Source: a virus
IMG/VR virus record: IMGVR_UViG_3300034020_000631
Location: 1-36,453 of that record
Reading direction: 5' to 3' (one strand)
Length of the DNA: 36,453 bases
Shown here: positions 1 through 36,453 of the stretch, piece by piece
Position numbering within the stretch: position 1 is the stretch's first letter
Layout of the letters: every line of letters begins with the position of its first letter
Position numbers and translations under genes: made by a program
The notes under the pieces: model-generated
The model's input: only the letters and a program-made list of their open reading frames with translations
Told to the model about the DNA's origin: nothing
Databases searched by the model: none

Positions 1-662
1 TATCCAGTGCCGCTAAAATACAAATCGTTTATAGACAAGCCGGAATGCGTGCTAGAAAGCAGGGGTCCGTTTCCGTTTTTGACGATGCGCCCAGAACCAA
101 ATAGTTTTTGATTAAGCGCGCCTGTGGAAAGCCCGCTTGCTGCATACGTACCGTCAGGGAAATAGACCGCTTTACCTGTGTTCAAAGCGGCTTGCACCGC
201 TGCGGTATCGTCAGCCACACCGTCGCCAACAGCGCCAAAATCTTTAACATTTACAACATCACGCAGTTTAGCTTGGACCGTGCGTGCGGCTGCGCTTGTT
301 CCTGCTTGCAAAAATCCTACAAGAGATGAGCCACTTGATGCGGCTAGGTCGCTGACGATCTCGTTGATAGCTCCCTGCACAGTTGTTGCAGCGATAGTGC
401 CCGCAGGGGTGTTACCAATAAGCGCTGCGCCGCCAGCGGCGGCTAGGTCGCTTACAATCTCAGCAATAGCGGTAGGGACAGTAGAAGCGGCGATGAACCC
501 GGCAGGAGTATAGGGAAGATCGCCGACCAAACCCGCGGCAAGCTGCGCCCGTGTAATGCGTTTGGTCTCATCAGCATCTGTATCGAAAATAACAACTTCG
601 TCGTTGTTTGCAGAGTTTGCGCCTGTGAGAGACGTCAAAGCAGGAATGCGTTTGCCGGGCAT
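1..662 (-). CDS. Tail spike/fibre protein, N-terminal part, cut by left window edge
   Basis: The minus-strand frame opens with ATG at 662 (MPGKRIPALTSLTG...) and stays open to base 1, giving about 220 residues. Residues about 45-110 hold two diverged copies of a 30-residue module built around TVQGAINEIVSDLAA, of the kind that forms the stalk in phage tail fibres. It is followed by VKDFGAVGDGVADDTAAVQ and AVYFPDGTY, the classic start of a pectate-lyase-3/right-handed beta-helix domain (known family signature). The role inferred is a receptor-binding spike with possible polysaccharide depolymerase activity. The catalytic part lies outside the window. It is the last visible gene of the minus-strand late block, 17 bp beyond a hairpin that separates it from the upstream structural gene. 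Confidence 0.85.
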   Translation of the reverse strand, partial: MPGKRIPALTSLTGANSANNDEVVIFDTDADETKRITRAQLAAGLVGDLPYTPAGFIAASTVPTAIAEIVSDLAAAGGAALIGNTPAGTIAATTVQGAINEIVSDLAASSGSSLVGFLQAGTSAAARTVQAKLRDVVNVKDFGAVGDGVADDTAAVQAALNTGKAVYFPDGTYAASGLSTGALNQKLFGSGRIVKNGNGPLLSSTHSGLSINDLYFSGTG

Positions 663-678
663 GGGAAACCTCAAATGG

Positions 679-700
679 GTAGGGGGCCGAAGCCCCCTAC
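679..700 (-). terminator. UUCG-loop hairpin between structural genes
   Basis: A perfect 9-bp GC-rich stem (GTAGGGGGC pairing with GCCCCCTAC) with a TTCG loop in the minus-strand transcript starts directly after the stop of the 189-aa gene. There is no U-tract, so it may be a weak terminator, an mRNA 3'-end stabiliser or a processing barrier. Near-identical hairpins stand at 1287-1306 and 1796-1817. Confidence 0.5.
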
Positions 701-1270
701 TTAGACAGTCGCACTGAAGGGAGTAGCAAGAGAGCCGCTGCCGATAATGTCACCAAATACCGCATAAGTATCTGCCGCAATATCGACAAAAGCCACCATC
801 CCGCCAACAAGTCCGCCAGTCGTGGTGCCATTCATCGTGAGCGTGTCGCTCGCTGCCGCCGTACTAAAAGCAGAAACAGAGCCGTCAGATGGTTTACCAA
901 TGGCAACAACTCCGGAAAACACGTCAGTATTATCCGCCACTTTAATGATATTGTTGTTGCTGGTAACCGCTGTACCAACCGTAAAGTTAAAGATTGCACC
1001 CGACCCGGTCGCCGCAGGAAGAGTAGCAGTAACCCCAGCAGCGCGGTTAAGCACAACCGTTTTACCGTCGTGGTCTGCAACAGTCACTGCAAGAGTAGCA
1101 GCCGTAGCAGATACAAGACGCGCAGACGTGTCGCACGTAGCGTTAATCTCAGCAGCCGTAGCCGTAAGGTTAACGCCACCAATTTGCGGCGTACCCGTAA
1201 GGTTCACGTTATACAATGTGCCACCGTTAACGGTGGCGTTGTCTTGGGCAATGCCTTTGTAGACACCCAT
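701..1270 (-). CDS. Small virion structural protein (decoration/head-fibre type)
   Basis: A 189-residue Ala/Thr/Gly-rich protein without Lys-rich or membrane segments. It contains TATAAEIN near residue 36, then TLAVTVADHDGKTVVLNRAAG, TLPAATGSGA and TMNGTTTGG. This pattern recurs in small beta-rich virion proteins encoded just after the capsid gene in many environmental phages (recalled family resemblance, not searched). The start ATG at 1270 is preceded by a strong GGAGG five bases upstream. Hairpins flank the gene on both sides. The likely role is a head decoration or fibre-like surface protein. The exact role is unproven, and a tail or neck component is possible. Confidence 0.6.
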   Translation of the reverse strand: MGVYKGIAQDNATVNGGTLYNVNLTGTPQIGGVNLTATAAEINATCDTSARLVSATAATLAVTVADHDGKTVVLNRAAGVTATLPAATGSGAIFNFTVGTAVTSNNNIIKVADNTDVFSGVVAIGKPSDGSVSAFSTAAASDTLTMNGTTTGGLVGGMVAFVDIAADTYAVFGDIIGSGSLATPFSATV

Positions 1271-1286
1271 GATAGCCTCCTATGAA

Positions 1287-1306
1287 GTGGGGGCCGAAGC
1301 CCCCAC
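1287..1306 (-). terminator. UUCG-loop hairpin between structural genes
   Basis: An 8-bp perfect stem (GTGGGGGC with GCCCCCAC) around a TTCG loop on the minus strand lies between the stop of the 154-aa gene and the ribosome-binding site of the 189-aa gene. No U-run follows. It is the second of three such hairpins in the late operon. Confidence 0.5.
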
Positions 1307-1309
1307 CCC

Positions 1310-1774
1310 TTACAGATCGTTGACGTTAACACCGACCAAGAACACCCGCACAACCGCGTCAGTCGGGTCGTCCGTGTTGATAAGGATATCAAGGGTGTCC
1401 GCCGCCGTCAGCGTGACCGGGGCCGCAAGACCCGTAGCCGTAATGCCTAGAGCGTTGAGCGCCGCGTCGTTAGCGAAGACGTTAGCCGCAGCAGGCGAAC
1501 CGCCCGTGAAGCCAAGGTCAAGCGTTGACGTAGTGTTGGTGGACTCCACAGACATAACCTCAAGCCCGCCTTGCAGAATGCACAGGCCAGCCGGAAGATT
1601 AAGAACTTGGAGCGTATCGCCAGCAGCCAAAGCGGTAGCCGCAGCAGCTGTGCGAGCAGCAACGATTGCAGCAAAATCGAGCGTCACTTCGTAATACGCA
1701 AAACGCGAATCGCTAGGAGCCGGGAAAGAGGCCGTACCCTTATTAAATCCAAGAGTATCAGTATAAGCAACCAT
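1310..1774 (-). CDS. Small virion structural protein downstream of capsid
   Basis: A protein of about 154 residues with LGFNKGTASFPAP near the N-terminus, then VTLDFAAIVAARTAAAATALAAGDTLQVLNLPAG. This Ala-rich pattern is typical of small beta-structured proteins encoded beside phage capsid genes (recalled, not searched). Two in-frame ATGs exist, at 1780 and 1774. AAGGA sits only two bases before the first but eight before the second, so 1774 is chosen. The gene lies between two UUCG hairpins, immediately after the capsid gene. The probable role is a head decoration or capsid-stabilising protein, inferred from position and composition. Confidence 0.6.
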   Translation of the reverse strand: MVAYTDTLGFNKGTASFPAPSDSRFAYYEVTLDFAAIVAARTAAAATALAAGDTLQVLNLPAGLCILQGGLEVMSVESTNTTSTLDLGFTGGSPAAANVFANDAALNALGITATGLAAPVTLTAADTLDILINTDDPTDAVVRVFLVGVNVNDL

Positions 1775-1795
1775 GGTCATAATCCTTTATAGGTT

Positions 1796-1817
1796 AGAGG
1801 GGGCCGAAGCCCCCTCT
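1796..1817 (-). terminator. UUCG-loop hairpin after capsid gene
   Basis: A 9-bp perfect stem (AGAGGGGGC with GCCCCCTCT) and TTCG loop on the minus strand begin two bases after the capsid stop codon. There is no U-tract. The position suggests partial termination or 3'-end protection of the abundant capsid message. Confidence 0.5.
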
Positions 1818-1818
1818 G

Positions 1819-2748
1819 TTAGGCGAGAGTGACAACCGCTTGAGCGAGCGCTTCCGGCTTCACCACTTTGTAGCCATACACTTGCAGGCCACGGATGATG
1901 TTACCGAAAGTCGTTTCCGAACGGATGGTTTCCATTTCGGTCATCTGGGACGCGAAGGTGAAGCCCATCTTGTGCCCGGCGATCAAGTTAAACTTACCGC
2001 CAGTGTCCACCTTCAGATTGTGCGACACATAGAGCGTGAACCGGTCAATCATACCGAGTCGCCCGTTGCGCACAACCGAAGTCCCGTCGCCCGTCAAAGA
2101 CGCGTCCTTGAGTTCCGACTTCTTAATCAGACCCGCCATTTTTGCAGGAATGACCAAGTAGCGTCCGGACTCAGGGCAGTTCGCCTCGTCAAGGACCGTG
2201 CCCATGTCAACGATGAGTTCGACCACTGGGACCGTGCCGCTATTGCCGTCCTTGGTCACCGCACGCGGCGAAGCCGTCGTACCGAGATTAAAGGAAGCCG
2301 TCTTCTCACCAGCGGTAGCGCCTTTGTTCTTAGCGGAAATATCCGGCAGTAGATCAGTCAGCACGCGTTGGTCGATCTTGATCTTCATCTGCTCAGACGC
2401 ATCCTTGGACCAAGTGTCCATCAGATTAATATCCGACTGAATACGATCAACATCGTCTTCGACGCAGGAGAAATACTCACCCTTGTCGATAAGCAGTTGG
2501 AGTTTCGGCTTATCCGGACGCTCAACGGTCAGCGACTGGCCCTTCACGTAATCGCGAATGGTGATCGTCGGCGTGGTACGGATATTAACCGTATCCCCCA
2601 TCGAACGAATTTCACCTTCGTAATCGGTGTTGGAAATCGCCGCCAAAACGGTAGCGTCGTAGAAATTCTCAATAAGTTTGCCACTCCAAACTTCAGGAAT
2701 GAAATTCCCCGAGTAGTTCGGCTGGCCGGTGACTTTCGGAAACGACAT
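1819..2748 (-). CDS. Major capsid protein (HK97-fold, P22-coat-like)
   Basis: A 309-residue protein that builds the icosahedral head. It begins MSFPKVTGQPNYSGNFIPEVWS, has an N-arm region, then LLIDKGEYFSCVEDDVDRIQ near residue 90, and ends with TFASQMTEMETIRSETTFGN followed by RGLQVYGYKVVKPEAL. The central 'FxxxVEDxD' and C-terminal 'ETxRxxxTFGNxxRGLxVYGYKVVKPEAL' signatures are typical of the P22-coat-like capsid family of podoviruses (established pattern). The start ATG at 2748 is preceded by TAGGAG. The scaffold gene lies 16 bp upstream and a UUCG hairpin follows. Length fits the shorter members of the family. No insertion domain is obvious. Confidence 0.88.
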   Translation of the reverse strand: MSFPKVTGQPNYSGNFIPEVWSGKLIENFYDATVLAAISNTDYEGEIRSMGDTVNIRTTPTITIRDYVKGQSLTVERPDKPKLQLLIDKGEYFSCVEDDVDRIQSDINLMDTWSKDASEQMKIKIDQRVLTDLLPDISAKNKGATAGEKTASFNLGTTASPRAVTKDGNSGTVPVVELIVDMGTVLDEANCPESGRYLVIPAKMAGLIKKSELKDASLTGDGTSVVRNGRLGMIDRFTLYVSHNLKVDTGGKFNLIAGHKMGFTFASQMTEMETIRSETTFGNIIRGLQVYGYKVVKPEALAQAVVTLA

Positions 2749-2764
2749 AGTAGACTCCTAATAT

Positions 2765-3724
2765 CTACGTTGCAACAACTCGACCCTCCGCCTGTGCGGC
2801 AAAGATGTCAGCCTCGATGCGAGCCCGCTCGTCGTCTCGGCCCCGATACACTCCCTTTCGGACATCACTGTAGAAAGTAGCAATATCTTGTCTGGAATAT
2901 ACACGAGGACTGCTAGGTTGTCTAGTATTACCCCTAGACCTACCGGGAGTAATCTGTCTTTCTAGCTGCGACTGACGGGAATCGCGTTGGTATTGAGCTT
3001 TTGGCGCATTGGTTTGTTCTTTCCATGCGTTGAAAAAAGTAGCGATACGATTTACGTCAAAACGCTTTTGGGCTTCTTCCAAGAAGACTTGCTTGTTGAG
3101 GCCGCTGATTGGGTCAACTTCAAGCAACCAATCGTGGAACTGTGGGTCGTTGTTAATAGATTGCCAATCAGGCACTGCCGCCGTTAACCGATCCCAGAAA
3201 ATTTGTTCTTGGGATTCCGCTTGCGCTCTTGTGACCCGTTCGACAGTCGGAACTACCGTGGACACTTTGCGAAGCTCGGCTTTAACCGCAGCTAGCTCTG
3301 CTGCGAGCGCTTGGTTCTCTTCGCGAGCAGCCCTACGGATAACTTCAATAGTGTCTCCGTAATCCTCTACGTCCTGTGGAGTAATGAATTGCTGTGCCGT
3401 AAACGTATCATTTTGCGTTGGTGTTGCAAGCAATTCTTCCAACCGGGCGAGTCGGCTTTTAAGGTCTGCATTCTCGCGTTTAACAGCTACAACCTCACTG
3501 TTATACATGCCTTGAAGCGTTTTGTACTTCTGCTCGTATTCCCTGTCGCCAGCTGAAGGTTGCTCTCTACCCTCAACAGACGTAGTTTCGTTCACAACTT
3601 GCCGGTCGGTGTTTTCCGCAGTCACCGATTCAGAAACGTCGGCATTATCTGCCTCGCTCTGAACTTGGTCAAAGTGGGTTTTAACCGCCTCAACTTGTCT
3701 ACGAACTTGTTTTGGCACACTCAT
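2765..3724 (-). CDS. Scaffolding protein
   Basis: A 319-residue, highly charged protein directly upstream of the capsid gene, where scaffolds are normally encoded. Residues about 60-150 form a predicted coiled coil (KYKTLQGMYNSEVVAVKREN, and later EENQALAAELAAVKAELRKV), preceded by an acidic low-complexity N-terminus. A more ordered middle contains FWDRLTAAVPDWQSINNDP and FHDWLLEVDPISG, and the C-terminus is basic with repeated Arg/Gln/Ser. A basic C-terminal tail that binds coat protein is known for P22-type scaffolds. The role inferred is to direct capsid assembly and then leave or be degraded. No prohead protease motif was seen within it. Confidence 0.75.
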   Translation of the reverse strand: MSVPKQVRRQVEAVKTHFDQVQSEADNADVSESVTAENTDRQVVNETTSVEGREQPSAGDREYEQKYKTLQGMYNSEVVAVKRENADLKSRLARLEELLATPTQNDTFTAQQFITPQDVEDYGDTIEVIRRAAREENQALAAELAAVKAELRKVSTVVPTVERVTRAQAESQEQIFWDRLTAAVPDWQSINNDPQFHDWLLEVDPISGLNKQVFLEEAQKRFDVNRIATFFNAWKEQTNAPKAQYQRDSRQSQLERQITPGRSRGNTRQPSSPRVYSRQDIATFYSDVRKGVYRGRDDERARIEADIFAAQAEGRVVAT

Positions 3725-3741
3725 CTAAAACTCCTTGTCGG

Positions 3742-3960
3742 CTATTTTAGTTTAGCCGCAATATCCGGGGCATCTTGGAGAAGTTTAACTATCTCCTTCA
3801 ACACCTGACAGCGCCCCTGTGCAATCAGGATAGTTCCCGCGACGTGGGGGAGTTGATCCAACTCCTTATTCCGCCATTCGCGAAGATAAACCACTGCATC
3901 TGGATATGCCTTGGCCAGTGCAGCTAGTTGTTTGATTTCATTGTTATTAGGCGGTCTCAC
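3742..3960 (-). CDS. Small protein between portal and scaffold
   Basis: A 72-residue, mostly helical protein (RPPNNNEIKQLAALAKAYPD..., ending LKEIVKLLQDAPDIAAKLK). It starts with GTG inside a four-base GTGA overlap with the portal stop, so translation is probably coupled to portal. It ends 17 bp before the scaffold start. Small helical proteins in this position are common in podovirus head operons and may help portal or scaffold assembly. No named family is recognised. Conserved position and coupling argue that it is real. Confidence 0.7.
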   Translation of the reverse strand: MRPPNNNEIKQLAALAKAYPDAVVYLREWRNKELDQLPHVAGTILIAQGRCQVLKEIVKLLQDAPDIAAKLK

Positions 3961-6002
3961 GTCGTCCGCCCCGTCTGTTGGTTAGCCACGACGTTAGCTG
4001 CTTGTCCCCCCGCTGGGGACCCGTCTGGAAGAGTTTCACCAGGAGCACCGGGCTGTGCCTGCGGCATCTGCGCCTGCGCCATAGCCATGATGGCTTGCTT
4101 CTCACGAGATGGGACAATGTCGTCGCTCGGCATCTGCAAAGTCTTAGCAACTTCGCGAAGAAGCGCCCCGCGACCTTCAACCCCCATAATCTGAGCATCG
4201 ATTGGGTTAGCCGTCGCATTAAGAAATTCGATGCGTCGAACGTTAACCACTTCTTTAACTGCCAAGGTACTCGCTCCGCGTGGTACAATGACACTGTCCC
4301 CTTTAATAGTCTCATCTTCATCGAAGCGCATATTAAACACAAATTGTCTCTCGACTACAGGTTTAATTACATCGCTATCAATATAACCCACGACTTGTCG
4401 AATGCCTTTACCTGCGGCACCCATCAGCATACTCAAACCGGACGACGTACGTCCTGCGCCCGTCACCGAAATGTCCCCCGACACGTAAGACGGAATCCCG
4501 CTGTGCTCATCGGCCATACGCGCAAACCGTTCATAAACACCCATAAGAGTGGTAGACCGGTCATCCGGCTGCGAAAACCGAACGGCAGGAGCCGCAGACC
4601 CTAGTGGGTCATTATTAACCTGCCAAATTTTCCACGGATACATCTCCGTGATGTCTTCATTAGGCGGTACGCGATCAAGGTTAATCTCGACCTGCGGACC
4701 TGAGGCAATACCCATGTTGTTAACCAGTGCGCGAGCACAAGCATTACATACATTCTGAATATCTTCGATCATCTCAGGAATGCCCATACCCCAAAACGCA
4801 CCGGGCACTTTAATAAACGATGTCTTCGCGTAAGGCTTCTCGCCAAGTGGGTCTGCGTTTAGGACAGCCTTAATGACGTAGTTACCAACAATCCAAACAT
4901 TTCCATCGTATTCACGGGCTGGATCAGGCACCTCCTCGCTCGTAAGCCCCCACTCAATAAGGTGTTTGCCGCTGATCTTACCCCAAAATTCAAGGACATC
5001 GTAAGTCGTGTTAGGCGAACGATAAGTCCCGAACTTCCGCTCCAAGTCCTCTTTCTGATCCTCAACAAGGTCATCAAACCACGTCTGGATGGACTCGCTC
5101 TCTAGAATCTGACGAATGGCGTCTTCATCGTAGCCGGGGACACCAATCAACCCGGCCAACTCAGATCGTGGCATGGGGTGGTGTTGGAACAGATACCCGT
5201 CGTTAATATTCGTAACGCCCGGCTCCGGATAGATACGAAACGGATCAACCCGCTCAAACTCAGGTATCAACGTTTCTTCTGGCTCTACATATGTGTACCC
5301 GCTTGTGTCGCGTTTCCACTTAAGCACCGTGCGCCGACGTACCATAGGACCCTTAATAAAGGCCGCTGGATACGTCACCAAGTCGGTAATGAAGTCATCA
5401 AATGCTTGGTACCACCCGCCCTCGGCAAACTGGTCCTCGATCCTATGCTTCATCCGGTCAGCGCGGTTCTGCGCTTGCTGCTGAACTTTAAGTTTATACT
5501 CATTAACAAGAGTTTCTTTTACGTTTTCCATGTCTTCGCGGCTAGGTGATTGACCCATGAGTTTAATCATGTTCATCACACGCTCAGCAAACATAGACTG
5601 AATAAGTTCTGTCGATGATGGGTCTAAGTCTGCAACTGGAGTGGGGCGCAAGTCCCAAGGTGGCCCGCCGTCTGCCAGAAGAATATCTCGCAGCCACGAC
5701 TCCGCCGCCCGGCACTTAACTTCGGTGATCCGCATAAACACTTCAGACCCGCCCTGATTGCGGATGCTACTTAGTTTAGACGGTTCGTACTCCCCGTTGC
5801 GCTGCCGTTTAGCTTTAAGCATTAGACGCTCGATGGGCTCTTTGGCGTCCTTAGCGGCTTCCCAACACTTCTTAATATAAGCAGCCATGTTAAGAATGAC
5901 AGGGCGGCTCTGCCGGGCCTCTAACTCAGCCCTAATCCGCCGTTTTTCCTCGGCATCAATCTCATCGTTACTGACCACACGAAGGATGGATAGCCCGGCC
6001 AT
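3957..6002 (-). CDS. Portal protein
   Basis: About 681 residues, forming the dodecameric ring through which DNA enters the head and to which the tail attaches. The assignment rests on size, position between terminase and scaffold/capsid, and segments such as FDDFITDLVTYPAAFIKGPM near residue 200, VDPFRIYPEPG, FWGMGIPEMIEDIQNVCNA and the helical SSGLSMLMGAAGKGIRQVVG stretch, all usual in podovirus portals. The last 40 residues are rich in Gln, Pro and Gly. A TTG at 6008 would add two residues, but AAGGA sits six bases before the ATG at 6002, which is preferred. An intrinsic terminator and a small palindrome precede the gene. Its stop overlaps the next start. Confidence 0.88.
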   Translation of the reverse strand: MAGLSILRVVSNDEIDAEEKRRIRAELEARQSRPVILNMAAYIKKCWEAAKDAKEPIERLMLKAKRQRNGEYEPSKLSSIRNQGGSEVFMRITEVKCRAAESWLRDILLADGGPPWDLRPTPVADLDPSSTELIQSMFAERVMNMIKLMGQSPSREDMENVKETLVNEYKLKVQQQAQNRADRMKHRIEDQFAEGGWYQAFDDFITDLVTYPAAFIKGPMVRRRTVLKWKRDTSGYTYVEPEETLIPEFERVDPFRIYPEPGVTNINDGYLFQHHPMPRSELAGLIGVPGYDEDAIRQILESESIQTWFDDLVEDQKEDLERKFGTYRSPNTTYDVLEFWGKISGKHLIEWGLTSEEVPDPAREYDGNVWIVGNYVIKAVLNADPLGEKPYAKTSFIKVPGAFWGMGIPEMIEDIQNVCNACARALVNNMGIASGPQVEINLDRVPPNEDITEMYPWKIWQVNNDPLGSAAPAVRFSQPDDRSTTLMGVYERFARMADEHSGIPSYVSGDISVTGAGRTSSGLSMLMGAAGKGIRQVVGYIDSDVIKPVVERQFVFNMRFDEDETIKGDSVIVPRGASTLAVKEVVNVRRIEFLNATANPIDAQIMGVEGRGALLREVAKTLQMPSDDIVPSREKQAIMAMAQAQMPQAQPGAPGETLPDGSPAGGQAANVVANQQTGRTT

Positions 6003-6013
6003 TCGCAATCCTT

Positions 6014-6033
6014 TGTCTAAGATAATTTAGACA
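6014..6033. promoter_or_regulatory. Palindrome in portal leader
   Basis: The sequence TGTCTAA-GATAAT-TTAGACA has 7-bp inverted arms and a 6-base A+T-rich centre. It sits between the terL terminator and the portal ribosome-binding site. It could be an operator, an RNase-processing hairpin or a stability element of the portal message. No clear promoter was found between it and the terminator. Confidence 0.4.
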
Positions 6034-6038
6034 TATAA

Positions 6039-6069
6039 GAAAAAACCCTGGAGCGCAAGCTCCAGGGTT
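6039..6069 (-). terminator. Intrinsic terminator after terL
   Basis: On the minus strand there is an 11-bp perfect stem (AACCCTGGAGC and its complement) with a four-base loop, followed by six Ts and TTATA. This is a textbook Rho-independent terminator, oriented to stop transcripts coming from terS-terL before they reach portal. Confidence 0.85.
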
Positions 6070-6118
6070 AGGTACACAGAGAGAAACGCCGATACATTAG
6101 AAAAAACCTCAGTTAAAG

Positions 6119-7510
6119 TCAAGTCCATCCGTCAGGACTAACTTTCTGCACAGTCCGCGTCCGCATCCTCGCCATCATCTCTCCCATTCCGGTAATATGG
6201 AGACATAAGTATTGCAAAGCTTCGGCAATGTGCGAGTGCTGGTTCTTCTCAACCCCACCAGTTTTGGGGTGATAGCGATAGCCACCCATCATCGCAGCCT
6301 TAAGCCGCGAGCACAGCGGGTCCATTAAGAAGGCGGCATCCCCGTCAACCTGCCTCATCAAAAGCTCGTCGACTGAATTAAGCCGTGCAGATAAGTTATT
6401 CGTCTTAGCAGGCATAACCTTAAAGCCCTCTGCCTTAAGAATATCAACCGCACTGCGCTCATCTGTCTGCGCGCGCTGAATACCTGCGGGGTCCACAATA
6501 ACGTGTACGTCCATGCCAGGGAACCGTTCCACAAGGAGCGGACGCAGCACCGTGCGCGCGAAGCGTTGCACGCCCATGTCGAAACTAGCTGCCTCTGCTA
6601 GAATAAGGGCTCTCCCTCTGGGGTCTTGCTGACCAATCACAGCCGCTGGCGTAAGTCCAAGGTCCATCCCGACAACCAGGGGTCGTATGCCGTTCATAAT
6701 AGGTTTAAGGCGGTTTATCGAAATGTGATAATCTGGCCTAAAGTACTTATATATAGGTGTACCGGCCAGAGACAGGCCGTACTCACCGTCGATGTAGACA
6801 CGGGTATACTCTTCGCTCCGCCCTTCCGTGTCGTAATAACCGTCAGGTAAGTTTTCTACGTTTTCTGCATGTGGGCTACGCCCAGATGGTTGTTTAAACA
6901 CCTCCCAACCATTCTCTTTGAAGCTCACGCCGTCCTTGGGGTCCAGCTTCTCCATCATATAGTACCACCATGTATCCATAGTGGGTGGGTTAGTGTCGCC
7001 CCACATCCCGAACCACGTCGGCCCGCCGTCCTTAGAAGAGGGAAAACGCCCGATCCGCTTGCTCATGGCGTCTACAATCTCGGGCGCAATGTCCCGGCAC
7101 TCGTTAAAGAAGGCAAAAGTCAGTTCGAGTGAGTTCAAATTGGCCACATCGTCGGCATCATCCAGGGCGCGGAACATAATCTCGCACTCAACGTCGCCCA
7201 TTTTAAAGAAGTAGGTTTTAGTCGTGCGCATAAAGCGGCCACATATTCCTTCTGGGAACCAATCAAGAAATGTTTTGATTGTTGTGTCGCTCAACTGACG
7301 CACCGTTTCACGAACCACGGCGCAGCGGCTACGCCTAATGCCATCAGGGGCTGGTTCTTGCATAGAAGCACGGCGAATAATCTCAAAACAGCATAAAACA
7401 CTCTTTCCGGACCCTACAGGACCCATAATTACCCGCATTTTCTTGTTTGATAGCATGAATTTGCGCCCTGTAGGGGGCGGCGTGTAGTTGATTGAGAGGC
7501 TTTCGGTCAC
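6119..7510 (-). CDS. terL: Terminase large subunit (packaging ATPase/nuclease)
   Basis: A 463-residue motor that cuts phage DNA and pumps it into proheads. Walker A is GPVGSGKS at residues 30-37. A hydrophobic Walker-B-like strand is LTFAFFNECRDI near residue 130. The C-terminal RNase-H-fold nuclease shows acidic motifs VVGMDLGL near 275 and VHVIVDPAG near 325, with HIAEALQYL near 440. The GTG start at 7510 overlaps the terS stop by four bases (GTGA), so translation is coupled. Length is close to that of compact podovirus and siphovirus large terminases. The gene ends about 50 bp before a strong terminator, which isolates terS-terL from the head genes. Confidence 0.93.
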   Translation of the reverse strand: MTESLSINYTPPPTGRKFMLSNKKMRVIMGPVGSGKSVLCCFEIIRRASMQEPAPDGIRRSRCAVVRETVRQLSDTTIKTFLDWFPEGICGRFMRTTKTYFFKMGDVECEIMFRALDDADDVANLNSLELTFAFFNECRDIAPEIVDAMSKRIGRFPSSKDGGPTWFGMWGDTNPPTMDTWWYYMMEKLDPKDGVSFKENGWEVFKQPSGRSPHAENVENLPDGYYDTEGRSEEYTRVYIDGEYGLSLAGTPIYKYFRPDYHISINRLKPIMNGIRPLVVGMDLGLTPAAVIGQQDPRGRALILAEAASFDMGVQRFARTVLRPLLVERFPGMDVHVIVDPAGIQRAQTDERSAVDILKAEGFKVMPAKTNNLSARLNSVDELLMRQVDGDAAFLMDPLCSRLKAAMMGGYRYHPKTGGVEKNQHSHIAEALQYLCLHITGMGEMMARMRTRTVQKVSPDGWT

Positions 7511-7908
7511 TGTTGCTCGCCTAAATTAATGGTGATAGAGACACCTTGCGCCACGTTAACGTCTCCATCGCCCGTTTTAGGCTCTAAACCAGCCCACTTG
7601 ACCGTAGATTTAATAAGGTCGGCCTTAACTGTGGGGGAAACATCAGGTGCATGGATCAAAACCCACGAAGTCGTAAGTAGTTCTTCTGCCTGAGCGCGAG
7701 CTTTCATACGAAACGTGACGCCTTTTTCTTTAATTTCGTTTCTGTATTCGTTAACGCGCTTCTCGAAAGCACTATCTTGCGAAAAAGTTAGCAGATCGTC
7801 TTTGATTAGCTTATGCCGGACTAAGATTTCATCCACGGTTTCGCCGGAACCCTCTAATAAAAGGGCTAAGTCCATAGCAAATCGGTTGTTCCAACGAGTA
7901 ACCTGCAT
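7507..7908 (-). CDS. terS: Terminase small subunit
   Basis: A 133-residue protein directly upstream of terL, overlapping it by four bases. It has an N-terminal helical part (RFAMDLALLLEGSGETVDEIL), a charged helical middle (FEKRVNEYRNEIKEKGVTFR) and the pattern ELLTTSWVLIHAPDVSPTVK with IKSTVKWAGLEPK, which recurs in podovirus small terminases. It would recognise the packaging site and regulate the large subunit. No Shine-Dalgarno sequence is visible before the ATG at 7908. It is the first gene of the minus-strand late block, so the late promoter should lie in the region to its right. Confidence 0.8.
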   Translation of the reverse strand: MQVTRWNNRFAMDLALLLEGSGETVDEILVRHKLIKDDLLTFSQDSAFEKRVNEYRNEIKEKGVTFRMKARAQAEELLTTSWVLIHAPDVSPTVKADLIKSTVKWAGLEPKTGDGDVNVAQGVSITINLGEQQ

Positions 7909-8009
7909 GCTTTTAATGTGCTTAAAGACCAGGGGAAGTCAAGCGGTACACTAAAAGTGTCAAATATTGGTTTTTGGGGGCTGCAATTTTTTGGAAATCG
8001 AAGAAGTGG

Positions 8010-8084
8010 GGGGTTAGTAAGATACTAATGCAGTGTCAAATATAAAAATAGGGGTTAGTAAGATACTAATGCAGTGTCAAATAT
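8010..8084. repeat. Tandem 34-bp operator-like repeat, two copies
   Basis: Two identical 34-bp copies lie at 8010-8043 and 8051-8084, 41 bp apart, close to four helical turns. Each contains the palindrome TTAGTA-AGA-TACTAA (8014-8028 and 8055-8069), followed ten bases after its centre by CAGTGTCAAAT, a member of the GTGTMAA motif set found throughout this control region. The arrangement fits binding sites for a dimeric regulator controlling the late (minus) promoter, the early (plus) promoter or both. The direction and identity of the regulator are inferred, not shown. Confidence 0.7.
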
Positions 8085-8125
8085 TGGAAAAACTGGGTTT
8101 TGTTATGTGAGATTTGGGTATTCCA

Positions 8126-8183
8126 GGGGGCGGTCATGGGCCAATGGCCGCGTGCCCCCCGGCCCTTCGCGGGCGCGCACGCG
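8126..8183. other. GC-rich structured patch
   Basis: A dense set of overlapping inverted repeats: GGCCA-A-TGGCC at 8139-8149, CGCGTGC (8149-8155) pairing with GCACGCG (8177-8183), and inside it GCCC-TTCGC-GGGC (8162-8174). The surrounding DNA is much richer in A+T. It could be a structured RNA end or a barrier between the divergent transcription units. No U-tract follows on either strand. Confidence 0.4.
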
Positions 8184-8191
8184 TAAACCCT

Positions 8192-8197
8192 TATAAT
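8192..8197 (+). promoter_or_regulatory. Possible -10 element for first early genes
   Basis: A perfect TATAAT lies just after the GC-rich patch and points toward the 100-aa gene. The -35 position (GCGGGC at a 17-bp spacer) does not match, so it would need an activator or be fortuitous. It would give a leader of about 250 nt. Confidence 0.25.
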
Positions 8198-8459
8198 GCT
8201 ATGGCTTTTGTTTTTGTATCGTGTGCGCAAAGGGATATCAAACAGAGCTTATCTTATTGCGCGTTGCATAGGGAACAAGCCTAGCTAGACGACGTCCGGA
8301 ACAAAACATGAACTGCACATTGCAAAGATTTAATGCAGCGATCAAATCAAATACATAGTTTTTTAACCGTGGCCATGCGAAAAAGGTCACGCCGCTGAGG
8401 CGCAAGCGGCGAAGCTCTTTGAAACCCCGACGCGCCAGGGGAACAAGAAAGGCCATATC

Positions 8460-8762
8460 ATGGCTAAGTTGTATCGTGACAACGTGTCTATCGTTCTCAA
8501 TCCGAAAGGCGAAATTGCCCTAAAGAAAAACGAGAAGGGCGCGTTCAGCGCGGCCGATGCGGCAAAGATCGCAAAGAAAATGCGTGAATTGTCGACCAAG
8601 CACAAAGCGCCCATTTCACAATGGGCCATGTTCGTCGCGCCTGGAGCGGATGAATTGCAGCCACCGATTTTGCTGGCGAACAAATTTGGGCAACCTTACT
8701 TAGCTTGGCTTCCGCCAAGCGCTCCCAAGCCCAGCAAAAAAGGCCCCACGATTCTCGCCTAA
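8460..8762 (+). CDS. Hypothetical early protein, 100 aa
   Basis: A basic protein beginning MAKLYRDNVSIVLNPKGEIA, with a Lys/Ala-rich helical part (FSAADAAKIAKKMRELSTKH), then WAMFVAPGADELQPPILLAN and a Pro/Lys-rich tail. The start ATG is preceded by AAAGG seven bases upstream. It is the first rightward gene and is closed by an intrinsic terminator 15 bp after its stop, so it forms its own short unit. Charge and length would fit a DNA-binding or host-takeover protein, but no family is recognised. Confidence 0.7.
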   Translation: MAKLYRDNVSIVLNPKGEIALKKNEKGAFSAADAAKIAKKMRELSTKHKAPISQWAMFVAPGADELQPPILLANKFGQPYLAWLPPSAPKPSKKGPTILA

Positions 8763-8776
8763 CGATCACCAACCCA

Positions 8777-8807
8777 GGGCGAGGCGCAAGCCTCGCCCCT
8801 TTCTTTT
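8777..8807 (+). terminator. Intrinsic terminator
   Basis: A 9-bp perfect stem (GGGCGAGGC with GCCTCGCCC) with a GCAA loop is followed by CTTTCTTTT. This is a good Rho-independent terminator for the 100-aa gene. A partial T-run leaves room for read-through into the 32-aa gene. Confidence 0.8.
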
Positions 8808-8820
8808 CATAGGTGCAACA

Positions 8821-8919
8821 ATGAACGAAATCCTAAGCATCCTCGGCTTTGCTGCAATCGTCGGCTACTGCGTTTACGTCGCGGTAAGAGACATTACCAT
8901 CTGGCATAAGAATGATTAA
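8821..8919 (+). CDS. Small membrane protein, 32 aa
   Basis: The frame reads MNEILSILGFAAIVGYCVYV then AVRDITIWHKND, giving one transmembrane helix (about residues 4-23) and a short charged C-terminus. AGGTG lies six bases before the ATG. It is flanked by two intrinsic terminators, which supports a real expressed unit. Such small single-helix proteins in phage early regions can be host-inhibitory or holin-like, but nothing identifies this one. Confidence 0.5.
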   Translation: MNEILSILGFAAIVGYCVYVAVRDITIWHKND

Positions 8920-8925
8920 GTCACG

Positions 8926-8953
8926 GCAGGCGCGCAAGCGCCTGCTATTTTTT
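8926..8953 (+). terminator. Intrinsic terminator
   Basis: An 8-bp perfect stem (GCAGGCGC with GCGCCTGC), GCAA loop and the tail TATTTTTT lie seven bases after the 32-aa gene. This strong terminator shields the repeat region downstream from transcription out of the early unit. Confidence 0.88.
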
Positions 8954-9075
8954 GTCTTCTCACCATCGGGCACAGGTTGTCGGGGGGTTAGGAGGTTTGT
9001 TGTGCTGCGGTTCCTCACTGCGTTCGGACCATTCGTCGGGGGTTCACGGCTCGTAATTTTACAGATCGCGCGTTT

Positions 9076-9344
9076 AAAAGTGTAAAGTGTAAAATTAAGG
9101 CAGATTTGCCCCAATCATAAAAGTGTAAAACAAAAGTGTCAAGTGTCAAATAAAAGTGTCAAGTGTAAAATTAAGGCAGACCCGCCTTAATCGTAAAAGT
9201 GTAAAGTGTAAAATTAAGGCAGACCTGCCCCAATTCGGAAAGTGTCAAATAAAAGTGTCAAGTGTAAAATTAAGGCAGGTCTGCCCCAATTCGGAAAGTG
9301 TCAAAGATTGGAAAAAAGTGTCAAAGATTGGAAAAAAGTGTCAA
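9076..9344 (+). repeat. Left iteron arm: GTGTMAA repeats, plus orientation
   Basis: Fifteen copies of GTGT(A/C)AA, all on the plus strand, start at 9080, 9087, 9123, 9136, 9143, 9156, 9163, 9199, 9206, 9242, 9255, 9262, 9298, 9318 and 9338. Five occur as pairs 7 bp apart. Four longer 43-44-bp units (9076-9118, 9152-9194, 9195-9238, 9251-9294) add AAATTAAGGCAG and a near-palindrome GGCAG-NN-CTGCC, followed by CCAAT. The last three copies are spaced exactly 20 bp with GATTGGAA between them. This is a protein-binding array, not coding sequence. Confidence 0.85.
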
Positions 9345-9389
9345 GCACAATCTATTTTTTTTCCGGAGGCCCGAAATTCTTTGACATAT

Positions 9390-9468
9390 TTGACACTTTT
9401 TTGTGTAAAAGATTTGACACACAATGTGTCAAATGTTATACACTTTTGACAGTTTTAAAAAGTGTCAA
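9390..9468. repeat. Mixed-orientation GTGTMAA cluster
   Basis: In this stretch the motif occurs on both strands: TTGACAC at 9390-9396 and 9414-9420, and GTGTMAA at 9403-9409, 9426-9432 and 9462-9468. Inverted neighbours such as TTTGACAC-ACAAT-GTGTCAAA at 9413-9433 form a perfect 8-bp-arm palindrome, so a dimer could bind here. It marks the point where the arms change direction. Confidence 0.75.
9414..9442 (+). promoter_or_regulatory. Promoter-like element inside the array
   Basis: TTGACA (9414-9419), a 17-bp spacer and TATACA (9437-9442) read forward. The -35 box is itself part of an iteron motif and the spacer carries the opposing one, so a protein bound to the repeats would cover the promoter. 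It could make a primer RNA or an autoregulated early transcript. It is weaker than the 9882 promoter. Confidence 0.4.
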
Positions 9469-9510
9469 ATATCCAGTGTTTTCAAGGTAAAACCAGCAGG
9501 TTGGACATTT

Positions 9511-9660
9511 TTTCTTAGTATATTAGAATCTACTTAATATAAATAATATAAGAAAAAACACTACCCTTTCCCGATACAAAAAAATTTTGGCCGATAGGAT
9601 TTTGGTCCTACCCCCCACTTTACACTTCTGTAGAACTTATTATTTTTCCCCACTTAGATT
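9511..9660. other. A+T-rich stretch between repeat arms
   Basis: These 150 bases contain long A+T runs (such as TTAATATAAATAATATAAG at about 9533-9551 and CTTATTATTTTT near 9637) and one minus-oriented TTTACAC at 9619-9625. It lies between the two oppositely oriented arms and would be the natural melting element of an origin. A 5-bp inverted repeat (TAGGA...TCCTA) sits at about 9596-9610. No gene is visible. Confidence 0.5.
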
Positions 9661-9729
9661 ATATTATCTACCTTATCCCTCGCAAACCCTTGCGCCCCAA
9701 CGACTTCAGCTTTTTGACATGTAAAATCT

Positions 9730-9888
9730 TTGACACTTTTACAATCTAAATAATCTAAATTTGACACTTTTGCCCCTACCTTTTACACTTCTATGTCTAC
9801 TTTTGACACTTTTACCCCTACCTTTTACACTTTTCGCCATTACTTTTGCCTTTTACACTTTTCCAAGCCCCCGTAGGGGGCTTGACAC
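9730..9888 (-). repeat. Right iteron arm: GTGTMAA repeats, minus orientation
   Basis: Seven copies of the motif, all on the minus strand, read TTGACAC or TTTACAC on the plus strand at 9730, 9761, 9782, 9803, 9824, 9852 and 9882. Those at 9761-9824 are exactly 21 bp apart (two helical turns). A longer unit containing CCCCTACCTTTTACACTT repeats with a 42-bp shift. The last copy forms the -35 box of the strong forward promoter. Confidence 0.8.
9865..9883. other. Hairpin overlapping promoter -35
   Basis: AAGCCCCC-GTA-GGGGGCTT is a perfect 8-bp inverted repeat whose right arm runs into the TTGACA of the 9882 promoter. No T-run follows on either strand, so it is more likely a protein-binding or boundary element than a terminator. 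Confidence 0.45.
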
Positions 9889-9910
9889 CGCCGCCGGACC
9901 GTGGTACGCT
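9882..9910 (+). promoter_or_regulatory. Main forward promoter for the early/replication operon
   Basis: TTGACA (9882-9887), a 17-bp GC-rich spacer and TACGCT (9905-9910) followed by AGCC read forward. This resembles alphaproteobacterial housekeeping promoters, where the -35 is strong and the -10 is GC-rich with GCTA (family knowledge). Transcription would start near 9917, and the leader has a small GGAC-TTCG-GTCC hairpin (9924-9935). The first gene begins at 9986. The -35 overlaps the last repeat of the right arm, which suggests regulation by the repeat-binding protein. Confidence 0.6.
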
Positions 9911-9985
9911 AGCCGGGTCGATCGGACTTCGGTCCCCGACAGCTCAAACTTTCCAAACAACTGACAAACATAGTAGGAGAATGTT

Positions 9986-10333
9986 ATGTCTTCCTCTAAG
10001 CTTGTGCTACGCCCCGTTTATTCGGGCCGTGGTTATTCCCCCAGTGACGCCGTCTATGACTGGTATGCTGGGAGCGACTTCATTTGTAACGAAGGCCATC
10101 TGTGGTCCATCGAAGAACTCGATGAAATTTTAGCCCTTGGCTACACCAAGCTTATTTTGCTCTGTGGTCCTGCCAACGCTAAGATTGACCTTCCCACCAA
10201 CCTCCCTTCTCGCCGCTGGCTTATTGCCAACAACTTCCCGAACAATCGCCACATTTACGCTACCGCTGCTGTGGTTCATCATCACGATGGCCGCCTCATT
10301 ATCGGCGAAGGCGTTTCCAGAAAGGGCTTTTAA
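9986..10333 (+). CDS. Hypothetical protein, 115 aa, first gene of the long early operon
   Basis: It starts MSSSKLVLRPVYSGRGYSPS with AGGAG five bases before the ATG. A mixed alpha/beta pattern is visible: a helix with SIEELDEILALG, a strand YTKLILLCG, and a C-terminal part with HHHDGRLIIGEGVS. There are no membrane segments. It follows the promoter at 9882 and overlaps the next gene by one base (TAATG), so it is translationally coupled to a small membrane protein. No family is recognised. As the first early gene it could be a host-takeover factor. Confidence 0.7.
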   Translation: MSSSKLVLRPVYSGRGYSPSDAVYDWYAGSDFICNEGHLWSIEELDEILALGYTKLILLCGPANAKIDLPTNLPSRRWLIANNFPNNRHIYATAAVVHHHDGRLIIGEGVSRKGF

Positions 10334-10512
10334 TGAACACCGGCTACACTCAAACAATCTCTATCCCACTCAACACTCCTGTAACCTGTCTGCCATACGA
10401 CAGCTTTGATATCGCTATTATCAGTATCGGTATCGCCCTAGCCGCTTGCTGCGTCACCCTGGCTGTTGTGGCTCATTTCGTCTTCAAAGTGATTGATCCC
10501 AACAACCGCTAA
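10333..10512 (+). CDS. Small membrane protein, 59 aa
   Basis: The frame begins MNTGYTQTISIPLNTPVTCL, has one long hydrophobic helix (about residues 26-51, DIAIISIGIALAACCV...) and ends FKVIDPNNR. The ATG shares its first base with the preceding TAA stop (TAATG), giving translational coupling. The next membrane protein follows 16 bp later. A 25-bp block of this gene (10462-10486) is repeated exactly at 11110-11134. Two consecutive small membrane proteins suggest an envelope-directed function. No family is recognised. Confidence 0.6.
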   Translation: MNTGYTQTISIPLNTPVTCLPYDSFDIAIISIGIALAACCVTLAVVAHFVFKVIDPNNR

Positions 10513-10528
10513 CCAAGAGAGAAACCAC

Positions 10529-10891
10529 ATGTTCGGACTGTTCATGCTGATCTACCTCAGTGGCTTTGTCGCCATCTCCGTAACCATGGGCTATCTATTT
10601 GCGCGATACGTGGCCGCTGGTAAGATTCTCTACCCCGATGGTACCTACGACCGCATTTGGTTCCAAACCGCATGGGTGAGCCTCCTGTGGCCTTTATTGA
10701 CCACCGTGTATATCCTCCTGCTGATCGGCAAAATGTTCTCTGATGCTCAGTTAGAATATGAGCTTTACGAACGCACAAACGAAACCAACCAAGAGTTGCG
10801 GACTAAAAACAACGAACATTTTGCTGATGCTTGGCGGACAAACACAAACACAAACACGCCTAATGAACCCACAGTGGACATCCGCGTTTGA
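10529..10891 (+). CDS. Small membrane protein, 120 aa
   Basis: It starts MFGLFMLIYLSGFVAISVTM with AGAGAGAAA upstream of the ATG at 10529. An in-frame ATG 36 bp earlier would overlap the preceding gene and has no ribosome-binding site. There are two transmembrane segments (about residues 2-24 and 48-70). Between them is a loop with ILYPDGTYDRIWFQ, and after the second is a soluble, Asn/Thr-rich tail (residues about 80-120). It could be an inner-membrane protein involved in superinfection exclusion or envelope change. That is speculation, as no family is recognised. Confidence 0.65.
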   Translation: MFGLFMLIYLSGFVAISVTMGYLFARYVAAGKILYPDGTYDRIWFQTAWVSLLWPLLTTVYILLLIGKMFSDAQLEYELYERTNETNQELRTKNNEHFADAWRTNTNTNTPNEPTVDIRV

Positions 10892-10912
10892 TAGAGCAGC
10901 AGGAGAAGCGCA

Positions 10913-11146
10913 GTGCTGCTTTACGACGACATTGAAACCGCCATGTCAGCGCATTGGCTTCTCCTGCTCACTGCCGTTCGTCTGGATAAAGGCGAAGTTT
11001 GGTGGGAAGAGCTTTCAAAATTGGATGGGTACGAACAAATTACAGAACTACGCAAACAAAACTTAGATATTCCCGATGATTTTGAAACGTGGGTAATTTT
11101 CTTTCGAGCGCTGTTGTGGCTCATTTCGTCTTCAGAACGTGGGTAA
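10913..11146 (+). CDS. Small acidic protein, paralogue family, altered C-terminus
   Basis: A 77-residue protein from a GTG at 10913 with AGGAGA six bases upstream. It contains AHWLLLLTAVRLDKGEVWWE and ends DDFETWVIFFRALLWLISSS. The core VRLDKGEVWW resembles LRAEKGEDWW of the next gene and, more distantly, part of the 16085 gene, so these look like one small-protein family. The last residues are encoded by a patchwork repeat (11086-11159) that carries a block from the membrane-protein gene, and the stop lies in the second copy. The present C-terminus may therefore be a recent change. Function is unknown. Confidence 0.6.
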   Translation: MLLYDDIETAMSAHWLLLLTAVRLDKGEVWWEELSKLDGYEQITELRKQNLDIPDDFETWVIFFRALLWLISSSERG

Positions 11147-11159
11147 TTTTCTTTTGAGC
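11086..11159. repeat. Patchwork duplication
   Basis: A 24-bp segment starting AACGTGGGTAATTTTCTTT occurs at 11086-11109 and again at 11136-11159 with one C/T difference. The 26 bp between them consist almost wholly of a 25-bp block (11110-11134) identical to 10462-10486 in the 59-aa membrane-protein gene. This is the pattern left by a polymerase template switch or a microhomology-driven exchange. Confidence 0.85.
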
Positions 11160-11185
11160 TATGAGCAAAATCAATCGGAGTTACC

Positions 11186-11524
11186 ATGAGTAAGAATACA
11201 CAACTAGAAGTATTACCAAGTTTTATACTTATATTTTCTGCTTTAAGAGCCGAAAAAGGCGAAGATTGGTGGTATTCCTGCACTCATCGGGCGCATAAAA
11301 AAATTGTTGATACTACATATGATTTTCTCACGTTTATGCGCACGCATTACGGAGATATTTACCCATTTGAACTATGGGCTGACCTCGACGATATGGTTGA
11401 GGCTTACAAAACAGCAATAGGAGAAAACCCAAACACACACTCAGTCAGTGAAGAACGTCAACAAACAAGAGAGGAACAAGACAATGCAGAACAATTCAAC
11501 CAAAATCGAAACGACTGGCGCTAA
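11186..11524 (+). CDS. Small acidic protein, paralogue of the 10913 gene
   Basis: A 112-residue protein (MSKNTQLEVLPSFILIFSAL...) with GGAG seven bases before the ATG. Residues 9-30 (LPSFILIFSALRAEKGEDWW) match the hydrophobic-then-charged core of the preceding gene. The middle contains YPFELWADLDDMVEAYK and the tail is strongly charged. Its last 41 bases overlap the start of the AAA ATPase gene in another frame, so the two are coupled. The family is unrecognised. The tandem arrangement suggests duplication followed by divergence. Confidence 0.6.
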   Translation: MSKNTQLEVLPSFILIFSALRAEKGEDWWYSCTHRAHKKIVDTTYDFLTFMRTHYGDIYPFELWADLDDMVEAYKTAIGENPNTHSVSEERQQTREEQDNAEQFNQNRNDWR

Positions 11525-12521
11525 CGCTATACGCAGCACTCAACTGTCAGAAGTTATCAAATCGCTCTATGCGATTAAGCGTACGCTTTGTGTCGAAGGC
11601 CCCCCTGGGGGTGGCAAAACGTCTATCGTGCGTCAAGCCGCTAATCAGCTTGGTGTGCAGTATATCGAGCGGCATATGCCGACAATGCTTGTGGAAGATT
11701 TTGGTATCCCAGTCCCCGATAACGGCACGCTGCGTTACCAAATCCCAGAGTGGTTCCCTACTGATCCGACGTCGGAAGGCATTTTGTGCTTTGACGACCG
11801 CAACCAAGCGTCTGCTGACTTGCAGAAGGTCCTGGCCAATATCTGCCAAGCACGGAACCTTCATGGTGTGCCTTTGCCCCCCGGCTGGATGGTTGTTAGC
11901 ACTGGCAACAGACAAAGTGATCGAGCCGGTGCTAACCGTGTTCTTAGCCATCTGCGTAACCGTGAGACTGCCATCGAGCTTGTGACCAGTATGGATGATT
12001 GGGTTAACTGGGCTTTGGCTAACGAAGTACGTTCGGAAGTTATCTCTTTCATTCGGTTCAAGCCTACCATGCTGCATGATTTTGATCCGCAGCGTGATGC
12101 TAATCCAACTCCCCGTTCCTGGGTTGACGGCGTTTCCGCAGTGCTGGACGTTGTGCCTAAGAGCGCTGAATTTGCGTGCTTTGTCGGCGCTGTGGGGGAG
12201 GGCGCTGCTACGGAGTTTAACGCGTTTCTCAAAATCTATCGAGAGCTTCCTGATCCAGACGCTATCATTGCTAAACCGGATTCTTCAGACGTTCCCACTA
12301 GCCCGTCAACGCTCTATGCACTTACTGGTGCTCTTAGTGCGAGAACCAACAAAGATACTATCGGCAACGTGATGAAGTACCTTCGGCGTATGCCGGGTGA
12401 GTTTGGCGTCATGTTGGTGCTGTCTGTTTTGGGCAGTCCGAAAACGGCTGTTCTTGCTGCGCATCCTTCGGTGGCTGATTGGATTCGTGAGAATAAGCAT
12501 ATCATTCTCGGCCAACACTAA
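11484..12521 (+). CDS. MoxR-type AAA+ ATPase
   Basis: A 345-residue protein. Walker A is GPPGGGKT at residues 39-46, Walker B is ILCFDD at 100-105 with Asp in place of the usual catalytic Glu, and sensor-1 is VVSTGNR near 137-143. The rest is helical. MoxR ATPases act as chaperones or remodelers with VWA-domain partners, and such a partner lies two genes downstream. The start at 11484 (MQNNSTKIET) is chosen because AGAGAGGAA precedes it. An in-frame ATG 36 bp upstream lacks one. The order ATPase - DUF3150-like - VWA/metallopeptidase matches operons seen in other phages and proteobacteria. The substrate is unknown. Confidence 0.85.
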   Translation: MQNNSTKIETTGANAIRSTQLSEVIKSLYAIKRTLCVEGPPGGGKTSIVRQAANQLGVQYIERHMPTMLVEDFGIPVPDNGTLRYQIPEWFPTDPTSEGILCFDDRNQASADLQKVLANICQARNLHGVPLPPGWMVVSTGNRQSDRAGANRVLSHLRNRETAIELVTSMDDWVNWALANEVRSEVISFIRFKPTMLHDFDPQRDANPTPRSWVDGVSAVLDVVPKSAEFACFVGAVGEGAATEFNAFLKIYRELPDPDAIIAKPDSSDVPTSPSTLYALTGALSARTNKDTIGNVMKYLRRMPGEFGVMLVLSVLGSPKTAVLAAHPSVADWIRENKHIILGQH

Positions 12522-12556
12522 CCCGTTTTTTCCTACCAACAAACAGGAGATATACT

Positions 12557-13402
12557 ATGTCTTTGCATGAACGTGCACTGTTGACTCAGCTTACTATTTC
12601 ACAATGGTCTGCGCGTCGTTTCGACAAAAAGACTAGTCGCAAAGTGGCCAATGACTTTGGCGTGGCTGAACAAGTGGGGCGCTATAACAAGGCGCTTTTG
12701 CCCGGTGCTGAAGAGCTATCATTGGTCCATGCCAAAAGTACCTTTATTCGTGCGCTCTATTATCGCAACACTCTGCCTTGGGGTATCGAAGGGACGCAGT
12801 TACTCCCTTGTGATAACTATCTCACCTTTATCAAAGAATATGGTCAGCATGCTAGCGAGTGGCAGTGGCTAGTAGATCAGTTTGTTAAGCACTATCCTGC
12901 CTTGGTTAGTGACGCCCAAAACACGCTTGGCGCGCTGTTCAACCGAGAGGACTATCCAGACCCGCGGCATATTCGCGAAAAGTTTCGGATCGATATGGCT
13001 GTTTTCCCTGTCCCTGCGACTGACTTTCGTGTGTCTGTGCTGGACTCTGAGCTTGATCGGATTCGCAGCGATGTTGAAGCACGGGTTAACCACGCTCAAG
13101 ACGTAGCTTTACGAGAAGCATGGCAACGGCTCTTCAACCGCGTTGAAGGCGTTTATGAAAAGATTGCTGACCCTACCAGTATCTTCCGCGACTCACTGAT
13201 CGATAACGTACGAGAAACATGTGAGATTCTTGGGCGTATGAACATCACTAATAACCCAGACTTTGAGGCTATGCGAAGTGAAGTCATGGATAAGATCGCA
13301 AGCCATGATCCCGATACGCTTCGCCGAGACCTGGACGTTCGTTCTGCTACCGCAGATGAGGTGAAGTCCATCATGGATAAGATGCGCGCTTATATGGGCT
13401 AA
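12557..13402 (+). CDS. DUF3150-like protein of the MoxR/VWA operon
   Basis: A 281-residue, largely helical protein (MSLHERALLTQLTISQWSAR...). The opening LTISQWSARRFDKKTSRKVA, a middle with PWGIEGTQLLPCDNY and the long helices DVEARVNHAQDVALREAWQR recall DUF3150, a family normally found between a MoxR ATPase and a VWA protein (recalled, not searched). AGGAG precedes the ATG by eight bases. It has no catalytic motif. It may be the adaptor or substrate component of the complex formed by its two neighbours. Confidence 0.7.
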   Translation: MSLHERALLTQLTISQWSARRFDKKTSRKVANDFGVAEQVGRYNKALLPGAEELSLVHAKSTFIRALYYRNTLPWGIEGTQLLPCDNYLTFIKEYGQHASEWQWLVDQFVKHYPALVSDAQNTLGALFNREDYPDPRHIREKFRIDMAVFPVPATDFRVSVLDSELDRIRSDVEARVNHAQDVALREAWQRLFNRVEGVYEKIADPTSIFRDSLIDNVRETCEILGRMNITNNPDFEAMRSEVMDKIASHDPDTLRRDLDVRSATADEVKSIMDKMRAYMG

Positions 13403-13420
13403 AAACAACGGAGAGAACAT

Positions 13421-14566
13421 ATGTCTAAACAAAAACTACACGCTGATGTCGCCGAGCGTATATCTCGTGCTAAGACACAGCTAGTTATGAAATATCCGTT
13501 TTTCGGTATGTTGGCTCTCAACATGTCGTTTCGGATTGACGACAATCTCAACCCGCCAACTGCCGCGACTAACGGCAAAGAGATTATTTTCCACCCCGGT
13601 TTCATCCGCACACTGAACGACGCAGAAGTTTTGTTTCTCGTTGGGCATGAGGTTCTTCACCCGGTGCTGGAGCATATTTTGCGGCGTGGTTCGCGTGACC
13701 CATTCAAGTGGAACATTGCAGCTGACGTTGTCGTGAACCAAATCCTCACCGACGAACGGGTTGGTAAGATGCCGGATCACGGTGTTTTAGATGGCGATTT
13801 GTTTCGCAGAGGCGGCGGCGTTGTCGAAACTATCTATTCGCTGTTGCCGCAAGAAGACAACGAAGGCCGACAACCAGGGGATGGGCAACCCGGTTCATCT
13901 CTAGATAACTGCATGGATGCCCCTGGCGATGCGTCGCAACAGGCTGAATTGCAGGCAGACCTTAAGACCATGCTAGCACAAGCCGCACAGGTCGCTAAGA
14001 TGCGGGGCAACCTTAGTGAGGGTCTTAAACGCTTTGTCGAGGATACGCTTAACCCGCGCGTTGACTGGCGTGATGTCCTACACCGCTTTGTGGAGAAAGC
14101 CCGCACTGACGAACGCTCATTCTCGCGTGTCAATCGCCGCTTTTATTCGATGGGTCTGTGCATGCCGAGCGTTAGCGGTGAGGAAATGGGAGAACTTGTG
14201 GTCGCTGTGGATTGCTCCGGCTCTATTGGAAGCAATGAGCTTAATCAGTTTGCGACTGAGATTCGAACTATCCACCAGGATAGTAAACCAAGGGCGATTC
14301 ACGTTGTTTATTTCGACAGCAAGGTCTGCCATTACGACAAGTTTGACCAACAGGAGGACCCTTTTATTAAGCCGCACGGTGGCGGCGGAACGGCGTTCTC
14401 CCCTGTCATGCGGTATATCGAGGAGCACGAAATTACGCCGGTCGCGTGCGTATTCCTAACCGATTTGTGCTGTAGCGACTTCGGACCCCAACCAGATTAC
14501 CCAGTGTTATGGGTGTCCACACATTCCGACAAAGCCCCATGGGGCGAAGTTGTGATGATGAAATAA
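13421..14566 (+). CDS. HExxH metallopeptidase-VWA fusion (DUF2201-like)
   Basis: A 381-residue protein with two parts. The N-terminal half carries HEVLH at residues 76-80 within VLFLVGHEVLHPVLEH, a zinc-peptidase motif as in DUF2201_N. The C-terminal half is a VWA-like domain with a full metal-ion site: D264, S266 and S268 (DCSGS), T324 in GGGGTAF and D348 in FLTDLCC. A Gly/Gln/Asp-rich linker lies at about 145-175. VWA partners of MoxR ATPases bind clients, and the fused peptidase could process them. Whether it is proteolytically active is not known. It directly follows the DUF3150-like gene, with CGGAGAGAAC before the ATG. Confidence 0.85.
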   Translation: MSKQKLHADVAERISRAKTQLVMKYPFFGMLALNMSFRIDDNLNPPTAATNGKEIIFHPGFIRTLNDAEVLFLVGHEVLHPVLEHILRRGSRDPFKWNIAADVVVNQILTDERVGKMPDHGVLDGDLFRRGGGVVETIYSLLPQEDNEGRQPGDGQPGSSLDNCMDAPGDASQQAELQADLKTMLAQAAQVAKMRGNLSEGLKRFVEDTLNPRVDWRDVLHRFVEKARTDERSFSRVNRRFYSMGLCMPSVSGEEMGELVVAVDCSGSIGSNELNQFATEIRTIHQDSKPRAIHVVYFDSKVCHYDKFDQQEDPFIKPHGGGGTAFSPVMRYIEEHEITPVACVFLTDLCCSDFGPQPDYPVLWVSTHSDKAPWGEVVMMK

Positions 14567-14583
14567 CCAAAGGAGAAACATCT

Positions 14584-15327
14584 ATGACTGTTGTTGTTAT
14601 GTCGAACGAACTTATCCGCGCCGTTGTAGAAAATATCAATCGCCGGTTCCACGACGAGCATCTTAAAGTAGCAAAACCAGAAATCCCTCTACCTCAGTCT
14701 GCCAAAGAAGTGATGCGTTTACTTTATGGAGATAACGCAAAGAAAGTAGAGGAGGTTTACAACAACGAGCTTCTAAAAGACTTTTTTGCTACCGCAGTAT
14801 CTATTTATATTTGCGATGCGGCGTTTGAGCGCAAGTCTCATTTCCACGCTACCAACATCATAAAAAACATAAACGATAGAATTCCTATCCCAACCGGAAT
14901 TACAAGAACTACAATAACGACTCCGTCGATTCTATCACCTTATATCTCCAAGTACCAAATAGACGGGTCTTCGTGGCGGAGCGAAATGTCAGTTAGGCTT
15001 TTCGTTCTTAACGTACACGAATGGACTCCAATTCTAGAACCATGCCACGAATACGCTGATGCTCGTTTAGAAATCGATGGAAGACAGCAAGCGAGCGTTA
15101 GCGCAGCAGAAAAGATTATGCGCAGCCATCGGACGCTTAGTCCTGTTCTGCGTGAGTGGCCATCGCTGTGGGAGTTTCTGCCAGAGTACGCAAAGAACAA
15201 ACATGCACAGAAGTCACAGCGCAAATCGTCAGACTCAAGCATGCCAGCTATCGACGAGAGCGACAAAGCCGCTCTTGAACAGTTGGATTTGTCTGTTGCC
15301 GTCCAGAAGATGAAGGATAATGCCTGA
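14584..15327 (+). CDS. Hypothetical protein, 247 aa, after the VWA gene
   Basis: It starts MTVVVMSNELIRAVVENINR with AAAGGAG eight bases before the ATG at 14584. A longer in-frame start would lie inside the VWA gene. The N-terminal half is helical, the middle has beta character (residues about 100-160), and the end has SPVLREWPSLWEFLPEYAKN followed by a charged tail. A C-terminal 'WPxLWEFLP' pattern is seen in several uncharacterised phage proteins. I cannot assign a family. Its stop shares bases with the next start (TGATG), so the two unknowns are probably expressed together with the MoxR-VWA genes. Confidence 0.7.
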   Translation: MTVVVMSNELIRAVVENINRRFHDEHLKVAKPEIPLPQSAKEVMRLLYGDNAKKVEEVYNNELLKDFFATAVSIYICDAAFERKSHFHATNIIKNINDRIPIPTGITRTTITTPSILSPYISKYQIDGSSWRSEMSVRLFVLNVHEWTPILEPCHEYADARLEIDGRQQASVSAAEKIMRSHRTLSPVLREWPSLWEFLPEYAKNKHAQKSQRKSSDSSMPAIDESDKAALEQLDLSVAVQKMKDNA

Positions 15328-16088
15328 TGTCAGAGAACGCCCTCTACAAAAAGCTCAAAGATCAACTGTCTCGTGTCAGGAGCAAAAGCAAAGGACGTCC
15401 TGTAGGGTGTTACCGATACTGGATGGGCGATAACGAGTATATCTGTGTGGGTTATGACACAAAGGTTCGTAGTTATCCTATGTTGTTCATCACACCAAGT
15501 GGATTAGCATGGTTTTGTACCAACACGTATGTAACTTCTATTTCGTTTAGGAACACCCTGGAAAAGCTGGGATTCCCATGGGAGTTTAGGTACTCGATTT
15601 GTGGCGCGTCTAAAAGCAGCAAGTATATCGGTAAGGTGTTTTGGGACCGAGGCGCAGACAAAAAAGTTTATAAACTCGACGACGATCTGCGTTTGCAGAT
15701 TAGCGATAAAGACGGCGGGGCATTTGTTGTCGCCGGTAACTTAGCCGAAAAACGCAAGACAGCAAAAGATTACATCACAAATAAAGAAGCCCGCAAAGAA
15801 TACCTCGCTGGTCTTCGAGCGGTAAGGAAAGTCATTGGTGTGATGGATGCCGCGGGCGGGTTTGAGCATATCAATTCCGTGTCAGACAATCCCTACGAAT
15901 ATCTTTTACAGTCTATCATAGAAAAAGCACCGTGCGAAAAACTGCTAGGCTGTATAAAACGAGAACGCAGACGCAGCCACACATGGCCGTTTGGTATACT
16001 GACAGGCCTAGCCACATTTGATGCCCTACTTGACGCTAACAACAACCGACTGAAAATCCGCCGCGAATTGGGAGTGCTTGAAGAATGA
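15327..16088 (+). CDS. Hypothetical protein, 253 aa
   Basis: A basic protein (MSENALYKKLKDQLSRVRSK...) whose ATG overlaps the previous stop (TGATG). Beta-rich stretches such as MLFITPSGLAWFCTNTYVTS and LRLQISDKDGGAFVVAGNLA are followed by Lys/Arg-rich helices. Near the C-terminus are CEKLLGCIKRERRRSHTWPF and a helix ending RRELGVLEE. The basic surface would suit nucleic-acid binding, but there is no known motif. It overlaps the next gene by four bases (ATGA), continuing the coupled string from the MoxR operon. Confidence 0.7.
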   Translation: MSENALYKKLKDQLSRVRSKSKGRPVGCYRYWMGDNEYICVGYDTKVRSYPMLFITPSGLAWFCTNTYVTSISFRNTLEKLGFPWEFRYSICGASKSSKYIGKVFWDRGADKKVYKLDDDLRLQISDKDGGAFVVAGNLAEKRKTAKDYITNKEARKEYLAGLRAVRKVIGVMDAAGGFEHINSVSDNPYEYLLQSIIEKAPCEKLLGCIKRERRRSHTWPFGILTGLATFDALLDANNNRLKIRRELGVLEE

Positions 16089-16106
16089 GCGTAATTGTTT
16101 GGGACG
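16085..16106 (+). repeat. 22-bp duplicated gene start, copy 1
   Basis: The 22 bases from the ATG of this gene are identical to 16418-16439, the first codons of the HslV-like gene. Sequence before and after the block differs. The copy supplies a start codon and seven codons to an otherwise unrelated gene. Confidence 0.9.
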
Positions 16107-16411
16107 AGGCGCACGCGATGGCTTACAAGGACATTAGCCTGTTAACGAAAGAGCAAATTGAAGAAAACCTTGATATCATTAGGGCTTTTATTGTGTTGGA
16201 TCAGAATTGGGAACACGCGACTTGGGATAGCATTGCATTTAGACCGCATCGACCAAGCCAAATCGATGCAATCATAGAGGCAATTCGCAAGCGACAGCTA
16301 ACAGAAGATCTTAAATTCTGGATCATAGTCATGCGAGCAATCGGAGGGTCTTACTTGGACAGTTTTAATTTTATGGTTAGGTATTATCAGGTTTTGGAAC
16401 GGGGAGGCTAA
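16085..16411 (+). CDS. Small protein with borrowed N-terminus
   Basis: A 108-residue protein overlapping the previous stop by four bases (ATGA). Its first 22 bases, encoding MSVIVWD, are identical to the start of the HslV-like gene 333 bp downstream, after which the two differ completely. The remainder (a helical part with EENLDIIRAFIVLDQNWEHA, then EDLKFWIIVMRAIGGSYLDS) resembles the small-protein family at 10913 and 11186. MSVIVWD is native to the proteasome-like protein, so the start of this gene looks acquired. Function is unknown. Confidence 0.6.
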   Translation: MSVIVWDEAHAMAYKDISLLTKEQIEENLDIIRAFIVLDQNWEHATWDSIAFRPHRPSQIDAIIEAIRKRQLTEDLKFWIIVMRAIGGSYLDSFNFMVRYYQVLERGG

Positions 16412-16417
16412 CGAAAT

Positions 16418-16439
16418 ATGAGCGTAATTGTTTGGGACG
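16418..16439 (+). repeat. 22-bp duplicated gene start, copy 2
   Basis: Second copy of the block at 16085-16106. Here the encoded MSVIVWDG is followed by sequence that matches the rest of the proteasome-like family, so this is probably the source copy. Confidence 0.9.
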
Positions 16440-16864
16440 GACAGGTTCTTGTAACCGATAGAGCCGTGAATGATGGGACAAACCGTTGGGTGCTTCCTAA
16501 GATGTGGAAGGTTCGGGATGGGGTGCTCGCCGCCATCGGTCCTACCTTCGATGTGAACCGCTTCCTGGGTTGGTACAACAGCGACGGTCCTACGGCGGAG
16601 AAGTTTCCTACTTACAACGGGAGAGTAAATGCTGTGCTTGTTCGGGAGAAATCCCTGTTTCGATTTGACCATTTAGGCAATCAGGTCGAGCATGGTACCA
16701 ATAAGCTCGCCTTGGGAGAAGGTCGCGACTTTGCCTATGGGGCTCTAGCCCTGGGGCATACGGCCATCGAAGCCGTCAAGGCGGCGAACATGTATTCAAT
16801 AGTATGTGGTCTAGGTTTTCACGCTTACGACGCACAAACTGACCAGTGGCATGAAGGGGAATGA
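16418..16864 (+). CDS. HslV/proteasome-like Ntn hydrolase
   Basis: A 148-residue protein starting MSVIVWDGQVLVTDRAVNDG, with K28 in LPKMWKVRDGVLAAIG, VLVREKSLFRFDHLG, GEGRDFAYGALALGHTAIEA and a C-terminal VCGLGF. This is the compact pattern of phage proteins related to HslV and proteasome beta subunits (established fold signature). In the family the nucleophile is the residue after Met, usually Thr. Here it would be Ser2 after Met removal, with D14 and K28 as the likely partners. It may be an active peptidase or a non-proteolytic relative. It lies among small genes before the DNA polymerase. Substrate and any ATPase partner are unknown, though a MoxR ATPase is encoded nearby. Confidence 0.75.
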   Translation: MSVIVWDGQVLVTDRAVNDGTNRWVLPKMWKVRDGVLAAIGPTFDVNRFLGWYNSDGPTAEKFPTYNGRVNAVLVREKSLFRFDHLGNQVEHGTNKLALGEGRDFAYGALALGHTAIEAVKAANMYSIVCGLGFHAYDAQTDQWHEGE

Positions 16865-16867
16865 GTG

Positions 16868-17287
16868 ATGACCGCTAACCTGCCCACCTTCGAAGCCCTC
16901 CTTGCCCGCGTCGAAGGCGGGGAGGAAAATAGGGCTCTAGACGTAGAGATTGCACTGCATCTAAGCGGCGGCTCTTGCCGGTATTGCAACTCAGACGCCG
17001 TATGGCAATTCCGCTGGCAGGACGATTGCGAATGGGAACCATTGCCTCACTTCCTGTCCTCTTTCGATGCTGCCGTGGGCCTGTGCGAGCGCGTGAGGCC
17101 GGGGTGGGGCCGCATGATCCTGAAAGACGCCGACGGGCCGCGCGCGTTTGCCGGCCTGTTCCCGCCGGGGCCTGATCCGATCAAGTACAATGGCGAAGCC
17201 GGCGACGAACCCCGCGCCCTCGTTGCCGCTTTGATCCAAGCGGAGATCGCAGAGACAGAAGAGAGGAGATGGCATGACGCCAGCTAA
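16868..17287 (+). CDS. Phage ABA-sandwich domain protein
   Basis: A 139-residue protein starting MTANLPTFEALLARVEGGEE. The order 'helix - REL/ALDVEIALHL - aromatic loop - LSSFDAAVGLCERVRPGWGR - ...EPRALVAALIQAEIAETE' matches the phage ABA-sandwich family (recalled signature: Asp-rich helix, then SLDAALxLxERxxPGW, then an Ala-rich C-terminal helix). A Cys pair is in CRYCNSDAVW. GTG at 16865 is in frame, but the ATG at 16868 has AAGGGGA at better spacing. The G+C content is higher than in neighbouring genes, which could mean transfer. These proteins are widespread accessory genes of unknown function. It overlaps the next gene by 14 bases. Confidence 0.75.
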   Translation: MTANLPTFEALLARVEGGEENRALDVEIALHLSGGSCRYCNSDAVWQFRWQDDCEWEPLPHFLSSFDAAVGLCERVRPGWGRMILKDADGPRAFAGLFPPGPDPIKYNGEAGDEPRALVAALIQAEIAETEERRWHDAS

Positions 17288-17648
17288 CTTACGCAAACTT
17301 GCAGCAGATTTAGTATTCATAAAGGATACGCTCTATGCCGACGGACTCACAGCAAGTTCACTCTTGATCGCTAAAGCCCGCGAAGCGCTTTTCGACTACG
17401 CAAATGTTTTAGATGCGCAATCCGGGAACAACGTGGTGGTTGCTCCTATCGTTAGCCGTCTTGACGGCGATCCTAACTGGGTAATCCAGCAAGCAGCGTC
17501 TGAACCGTTGTCGTCCGTTGCCATTGTCGGTGAAGATTCTCAGGGTACAGAGTATTTTTTCTCTAACATGGCTGGCGGTCCCGAAGTACTATGGATGTTA
17601 GAGCGCGCCAAACTAAAGCTGTTGCGTGTAGTTGACGAGGAAAGATAG
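17274..17648 (+). CDS. Hypothetical protein, 124 aa
   Basis: It starts MTPANLRKLAADLVFIKDTL with GAGGAG seven bases before the ATG and overlaps the end of the ABA-sandwich gene. There is a helical N-terminal half, an Ala/Val-rich middle (NNVVVAPIVSRLDGDPNWVI) and a closing helix PEVLWMLERAKLKLLRVVDE. The central stretch loosely recalls ABA-sandwich or DUF551-like accessory proteins, but I do not assign it. No membrane or catalytic motif is seen. Confidence 0.6.
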   Translation: MTPANLRKLAADLVFIKDTLYADGLTASSLLIAKAREALFDYANVLDAQSGNNVVVAPIVSRLDGDPNWVIQQAASEPLSSVAIVGEDSQGTEYFFSNMAGGPEVLWMLERAKLKLLRVVDEER

Positions 17649-17657
17649 GAGATAGTT

Positions 17658-17891
17658 ATGAATCGACCCGTCGATGGACGAAAGAAAATTCTTCCAAGCG
17701 AACAAACCTTTAACGCTCGATTGTCCCGTAGGATTCAAGAGCACTGGGCAGAACAAGGATTCCCTGGCGCAGTAGAAGTCTATCTAGAACAAATCAAAAT
17801 CAATCCTCCAGTTTACGTGTTGGCCTCTAACATGGTTAACGGTCTTCCGCCACGCGAATATAGAAAACGTACTCAAACATTGGGTAAGTAA
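17658..17891 (+). CDS. Hypothetical protein, 77 aa, upstream of DNA polymerase
   Basis: A small basic protein (MNRPVDGRKKILPSEQTFNA...) with AGGAG seven bases before the ATG. It contains LSRRIQEHWAEQGFPGAVEV and ends REYRKRTQTLGK. It lies two bases before the polymerase start, which has only a weak ribosome-binding site of its own, so polymerase translation probably depends on this gene. The 'RIQxYWxxxG' segment recalls small phage DNA-binding or regulatory proteins, but no firm family is recognised. Confidence 0.65.
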   Translation: MNRPVDGRKKILPSEQTFNARLSRRIQEHWAEQGFPGAVEVYLEQIKINPPVYVLASNMVNGLPPREYRKRTQTLGK

Positions 17892-17893
17892 CC

Positions 17894-19708
17894 ATGGAAG
17901 TTGTCACTATCGATTTCGAAACCTACTATGACAAAGAATATTCCCTGCGAAATATGACAACTGAAAGCTATATCAGGGATATGCGGTTCGGAATTATTGG
18001 CGTCGCTATGAAACGCGGCGACGCCCCCGCCGAATGGTATAGCGGGCCAGATGTGTCCGGCTTTCTCAGGCAGGTGGATTATAGCAGCGTTGCTATCCTA
18101 TGCCACAACACCGTGTTCGATGGGGCTATTCTTTCCTGGCATCTTGGGATTAGGCCAAAGCTGTGGTTAGATACTATGTCAATGGCTCGCCCATTACACG
18201 GGCAGACGATTGGCTGCTCGCTTGCTGCGCTCGCTAAACATTATGGACTGCCCGACAAAGGGACAGCCGTAACACAAGCGCTAGGGAAGCGGCGGTTAGA
18301 CTTTACCGCAGCGGAGCTAACCCACTACGGGGAATACTGCGCCAACGACGCAGAGATTACCTACGCACTGTTTAAGAAGTTACGCAAATTTGTGCCTGTA
18401 TCAGAGATAAAACTTATTGATACGACAGTGCGTATGTTTATCGAACCAGTGTTTGAATTAGACCGGGATGTTTTGCTAGCCCATCTAAATGACGTACAGG
18501 ATAGGAAAAAAATCCTATTAAACAAACTGGGTGGTGGTAACGACGAAGCGTTAACTAAAGCCTTAATGAGCAACGATATCTTTGCCGACGTGCTACGTAA
18601 GATTGGCGTAGAACCGCCAATCAAGACTAGTCCCCGCACCAACAAACCAACATATGCTTTTGCAAAGACAGATAAGGGGTTCCAAGAACTTTTGGAGCAC
18701 GAGAATCCCCGTGTGCAGCATCTTGCAGCGGCTCGCGTAGGTATCAAATCTACTCTGGAAGAGACGCGCACCGAAGCTTTTCTTGGCGTGCAAGAGCGCG
18801 GCCCGCTTCCCATTTTGCTAAACTATTGGGGTGCCCACACAGGCCGCTATAGTGGCGGCGATAAGATGAACCTACAAAACTTACCCCGTAAAGGGGCGCT
18901 GCGTCGGTCTATGAAAGCGCCGGAGGGGTATGTTGTTATTACAAGCGATCTTGCGCAGATCGAAGCCCGCCTACTGGCTTACGTCGCTAGACAGGATGAT
19001 CTTATCGAGGCATTCGCTGAGGGCAAAGATGTATATTCTTTGTTTGCTTCGGAAGTCTATGGCCGCACTATCACAAAAGCCGACGAGACAGAACGCTTTC
19101 TAGGTAAGACGGCTATCCTCGGCCTCGGCTATTCGATGAGCGCTAATAAGTTCGTTGAGTCGGTACGTGTTCTATCTAAAAACAAAGTACACATTGAGGA
19201 TCAGACAGCGCAGCGCGTTGTTGCGCTTTACCGAAGTAAGAATTTCAAAATCCCTGCATTCTGGAACGCTTGCGGATTTGCTTTACGGGCCATGGCTTCT
19301 GGGTCGCATGGGCATATCGACTCGTCAGTCTGGCTTAAGTACGAAGCAAATAAACTGTACATGCCCAACGGCGTCCCGCTCATTTACTCGAACCTGCGTG
19401 GGTCCACCGATGGCTTTAGGTACGATAGCCGCAAAGGTGAGCAGTATATCTATGGCGGGAAGTTTGTAGAAAATATTATTCAGGCTCTTGCGCGACAGGC
19501 AATTGCTGACATGATGCTAGCTGCGGGTCAAAAATACCGCCCCGTTTTGCAAGTCCACGACGAAATCGTGTTCGTTGTGCCGGAACAAGAGCAGGATGAA
19601 GCGGTGTCGTTTATCCGTGGGGTTATGTCGCAAGCTCCTGCGTGGGCTCCGGGCTTACCCATCGCTTGCGAAATCGGTGTAGGGCCATCTTATGGCAGTG
19701 CAAAATGA
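17894..19708 (+). CDS. Family A DNA polymerase with 3'-5' exonuclease
   Basis: A 604-residue replicative polymerase. The N-terminal proofreading domain has Exo I D7/E9 (TIDFET), Exo II in NTVFDGA and Exo III in YCANDAEITY. The polymerase domain has HTGRYSGGDKMNLQNLPRKG, motif A with D352 (SDLAQIEARLLAY), motif B R401-x3-K405-x7-Y413 (RFLGKTAILGLGY) and motif C H555-D556-E557. There is no 5'-nuclease domain. The residue at the site equivalent to E. coli Phe762 is Leu409, a variant that has been associated with less hurried phage lifestyles. It follows the 77-aa gene by two bases and opens the replication module. Confidence 0.95.
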   Translation: MEVVTIDFETYYDKEYSLRNMTTESYIRDMRFGIIGVAMKRGDAPAEWYSGPDVSGFLRQVDYSSVAILCHNTVFDGAILSWHLGIRPKLWLDTMSMARPLHGQTIGCSLAALAKHYGLPDKGTAVTQALGKRRLDFTAAELTHYGEYCANDAEITYALFKKLRKFVPVSEIKLIDTTVRMFIEPVFELDRDVLLAHLNDVQDRKKILLNKLGGGNDEALTKALMSNDIFADVLRKIGVEPPIKTSPRTNKPTYAFAKTDKGFQELLEHENPRVQHLAAARVGIKSTLEETRTEAFLGVQERGPLPILLNYWGAHTGRYSGGDKMNLQNLPRKGALRRSMKAPEGYVVITSDLAQIEARLLAYVARQDDLIEAFAEGKDVYSLFASEVYGRTITKADETERFLGKTAILGLGYSMSANKFVESVRVLSKNKVHIEDQTAQRVVALYRSKNFKIPAFWNACGFALRAMASGSHGHIDSSVWLKYEANKLYMPNGVPLIYSNLRGSTDGFRYDSRKGEQYIYGGKFVENIIQALARQAIADMMLAAGQKYRPVLQVHDEIVFVVPEQEQDEAVSFIRGVMSQAPAWAPGLPIACEIGVGPSYGSAK

Positions 19709-19721
19709 GGAAAAAACAATG

Positions 19722-20192
19722 AATGCATTGGATGTTCGCTACTGGCGAGAGCGTTGTGAAGAGCTTGAAGAAGAGCTTAGGCAGCTTAAAGATAGCCACA
19801 ACCAATCGTTAGTTTACACCTCGCATATGATTAACGTATCGACTGGCGTTACTGGTCTTAAATGCTACATGCTTGCGTGGATGTACACTAACTACCCAAG
19901 AGTGCTTAGGAAAGACAACGATACCAGTGATATAATGGAATACTTACGGTCGTTTGTTCCTAGTATTACTAAGCAAGACTCACAGTCTAAGACCGCAGAC
20001 GTCCTTATTTGTAAGCTGCGTGATGCTATTGAGAGTCAGGGGGGAGAACGAAACTTTATTGTTACGATCCACAGCGAGGGGCATGCGCTTTCTCCGCAAG
20101 GGCGTGACTGGATTAAACAAAAAATCGAGGACTACGTTAGCAAATCGAAAATGGATTGGAGTAGCGAACATGCAGTCCTCTCCGACAGCTAA
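19722..20192 (+). CDS. Coiled-coil/winged-helix DNA-binding protein
   Basis: A 156-residue protein starting MNALDVRYWRERCEELEEEL. Residues 5-27 form a coiled coil. The C-terminal part, SKTADVLICKLRDAIESQGG followed by NFIVTIHSEGHAL, matches the recognition helix and wing of response-regulator-type winged-helix domains ('VDVxICRLRxKL...I.T..G.GYxL'). An ATG 30 bp upstream lies inside the polymerase gene, but GAGGA sits seven bases before 19722. Phages often carry such coiled-coil-plus-wHTH proteins in replication modules. It is a candidate binder of the iteron region or the 8010-8084 operators (inference only). It overlaps the next gene start by 23 bases. Confidence 0.7.
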   Translation, partial: NALDVRYWRERCEELEEELRQLKDSHNQSLVYTSHMINVSTGVTGLKCYMLAWMYTNYPRVLRKDNDTSDIMEYLRSFVPSITKQDSQSKTADVLICKLRDAIESQGGERNFIVTIHSEGHALSPQGRDWIKQKIEDYVSKSKMDWSSEHAVLSDS

Positions 20193-20853
20193 CATTCTCA
20201 GTCATTCGTTTTCTTCATTGAAGCAATACGAAACTTGCCCACGGCGTTACTACTACCAGCGTGTCTCAAAAGAAGTGAAAGACGCGCCCGGCGAGGCTAG
20301 TATTTATGGCGAGCGTGTTCATAAGCATATCGAAGAACGACTTGGGCCAGAAAGAAAACCTCTCCCACCGGAGGTTTCTAAGCACGAACAAATCTGCTTG
20401 GAGGTGGAGCGTGCTGCTGGCGGTTGCGAAATCATGGTTGAAAAAGAGCTAGTGCTTACACAAGAGCTAATCCCCACCACGTGGTTCGCACCTGACGCGT
20501 ACATTCGTACGAAGATTGATATGTTAGCAACCAAAAAAGATAGAGCTTTGGTTGTAGACTGGAAAACCGGAACACGCAGACCTGACTTTTTTCAGATGGA
20601 ACTATATGCGCTGCAAGTGTTCATTCATTACGAAGATGTTAGTTTTGTAACCGGCGCGTTTGTGTGGCTGCGTGATGAAAAGGTAGACAAAGAAGTATAT
20701 TCTAGAGAAGACGTACCGGGTTTATTAAAAAACATTACCGACCGTATTGAGCGTATCGAGCACTCGCTGGATGTGGGCGTGTGGCCAGCTAAACCAAGTG
20801 GGCTCTGCCGATACTGCCCCGCTCAGACAATCTGTGAATTTGCTAAAAGATAG
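20170..20853 (+). CDS. Cas4/RecB-like PD-(D/E)XK nuclease with Fe-S cysteines
   Basis: A 227-residue protein. Catalytic residues are D117 (TKIDML) and D130-W-K132 (VVDWKTG), with an upstream helix GERVHKHIEE. Four cysteines, C23 in ETCPRRYYY and C213, C216, C222 in the C-terminal CRYCPAQTIC, match the [4Fe-4S] site of Cas4 and AddB-type nucleases. It probably resects DNA ends in recombination or replication. The ATG at 20170 is chosen with GGAG upstream. The open frame extends further left, but that part overlaps the winged-helix gene. There is no CRISPR array or other cas gene, so a recombination role is preferred. Confidence 0.85.
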   Translation: MQSSPTANILSHSFSSLKQYETCPRRYYYQRVSKEVKDAPGEASIYGERVHKHIEERLGPERKPLPPEVSKHEQICLEVERAAGGCEIMVEKELVLTQELIPTTWFAPDAYIRTKIDMLATKKDRALVVDWKTGTRRPDFFQMELYALQVFIHYEDVSFVTGAFVWLRDEKVDKEVYSREDVPGLLKNITDRIERIEHSLDVGVWPAKPSGLCRYCPAQTICEFAKR

Positions 20854-20862
20854 GAGACCTCC

Positions 20863-21213
20863 ATGGCTACGCCGGAAGGCACCATCAAAGGTAAGCTGGA
20901 CCGCCGACTTAAGAAGCTATCTCATTTTACCCCATTGTTTGTGTATTCCCCCAACGCCGGGCCGTATGGCAGCGCTGGTATTCCTGACAGAGTAGCTATT
21001 GTCAGAGGGCGGTTCGTCGGTATAGAATGCAAAGCATCGGCGAGCAGCAAACTAACTGCCCTGCAAGCAAAAACCCGCGACCAGATTTTGGCTGCGGGCG
21101 GTGCTTATTTTGTCGTCTATGACGATAAGACAATCGACGACGTTATAGCGTTCTTCGCTACGGAGATTTTAAAAGATGCTTGTGCTACCGGACAAGAAAG
21201 CAATCATCCTTAA
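20863..21213 (+). CDS. VRR-NUC nuclease
   Basis: A 116-residue stand-alone VRR-NUC domain. PNAGPYGSAGIPDRVAIVRG holds the catalytic Asp (IPD), GRFVGIECKA gives the ExK pair, and LTALQAKTRDQILAAGGAYF is the family's C-terminal helix-strand. Length is normal for phage members. In phages these are thought to cut recombination or replication intermediates, often beside an SNF2 helicase, as here. AGGAG precedes the ATG and the gene overlaps the helicase by 38 bases. Confidence 0.9.
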   Translation: MATPEGTIKGKLDRRLKKLSHFTPLFVYSPNAGPYGSAGIPDRVAIVRGRFVGIECKASASSKLTALQAKTRDQILAAGGAYFVVYDDKTIDDVIAFFATEILKDACATGQESNHP

Positions 21214-22720
21214 GCTTTCTGACCCGACTAAGATAACTTCTATCATACCAACAGCAAAAGAAATCGAAGTTCGTGGCGCTAGACTTGTTGCTGTGCCGCA
21301 CAGATTCGAAGAAACAAAAGTTCTGAGAAACTTAGGTTTTCAAGTACCTGCTCCTATCCTGTATCAATACGACTGGCCGGGTCGGTTTACACCATACGAC
21401 CACCAGAGAATGACGGCGGCTTTCTTAACGATGCACCATAAAGGCATCGTGTTAAACCAGATTGGCACGGGGAAAACCAACTCCGCCCTGTGGGCCGCTG
21501 ACTATCTAATGAAAAATAAAAAGATACGTAAGTGCTTGATCGTATCCCCGCTCTCCACACTGGAACGAGTTTGGGGCGACGCTATCTTCACCGGTTTTCC
21601 GAACCGTCTGTTTACTGTCCTTCATGGTGCTGCTGAACGCAGAAAGCGGTTACTTCGCAACAACGTAGATTTTTATATCATCAACCACGACGGGCTTTCT
21701 GTTATCCTCAACGACTGTCGCGGCATGTTTGATCTCGTAATTGTAGACGAAGCTGCTGTGCTGAGGAACCCAAGCACGGCACGCTATAAAGCTGTGAAGA
21801 AAGTTATGGAAGGAAATCCAACGGCCCGCTTATGGCTAATGACCGGCACGCCAACACCAAACGAACCAACAGACGCGTGGGCTCTGGCTAAGTTAGTAGA
21901 AAGCCCTATGCTTACTAAGGGGTACACTGCTTTTCGCGACGAAGTAATGATGCGCGTAGGACAGTGGCGCTATCTGCCGCGTCCCAACAGTCCCGAGATT
22001 GTAAGCAACGTCCTTACGCCTTCTGTGCTTTACACCCGCGAAGAGTGCTTAGACCTACCAGACACAGTGTTCCATGCTCGCGAAGCAGCTATGACCAAGG
22101 AGCAGCAAGCGCACTTCGACAAAATGATAAAGCATTTCGTTGTTGAGACACAGCAAAATACAATCACTGCCGTTAACGAAGCGGTGAAGTTGCAGAAGCT
22201 AATTCAGATTGCGTGCGGCGTGGCGTATGACGATCTAGGGAACCACGTTGAGCTTGACTGCTCGCCCCGCGTACAGCTGGTCAAAGATATCATTGAAGAA
22301 GTGGAGGGTAAGGTTATTGTTTTCGTACCCTTAACGGGCACGCTCAATCTTTTGGAGCGAGAACTGTCAAAAGTTTACACCATCGGCGTGGTCAATGGGG
22401 CTGTGTCCGCTACGAAACGCAACCAAATCTTTCATGATTTTCAACACACTAGCGATCCTCGTATCTTGATCGCACACCCTGCTACCATGGCTCACGGTCT
22501 TACCTTGACAGCCGCTAGCACCATCGTATGGTATGGTCCTGTTAACAGTAACGAAATTTATACCCAAGCCAATGGTAGAATTGAACGCATCGGTAAGCGG
22601 CACGCTGCCAATGTGTTTCACATCGAAGCAACGCGTATTGAACGCGCTGTGTACGAACGCCTGAAAAACAAACAAACGCTACAAGGCGTTCTCTTAGATA
22701 TGCTTAGAACAGAGAGGTAA
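21176..22720 (+). CDS. SNF2-family DNA helicase/translocase
   Basis: A 514-residue superfamily 2 ATPase. Motif I is IGTGKTNSA with K100, motif II is DEAA at 191-194, motif III is LMTGTPTPNEPTDAWAL, and motifs V/VI are HGLTLTAASTIVWYGP and QANGRIERIGKRH with the arginine finger. This is the usual compact phage type, about 450-520 residues, encoded next to VRR-NUC. It should translocate on DNA and remodel forks or recombination intermediates. It starts inside the VRR-NUC gene with GGAGA nine bases upstream. The C-terminus ends shortly after motif VI, so there is no accessory domain. Confidence 0.93.
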   Translation: MLVLPDKKAIILKLSDPTKITSIIPTAKEIEVRGARLVAVPHRFEETKVLRNLGFQVPAPILYQYDWPGRFTPYDHQRMTAAFLTMHHKGIVLNQIGTGKTNSALWAADYLMKNKKIRKCLIVSPLSTLERVWGDAIFTGFPNRLFTVLHGAAERRKRLLRNNVDFYIINHDGLSVILNDCRGMFDLVIVDEAAVLRNPSTARYKAVKKVMEGNPTARLWLMTGTPTPNEPTDAWALAKLVESPMLTKGYTAFRDEVMMRVGQWRYLPRPNSPEIVSNVLTPSVLYTREECLDLPDTVFHAREAAMTKEQQAHFDKMIKHFVVETQQNTITAVNEAVKLQKLIQIACGVAYDDLGNHVELDCSPRVQLVKDIIEEVEGKVIVFVPLTGTLNLLERELSKVYTIGVVNGAVSATKRNQIFHDFQHTSDPRILIAHPATMAHGLTLTAASTIVWYGPVNSNEIYTQANGRIERIGKRHAANVFHIEATRIERAVYERLKNKQTLQGVLLDMLRTER

Positions 22721-22723
22721 CAA

Positions 22724-22915
22724 ATGGAGTATACCAGAGAGGAAGATGAGTTACACCTGAGCGTGTTGACACTTTTTAAAGACGGTATGAGCCTAACTAA
22801 GATTGCAAAAACCACGGGGCTCTCTCGATACGCTGTTACAAAAGTGATCGACCGCGACCACAAAGAGTTTCCGGATGAGCCTTTACGGCGTGAGCCGCAG
22901 ACGGAGGATGCGTGA
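22724..22915 (+). CDS. Small helix-turn-helix protein, 63 aa
   Basis: A 63-residue protein (MEYTREEDELHLSVLTLFKD...) with a clear HTH: GMSLTKIAKTTGLSRYAVTK at residues about 21-40, followed by an acidic tail. This looks like the DNA-binding part of a resolvase or sigma-4-type HTH. It is a candidate transcription regulator of the phage, possibly acting at the 7909-9985 control region (inference). It starts three bases after the helicase and overlaps the next start. Confidence 0.8.
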   Translation: MEYTREEDELHLSVLTLFKDGMSLTKIAKTTGLSRYAVTKVIDRDHKEFPDEPLRREPQTEDA

Positions 22916-23175
22916 TGGAGTGGGTCAAAGACGAAGACGACGAAGACAACGAAGTCCCCCAAATCCTGGCAGTAAACCTCGAAGAAAATTGTGTGTTGTT
23001 CGACAGCGGTGACGTCGTGCCCATCTCGGTGTGGTTTGATTCTGATGGCGAAGATATCGAGCCTAAGCCGGAGAATAGAGACCAGTTAGCTGCGTTTGTT
23101 GTCCGGTATCAAGATAGCTGGCACGTCGGTATCTACAGCGACACAACATTTGATAGTTCGGGTATGCTGCAATGA
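22915..23175 (+). CDS. Acidic hypothetical protein, 86 aa
   Basis: It starts MEWVKDEDDEDNEVPQILAV. The ATG at 22915 overlaps the previous stop (TGATG) and GGAGG lies seven bases upstream. A GTG three bases earlier is also in frame. The protein is strongly acidic, especially at the N-terminus, with a small beta-rich core (VNLEENCVLFDSGDVVPISV, then FVVRYQDSWHVGIYSD). Such acidic small proteins can mimic DNA or inhibit host enzymes. No family is recognised and this is not evidence of function. It overlaps the next gene by four bases. Confidence 0.65.
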   Translation: MEWVKDEDDEDNEVPQILAVNLEENCVLFDSGDVVPISVWFDSDGEDIEPKPENRDQLAAFVVRYQDSWHVGIYSDTTFDSSGMLQ

Positions 23176-23570
23176 CTGTAAAGATTGAGGATGTCGTTAA
23201 GAAATATATGGCTTTACGAACCAAGAAAGAGGAGCTTGAGAGAGAAACAAAAGACAGGGTGGCTGAAGTTAAATCAGCCATGGAAAAGCTTGAAGCGTAT
23301 CTTCTACAACGTATGGCAGAAGACGGCGTTACGTCTTTCAAAACTCCATACGGCACAGCATTCTCGACAGAGAAAGAGTTTGCAGGTGTTGCCGACTGGC
23401 AGGAGATTATTGATTACGTAAAGCTGAACGACGCGTTCCACCTACTGGAAAAGCGCGTAAGTAAATCGGCTATTCGTGCATGGATGGATGAAGGGAATCC
23501 CCTGCCTCCCGGCGTGAACTGGACTACTGAACGCGATGTAAATATTCGCAAACCTTCCAACAACGTATGA
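23172..23570 (+). CDS. Coiled-coil protein of phage replication modules
   Basis: A 132-residue protein. Residues 5-45 form a charged coiled coil (KKYMALRTKKEELERETKDR). Then come EDGVTSFKTPYGTAFSTEKE, VADWQEIIDYVKLNDAFHLL and EKRVSKSAIRAWMDEG, ending LPPGVNWTTERDVNIRKP. This order, including the closing LPPGVNW, recurs in uncharacterised proteins encoded beside phage SSB-like and polymerase genes (recalled). It probably assists SSB or recombination, but the activity is unknown. ATGA coupling joins it to the previous gene, and it ends 10 bp before the SSB-like gene. Confidence 0.75.
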   Translation: MTVKIEDVVKKYMALRTKKEELERETKDRVAEVKSAMEKLEAYLLQRMAEDGVTSFKTPYGTAFSTEKEFAGVADWQEIIDYVKLNDAFHLLEKRVSKSAIRAWMDEGNPLPPGVNWTTERDVNIRKPSNNV

Positions 23571-23580
23571 GGAATAACAA

Positions 23581-24603
23581 ATGACTAATGCTATTGTCCC
23601 GACCAACGTCAAAATCCCTGCCCACCTCGCTAAGTACGCGCAACACAACAGCGGTCTTAGCAGTGCAATTTCCGCTGGTATCGGTGGTAGTGGGCCAGAG
23701 TACCCACGCATTTCGATTAAGGGCTCGCGCTTCCGCATTGTTGAAGAAGGTCAAGAACATGTGCTCCCCGAGACCACGTTGAACGTGGTTATCGTAGGCG
23801 CTAATCCGAACCTCTCGAAAGCGTGGTATGCAAAGGCGTGGAACCCAGACGACGAACCTGCCGGGCCGGATTGCTATTCACTCAACGGCCTTTCGCCCCA
23901 TCTGGAATCCCAAAATCCGCAGTCCGATAAGTGTTCTATGTGCAAACAAAACCAGTGGGGTAGCAAAATTACCCCCGCTGGTCAGAAGATCAAAGCTTGC
24001 TCTGACAAAAAGCGTCTCGCTGTCGTTGCGGCCAACGATCCGAGCGGGCCAGTTTATTTGCTGGAAGTGACTCCCGCTGCGCTTAAAGGTCTGTCGCAGT
24101 ACCAACGTGAGTTGACTACGCGCGGTATTATGTTGGAGATTGTGACGACGGCGGTGAGCTTCGATACTGACGCGAGCTTTCCAAAACTAAAGTTCGCGTT
24201 TGCCGGGTTTAACTCTGAAGAAACCCAGGAAGCTGTGACTCCGCTGTTTGGTTCTGAGTCAGTGATGGAGATTACTGGTGAAGCCCAGCCCGAGCGCTTG
24301 GAGGTCGCGCCGATTCAACCAGCCAAGCCGGTCTTGGTCCGCGCGACAAACAAACCTGCACCTAATCCTGCACCTGTTGAAGAGACGGTTGAAGAGGTTG
24401 AAGTTGAGGTTATCCCGCCAAAGGTAGCAACAAAGGCCCGTGGTTTTGGAGGCGCTGCGGCCAACGGTCAAGTTGATCCTACTCCCGCGAAGGGCGGTGC
24501 GGCTTCGGCGAAGAAGGTCGCTAAGGAACCCGCCCCGGTTGCGTCTGCTAGTCTCGCAGATGAGATCGCTTCGCTGATCGGAGACATGGGCGATGACGAC
24601 TAA
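23581..24603 (+). CDS. Phage single-stranded DNA-binding protein (SSB-like)
   Basis: A 340-residue protein. The N-terminal about 230 residues are the ordered part, with PRISIKGSRFRIVEEG, a Cys-containing segment (CYSLNG..., CSMCKQNQWGSKITPAG, KACSDKKRLAVVAAND) and LLEVTPAALKGLSQYQRELT. Residues about 235-320 are a Pro/Ala/Glu/Lys-rich flexible linker. The protein ends in an acidic tip, LIGDMGDDD, as in SSB proteins that recruit partners. This architecture is typical of the unusual phage SSBs encoded with family A polymerases and DUF927 helicases (recalled). GAGGAA precedes the ATG. It overlaps the next gene by 11 bases. Confidence 0.8.
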   Translation: MTNAIVPTNVKIPAHLAKYAQHNSGLSSAISAGIGGSGPEYPRISIKGSRFRIVEEGQEHVLPETTLNVVIVGANPNLSKAWYAKAWNPDDEPAGPDCYSLNGLSPHLESQNPQSDKCSMCKQNQWGSKITPAGQKIKACSDKKRLAVVAANDPSGPVYLLEVTPAALKGLSQYQRELTTRGIMLEIVTTAVSFDTDASFPKLKFAFAGFNSEETQEAVTPLFGSESVMEITGEAQPERLEVAPIQPAKPVLVRATNKPAPNPAPVEETVEEVEVEVIPPKVATKARGFGGAAANGQVDPTPAKGGAASAKKVAKEPAPVASASLADEIASLIGDMGDDD

Positions 24604-24877
24604 GCTAGACTTCAATAAAGTAGAAGCGCTACGCAAGCATATGTTGTTGTCGGTAAGGGGTATGGCGCAGATTCTGCGAACGTCACGGCAGAATTATTAT
24701 AACTGGAAATCTGCGAGGTCATACCCTACGCCGAATGCAGAAGCGGCATTAAAGTCTCGCATCAAGAAGATGTTAACCGTGGTCAATGAACATAGTTGGC
24801 CAACAGCTGATATCATCATGGCGACACACAGCCAACGAGTCAAAAAGCTGCTTGCGCTACTAGAAACGGACTCATAA
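24593..24877 (+). CDS. Helix-turn-helix DNA-binding protein, 94 aa
   Basis: A basic protein (MTTKLDFNKVEALRKHMLLS...) with an XRE/Cro-like HTH: LSVRGMAQILRTSRQNYYNW at residues about 19-38, followed by KSARSYPTPNAEAALKSRIK. The C-terminal half is helical. The segment 'SRQNYYNWKSAR...P' is common in phage regulators. It starts inside the SSB gene, so it is made at the same time, and is followed by a UUCG hairpin. It may repress early genes or switch on late ones by binding the 8010-8084 palindromes (inference, no direct evidence). Confidence 0.8.
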   Translation: MTTKLDFNKVEALRKHMLLSVRGMAQILRTSRQNYYNWKSARSYPTPNAEAALKSRIKKMLTVVNEHSWPTADIIMATHSQRVKKLLALLETDS

Positions 24878-24878
24878 G

Positions 24879-24900
24879 GTGGGGGGCTTCGGCCCCCCAC
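24879..24900 (+). terminator. UUCG-loop hairpin after the HTH gene
   Basis: A 9-bp perfect stem (GTGGGGGGC with GCCCCCCAC) with a TTCG loop stands two bases after the HTH stop codon. No T-run follows. It has the same design as the three hairpins in the minus-strand late block, here on the plus strand between the HTH gene and the primase-helicase. Confidence 0.5.
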
Positions 24901-24917
24901 AGCACACGAGGTAATGG

Positions 24918-27737
24918 ATGAATACGCTGGAGTTTTTGCGGCGTGTTCTGCCCGAGAGTGGCTGGTATTGCGTAGGCGTTGCGCTACCGAACAGTAAGTT
25001 TAAGCACAAATTTTCTCAGTCGCTTGAAGAAGTGGCTGAGTATTCGAAGCGAATTAGTGCTGGTGGCTACGATGTTTACTACGCAGTTTCATCTTTCAAA
25101 GATGCAAACTCTCGTCGGCAACACAACGTACAAGAAACTAGAATTTTCTTTATAGACGTAGACGTTGGCAAAGACAGAAACTCATATGCCAACAAGCGCG
25201 AGGCTCTTACAGCCGTCTTAGAATTTGTGCAGCGTAACCAACTGCCAAAGCCCATGATCGTATCATCGGGCAAAGGCTTTCATATTTACTGGGCGCTAAA
25301 GACTCCGCTTTCGTTTTACGAGTGGAAGCCACGCGCAGAAGCGCTTAAAGCGCTCGCCATTGCGCAAGGACTGGTTATTGACCCAGCGGTGCCGGGCGAC
25401 AGCGCTCGCGTCCTGCGGGCTCCTGGGACGCTCCACGTTGGTTCTGGTTCTACAGTTAAGGTTGTGGTGCCTGCTGAGGCAATTGACCTGAGCGAGTTTA
25501 ATATCGCGCCTGCACCGCCGATGGCTAATAAACCTCGCGGTCTTCTGTCCAACTTAAAAGTTAGTAGCGATTTTCCGCCAGCGGTCGCCGATATTGTTGC
25601 ATCAAAGTGCAAACAAATTAATTGGGCGATCAACAATCAAAGCGAAGTCGAAGAACCGTTTTGGTACGCGCTGCTTGGTATCGCCGCGTTCACACAAAAT
25701 CCAGAAGAGACCGCTATTGCGTGGAGCAGCAACCACCCTGATTTCTCCGAACAACAAACAATCAATAAGCTAGAGCAATGGAAAGCCAAAGCAGATGGGC
25801 CTTCGACGTGCGCGCGTTTTGAAGCGCTGCGCCCCAGTGGCTGCAAAGGTTGTCCGTTCCAGGGGAAGATAACTTCTCCATGCCGTCTTGGTGCGCAGTT
25901 TCAAGAGGTTGGTACGGACCCAGACGCTCCAGATACAAGCGTAACTAGTGTGCCAGTGCCGAGACCTTTTAAGCGGACAGCGCGAGGCATAGCCTACACC
26001 ATAGAAGATACTGATGTGGACGTATGTCCGTTCGATATTTATCCGGTCAGCTATGGTAGGGATGAAGGGTTAGGGTATGAAGTCGTTCGTTTCAATTGGA
26101 AACGCCCCCATGTAGGGTGGACTCCTCTTGTAATGCGGCAGGCTTTGCTAACTGAAGGGCATAGAGATTTCGCTGCTGCGTGCGCAGATCAGGGGATTGT
26201 GTTACCAAGCAAAAAACAAACTGAGGTTTTTCAACTCATGCTTCGTGCATACATGGAAGAACTAAAAAAGATTCGTAGTCTTACTAACCTCTATACAACT
26301 ATGGGGTGGAAGGAAGACCACGATCAGTTTGTTATTGGAGAATACGTAATTCGCCCTGAGGGGCAAAGCGTTATTGAAGAGCGGTCCACGCTGGCTGCTA
26401 ACGCTTCACGTAACAGCGGAGATATGTTTGGCGTTTCCGGATCACTCGACACGTGGGTTAACGCGACATCTATCCTAGAGAAGGCCGTAATGCCATGGCA
26501 TATGTTTGCTCTCGGTGTTGGGTTCAGCGCACCGCTCTATGCATTCGGCGGTCTTAAGGGGCTGACCATCTCTCTTTACGGTGAGACTGGCGGAGGCAAG
26601 ACGCTCATCCAATACTGGATTCAGAGCATCTATGGTAACCCAGATCGCCTGCACTTTGCCGCTAAGTACACGCAGAACACGCTGTTCAGCCGTCTCGGTA
26701 GCTACTCAAATTTGCCTATGACTATCGACGAAGCTACCATGCTGCAAGATAAAGAGGTGGGTGATTTCCTTTACTGGGTTAGCCAAGGGCGGGATAAGGC
26801 GCGGTTGAACCGCAATTCAGAAGAACGCGACGCAAAGACATGGGCAACGCCGGTCGTGATCTCTACTAATAAATCTATCCAAGCAAAACTTATCTCTTCT
26901 GGTCTGGACACGGACGCGCAGATGGCGCGGCTTTTGGAAGTGACTATCCCGCCACACACGTTGTTCTCCAAGGACAGCACGGTCGGTAAGAAGATTTACC
27001 ACCATCTAATGAAGAACTACGGCTATGCTGGACGTGCGTTTTTGCGCCATCTTGTAGGGCTTGGACCTGATAAGTTGCGCACACTTGTCGAAGAACATGC
27101 GAAAGAGTTCTATAAAACTTACAACGCCAAGTTCGCAGGACATGAACGTTTTTGGGAACAGGCTGTTATTCTTGCAGACCTTGGGTCTAAGATTGCGCAA
27201 GACTTGAGCTTGATTAAGTACGATTACACTGCTGGTACACGATGGGTGTTAGACCAGTTGGGCGTGCTGCGCGACTCAATGAACGAGATTAAGCTAGACG
27301 CTTTTGACCTGCTCGGGCAGTATCTTAACGAAGTTGCTAACGCGACAGTGACCGTTACCCAGACTGCAAACAATCCTCCTATGTGCGACCACACACGGCT
27401 ACCTCGCGGAGATGTTCGTGCGCGCATCCAGCTGTGGAGAAAAGACGGATCGACAAACTTTACTCGCGGTGTGCTGTTAGTAGACCGGACCCACCTGCGG
27501 CGCTGGCTCTCCAGCGGAGGGCATGACTACAAGGCGTTTCAAAAAGAAATTAGTGTTAGCAATGCTGATGCATCGCCTCGCGGGTTTAAGGGATATCTCG
27601 CTAAGGACACGCCGATCAAGTTACCACAATCTTATGTTTTGGGTTTTGATCTAGCGCATCCCAAGCTTGAAGGTATGCTCAACGATATCAGCGAGGCTTA
27701 TGACCAGCGGGCGTTCTCTAAACTCAAACTTGTTTAG
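24918..27737 (+). CDS. Primase-helicase (AEP-type primase fused to DUF927-like ATPase)
   Basis: A 939-residue protein. The N-terminal primase/polymerase part shows D80-V-D82 (FFIDVDVG) and H122 in SSGKGFHIYW, the archaeo-eukaryotic primase signature. A Cys cluster near residues 298-325 (CARFEALRPSGCKGCPFQGK, then SPC) may bind zinc. The C-terminal part is a DUF927-like helicase ATPase with Walker A GETGGGKT (K561), Walker B TIDEA (D604/E605) and sensor VVISTNKSIQ. It should prime and unwind at the fork, and could recognise the origin-like repeats. The ATG at 24918 follows a hairpin with GAGG upstream. Its stop overlaps the stop of the opposing giant gene. Confidence 0.88.
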   Translation: MNTLEFLRRVLPESGWYCVGVALPNSKFKHKFSQSLEEVAEYSKRISAGGYDVYYAVSSFKDANSRRQHNVQETRIFFIDVDVGKDRNSYANKREALTAVLEFVQRNQLPKPMIVSSGKGFHIYWALKTPLSFYEWKPRAEALKALAIAQGLVIDPAVPGDSARVLRAPGTLHVGSGSTVKVVVPAEAIDLSEFNIAPAPPMANKPRGLLSNLKVSSDFPPAVADIVASKCKQINWAINNQSEVEEPFWYALLGIAAFTQNPEETAIAWSSNHPDFSEQQTINKLEQWKAKADGPSTCARFEALRPSGCKGCPFQGKITSPCRLGAQFQEVGTDPDAPDTSVTSVPVPRPFKRTARGIAYTIEDTDVDVCPFDIYPVSYGRDEGLGYEVVRFNWKRPHVGWTPLVMRQALLTEGHRDFAAACADQGIVLPSKKQTEVFQLMLRAYMEELKKIRSLTNLYTTMGWKEDHDQFVIGEYVIRPEGQSVIEERSTLAANASRNSGDMFGVSGSLDTWVNATSILEKAVMPWHMFALGVGFSAPLYAFGGLKGLTISLYGETGGGKTLIQYWIQSIYGNPDRLHFAAKYTQNTLFSRLGSYSNLPMTIDEATMLQDKEVGDFLYWVSQGRDKARLNRNSEERDAKTWATPVVISTNKSIQAKLISSGLDTDAQMARLLEVTIPPHTLFSKDSTVGKKIYHHLMKNYGYAGRAFLRHLVGLGPDKLRTLVEEHAKEFYKTYNAKFAGHERFWEQAVILADLGSKIAQDLSLIKYDYTAGTRWVLDQLGVLRDSMNEIKLDAFDLLGQYLNEVANATVTVTQTANNPPMCDHTRLPRGDVRARIQLWRKDGSTNFTRGVLLVDRTHLRRWLSSGGHDYKAFQKEISVSNADASPRGFKGYLAKDTPIKLPQSYVLGFDLAHPKLEGMLNDISEAYDQRAFSKLKLV

Positions 27738-30700
27738 TCGACGCCGTAGGCGGCTGAAAGTTGCTCGACGGTTGGGCGAACAGTCAGACTAGATGCATCA
27801 TGGTAGCGAGCCACGGTGGTCTGTCTGGCCGCTTCGCCTGCCCGGCGAGCGGAGGTAAGGAAGTCGCGGATTTCAAACTCAGTGCCGCGGACGCTTTCGT
27901 TCCACTCATTTACGCGGTCCACGACGCGCCGCATAGTGGCAGTGTCGTTGCGTCGATAGGCAACTGCATACTGCTGTACAAAGTGGCGGCGGATTTCTTT
28001 GGCGTAGTTATCTGTACGGCGAGACATACGAACAACATCGTTATGGAACGTTGCCTCTGATGGGAAGAAGCCCAACAGCCTGAACGCCAGAACGTGGGCT
28101 GGCAGGTTCTCAGAAATAAGCTGTCCTTGTGCGTTGCTGATGGACCCGTCGCTCATAAAGATCAGCGTGTCACTCAGCGCGCGCGTACCTGCGGATGGGA
28201 ACTGGCGAAGCACGTCGCTAAGCGGCCCATTTGCACCGAGTGCGAAGTAATCCATTACGGTTCCTGCAAACTTAGCTGTGCTATCAATCTGGCTAGCCAC
28301 AGGGCCGATGGTGTCGATAACCGTTTGGTAGGGATCGGCCCCCGCTAGCAACGCCCCAGAGAAGGGGATCATGTCGCCCATACCGATCCGGCTCGAAATG
28401 GTAGCTCCGGTGTGCAAGTCCAACACACCGCGCAAGAGGACAGGTCCGAGCCCCGGCATAAGAGCGTCGCCCAGCCGAGCAATCTCAGCCTCGACACTGC
28501 CCATCGGAATCTTAAACTTTTGGGCAAGTGTGTCGATCAAGTCCATCAGGTCTTCCGCAAACGGAATAGCTTTAAGGCCGCCGAGCAGCACGAGTAGGGC
28601 GAGCAGTTTGATTTGCTCGCTTCGCGGAAGATGGCGAACCAGCTGCACCATCGTAACTTTAAATTGCTGGTAAACGTAAGCAATCGATCCGAGCGGGCCA
28701 CGGAACAATCCCGGTCGGTTATAGAGAGCGAAGTCACCGAGAGTAAATCTTAGCGTTGTTTCGGTATGGGACATCACGTCTAAATAATCTTGTGAGTCCT
28801 GATTGGAAAACGCTGCCGGGTCTGCGCCCGCCGCAATCGCTCTATCTCTATAAAGCCGGTACGCCGCTAGGGAGGTCGCGGCTCGCGATACCGCTTCAAG
28901 TTTATTGAAGAAGAACATATATCCTTTGGATGCGGCGCGAAGCGTTCTATCTCCGATTCCGTTATAGGTCGTACCCATCAACCCATAAGTTTGCGCAGCT
29001 TGCAGCTGCCCGCGGTCACTCATATCAAGCAGCATCCGTGCTTCGGCCTCAGTGAGGCCGTACTTCGTCCACTCTTTTCTGGCGACCATCTCCTGCATTT
29101 TTTCACGTTCGTCGATAAGCCCGGCCATCTTAGAGATGTTACCAGTAGCGCGACCTAGTTCAGTGGCCGTCTTCATATCCCCAAACCCGCCGCCGCGTCC
29201 GGTTTGGTAGTTAAACCCAGCGAGATATGGGGCGACTGCAAGCGGCAGTGAAACAAGGTTGAGAAGACCGGAGGCTACAGAGCCGCCCAGCTGCGTAACC
29301 ACGGTAAACGTGCGGAGGCCAGAGCCAATCTTACCGAGCCACGTATCAATATCATCGCCCGCGACATCTACGTTCTGTGCATAAAGCTCCAAGAGCTTAG
29401 CCGCGTGGGCACGGCCACGGTTGCCCTGCCCGAGAGTTTCGATCCGCTGCTTGCCCCTGGTCGTCGTAATGGTAAAGGTGCGTCCTACGGGGGCCATATG
29501 GCGCAGCATGTAGGCGTACTGCACAAGCTCTTGTTCAGCCACGGTGCGTTGTGCGGCATCGGCTGCTGCGTCGAACCGGGCCTGAAGGTCTCTAAGATAC
29601 TCAAAGTTACCAAACCAGTTATTGCCGGTTTCGTTGTTCATAATATCGTCGATGTCAGAAACATAAATCCGACGTGCGGAGATACGCGACATAGATTCCA
29701 AATATGGGTCAGCGCCCAAACGGATAACGTCTTTATCGAAGCCGGGCGTAGCGGAACGTTCTAGCGAAGCGCGGATGCGCGAACCGGTTTCGGTAATCTT
29801 CTCGATTAGGTTAGCCCGCTCTCTTGGCGACAACGAAATATTAAGTGTGTCCAAAAGGCGGATAACTTCTGAGAAATTAATGCGCTCACTAAATGAGCGA
29901 CCCTCAAAGGCTTCGTCAAACGACGCTTGAAGAATAACATTTACATCTTGGTTTTCGCTGTCTTTGACTTTCCACACTCGGTTACCAAAAACTTCGTTGA
30001 TTTGATTAGTGATAGACCGTGCGCCGGGCTCACCCGTAGCGGTATCTTCCGAGTTGTTCATCAAAAGATAGGGCAACATCTGCTGGAAGTCTTCGTGCAG
30101 ACGAATTATTTGCGGGCTATCTGAATTTTCCGTACCAGGAACGATAGCTCTAACCCGCACTTGGAATTTACCTTCGCGGCGCAGCGGAACGTAATGGCCA
30201 GCGATGTTGCGCTTGGCTGTTTTCTGTTGTTCCTGCACCGAAGCAAACGCAGCCGCGCTCCGTTGAATAACGGTCAGCACTTTTTTCTGTTGGTCAAGGT
30301 TCATCCCCATTTGGTTTACTTGTTCGAGGGCATCCCGACTCAACAAGTCTTTTAGATTTCTGTAGCGAGCCGTCTTCTTAAACTCGTGGATGAAGTCATC
30401 GTCTTCCAACGCTCGACGGCGGGTGTTTGCCTGTTCTGGCGTAATGGCACCAGCTGCAAGTTCAGCATCGATTGCGGCTTCTTTAGCAGCGCGATCTCTA
30501 GCGTACTGCGCATCAGAAACAGTGCGGTCCCAATCGTCGATCTTAGATGTAGAGTGTAGCGCGCGTAGAACGTTACGAAGCCAGATATCGGCTTCTTCCG
30601 CATTCTCTTCTTGGAACGAGTTATAGGCTTCGCGGATACGTCTAAACCATTCTCGTTGCGCTTGTGTTGGCGGCGTGCGGAAGCGGGCCAGGATGCGATT

Positions 30701-33700
30701 GATTCCACTTTCACTAAGCTTGCTGTAGTGTGCAACTTCGGCTAGAACGCGGTCTTTTACGGCTTCAAACATACCGTCCATATATTCTTTATAGACAATG
30801 TAGGCTTGATCGTCGGCTTTTACGTTACGCTGGTAGGTACCGGCTCGCTCGCCATTGGCAAAGTTCCAGTCGAAGCCGCGCGAAAACTCTTCGGGGGTAA
30901 CAATTCCTTGCCTCTTAAGAGCTTCAAAGGCTGCCGGATCAATCGTCACAACGCCGCGGTCGCTGATAATCAGGAAGTCAGGAAGCTTATTAAGGTCTTC
31001 CTCCTGCACCGTGGGTAGCTTATACAGAGATGCGTATGCTAGCAACTCGCTAGCGATTTCGATTTGCTCGTCGGGAACACCTCTACCCAGCCCGAACAGC
31101 GGTGCGTTGCGAGCCGTGCCTGTCATTTGCTCATACTTACCAAGCAAGTTCTTAGAAGTTTCTCCGATGTTTCGGAATACTTTCAGAAGTTCAGACAATC
31201 CGTAGCTGCGGGTCGCAATGTTGTCCGTGGTTTGGATCGTTTCAAGTGCCTGAGCAATAGCACGTTTACCCCCACGTGCCAGACCTGCCGCGATCTTCCC
31301 CATATTACCAGCATTGATGCGCGTCGGCGCACCGAACACGCCGGGCTGAGCAAACGCCGTAGCTGCGGGAGAGCCAGTGTAGGGGATGCTGGCGCGGAAC
31401 GCTCCATTAGTCAGGTCGGCGTCGGTCTCTCTGAGAATTTCCTGCCACGTACCTGGGGGCGGCGGATCATTAGACCGCACATAAATACGGGCCTGCTTAA
31501 TCCAGTGGCGCGCAAGAGCGTCGTCCGTAAGAACGCCAAGCTTTCCAAGAAACTCTTTAGTCTTGTCCCAAATACGTGCAACAATATTCGTTTCGAGAAC
31601 AGCTGCTCGATCTGCCAAAGCTTCTTCGATCATGTAGGCTTTACGAGTAGCCTCAGGCAAATCTTTATAAGTGTTCTGGTAAATATCGAGTCGAGCGTCT
31701 ACTTCGTTACGGACCCACGGGGTGTTGTCGTAGATTTGGTTCATAAAATCTACATATGTTTGGGGAGCACCTTTATCCTTTTTAAGTGCGTTCTTGATAT
31801 TTGTGAAAGCCAGTTGCAGACCATAGTGGCCGTGCAGTTCGTGGGCCATGGCGAAGCGAAGCTGCTTTGCTGTTTTGATATTGTATGCAGCTACAATAAC
31901 GACAGGCGCAGACTGCCGGGCTTCCACTGATTGGCGGAGAGCATTACGCGTAGGCTCTTCTCTGGAGAGAATTTCTGCGATGCGAACACTGGTTGTGTCG
32001 CCGCCTCCTTTAGTAGACGGAACGTAAAACGCAGCTTCGATCTTATTGATATCGAGTTGGTTTTCGATACCGGGGAATCGAGCTTTCAGTTCTTCTGGCG
32101 AGTTAGCAACAAACGTCTGCACGCCGTCGCGAGCAGCGGCACCTACGCTAGCGCGGTTCATAAACTTAGTAGCTTCAAGTTTAGCCACGTCGGGTTTGAT
32201 TACCGTAACTGGTCGTCCGCTTTCGCCAATAAACTCTTGCTTCCTTGGCCGCTTGACTACGGGTTTCTTCAGCTGCGAGTCGCCTGCTTCGGGCTGACGC
32301 GTGCTTTCTTGTTCGGGAGTATTCTCAATACCCACGACTTCTGTGTCGAACGAACCAAAAACGTTTTCGGTCGAGATGGGCGGCTGCCCCTGAATTTGTG
32401 CAAACCGTTGGCGCGCTTGGTCTTCCGGTAAAATAGCTTGATCGCTAGGCGCTTGTGGCCCCTCTTGTATTTGTTGCCAACGAGATGGCGTTTCCTGTTC
32501 CGCAGGTGGCTCTTCTCTAACGCCGCGCAAATCAGCAACAGGTTTCCTACCTTCGATAGTTGTTTGGGCACCCGCAGCTTCTCGCCGCCGCTCAAGTATT
32601 CTTTCGGCTTCGTTTTCGACGTCGTCGAGCCAATCGTTAAGGTATTCTTTGTACCTCGCTGCAAAGCTAGTGTCGGTTTTTAGTTGCTTTGAAAGACCTT
32701 TTTCTGTTTTTAGGTCGAACTCTTTAAGGAGTGCTTCATTTCTTCTGTACGTTGTAAGGTTATCATTCAACGTTTTATTGTCTGGATTGTTTCTTAATCT
32801 AGCTTGCGTGTTAGAAATTTCTTGTCTGACAGCAACAAGCTGACGCTCCACCATCTCTTTAGGAGTGGGGATTGCATCTGGGTTAACGTTAGGACCAACG
32901 GTCTCGCCTTCGCGTTTGCGGATCGGCGCAAGCTGAATTTGAAGTTCGCTAAGCCGACTGCGAATACGCTTCTTAACATCTTCAATAGTTTCCGTAGGCG
33001 GCGCAGGTTCAGGCGCAGCCGCAAGCGTAGGTTCGGGCGCGGGCGCAGGGGTACGCCGGGGGGTAACAGGGCCAGCACGCACAGGTCCTCGCTGCGCAGG
33101 CGCAGGAGGCGGCGTAGGTTCGGGCTCAGGCGCACTGTCACTAAAGTCTGGAGACAGTGAGTCAAGCCATTCGGCTACCGTTGCGTTTGGTAGGAACTTT
33201 TCGTTCTCTCCTACAAAAAATCGACTTAGTGCATCTGCCAGTCTCTTAAAGAATTTTTCGACAACCGTAAGCGGCTTTCTTTGAGTGGTTGCCCATCTGG
33301 AAACTTGATCTGCAAACCATTCTGAAAACGATTTCCAGTAACGTTGCTCGGCGTCAGGAAGCTTTTCTACTTTCGTATCTTCTGGAACTTTCGTCGCTCT
33401 GCCTTGCTTATAAGCACGAAGACTTTCTACTAGCTCTCGCGCAGTTTTATTTTCTGTTTGCGCTACCCATTTTCTATGCTCTTCCATGATTTTATTTTTT
33501 GTGGCTGAGTCTGCGTTTTCAAACGCACGCTTTTCCACAATATGCCCAAGTTCATGAGCAAGTATTTCAAGCTGCCTAGCTGTATTATCAACCGGTCTGA
33601 TGGCGATATAGTACTCGTCATCTTTTAACCGACGTGCGGAACCCACTGTTGTTTGAGATTCGAGCGCAGCAGACCCAAGTTTCTTATAGACCCCTGCCAT

Positions 33701-36453
33701 TGAAGGACGAAGTGCTTTACCAGCTTCAGGAGTTATGACAGCGAGTCTGATATCCGATAGTTTGAGTAGCGGAAGCCATCCACCAAGAATGTTTTTTACA
33801 TATGGCGGGATGTCATCAGACAGATATACATTCTGCCCATTTGCAAAAGGCCCATCGGGGTTTTCTGCAAGACGCCGGTTGTCCTCCTCAATCGCTTTGA
33901 GGCGTTCGGCTCTTAGAAGTTCTAGCTCATCTTCTGTAAAAAGATCTTGGTTATTTGGAAGATTTGCAACATCTAGATTGATCCACTCTTTATTTTTAAT
34001 ACCTACATATACAGGATTTGCTACACGTCTTTCATATAATTCAACAAGAGTTAAAGTACCATTAGTCCAGATTACAACTCCATTATATAGTTCCATTATT
34101 ATTTTTACTGAACGCGGAAGTTCTACTGTTTTAGGTGTAGGTTCGGGCTCAGGCGTAGGTGCAGGCTCGGGCGCAGAATAAACCGGCCTCTCGACATTAT
34201 CTCGTTGTAGCTGGCGAGGAGCTACAGGCGTGGGTTGCCACGGAGGGGGCGCAGGTTCGGGCGCAGACTCTTCCTGCTCGATGGAGGTAATTTGGTTGCC
34301 GTAATGAACATTTTTATACGCACCCGGAAGAACCGGGTCTTCGTTCCACAATTCAACAGGGATCAGCCCAACACGCGGCGTTTCTTCAAACGGTTTATTG
34401 CGTGAGCTATCATTAGTTCCCCACGGATTAAGAGGTCCTGTTTTCCAAATAAGTGTTACGCTTTCGGGCCTAACATAGATGCGAACGTCTGTTTCATTCG
34501 GAATAGCAAGCCAATTCGCATCCGTTTCTTCCATATAAATTGTACGATCACTGCGCTTTTTCTCGCCAAAGTCTTCCCTATGGTCATAATCGCTACGCTC
34601 TGCTTTGGTACGCGTTGTCGTACCGTCGTCGTGAACGATATAGCTAGACCCTTTAGCGGTTTTAAAACCCTTGATCGGGCGCTGTGCAGTTGTAGGCGCA
34701 GGCGCAGGTTCGGGCGCAACAGCCGCAGCGGGGGGCGGAGCAGTAGGCGCAGCAGCCGAAGGCGGCGGGGGAGGGGGCGGCGCAGCCGCAGCCGCAACCG
34801 GAGCCGCAGCAGGGGGCGCAGGAGGCACAGGCGCAGCCGAAGGCGGCGGGGGAGGTTCGGGCGCAGGCGGAGCAGTAGGCGCAGCCGCAGCCGCAACAGG
34901 AGCGTTAAGCTCAGCAAGCCGTTGGCGAATGCGCGAGATGGTATCCGCTGCCTGTTCTTTTACTACAGCTTTAAGTCCTAAACCACGCGCGGCATTAACA
35001 ACCTTTAGACGATCAGGGGTTACGCCGCTATCCACTTGATCTAAAAGCTTCTGCGCTTGGTATTCTCTATAAAACTGTTGAATCGTTGGAGCTAGTGCGG
35101 GCTCAGACGAAATAAAATGCCCGATGCGCTGTCCAGCTGTATCAGGATTTCCGTTTTCTTCTAGGTTTTTGAACTGCGCAAAATACTGCGCTCTGCGTTC
35201 CTGACGCTCTTGATTAAGCTGCGCTTCTGCTTGCGCAGGACCGGTGTCTTCGATAGCGCGCGGCTGCGACTCATCGCGAAGATTAATAACGGACGGCCTG
35301 TTGGCGGCACGCTGCCCTTCTTCAATACTGGGAAACGGAGGGGCAATCGAACCCCCGACAGGGCCGGGGCCAGTACCCAACGGACTAATAGGAGTTGCGC
35401 CAATAGGCACGCCGCCCGGCGCAGGAAGTGCGCCCGCAGGACCACCCGCAGGACCGTCCGGAATCTCAACCGCTCTAAGTGTGGGCGGCGGGGGCGGAGT
35501 AAGGATGTTGACAGGATCACGCGTCGGGCTACGCAGACCAGCGACGCCACCGATAGCGCCACCGACAAGGAAGCCTGCTGCAAGGGCGTTGATAGCCGCT
35601 GCCAAGTCTTGGTCGTTAAGATCACGCCCCGTCACGCTGGTTTCAGCAGCGATACCAATACCCTCTTGGCCAGCCTCAGTAACAGCTTCAAGCGCACCGA
35701 CAGTACCGGCAGTGCCGACCACACGACGAACAAGATTTTGCTGCGTGGTCCCACGTCCGAGAAGCCGGTTAACGGCCACAAACTCGGGGAGGAACTCAAG
35801 CGCTGCGTACGGCACAGCGCCACTAAGAGCAGTGAATCGCGCACCAAGATCGTCCGGGTCGACGCCAGCGTCCATCAGGCGTGTGTAGATATCGCCAACG
35901 CCAGTGCCGTAGTTTTGCGCGAGGCCAGCTGCCATAGCAGAAGCGGAAATGATAGCTCGCCGTTGTGCAGCGTTAACAGCCTCGCCTCGCAGTCTTCGCT
36001 CAATACCCGTTTGGAGGGCACGACGAAACGCTGTGCGCGAAGCGAAACCGGACAGAGCACCACCAACAGTACCAACACCAGGACCAGCAGCGGCACTACC
36101 AATAGCCGCACCGCCAACAACCGCAGCGATACTCTCAACGATGGACGGGAGGGCTTCACCAAGAGTGGTTACTGCCCAGTCAGTAAGTCCACCAAAACGA
36201 TCATCGTCGTTTTCGATAACATCACGCGTAAAACTTACTTGCCATGGAGACAAACGCTGTTGAGTTTCTTGCCCCCAGTCGACAAAAGTTTCTGCAACTT
36301 GACGCCCGATAGGCAAACCGCCAACACCTGTCGCTTGCAATGCGCGGCCAAGCATCTCTTGAGACTGTGCGATACCGCGAGACACGCCCGCTCCGAAACG
36401 AGTTCCAGCACCTGGGTCTTCAGTGTTGGCAATCAGAGTTTCATAATCGTCAA
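27734..36453 (-). CDS. Giant polyvalent virion protein (two zincin motifs, PLxRFG-like), cut by right edge
   Basis: The minus-strand frame is open from the right edge to the stop at 27734, at least 2,906 residues. A GTG at 36385 is not the true start because the frame continues upstream (DDYETLIANTEDPGAGTRFG). Numbering from that GTG: Ala/Gly-rich hydrophobic segments at about 80-115 and 265-285; Pro/Ala/Glu linkers at about 495-565, 700-750 and 1085-1130; a zinc-peptidase motif HELGH at 944-948; a second motif HELHGH (HExxGH type) at 1515-1520; charged helical regions; and a C-terminal part with GPLGSIAYVYQQFK at about 2563, resembling the PLxRFG domain of phage polyvalent proteins, plus hydrophobic segments near 2362-2392 and 2592-2618. 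Such proteins are packed in the virion and injected with DNA to act in the host (established for the class). Its enzymes and targets here are inferred. Confidence 0.85.
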   Translation of the reverse strand, partial: DDYETLIANTEDPGAGTRFGAGVSRGIAQSQEMLGRALQATGVGGLPIGRQVAETFVDWGQETQQRLSPWQVSFTRDVIENDDDRFGGLTDWAVTTLGEALPSIVESIAAVVGGAAIGSAAAGPGVGTVGGALSGFASRTAFRRALQTGIERRLRGEAVNAAQRRAIISASAMAAGLAQNYGTGVGDIYTRLMDAGVDPDDLGARFTALSGAVPYAALEFLPEFVAVNRLLGRGTTQQNLVRRVVGTAGTVGALEAVTEAGQEGIGIAAETSVTGRDLNDQDLAAAINALAAGFLVGGAIGGVAGLRSPTRDPVNILTPPPPPTLRAVEIPDGPAGGPAGALPAPGGVPIGATPISPLGTGPGPVGGSIAPPFPSIEEGQRAANRPSVINLRDESQPRAIEDTGPAQAEAQLNQERQERRAQYFAQFKNLEENGNPDTAGQRIGHFISSEPALAPTIQQFYREYQAQKLLDQVDSGVTPDRLKVVNAARGLGLKAVVKEQAADTISRIRQRLAELNAPVAAAAAPTAPPAPEPPPPPSAAPVPPAPPAAAPVAAAAAPPPPPPPSAAAPTAPPPAAAVAPEPAPAPTTAQRPIKGFKTAKGSSYIVHDDGTTTRTKAERSDYDHREDFGEKKRSDRTIYMEETDANWLAIPNETDVRIYVRPESVTLIWKTGPLNPWGTNDSSRNKPFEETPRVGLIPVELWNEDPVLPGAYKNVHYGNQITSIEQEESAPEPAPPPWQPTPVAPRQLQRDNVERPVYSAPEPAPTPEPEPTPKTVELPRSVKIIMELYNGVVIWTNGTLTLVELYERRVANPVYVGIKNKEWINLDVANLPNNQDLFTEDELELLRAERLKAIEEDNRRLAENPDGPFANGQNVYLSDDIPPYVKNILGGWLPLLKLSDIRLAVITPEAGKALRPSMAGVYKKLGSAALESQTTVGSARRLKDDEYYIAIRPVDNTARQLEILAHELGHIVEKRAFENADSATKNKIMEEHRKWVAQTENKTARELVESLRAYKQGRATKVPEDTKVEKLPDAEQRYWKSFSEWFADQVSRWATTQRKPLTVVEKFFKRLADALSRFFVGENEKFLPNATVAEWLDSLSPDFSDSAPEPEPTPPPAPAQRGPVRAGPVTPRRTPAPAPEPTLAAAPEPAPPTETIEDVKKRIRSRLSELQIQLAPIRKREGETVGPNVNPDAIPTPKEMVERQLVAVRQEISNTQARLRNNPDNKTLNDNLTTYRRNEALLKEFDLKTEKGLSKQLKTDTSFAARYKEYLNDWLDDVENEAERILERRREAAGAQTTIEGRKPVADLRGVREEPPAEQETPSRWQQIQEGPQAPSDQAILPEDQARQRFAQIQGQPPISTENVFGSFDTEVVGIENTPEQESTRQPEAGDSQLKKPVVKRPRKQEFIGESGRPVTVIKPDVAKLEATKFMNRASVGAAARDGVQTFVANSPEELKARFPGIENQLDINKIEAAFYVPSTKGGGDTTSVRIAEILSREEPTRNALRQSVEARQSAPVVIVAAYNIKTAKQLRFAMAHELHGHYGLQLAFTNIKNALKKDKGAPQTYVDFMNQIYDNTPWVRNEVDARLDIYQNTYKDLPEATRKAYMIEEALADRAAVLETNIVARIWDKTKEFLGKLGVLTDDALARHWIKQARIYVRSNDPPPPGTWQEILRETDADLTNGAFRASIPYTGSPAATAFAQPGVFGAPTRINAGNMGKIAAGLARGGKRAIAQALETIQTTDNIATRSYGLSELLKVFRNIGETSKNLLGKYEQMTGTARNAPLFGLGRGVPDEQIEIASELLAYASLYKLPTVQEEDLNKLPDFLIISDRGVVTIDPAAFEALKRQGIVTPEEFSRGFDWNFANGERAGTYQRNVKADDQAYIVYKEYMDGMFEAVKDRVLAEVAHYSKLSESGINRILARFRTPPTQAQREWFRRIREAYNSFQEENAEEADIWLRNVLRALHSTSKIDDWDRTVSDAQYARDRAAKEAAIDAELAAGAITPEQANTRRRALEDDDFIHEFKKTARYRNLKDLLSRDALEQVNQMGMNLDQQKKVLTVIQRSAAAFASVQEQQKTAKRNIAGHYVPLRREGKFQVRVRAIVPGTENSDSPQIIRLHEDFQQMLPYLLMNNSEDTATGEPGARSITNQINEVFGNRVWKVKDSENQDVNVILQASFDEAFEGRSFSERINFSEVIRLLDTLNISLSPRERANLIEKITETGSRIRASLERSATPGFDKDVIRLGADPYLESMSRISARRIYVSDIDDIMNNETGNNWFGNFEYLRDLQARFDAAADAAQRTVAEQELVQYAYMLRHMAPVGRTFTITTTRGKQRIETLGQGNRGRAHAAKLLELYAQNVDVAGDDIDTWLGKIGSGLRTFTVVTQLGGSVASGLLNLVSLPLAVAPYLAGFNYQTGRGGGFGDMKTATELGRATGNISKMAGLIDEREKMQEMVARKEWTKYGLTEAEARMLLDMSDRGQLQAAQTYGLMGTTYNGIGDRTLRAASKGYMFFFNKLEAVSRAATSLAAYRLYRDRAIAAGADPAAFSNQDSQDYLDVMSHTETTLRFTLGDFALYNRPGLFRGPLGSIAYVYQQFKVTMVQLVRHLPRSEQIKLLALLVLLGGLKAIPFAEDLMDLIDTLAQKFKIPMGSVEAEIARLGDALMPGLGPVLLRGVLDLHTGATISSRIGMGDMIPFSGALLAGADPYQTVIDTIGPVASQIDSTAKFAGTVMDYFALGANGPLSDVLRQFPSAGTRALSDTLIFMSDGSISNAQGQLISENLPAHVLAFRLLGFFPSEATFHNDVVRMSRRTDNYAKEIRRHFVQQYAVAYRRNDTATMRRVVDRVNEWNESVRGTEFEIRDFLTSARRAGEAARQTTVARYHDASSLTVRPTVEQLSAAYGVD

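Follow-up and report, generated by a model that had tools for sequence, protein, structure and literature searches.

Among described replication systems, those closest to the locus considered here are SaPI Rep (SaPIBov1 Rep, PDB 8tch) and SCCmec Cch/Cch2, in which the initiator is a self-loading DUF927-related MCM-like helicase, and SaPI Rep reads its iteron origin through its C-terminal domain (PMC7581432). Fusions of AEP and DUF927 are known from mobile elements (PMC5862659), in which the PrimPol-DUF927 combination is widespread, and in the literature searched we found no mapped origin for a phage of the PrimPol-DUF927 type. In pRN1 and the Bordetella phages BIP-1 and BPP-1 one protein is likewise both archaeo-eukaryotic primase and helicase, and in pRN1 a gene for a small DNA-binding repressor (orf56) stands in the same operon, much as a small helix-turn-helix (HTH) gene precedes the primase-helicase here, but the helicase is SF3 and the origin proposed for them lacks iterons, being a stem-loop located downstream of the gene (PMC4234260). 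The alpha protein of phage P4 (described in PMC4234260) is also a multifunctional primase-helicase and binds repeats at the P4 origin, although its primase is of the TOPRIM type, whereas the N-terminal domain of the present protein is PrimPol-like by Pfam and by Foldseek (S-2L PrimPol, RepB'). RSF1010 has a separate iteron-binding protein, helicase and AEP-type primase (RepC, RepA and RepB', the last a Foldseek match of our protein), but these are three proteins and initiation is at ssi stem-loops (PMC4234260), none of which was identified in this phage. In the V. cholerae PLE modules, as here, the genomic place is constant, and the PLE origin changes together with the DNA-binding part of the initiator, RepA; that initiator is of the RepA_N type, the iterons are three of ~30 bp and the proteins are unrelated (PMC8263062).

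The locus lies in a 36,453-bp window (the whole stretch of DNA analysed) from an uncultured virus; it is part of a phage genome, and the relatives of that phage measure 52-60 kb and in many cases close as circles. A DNA similarity search against known phages gave no match. TerS, TerL, portal and capsid genes run leftward on the left of a repeat array, genes for an ATPase, an HNH protein, a PolA-type polymerase, an exonuclease, a helicase, a Gam-like protein, an HTH protein and the primase-helicase run rightward on its right, and the array itself occupies non-coding DNA at the junction of these leftward late and rightward early operons. The early region also carries an HslV-like peptidase gene (16418-16864; phrog_1040), and 27734-36385 on the minus strand encodes a probable internal virion protein of 2,883 aa, one segment of which is endolysin-like (phrog_938). 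We consider that 9029-9910 is probably the replication origin of the phage, a non-coding iteron origin at the late/early operon junction that a phage initiator would read. Two genes provide the candidate binders:

24593-24877, plus strand: small HTH protein, 94 aa, lambda-repressor-like, directly upstream of the primase-helicase; candidate binder of the class-A repeats described below
24918-27737, plus strand: primase-helicase, 939 aa, PrimPol plus DUF927; proposed initiator

An earlier note on this DNA had recognised no Rep-like initiator, which proved wrong because the helicase part of the 24918 product is homologous to SaPIBov1 Rep, an iteron-binding initiator, and to SCCmec Cch. The product matches Pfam DUF927 at 2.8e-26; a profile over residues ~510-795 matches SaPIBov1 Rep (8tch, 1.2e-14) and Cch (5dgk, 2.3e-13), and in a Foldseek search its AlphaFold model (pLDDT 83, pTM 0.45) retrieved the same two proteins first and then PrimPol domains including those of S-2L PrimPol and RSF1010 RepB'. 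Conservation against remote relatives is lowest in its C-terminal 145 aa (15% identity), but neighbouring segments are also low. The array shares with SaPI-type origins the multiple short iterons, but the SaPI origin is directly downstream of rep, whereas here the array (9.0-9.9 kb) and the gene (24.9-27.7 kb) are 15 kb apart and the 3' end of the 24918 ORF (27737) overlaps the 27734-36385 ORF by coordinates, with no intergenic space. Further differences from SaPI are the fusion of the helicase to an N-terminal PrimPol, the use of ~30 iterons of two related classes and the separate small HTH gene preceding that of the initiator. By analogy the phage system would work like SaPI Rep and its iterons while lacking one defining feature, an origin beside rep, and having its initiator fused to a PrimPol. 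The ‘new initiator-origin pair’ suggested earlier is thus new as a variant, but the pair itself is of a known, SaPI Rep-iteron-like kind.

The product of 24593 has a lambda-repressor-like fold in its predicted model (pLDDT 87.5), and its homologue lies directly before the primase-helicase gene in those close relatives that have the region. Among the binders proposed earlier, this protein and the primase-helicase stand as conserved candidates, but the winged-helix protein of 19722 and the HTH protein of 22724 were rejected, neither giving a tblastn match in any relative searched.

The repeat motif is GTGTMAA. In the window there are 37 copies (dinucleotide shuffles of the window give 9.0, maximum 17), of which 31 lie within 7957-9888, in agreement with the roughly 30 noted before, and 9061-9900 holds 28 against 0.4 (maximum 3) in local shuffles. 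The earlier note's orientation counts for the two arms and the mixed middle were exact; the copies are distributed as follows:

7957-8080, plus strand: GTGTCAA at 7957, 8033 and 8074, three additional sites close upstream of the leftward operon of TerS and TerL
9080-9344, plus strand: left iteron arm, 15 GTGTMAA copies, all plus, partly in ~43-bp and 20-bp tandem units
9390-9468, both strands: five GTGTMAA copies of mixed orientation between the arms (9390 minus, 9403 plus, 9414 minus, 9426 plus, 9462 plus)
9619-9888, minus strand: right iteron arm, eight GTGTMAA copies, all minus, with 21-bp spacing at 9761-9824

A single switch from plus to minus accounts for 26 of the 28 copies (5000 label shuffles: mean 18.9, maximum 25), a comparison that exaggerates the symmetry of the arms because copies arising by tandem duplication are not independent. 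Units of about 43, 20 and 21 bp are repeated within the arms, and near-identical relatives keep the array with a different number of complete units (a 43-bp unit more or a 21-bp unit less), which indicates that the arms grew partly by tandem duplication. The left arm shows no helical phasing; the modest ~10-bp phasing of the right arm (R=0.62, 21 pairs) stems from its 21-bp unit. As in iteron origins the repeats lie beside or around an A+T-rich region, but the core supposed between the arms is only slightly richer (66-69% A+T at 9345-9618, 62-64% in the arms); in relatives A+T is ~65%, falling to ~50%. Searches of the array region found no known RNA or tRNA. Upstream of the TerS operon, a ~34-bp repeat (GGGGTTAGTAAGATACTAATGCAGTGTCAAATAT) with the motif at its end occurs twice within 8010-8082.

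About 25 relatives carry a non-coding array at the same terminase/early-gene junction, built from two related motifs, class A (TGTMAAGTT) and class B (TAGATWRTT), which were obtained by Markov k-mer enrichment; an EM search of 12-bp width had drifted to A+T-rich noise. GTGTMAA of the window is a class-A variant, the A/C wobble being common to both. Spellings vary among relatives for class A (TGTAAAGTT, TGTATAGTT, TGTAAGGTT and TGTCAAGTT) as for class B (TAGATTATT, TAGATTGTT and TAGATAGTT). In 16 genomes the array contains 6.4 class-A and 5.4 class-B sites per kb, the rest of the genome 0.16 and 0.13 per kb, respectively, and in the interval from TerS to the array class A is clearly enriched (1.9/kb) but class B is not. 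Inverted arms belong to class B: in 40 dereplicated loci 215 of 241 class-B sites fit one minus-to-plus switch, read from left to right (null 176.7, sd 4.3), around a central gap with a median of 120 bp. Class A forms no clean inverted arms family-wide in the relatives, whereas the arms of the window use class A where those of the relatives use class B. Since B is confined to the flanks of the core and A reaches toward the TerS side, a division of labour suggests itself in which B would serve loading and A would serve regulation through the HTH protein.

The window has a candidate counterpart of the relatives' core and a few class-B sites:

9526-9663, no strand assigned: candidate origin core with an AATCTA half-site (class B; 9527, minus), ACCCTTT (9563-9569) and TAGATTAT (9655, plus), ~128 bp apart
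9741-9760, minus strand: two class-B sites (ACAATCTAAATAATCTAA) resembling the relatives' left B arm

An HMM of the family core gave exactly one plus-strand match per locus in 80 loci including 20 genomes, and in the 20 genomes listed the match lies between TerS and the early genes; no significant match was found in G007, G016, G019, G026 and G029. For the window the best-placed match (9526-9624) is marginal (E=0.047) although its position is right, and AATCTA (9527), ACCCTTT (9563) and TAGATTAT (9655) keep the family spacing, so that homology of the window core to the family core appears to be one of layout more than of sequence. G029 (L229) has a 24-bp tandem unit with TTGGCATAT 16 times and TTGGATTAC nine times, and its array sits between TerS and a homologue of p8460 (a small gene, 8460-8762 in the window, whose family is found left of the array in many relatives), not right of the left-edge element; in G016 the TerS-ATPase interval holds a GTCAAGTT array and, close to the ATPase gene, a distinct series of 17 CGGCGACGG repeats. 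The p8460 gene is inverted in G029 and right of the array in L247, and G005 has p8460-like small proteins on both sides of its array (13415-13684 and ~14940-15236). A DnaA-dependent origin was rejected: the only DnaA box (TTATNCACA) in the window is on the minus strand near 29.4 kb, outside the array, and 56 kb of array sequence from 48 relatives contained one.

The edges of the array carry further signals:

8925-8955, plus strand: intrinsic terminator, just left of the element, for the small genes that run rightward
8973-8992, plus strand: second copy of the element, GTCGGGGGG, left of the copy at 9029-9054
9029-9054, plus strand: left-edge element, window version of CCATACGTCGGGGGNNTATAGCTCGC with 5 mismatches, which marks the left edge of the array in relatives
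9882-9910, plus strand: probable early promoter as read from the sequence (TTGACA, 17 nt, TACGCT), with a weak −10

The near-invariant CCATACGTCGGGGGNNTATAGCTCGC element borders the array on its left in over 60 related contigs (L244-L320), sometimes duplicated ~55 bp apart, and is possibly a priming, nick or packaging site. Of 80 contigs with an exact match to the near-invariant element CCATACGTCGGGGG, 67 have it directly left of the array, with position and orientation unchanged; in the remaining contigs no genes like those of the window lie close by, and these matches are probably due to chance. That TerS, encoded ~1 kb away, recognises the array or the CCATACGTCGGGGG element as a packaging site (pac or cos) would fit the fixed position 1-2 kb upstream of TerS and the strong conservation of this usually single-copy element. 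We nevertheless regard it as very unlikely, as TerS stays 59-66% identical though the array motif changes completely (that of G029, with its TTGGCATAT array, is 61% identical to the window TerS), several contigs close into circles at positions scattered relative to the element, and dozens of short repeats are atypical for pac or cos. The CCATACGTCGGGGG element alone could still be a packaging site. A cos site at the GTCGGGGG element was rejected: some contigs end nearby, but the other contig ends and the circle junctions are dispersed, and a second copy is present in several genomes.

The right edge bears on a different possibility, that the array is a hub of transcription control, in which the HTH protein or host RNA polymerase would act on the motifs, as operators or tandem promoter elements, to switch the diverging operons. 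TTGACA and TTTACA resemble −35 boxes, the 21-bp spacing generates TTGACA-N17-TACACT, promoter-like sites number 9 against 3.3 expected, the interval from TerS to the array has an elevated density of class-A sites as well (1.9/kb), and a protein with a predicted lambda-repressor-like fold is at hand. The −35 likeness is, however, not conserved, as arrays of class B (TAGATTATT), TTGGCATAT, AATATTC and TGTAGCA occupy the same place; ~30 sites are more than an operator needs, with no enrichment elsewhere in the genome, and the ~120-bp core is conserved independently of any promoter. As the main function of the array such a hub seems unlikely, but since the last GTGTMAA copy of the window, at the array's right edge, would be the −35 box of the probable early promoter, it may hold alongside an origin.

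Remote relatives, whose primase-helicases are 23-32% identical, retain an array in the syntenic position but with unrelated motifs, some with inverted arms. G027 and G031 carry palindromic AATATTC (15 and 19 copies), G034 carries TAATGTT (five plus followed by three minus), and in G035 TGTGTCA is mainly plus on the left and mainly minus on the right of a T-tract. The circular 60.5-kb E. coli record pSTEC648_2 has a TGTAGCA array (three plus followed by three minus), and Pseudomonas phage Rollin has a palindromic AAAAGGTAG array inside a large unannotated gap. Judged by these comparisons the genomic address of the array is conserved while its motif code changes, and because relatives keep such an array at the same place despite changed repeat spelling, it is most likely where copying of the phage DNA starts. 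The gene before the primase-helicase encodes a diverged HTH protein in G035 (3.7e-5; 7.6e-7) and pSTEC648_2 (1.4e-7) and an unrelated 83-aa ORF in the AATATTC phages (G027, G031), so motif type and the upstream neighbour of the primase-helicase change together at long range. In Mantel tests of motif-protein covariation within the close group (20 genomes; 13 proteins and 6 domains), Gam gave p=0.014 of 19 tests, which is not credible after correction.

pSTEC648_2 (CP061838.1; L399, L400), filed as a ‘plasmid’, looks like a phage-plasmid and carries a holin, a lysozyme, a large virion protein, ParB and a DUF927 primase-helicase; it also has the same origin-like layout. A circular relative with an annotated ParB might suggest that the array is a centromere-like partition site (a parS array) of a phage persisting as a plasmid. 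We think this extremely improbable, as neither ParA nor ParB was recognised among the window proteins searched (the window being a fragment), and inverted arms around a core together with a GC-skew minimum better match an origin.

In 14 of 15 close relatives the cumulative GC skew reaches its minimum no more than ~7.4 kb from the array, and in 13 of them the distance is at most 4 kb; in pSTEC648_2 the minimum is at 9806, ~0.4 kb from the array. Gene orientation diverges at the minimum and the skew follows gene orientation here, and correction for gene strand weakens the signal: the minimum is within 10% of the half-genome in 12 of 16 genomes uncorrected but in 8 of 16 after correction (KS p = 9e-10 and 1e-5, respectively). 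The skew check called for by the earlier note is thus supportive of an origin, not decisive.

The array, its synteny, the inverted class-B layout, the GC-skew minimum and the homology of the initiator support the origin, and the candidate with inverted iteron arms put forward before is backed by the same place, inverted-arm layout and skew minimum in the relatives. Against it count the marginal HMM match of the window core (E=0.047), class A in the arms and the 15 kb to the primase-helicase. Binding, melting, bidirectional replication and the pairing of protein and motif we infer, and they could proceed as follows. The PrimPol-DUF927 protein, perhaps together with the upstream-encoded small HTH protein or by way of it, would bind the facing arms, load an MCM-like helicase on each side of the core and melt it; the same protein would then also prime, and two forks would depart in opposite directions with the phage PolA-type polymerase. 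Class-B sites would bracket the core, and class-A sites, which also reach toward the TerS promoter region, may double as operators.

It is possible, although we hold it rather doubtful, that a widespread lineage of uncultured phages uses a two-code origin, in which B loads the PrimPol-DUF927 initiator at the melting core and A is bound by the lambda-repressor-like protein of the adjacent gene, coupling firing to the late/early switch; address and geometry would be kept while the code was repeatedly replaced, and in the window the regulator's repeat would have taken over the inverted arms. The analysis has located a candidate origin, dozens of natural variants of which occupy the same place, and has identified two conserved candidate binders; the pairing of initiator and iteron can be tested in the relatives known from E. 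coli and Pseudomonas aeruginosa. Together they may offer a natural series in which to follow the joint change of recognition code in an initiator and its origin.

What the first reader, a model, noticed from the sequence alone, without database searches (positions are those of the whole stretch)
27734..36453. Giant injected polyvalent protein with two different zincin motifs
One polypeptide of at least 2,906 residues carries HELGH (944-948, residues numbered from the GTG at 36385) and HELHGH (1515-1520). The second has the HExxGH form known from dipeptidyl-peptidase-III-type enzymes and is unusual in a virion protein. Pro/Ala linkers separate modules, and the C-terminal part resembles PLxRFG proteins. 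Two peptidase-like domains could process the polyprotein itself after injection and attack separate host proteins. The modules between 1130-1500 and 1550-2350 match nothing I recognise.
Basis: partly seen in the sequence, partly recalled or inferred. Interest (0 to 1): 0.7.

Follow-up and report, generated by a model that had tools for sequence, protein, structure and literature searches.

The report
Phage ejection polyprotein with two metallopeptidases
A short-tailed phage carries one giant late protein of about 3,000 amino acids that joins two probable zinc-dependent proteases; both kinds are already known in such "polyvalent" phage proteins, so this is a good example of a known class and not something new.

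Summary
In detail: one unbroken minus-strand frame (27734-36451, 2,905 codons, open at the contig end) encodes HELGH and HELHGH. Both motifs lie in conserved metallopeptidase-like domains. MP1 (HELGH + E1044) is weakly M78/SprT-like. MP2 (HELHGH + EE1609-1610) belongs to a very common phage family with the signature HExxGHYGL; its predicted fold is closest to anthrax-lethal-factor-type zincins. The HExxxH active site, several peptidases in one polypeptide, and possible self-processing were all described for phage "polyvalent proteins" by Iyer et al. 2017, so HExxGH is not unusual here. The "unrecognised" stretches are mostly conserved in about 20 related giant proteins. The C-terminus passes the NCBIfam PLxRFG cut-off; that module also occurs in phage H66 gp60, recorded as mass-spectrometry verified. 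Kin genomes place the gene at the end of the late cluster, behind a lytic transglycosylase and overlapping the primase gene tail to tail. Particular to this window is MP1, with its neighbour D590, in a hypervariable Pro/Ala-rich slot of an MP2 protein: 1 of 155 giant proteins compared. Substrates remain unknown. Best reading: a co-ejected polyprotein whose peptidases process it or act on the host. New member of a known kind; low to moderate interest.

The parts
27734..36451 (-). giant polyvalent-type ORF, 2905 codons + stop, 5' end off the contig
   Evidence: kin lengths and start offset
35525..36436 (-). conserved N-terminal Gly/Ala-rich hydrophobic region (residues 6-309)
   Evidence: HMM shared with kin such as L192-L194, L197, L198, L206, L210
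34682..34906 (-). Pro/Ala linker 1 (residues 516-590)
   Evidence: composition
34250..34678 (-). D590 domain (residues 592-734), shared with Sinorhizobium phage PBC5 'DarB-like' protein and L124/L125
   Evidence: phrog_938 5e-23; PBC5 41% identity; next to MP1 in L124/L125
33149..34075 (-). MP1 metallopeptidase-like domain (residues 793-1101)
   Evidence: 68 related loci, invariant ligand set, model pLDDT mostly 80-96 over this region, viral fold matches 1e-15 to 2e-3
33542..33556 (-). HELGH (residues 966-970)
   Evidence: invariant H, E, G, H
33320..33322 (-). E1044, inferred third zinc ligand of MP1 (SFSEWFAD)
   Evidence: invariant in 47 sequences
32987..33148 (-). Pro/Ala linker 2 (residues 1102-1155)
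   Evidence: composition
31463..31900 (-). MP2 metallopeptidase-like domain, HExxGHYGL family (residues 1518-1663)
   Evidence: profile E=1.6e-17; model and fold comparison
31826..31843 (-). HELHGH (residues 1537-1542)
   Evidence: H, E, G, H invariant in 51 sequences
31622..31627 (-). E1609-E1610 of EEALAD, inferred third zinc ligand of MP2
   Evidence: E1610 invariant and E1609 at least 90%; both present in the 4 full-length kin
30551..31237 (-). D1700, mostly helical module conserved in kin (residues 1739-1967)
   Evidence: model
27758..30280 (-). C-terminal module (residues 2058-2898), including the PLxRFG domain (2374-2867)
   Evidence: NF032893 135 bits vs cut-off 100; phrog_11358 2e-36; 25 related viral loci
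24918..27737 (+). convergent primase/helicase-type gene, overlapping the giant gene by 4 bp; neighbour conserved in kin
   Evidence: phrog_25314, phrog_8841; 49-53% identity to the kin neighbour gene

Best explanation
This is a polyvalent ejection polyprotein of a podovirus-like phage. It is made as the last product of the late cluster, probably packaged in the head and ejected with the DNA (inferred from homologues). The hydrophobic N-terminal region and the C-terminal PLxRFG module form its conserved frame. MP2 is the conserved resident metallopeptidase of this lineage (shown by conservation). Between the N-terminal region and MP2 lies a hypervariable Pro/Ala-rich slot, which in this phage has taken up a D590-MP1 block known from other giant phage proteins. 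Most likely mechanism (inferred): MP2, a zinc peptidase with a lethal-factor-like fold, cuts the polyprotein in the flexible linkers during assembly or after entry and frees its parts; MP1 either does the same or is a cargo peptidase that acts on a host protein.
For: Family and architecture: N-term, MP2, D1700 and C-term conserved in about 20 kin of roughly 2,430-3,030 aa; HExxGH and the distal EE are present in every MP2-bearing locus fetched by the C-terminal module alone. Fold: MP2 model best matched by anthrax lethal factor catalytic domain (Z 8.1-8.4, rmsd about 4.2, about 175 residues) and MATCAP (Z 6.7); MP1 rows over residues 273-492 of its model are all metallopeptidases (M61, lethal factor, collagenases) but weak (Z 3.2-4.9); Pfam M78 in 11 of 47 MP1 members, best 9e-6. 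Virion context: PLxRFG cut-off passed; H66 gp60 shares the C-term module (1e-155) and its record says 'verified by mass spectrometry as part ...' (text cut there); JC1 gp69, another giant DarB-like protein, has 51 unique peptides in purified virions (PMC9144972). Synteny: the gene before it in kin is a lytic transglycosylase / internal-virion-type protein, the gene after it a convergent primase at 49-53% identity; a Rhizobium phage with a 55% identical capsid protein has the same order. Slot: the middle regions of kin are largely unrelated to the window's and P/A/Q-rich, and none has HExxH there. Processing role: proposed from P1 DdrB (PMC5512222).
Against: No direct evidence of cleavage, zinc binding or virion presence for this protein. 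N4 virion RNA polymerase is packaged uncut although it carries such a domain (PMC5512222). The MP2 fold match is borderline, and the MP1 match to solved structures is weak. No Pfam LPD domain matches the window protein.
Confidence: 0.6

Rival explanations
1. MP1 and MP2 are host-directed effectors: each cuts a different host protein after ejection, and the polyprotein is not self-processed.
For: Iyer et al. list host-protein targeting as an alternative (PMC5512222); MP1 sits in a hypervariable slot, as expected of exchangeable cargo; the fold nearest to MP2, lethal factor, is a substrate-specific effector peptidase (its function is general knowledge).
Against: MP2 is kept in the whole lineage, with a near-constant distance to the C-terminal module (median 392 aa), which fits an internal role better than a fast-evolving effector.
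Confidence: 0.3
2. One or both domains have lost peptidase activity and act as structural or packaging modules of the ejection machinery.
For: N4 virion RNA polymerase is packaged unprocessed, although the region with its HExxH domain is needed for encapsidation (PMC5512222); the N4 structure preprint assigns no protease activity to its HExxH domain in the passages found (PMC12633501).
Against: The catalytic set (H, E, H, distal E) is invariant in 47 and 51 diverse sequences, which is not expected if catalysis were lost; part of that conservation comes from selecting on motif patterns, except for the C-term-fetched set.
Confidence: 0.1
3. MP2 is a true dipeptidyl-peptidase-III (M49) relative.
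For: Same HExxGH motif, and EEALAD resembles the second M49 motif EEXR(K)AE(D) (PMC5667867); two DPP III chains appear in the fold list at Z 5.6-5.7.
Against: No PF03571 match in the window or in 51 MP2 members; no M49 chain by sequence profile; L instead of R/K in the second motif; 66 residues between the motifs in the window, outside the quoted 22-55; lethal factor scores clearly higher (8.4 against 5.7).
Confidence: 0.04

Closest known systems
Zincin-like MPTase domains of phage polyvalent proteins, including the HEXXXH set (Iyer et al. 2017, PMC5512222)
   Same: Giant late phage protein; HExxH and HExxxH peptidase domains between other domains; lethal factor as nearest solved fold; several peptidases per polypeptide already counted there (about 8% of those with an MPTase)
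   Different: MP1 together with MP2 was found only here among 155 giant proteins compared; no named LPD domain detected
Pseudomonas phage H66 gp60 (PLxRFG protein)
   Same: C-terminal module (1e-155); two HExxH motifs (HELQH 2297, HEMVH 2493); recorded as mass-spectrometry verified; lies just upstream of the lysis genes
   Different: Carries methyltransferase-like, LPD23 and LPD3 domains; no MP1, MP2, D1700 or N-term match
Core kin from IMG/VR such as L193, L198, L202, L210
   Same: N-term, MP2, D1700, C-term in order; convergent primase neighbour (49-53% identity)
   Different: No MP1 or D590; different middle region
Microcystis phage Mae-Yong1326-1 UUJ74515.1 and the MP1 giant proteins (e.g. 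L121-L124)
   Same: MP1 domain (28% identity with Mae over 132 aa; up to 44% in L121); late-gene position
   Different: No MP2 and another overall architecture
Rhizobium phage RHph_TM3_14A EVB41_084
   Same: Same gene order, C-terminal module (1e-90), one HExxH (HEATH); capsid protein 55% identical to the window's
   Different: Inorganic pyrophosphatase domain; no MP1; MP2 match not significant

Membership tests
Phage polyvalent proteins (Iyer et al. 2017) | several unrelated domains in one large polypeptide | tested here: met
   six separate modules with different relatives
Phage polyvalent proteins (Iyer et al. 2017) | encoded with virion/packaging genes | tested here: met
   late strand shared with terminase, portal and capsid genes; kin order behind a transglycosylase
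Phage polyvalent proteins (Iyer et al. 2017) | named LPD domain | tested here: inconclusive
   no Pfam LPD match in the window, but the C-term module is shared with H66 gp60, which has LPD3 and LPD23
Phage polyvalent proteins (Iyer et al. 2017) | carried in the virion and transferred to the host | not testable with these tools
   only by homology: H66 gp60
PLxRFG domain family NF032893 | score above the curated cut-off | tested here: met
   135.4 against 100 bits
HExxGHYGL / HEXXXH zincins (MP2) | HExxGH plus distal EE and family profile match | tested here: met
   E=1.6e-17; ligands conserved
HExxGHYGL / HEXXXH zincins (MP2) | zincin fold | tested here: inconclusive
   lethal factor Z 8.1-8.4, at the edge of what the tool calls reliable; Foldseek itself gave no significant match
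HExxGHYGL / HEXXXH zincins (MP2) | peptidase activity | not testable with these tools
   needs assay
M78 / SprT-like zincins (MP1) | Pfam profile above gathering score | tested here: not met
   M78 18.2 bits against 22 for the window domain; hence 'M78-like' only
M78 / SprT-like zincins (MP1) | HExxH with distal Glu on a later helix | tested here: met
   invariant H, E, H and E1044; helices at or beside both in the model
M49 dipeptidyl peptidase III | HEXXGH | tested here: met
   HELHGH
M49 dipeptidyl peptidase III | second motif EEXR(K)AE(D) 22-55 residues downstream | tested here: not met
   EEALAD, L in place of R/K, 66 residues downstream
M49 dipeptidyl peptidase III | family profile PF03571 | tested here: not met

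The most novel reading that the evidence does not exclude
MP1 and MP2 are alternative resident proteases of PLxRFG-type ejection proteins: each occurs at nearly the same distance before the C-terminal module in otherwise separate lineages (median gaps 355 and 392 aa), and the window is a hybrid in which two proteases cut the same polyprotein in sequence, one of them perhaps after entry.
Probability: 0.15. Interest if true: 0.5.

Novelty: new member of a known kind. Interest (0 to 1): 0.27.

Why it matters
It shows that the HExxGHYGL peptidases, which appear in giant proteins of very many phages yet match no Pfam family consistently in the scans made here, form a coherent family with an invariant ligand set and a fixed place before the PLxRFG module. 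A simple catalytic-Glu test in one phage could decide a question left open in 2017: whether these peptidases cut their own polyprotein or a host protein. The window itself adds one unusual combination, not a new kind.

Tried and rejected
Whole-protein and MP2-only patterns in viral contigs found no confirmed relatives; a strict HELHGH[YF]G pattern gave only two out-of-frame chance hits. tblastn of MP2 against named phages found nothing. C-term in bacterial genomes: no relatives. Sequence profiles against solved structures gave only chance-level or weak rows (best for MP1 is a snake venom metalloproteinase, 0.012). Foldseek against PDB gave no significant match for either model; PCNA and DsbG rows for the D590-MP1 model were treated as noise. 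The 'FHIPEP' Pfam row is taken as chance. I first took the D590-MP1 block for a plain insertion, but kin have middle regions of 673-1,202 aa in the same place, so 'exchange in a hypervariable slot' describes it better. The GTG at 36385 as start was rejected. Bcep22 under accession NC_005262 is not held, so the link to JC1 gp69 stays indirect.

Full report
OBSERVATION. The window is a virus record of 36,453 bases. The minus-strand frame 27734-36451 has 2,905 codons and a stop, with no stop upstream before the contig end. The GTG used for numbering is probably not the start: kin proteins align across that point and extend 111-143 residues further upstream. I number from the first whole codon of the contig, so HELGH is 966-970 and HELHGH 1537-1542.

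WHAT THE DOMAINS ARE. Searching viral contigs for HExxGHYGL gave 114 stretches; about 99 in-frame occurrences lie within ORFs of at least 250 aa, nearly all giant. A profile from these, made without the window, matches the window at 1514-1640 with E=1.6e-17, and the best of 200 shuffles reaches 0.009. So MP2 belongs to a large phage family. MP1 has 68 relatives in viral contigs and invariant H966, E967, G969, H970, E1044. Iterated profiles over all fetched loci give the architecture N-term 6-309, D590 592-734, MP1 793-1101, MP2 1518-1663, D1700 1739-1967, C-term 2058-2898. The C-terminus passes the NCBIfam PLxRFG cut-off. Residues 400-515 and 1155-1400, and the linkers, have no relatives in the sample.

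FOLDS. The MP1 model (with D590) has pLDDT mostly 80-96 over MP1. Against viral predicted structures it matches polyvalent-associated proteins at 1e-15 and a SprT-like protein at 2e-3. Against solved structures the only rows over its catalytic part are metallopeptidases, but weak (Z 3.2-4.9). The MP2 model (with D1700) has pLDDT of about 90 over the motif. VIA-align ranks anthrax lethal factor catalytic domain first (Z 8.1-8.4, rmsd 4.1-4.5, 170-175 residues), then MATCAP (6.5-6.7) and DPP III (5.6-5.7). Foldseek alone found nothing significant for either against PDB. I call both zincin-like, with the MP2 fold borderline and MP1 resting more on sequence. Whether MP2 shares ancestry with DPP III is open; it is not a member by profile or by the second motif.

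CONTEXT. Left-end minus-strand genes are terminase, portal/adaptor, major head protein and a tail-spike fragment; plus-strand genes are replication functions. The giant gene meets the primase gene tail to tail with a 4-bp overlap. Four kin have a homologous primase next to the giant gene (49-53% identity; helicase and polymerase 62% and 53% in L210). In kin the preceding gene encodes a lytic transglycosylase or internal-virion-type protein. Rhizobium phage RHph_TM3_14A (circular record, capsid 55% identical) has a giant gene behind a lysozyme gene at the end of the late cluster. This suggests that the missing late genes lie off both ends of the contig (inference). H66 gp60, whose record states mass-spectrometry verification (the printed note is cut after 'as part'; the gp64 note in the same record reads 'as part of the virion'), shares the C-terminal module.

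HOW UNUSUAL. Among 155 non-redundant giant ORFs with MP1 or MP2, 100 have MP2 only, 54 MP1 only, and the window both. But 23 of 155, the window included, have two zincin-type motifs, mostly HEWWHA-type plus HExxGH, and L069 has two HExxGH. So two different zincin motifs in one giant protein is a recurrent pattern; MP1 with MP2 is the only private feature. MP1 and MP2 lie at similar distances before the C-terminal module in their own lineages (medians 355 and 392 aa). The sample is biased, since many loci were fetched through these very motifs.

PRIOR KNOWLEDGE. Iyer et al. 2017 (PMC5512222) describe zincin-like peptidases as the commonest domain of polyvalent proteins, an HEXXXH set among them, proteins with one to five copies, lethal factor as a fold relative, and both self-processing and host targeting as hypotheses. 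The finding is an instance of this. I found no experimental test of an HExxGH phage domain in the papers searched; that is a statement about this library only.

MECHANISM. Shown: frame, motifs, family membership, conserved ligands, architecture, synteny. Inferred: virion location, ejection, zinc peptidase activity, and linker cleavage by MP2 with MP1 as extra protease or cargo. Confidence is about 0.85 that it is an ejected polyvalent protein with two zincin-type domains and about 0.4 that self-processing is the main role; 0.6 is given for the combined statement.

Noticed in passing
window 7909-11447: About 3.5 kb between the terminase-side genes and the ATPase-like gene without a clearly coding long ORF; may hold small genes or control regions.
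   Followed up: no
window 3-674: Left end is a truncated tail-spike-like gene; with the giant gene open at the right end and the kin gene order, the missing late genes probably lie off both ends of the contig.
   Followed up: partly
window 13421-14566: HNH endonuclease-family gene (phrog_1314, 1e-93); an ATPase-like gene lies nearby at 11448-12521 (phrog_1297).
   Followed up: no
L069 ORF (frame +1), residues 1434 and 1674; also L038, L070 and L077: Giant proteins with two copies of the MP2-type domain; in L069 both carry HExxGH.
   Followed up: partly
L201/L202/L203/L211 giant ORF, residues 1408-1563: About 156 residues inserted inside MP2 between HEAIGH and the distal EE motif.
   Followed up: no
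L215:7472-14395 (Rhizobium phage RHph_TM3_14A EVB41_084): Giant PLxRFG-type protein with an inorganic pyrophosphatase domain (2e-48) and a HEATH motif, annotated only as hypothetical.
   Followed up: partly
MP2 family as a whole (alignment A4): No Pfam family matches the widespread HExxGHYGL domain consistently in 51 members; phrog_14770 matches 29.
   Followed up: partly
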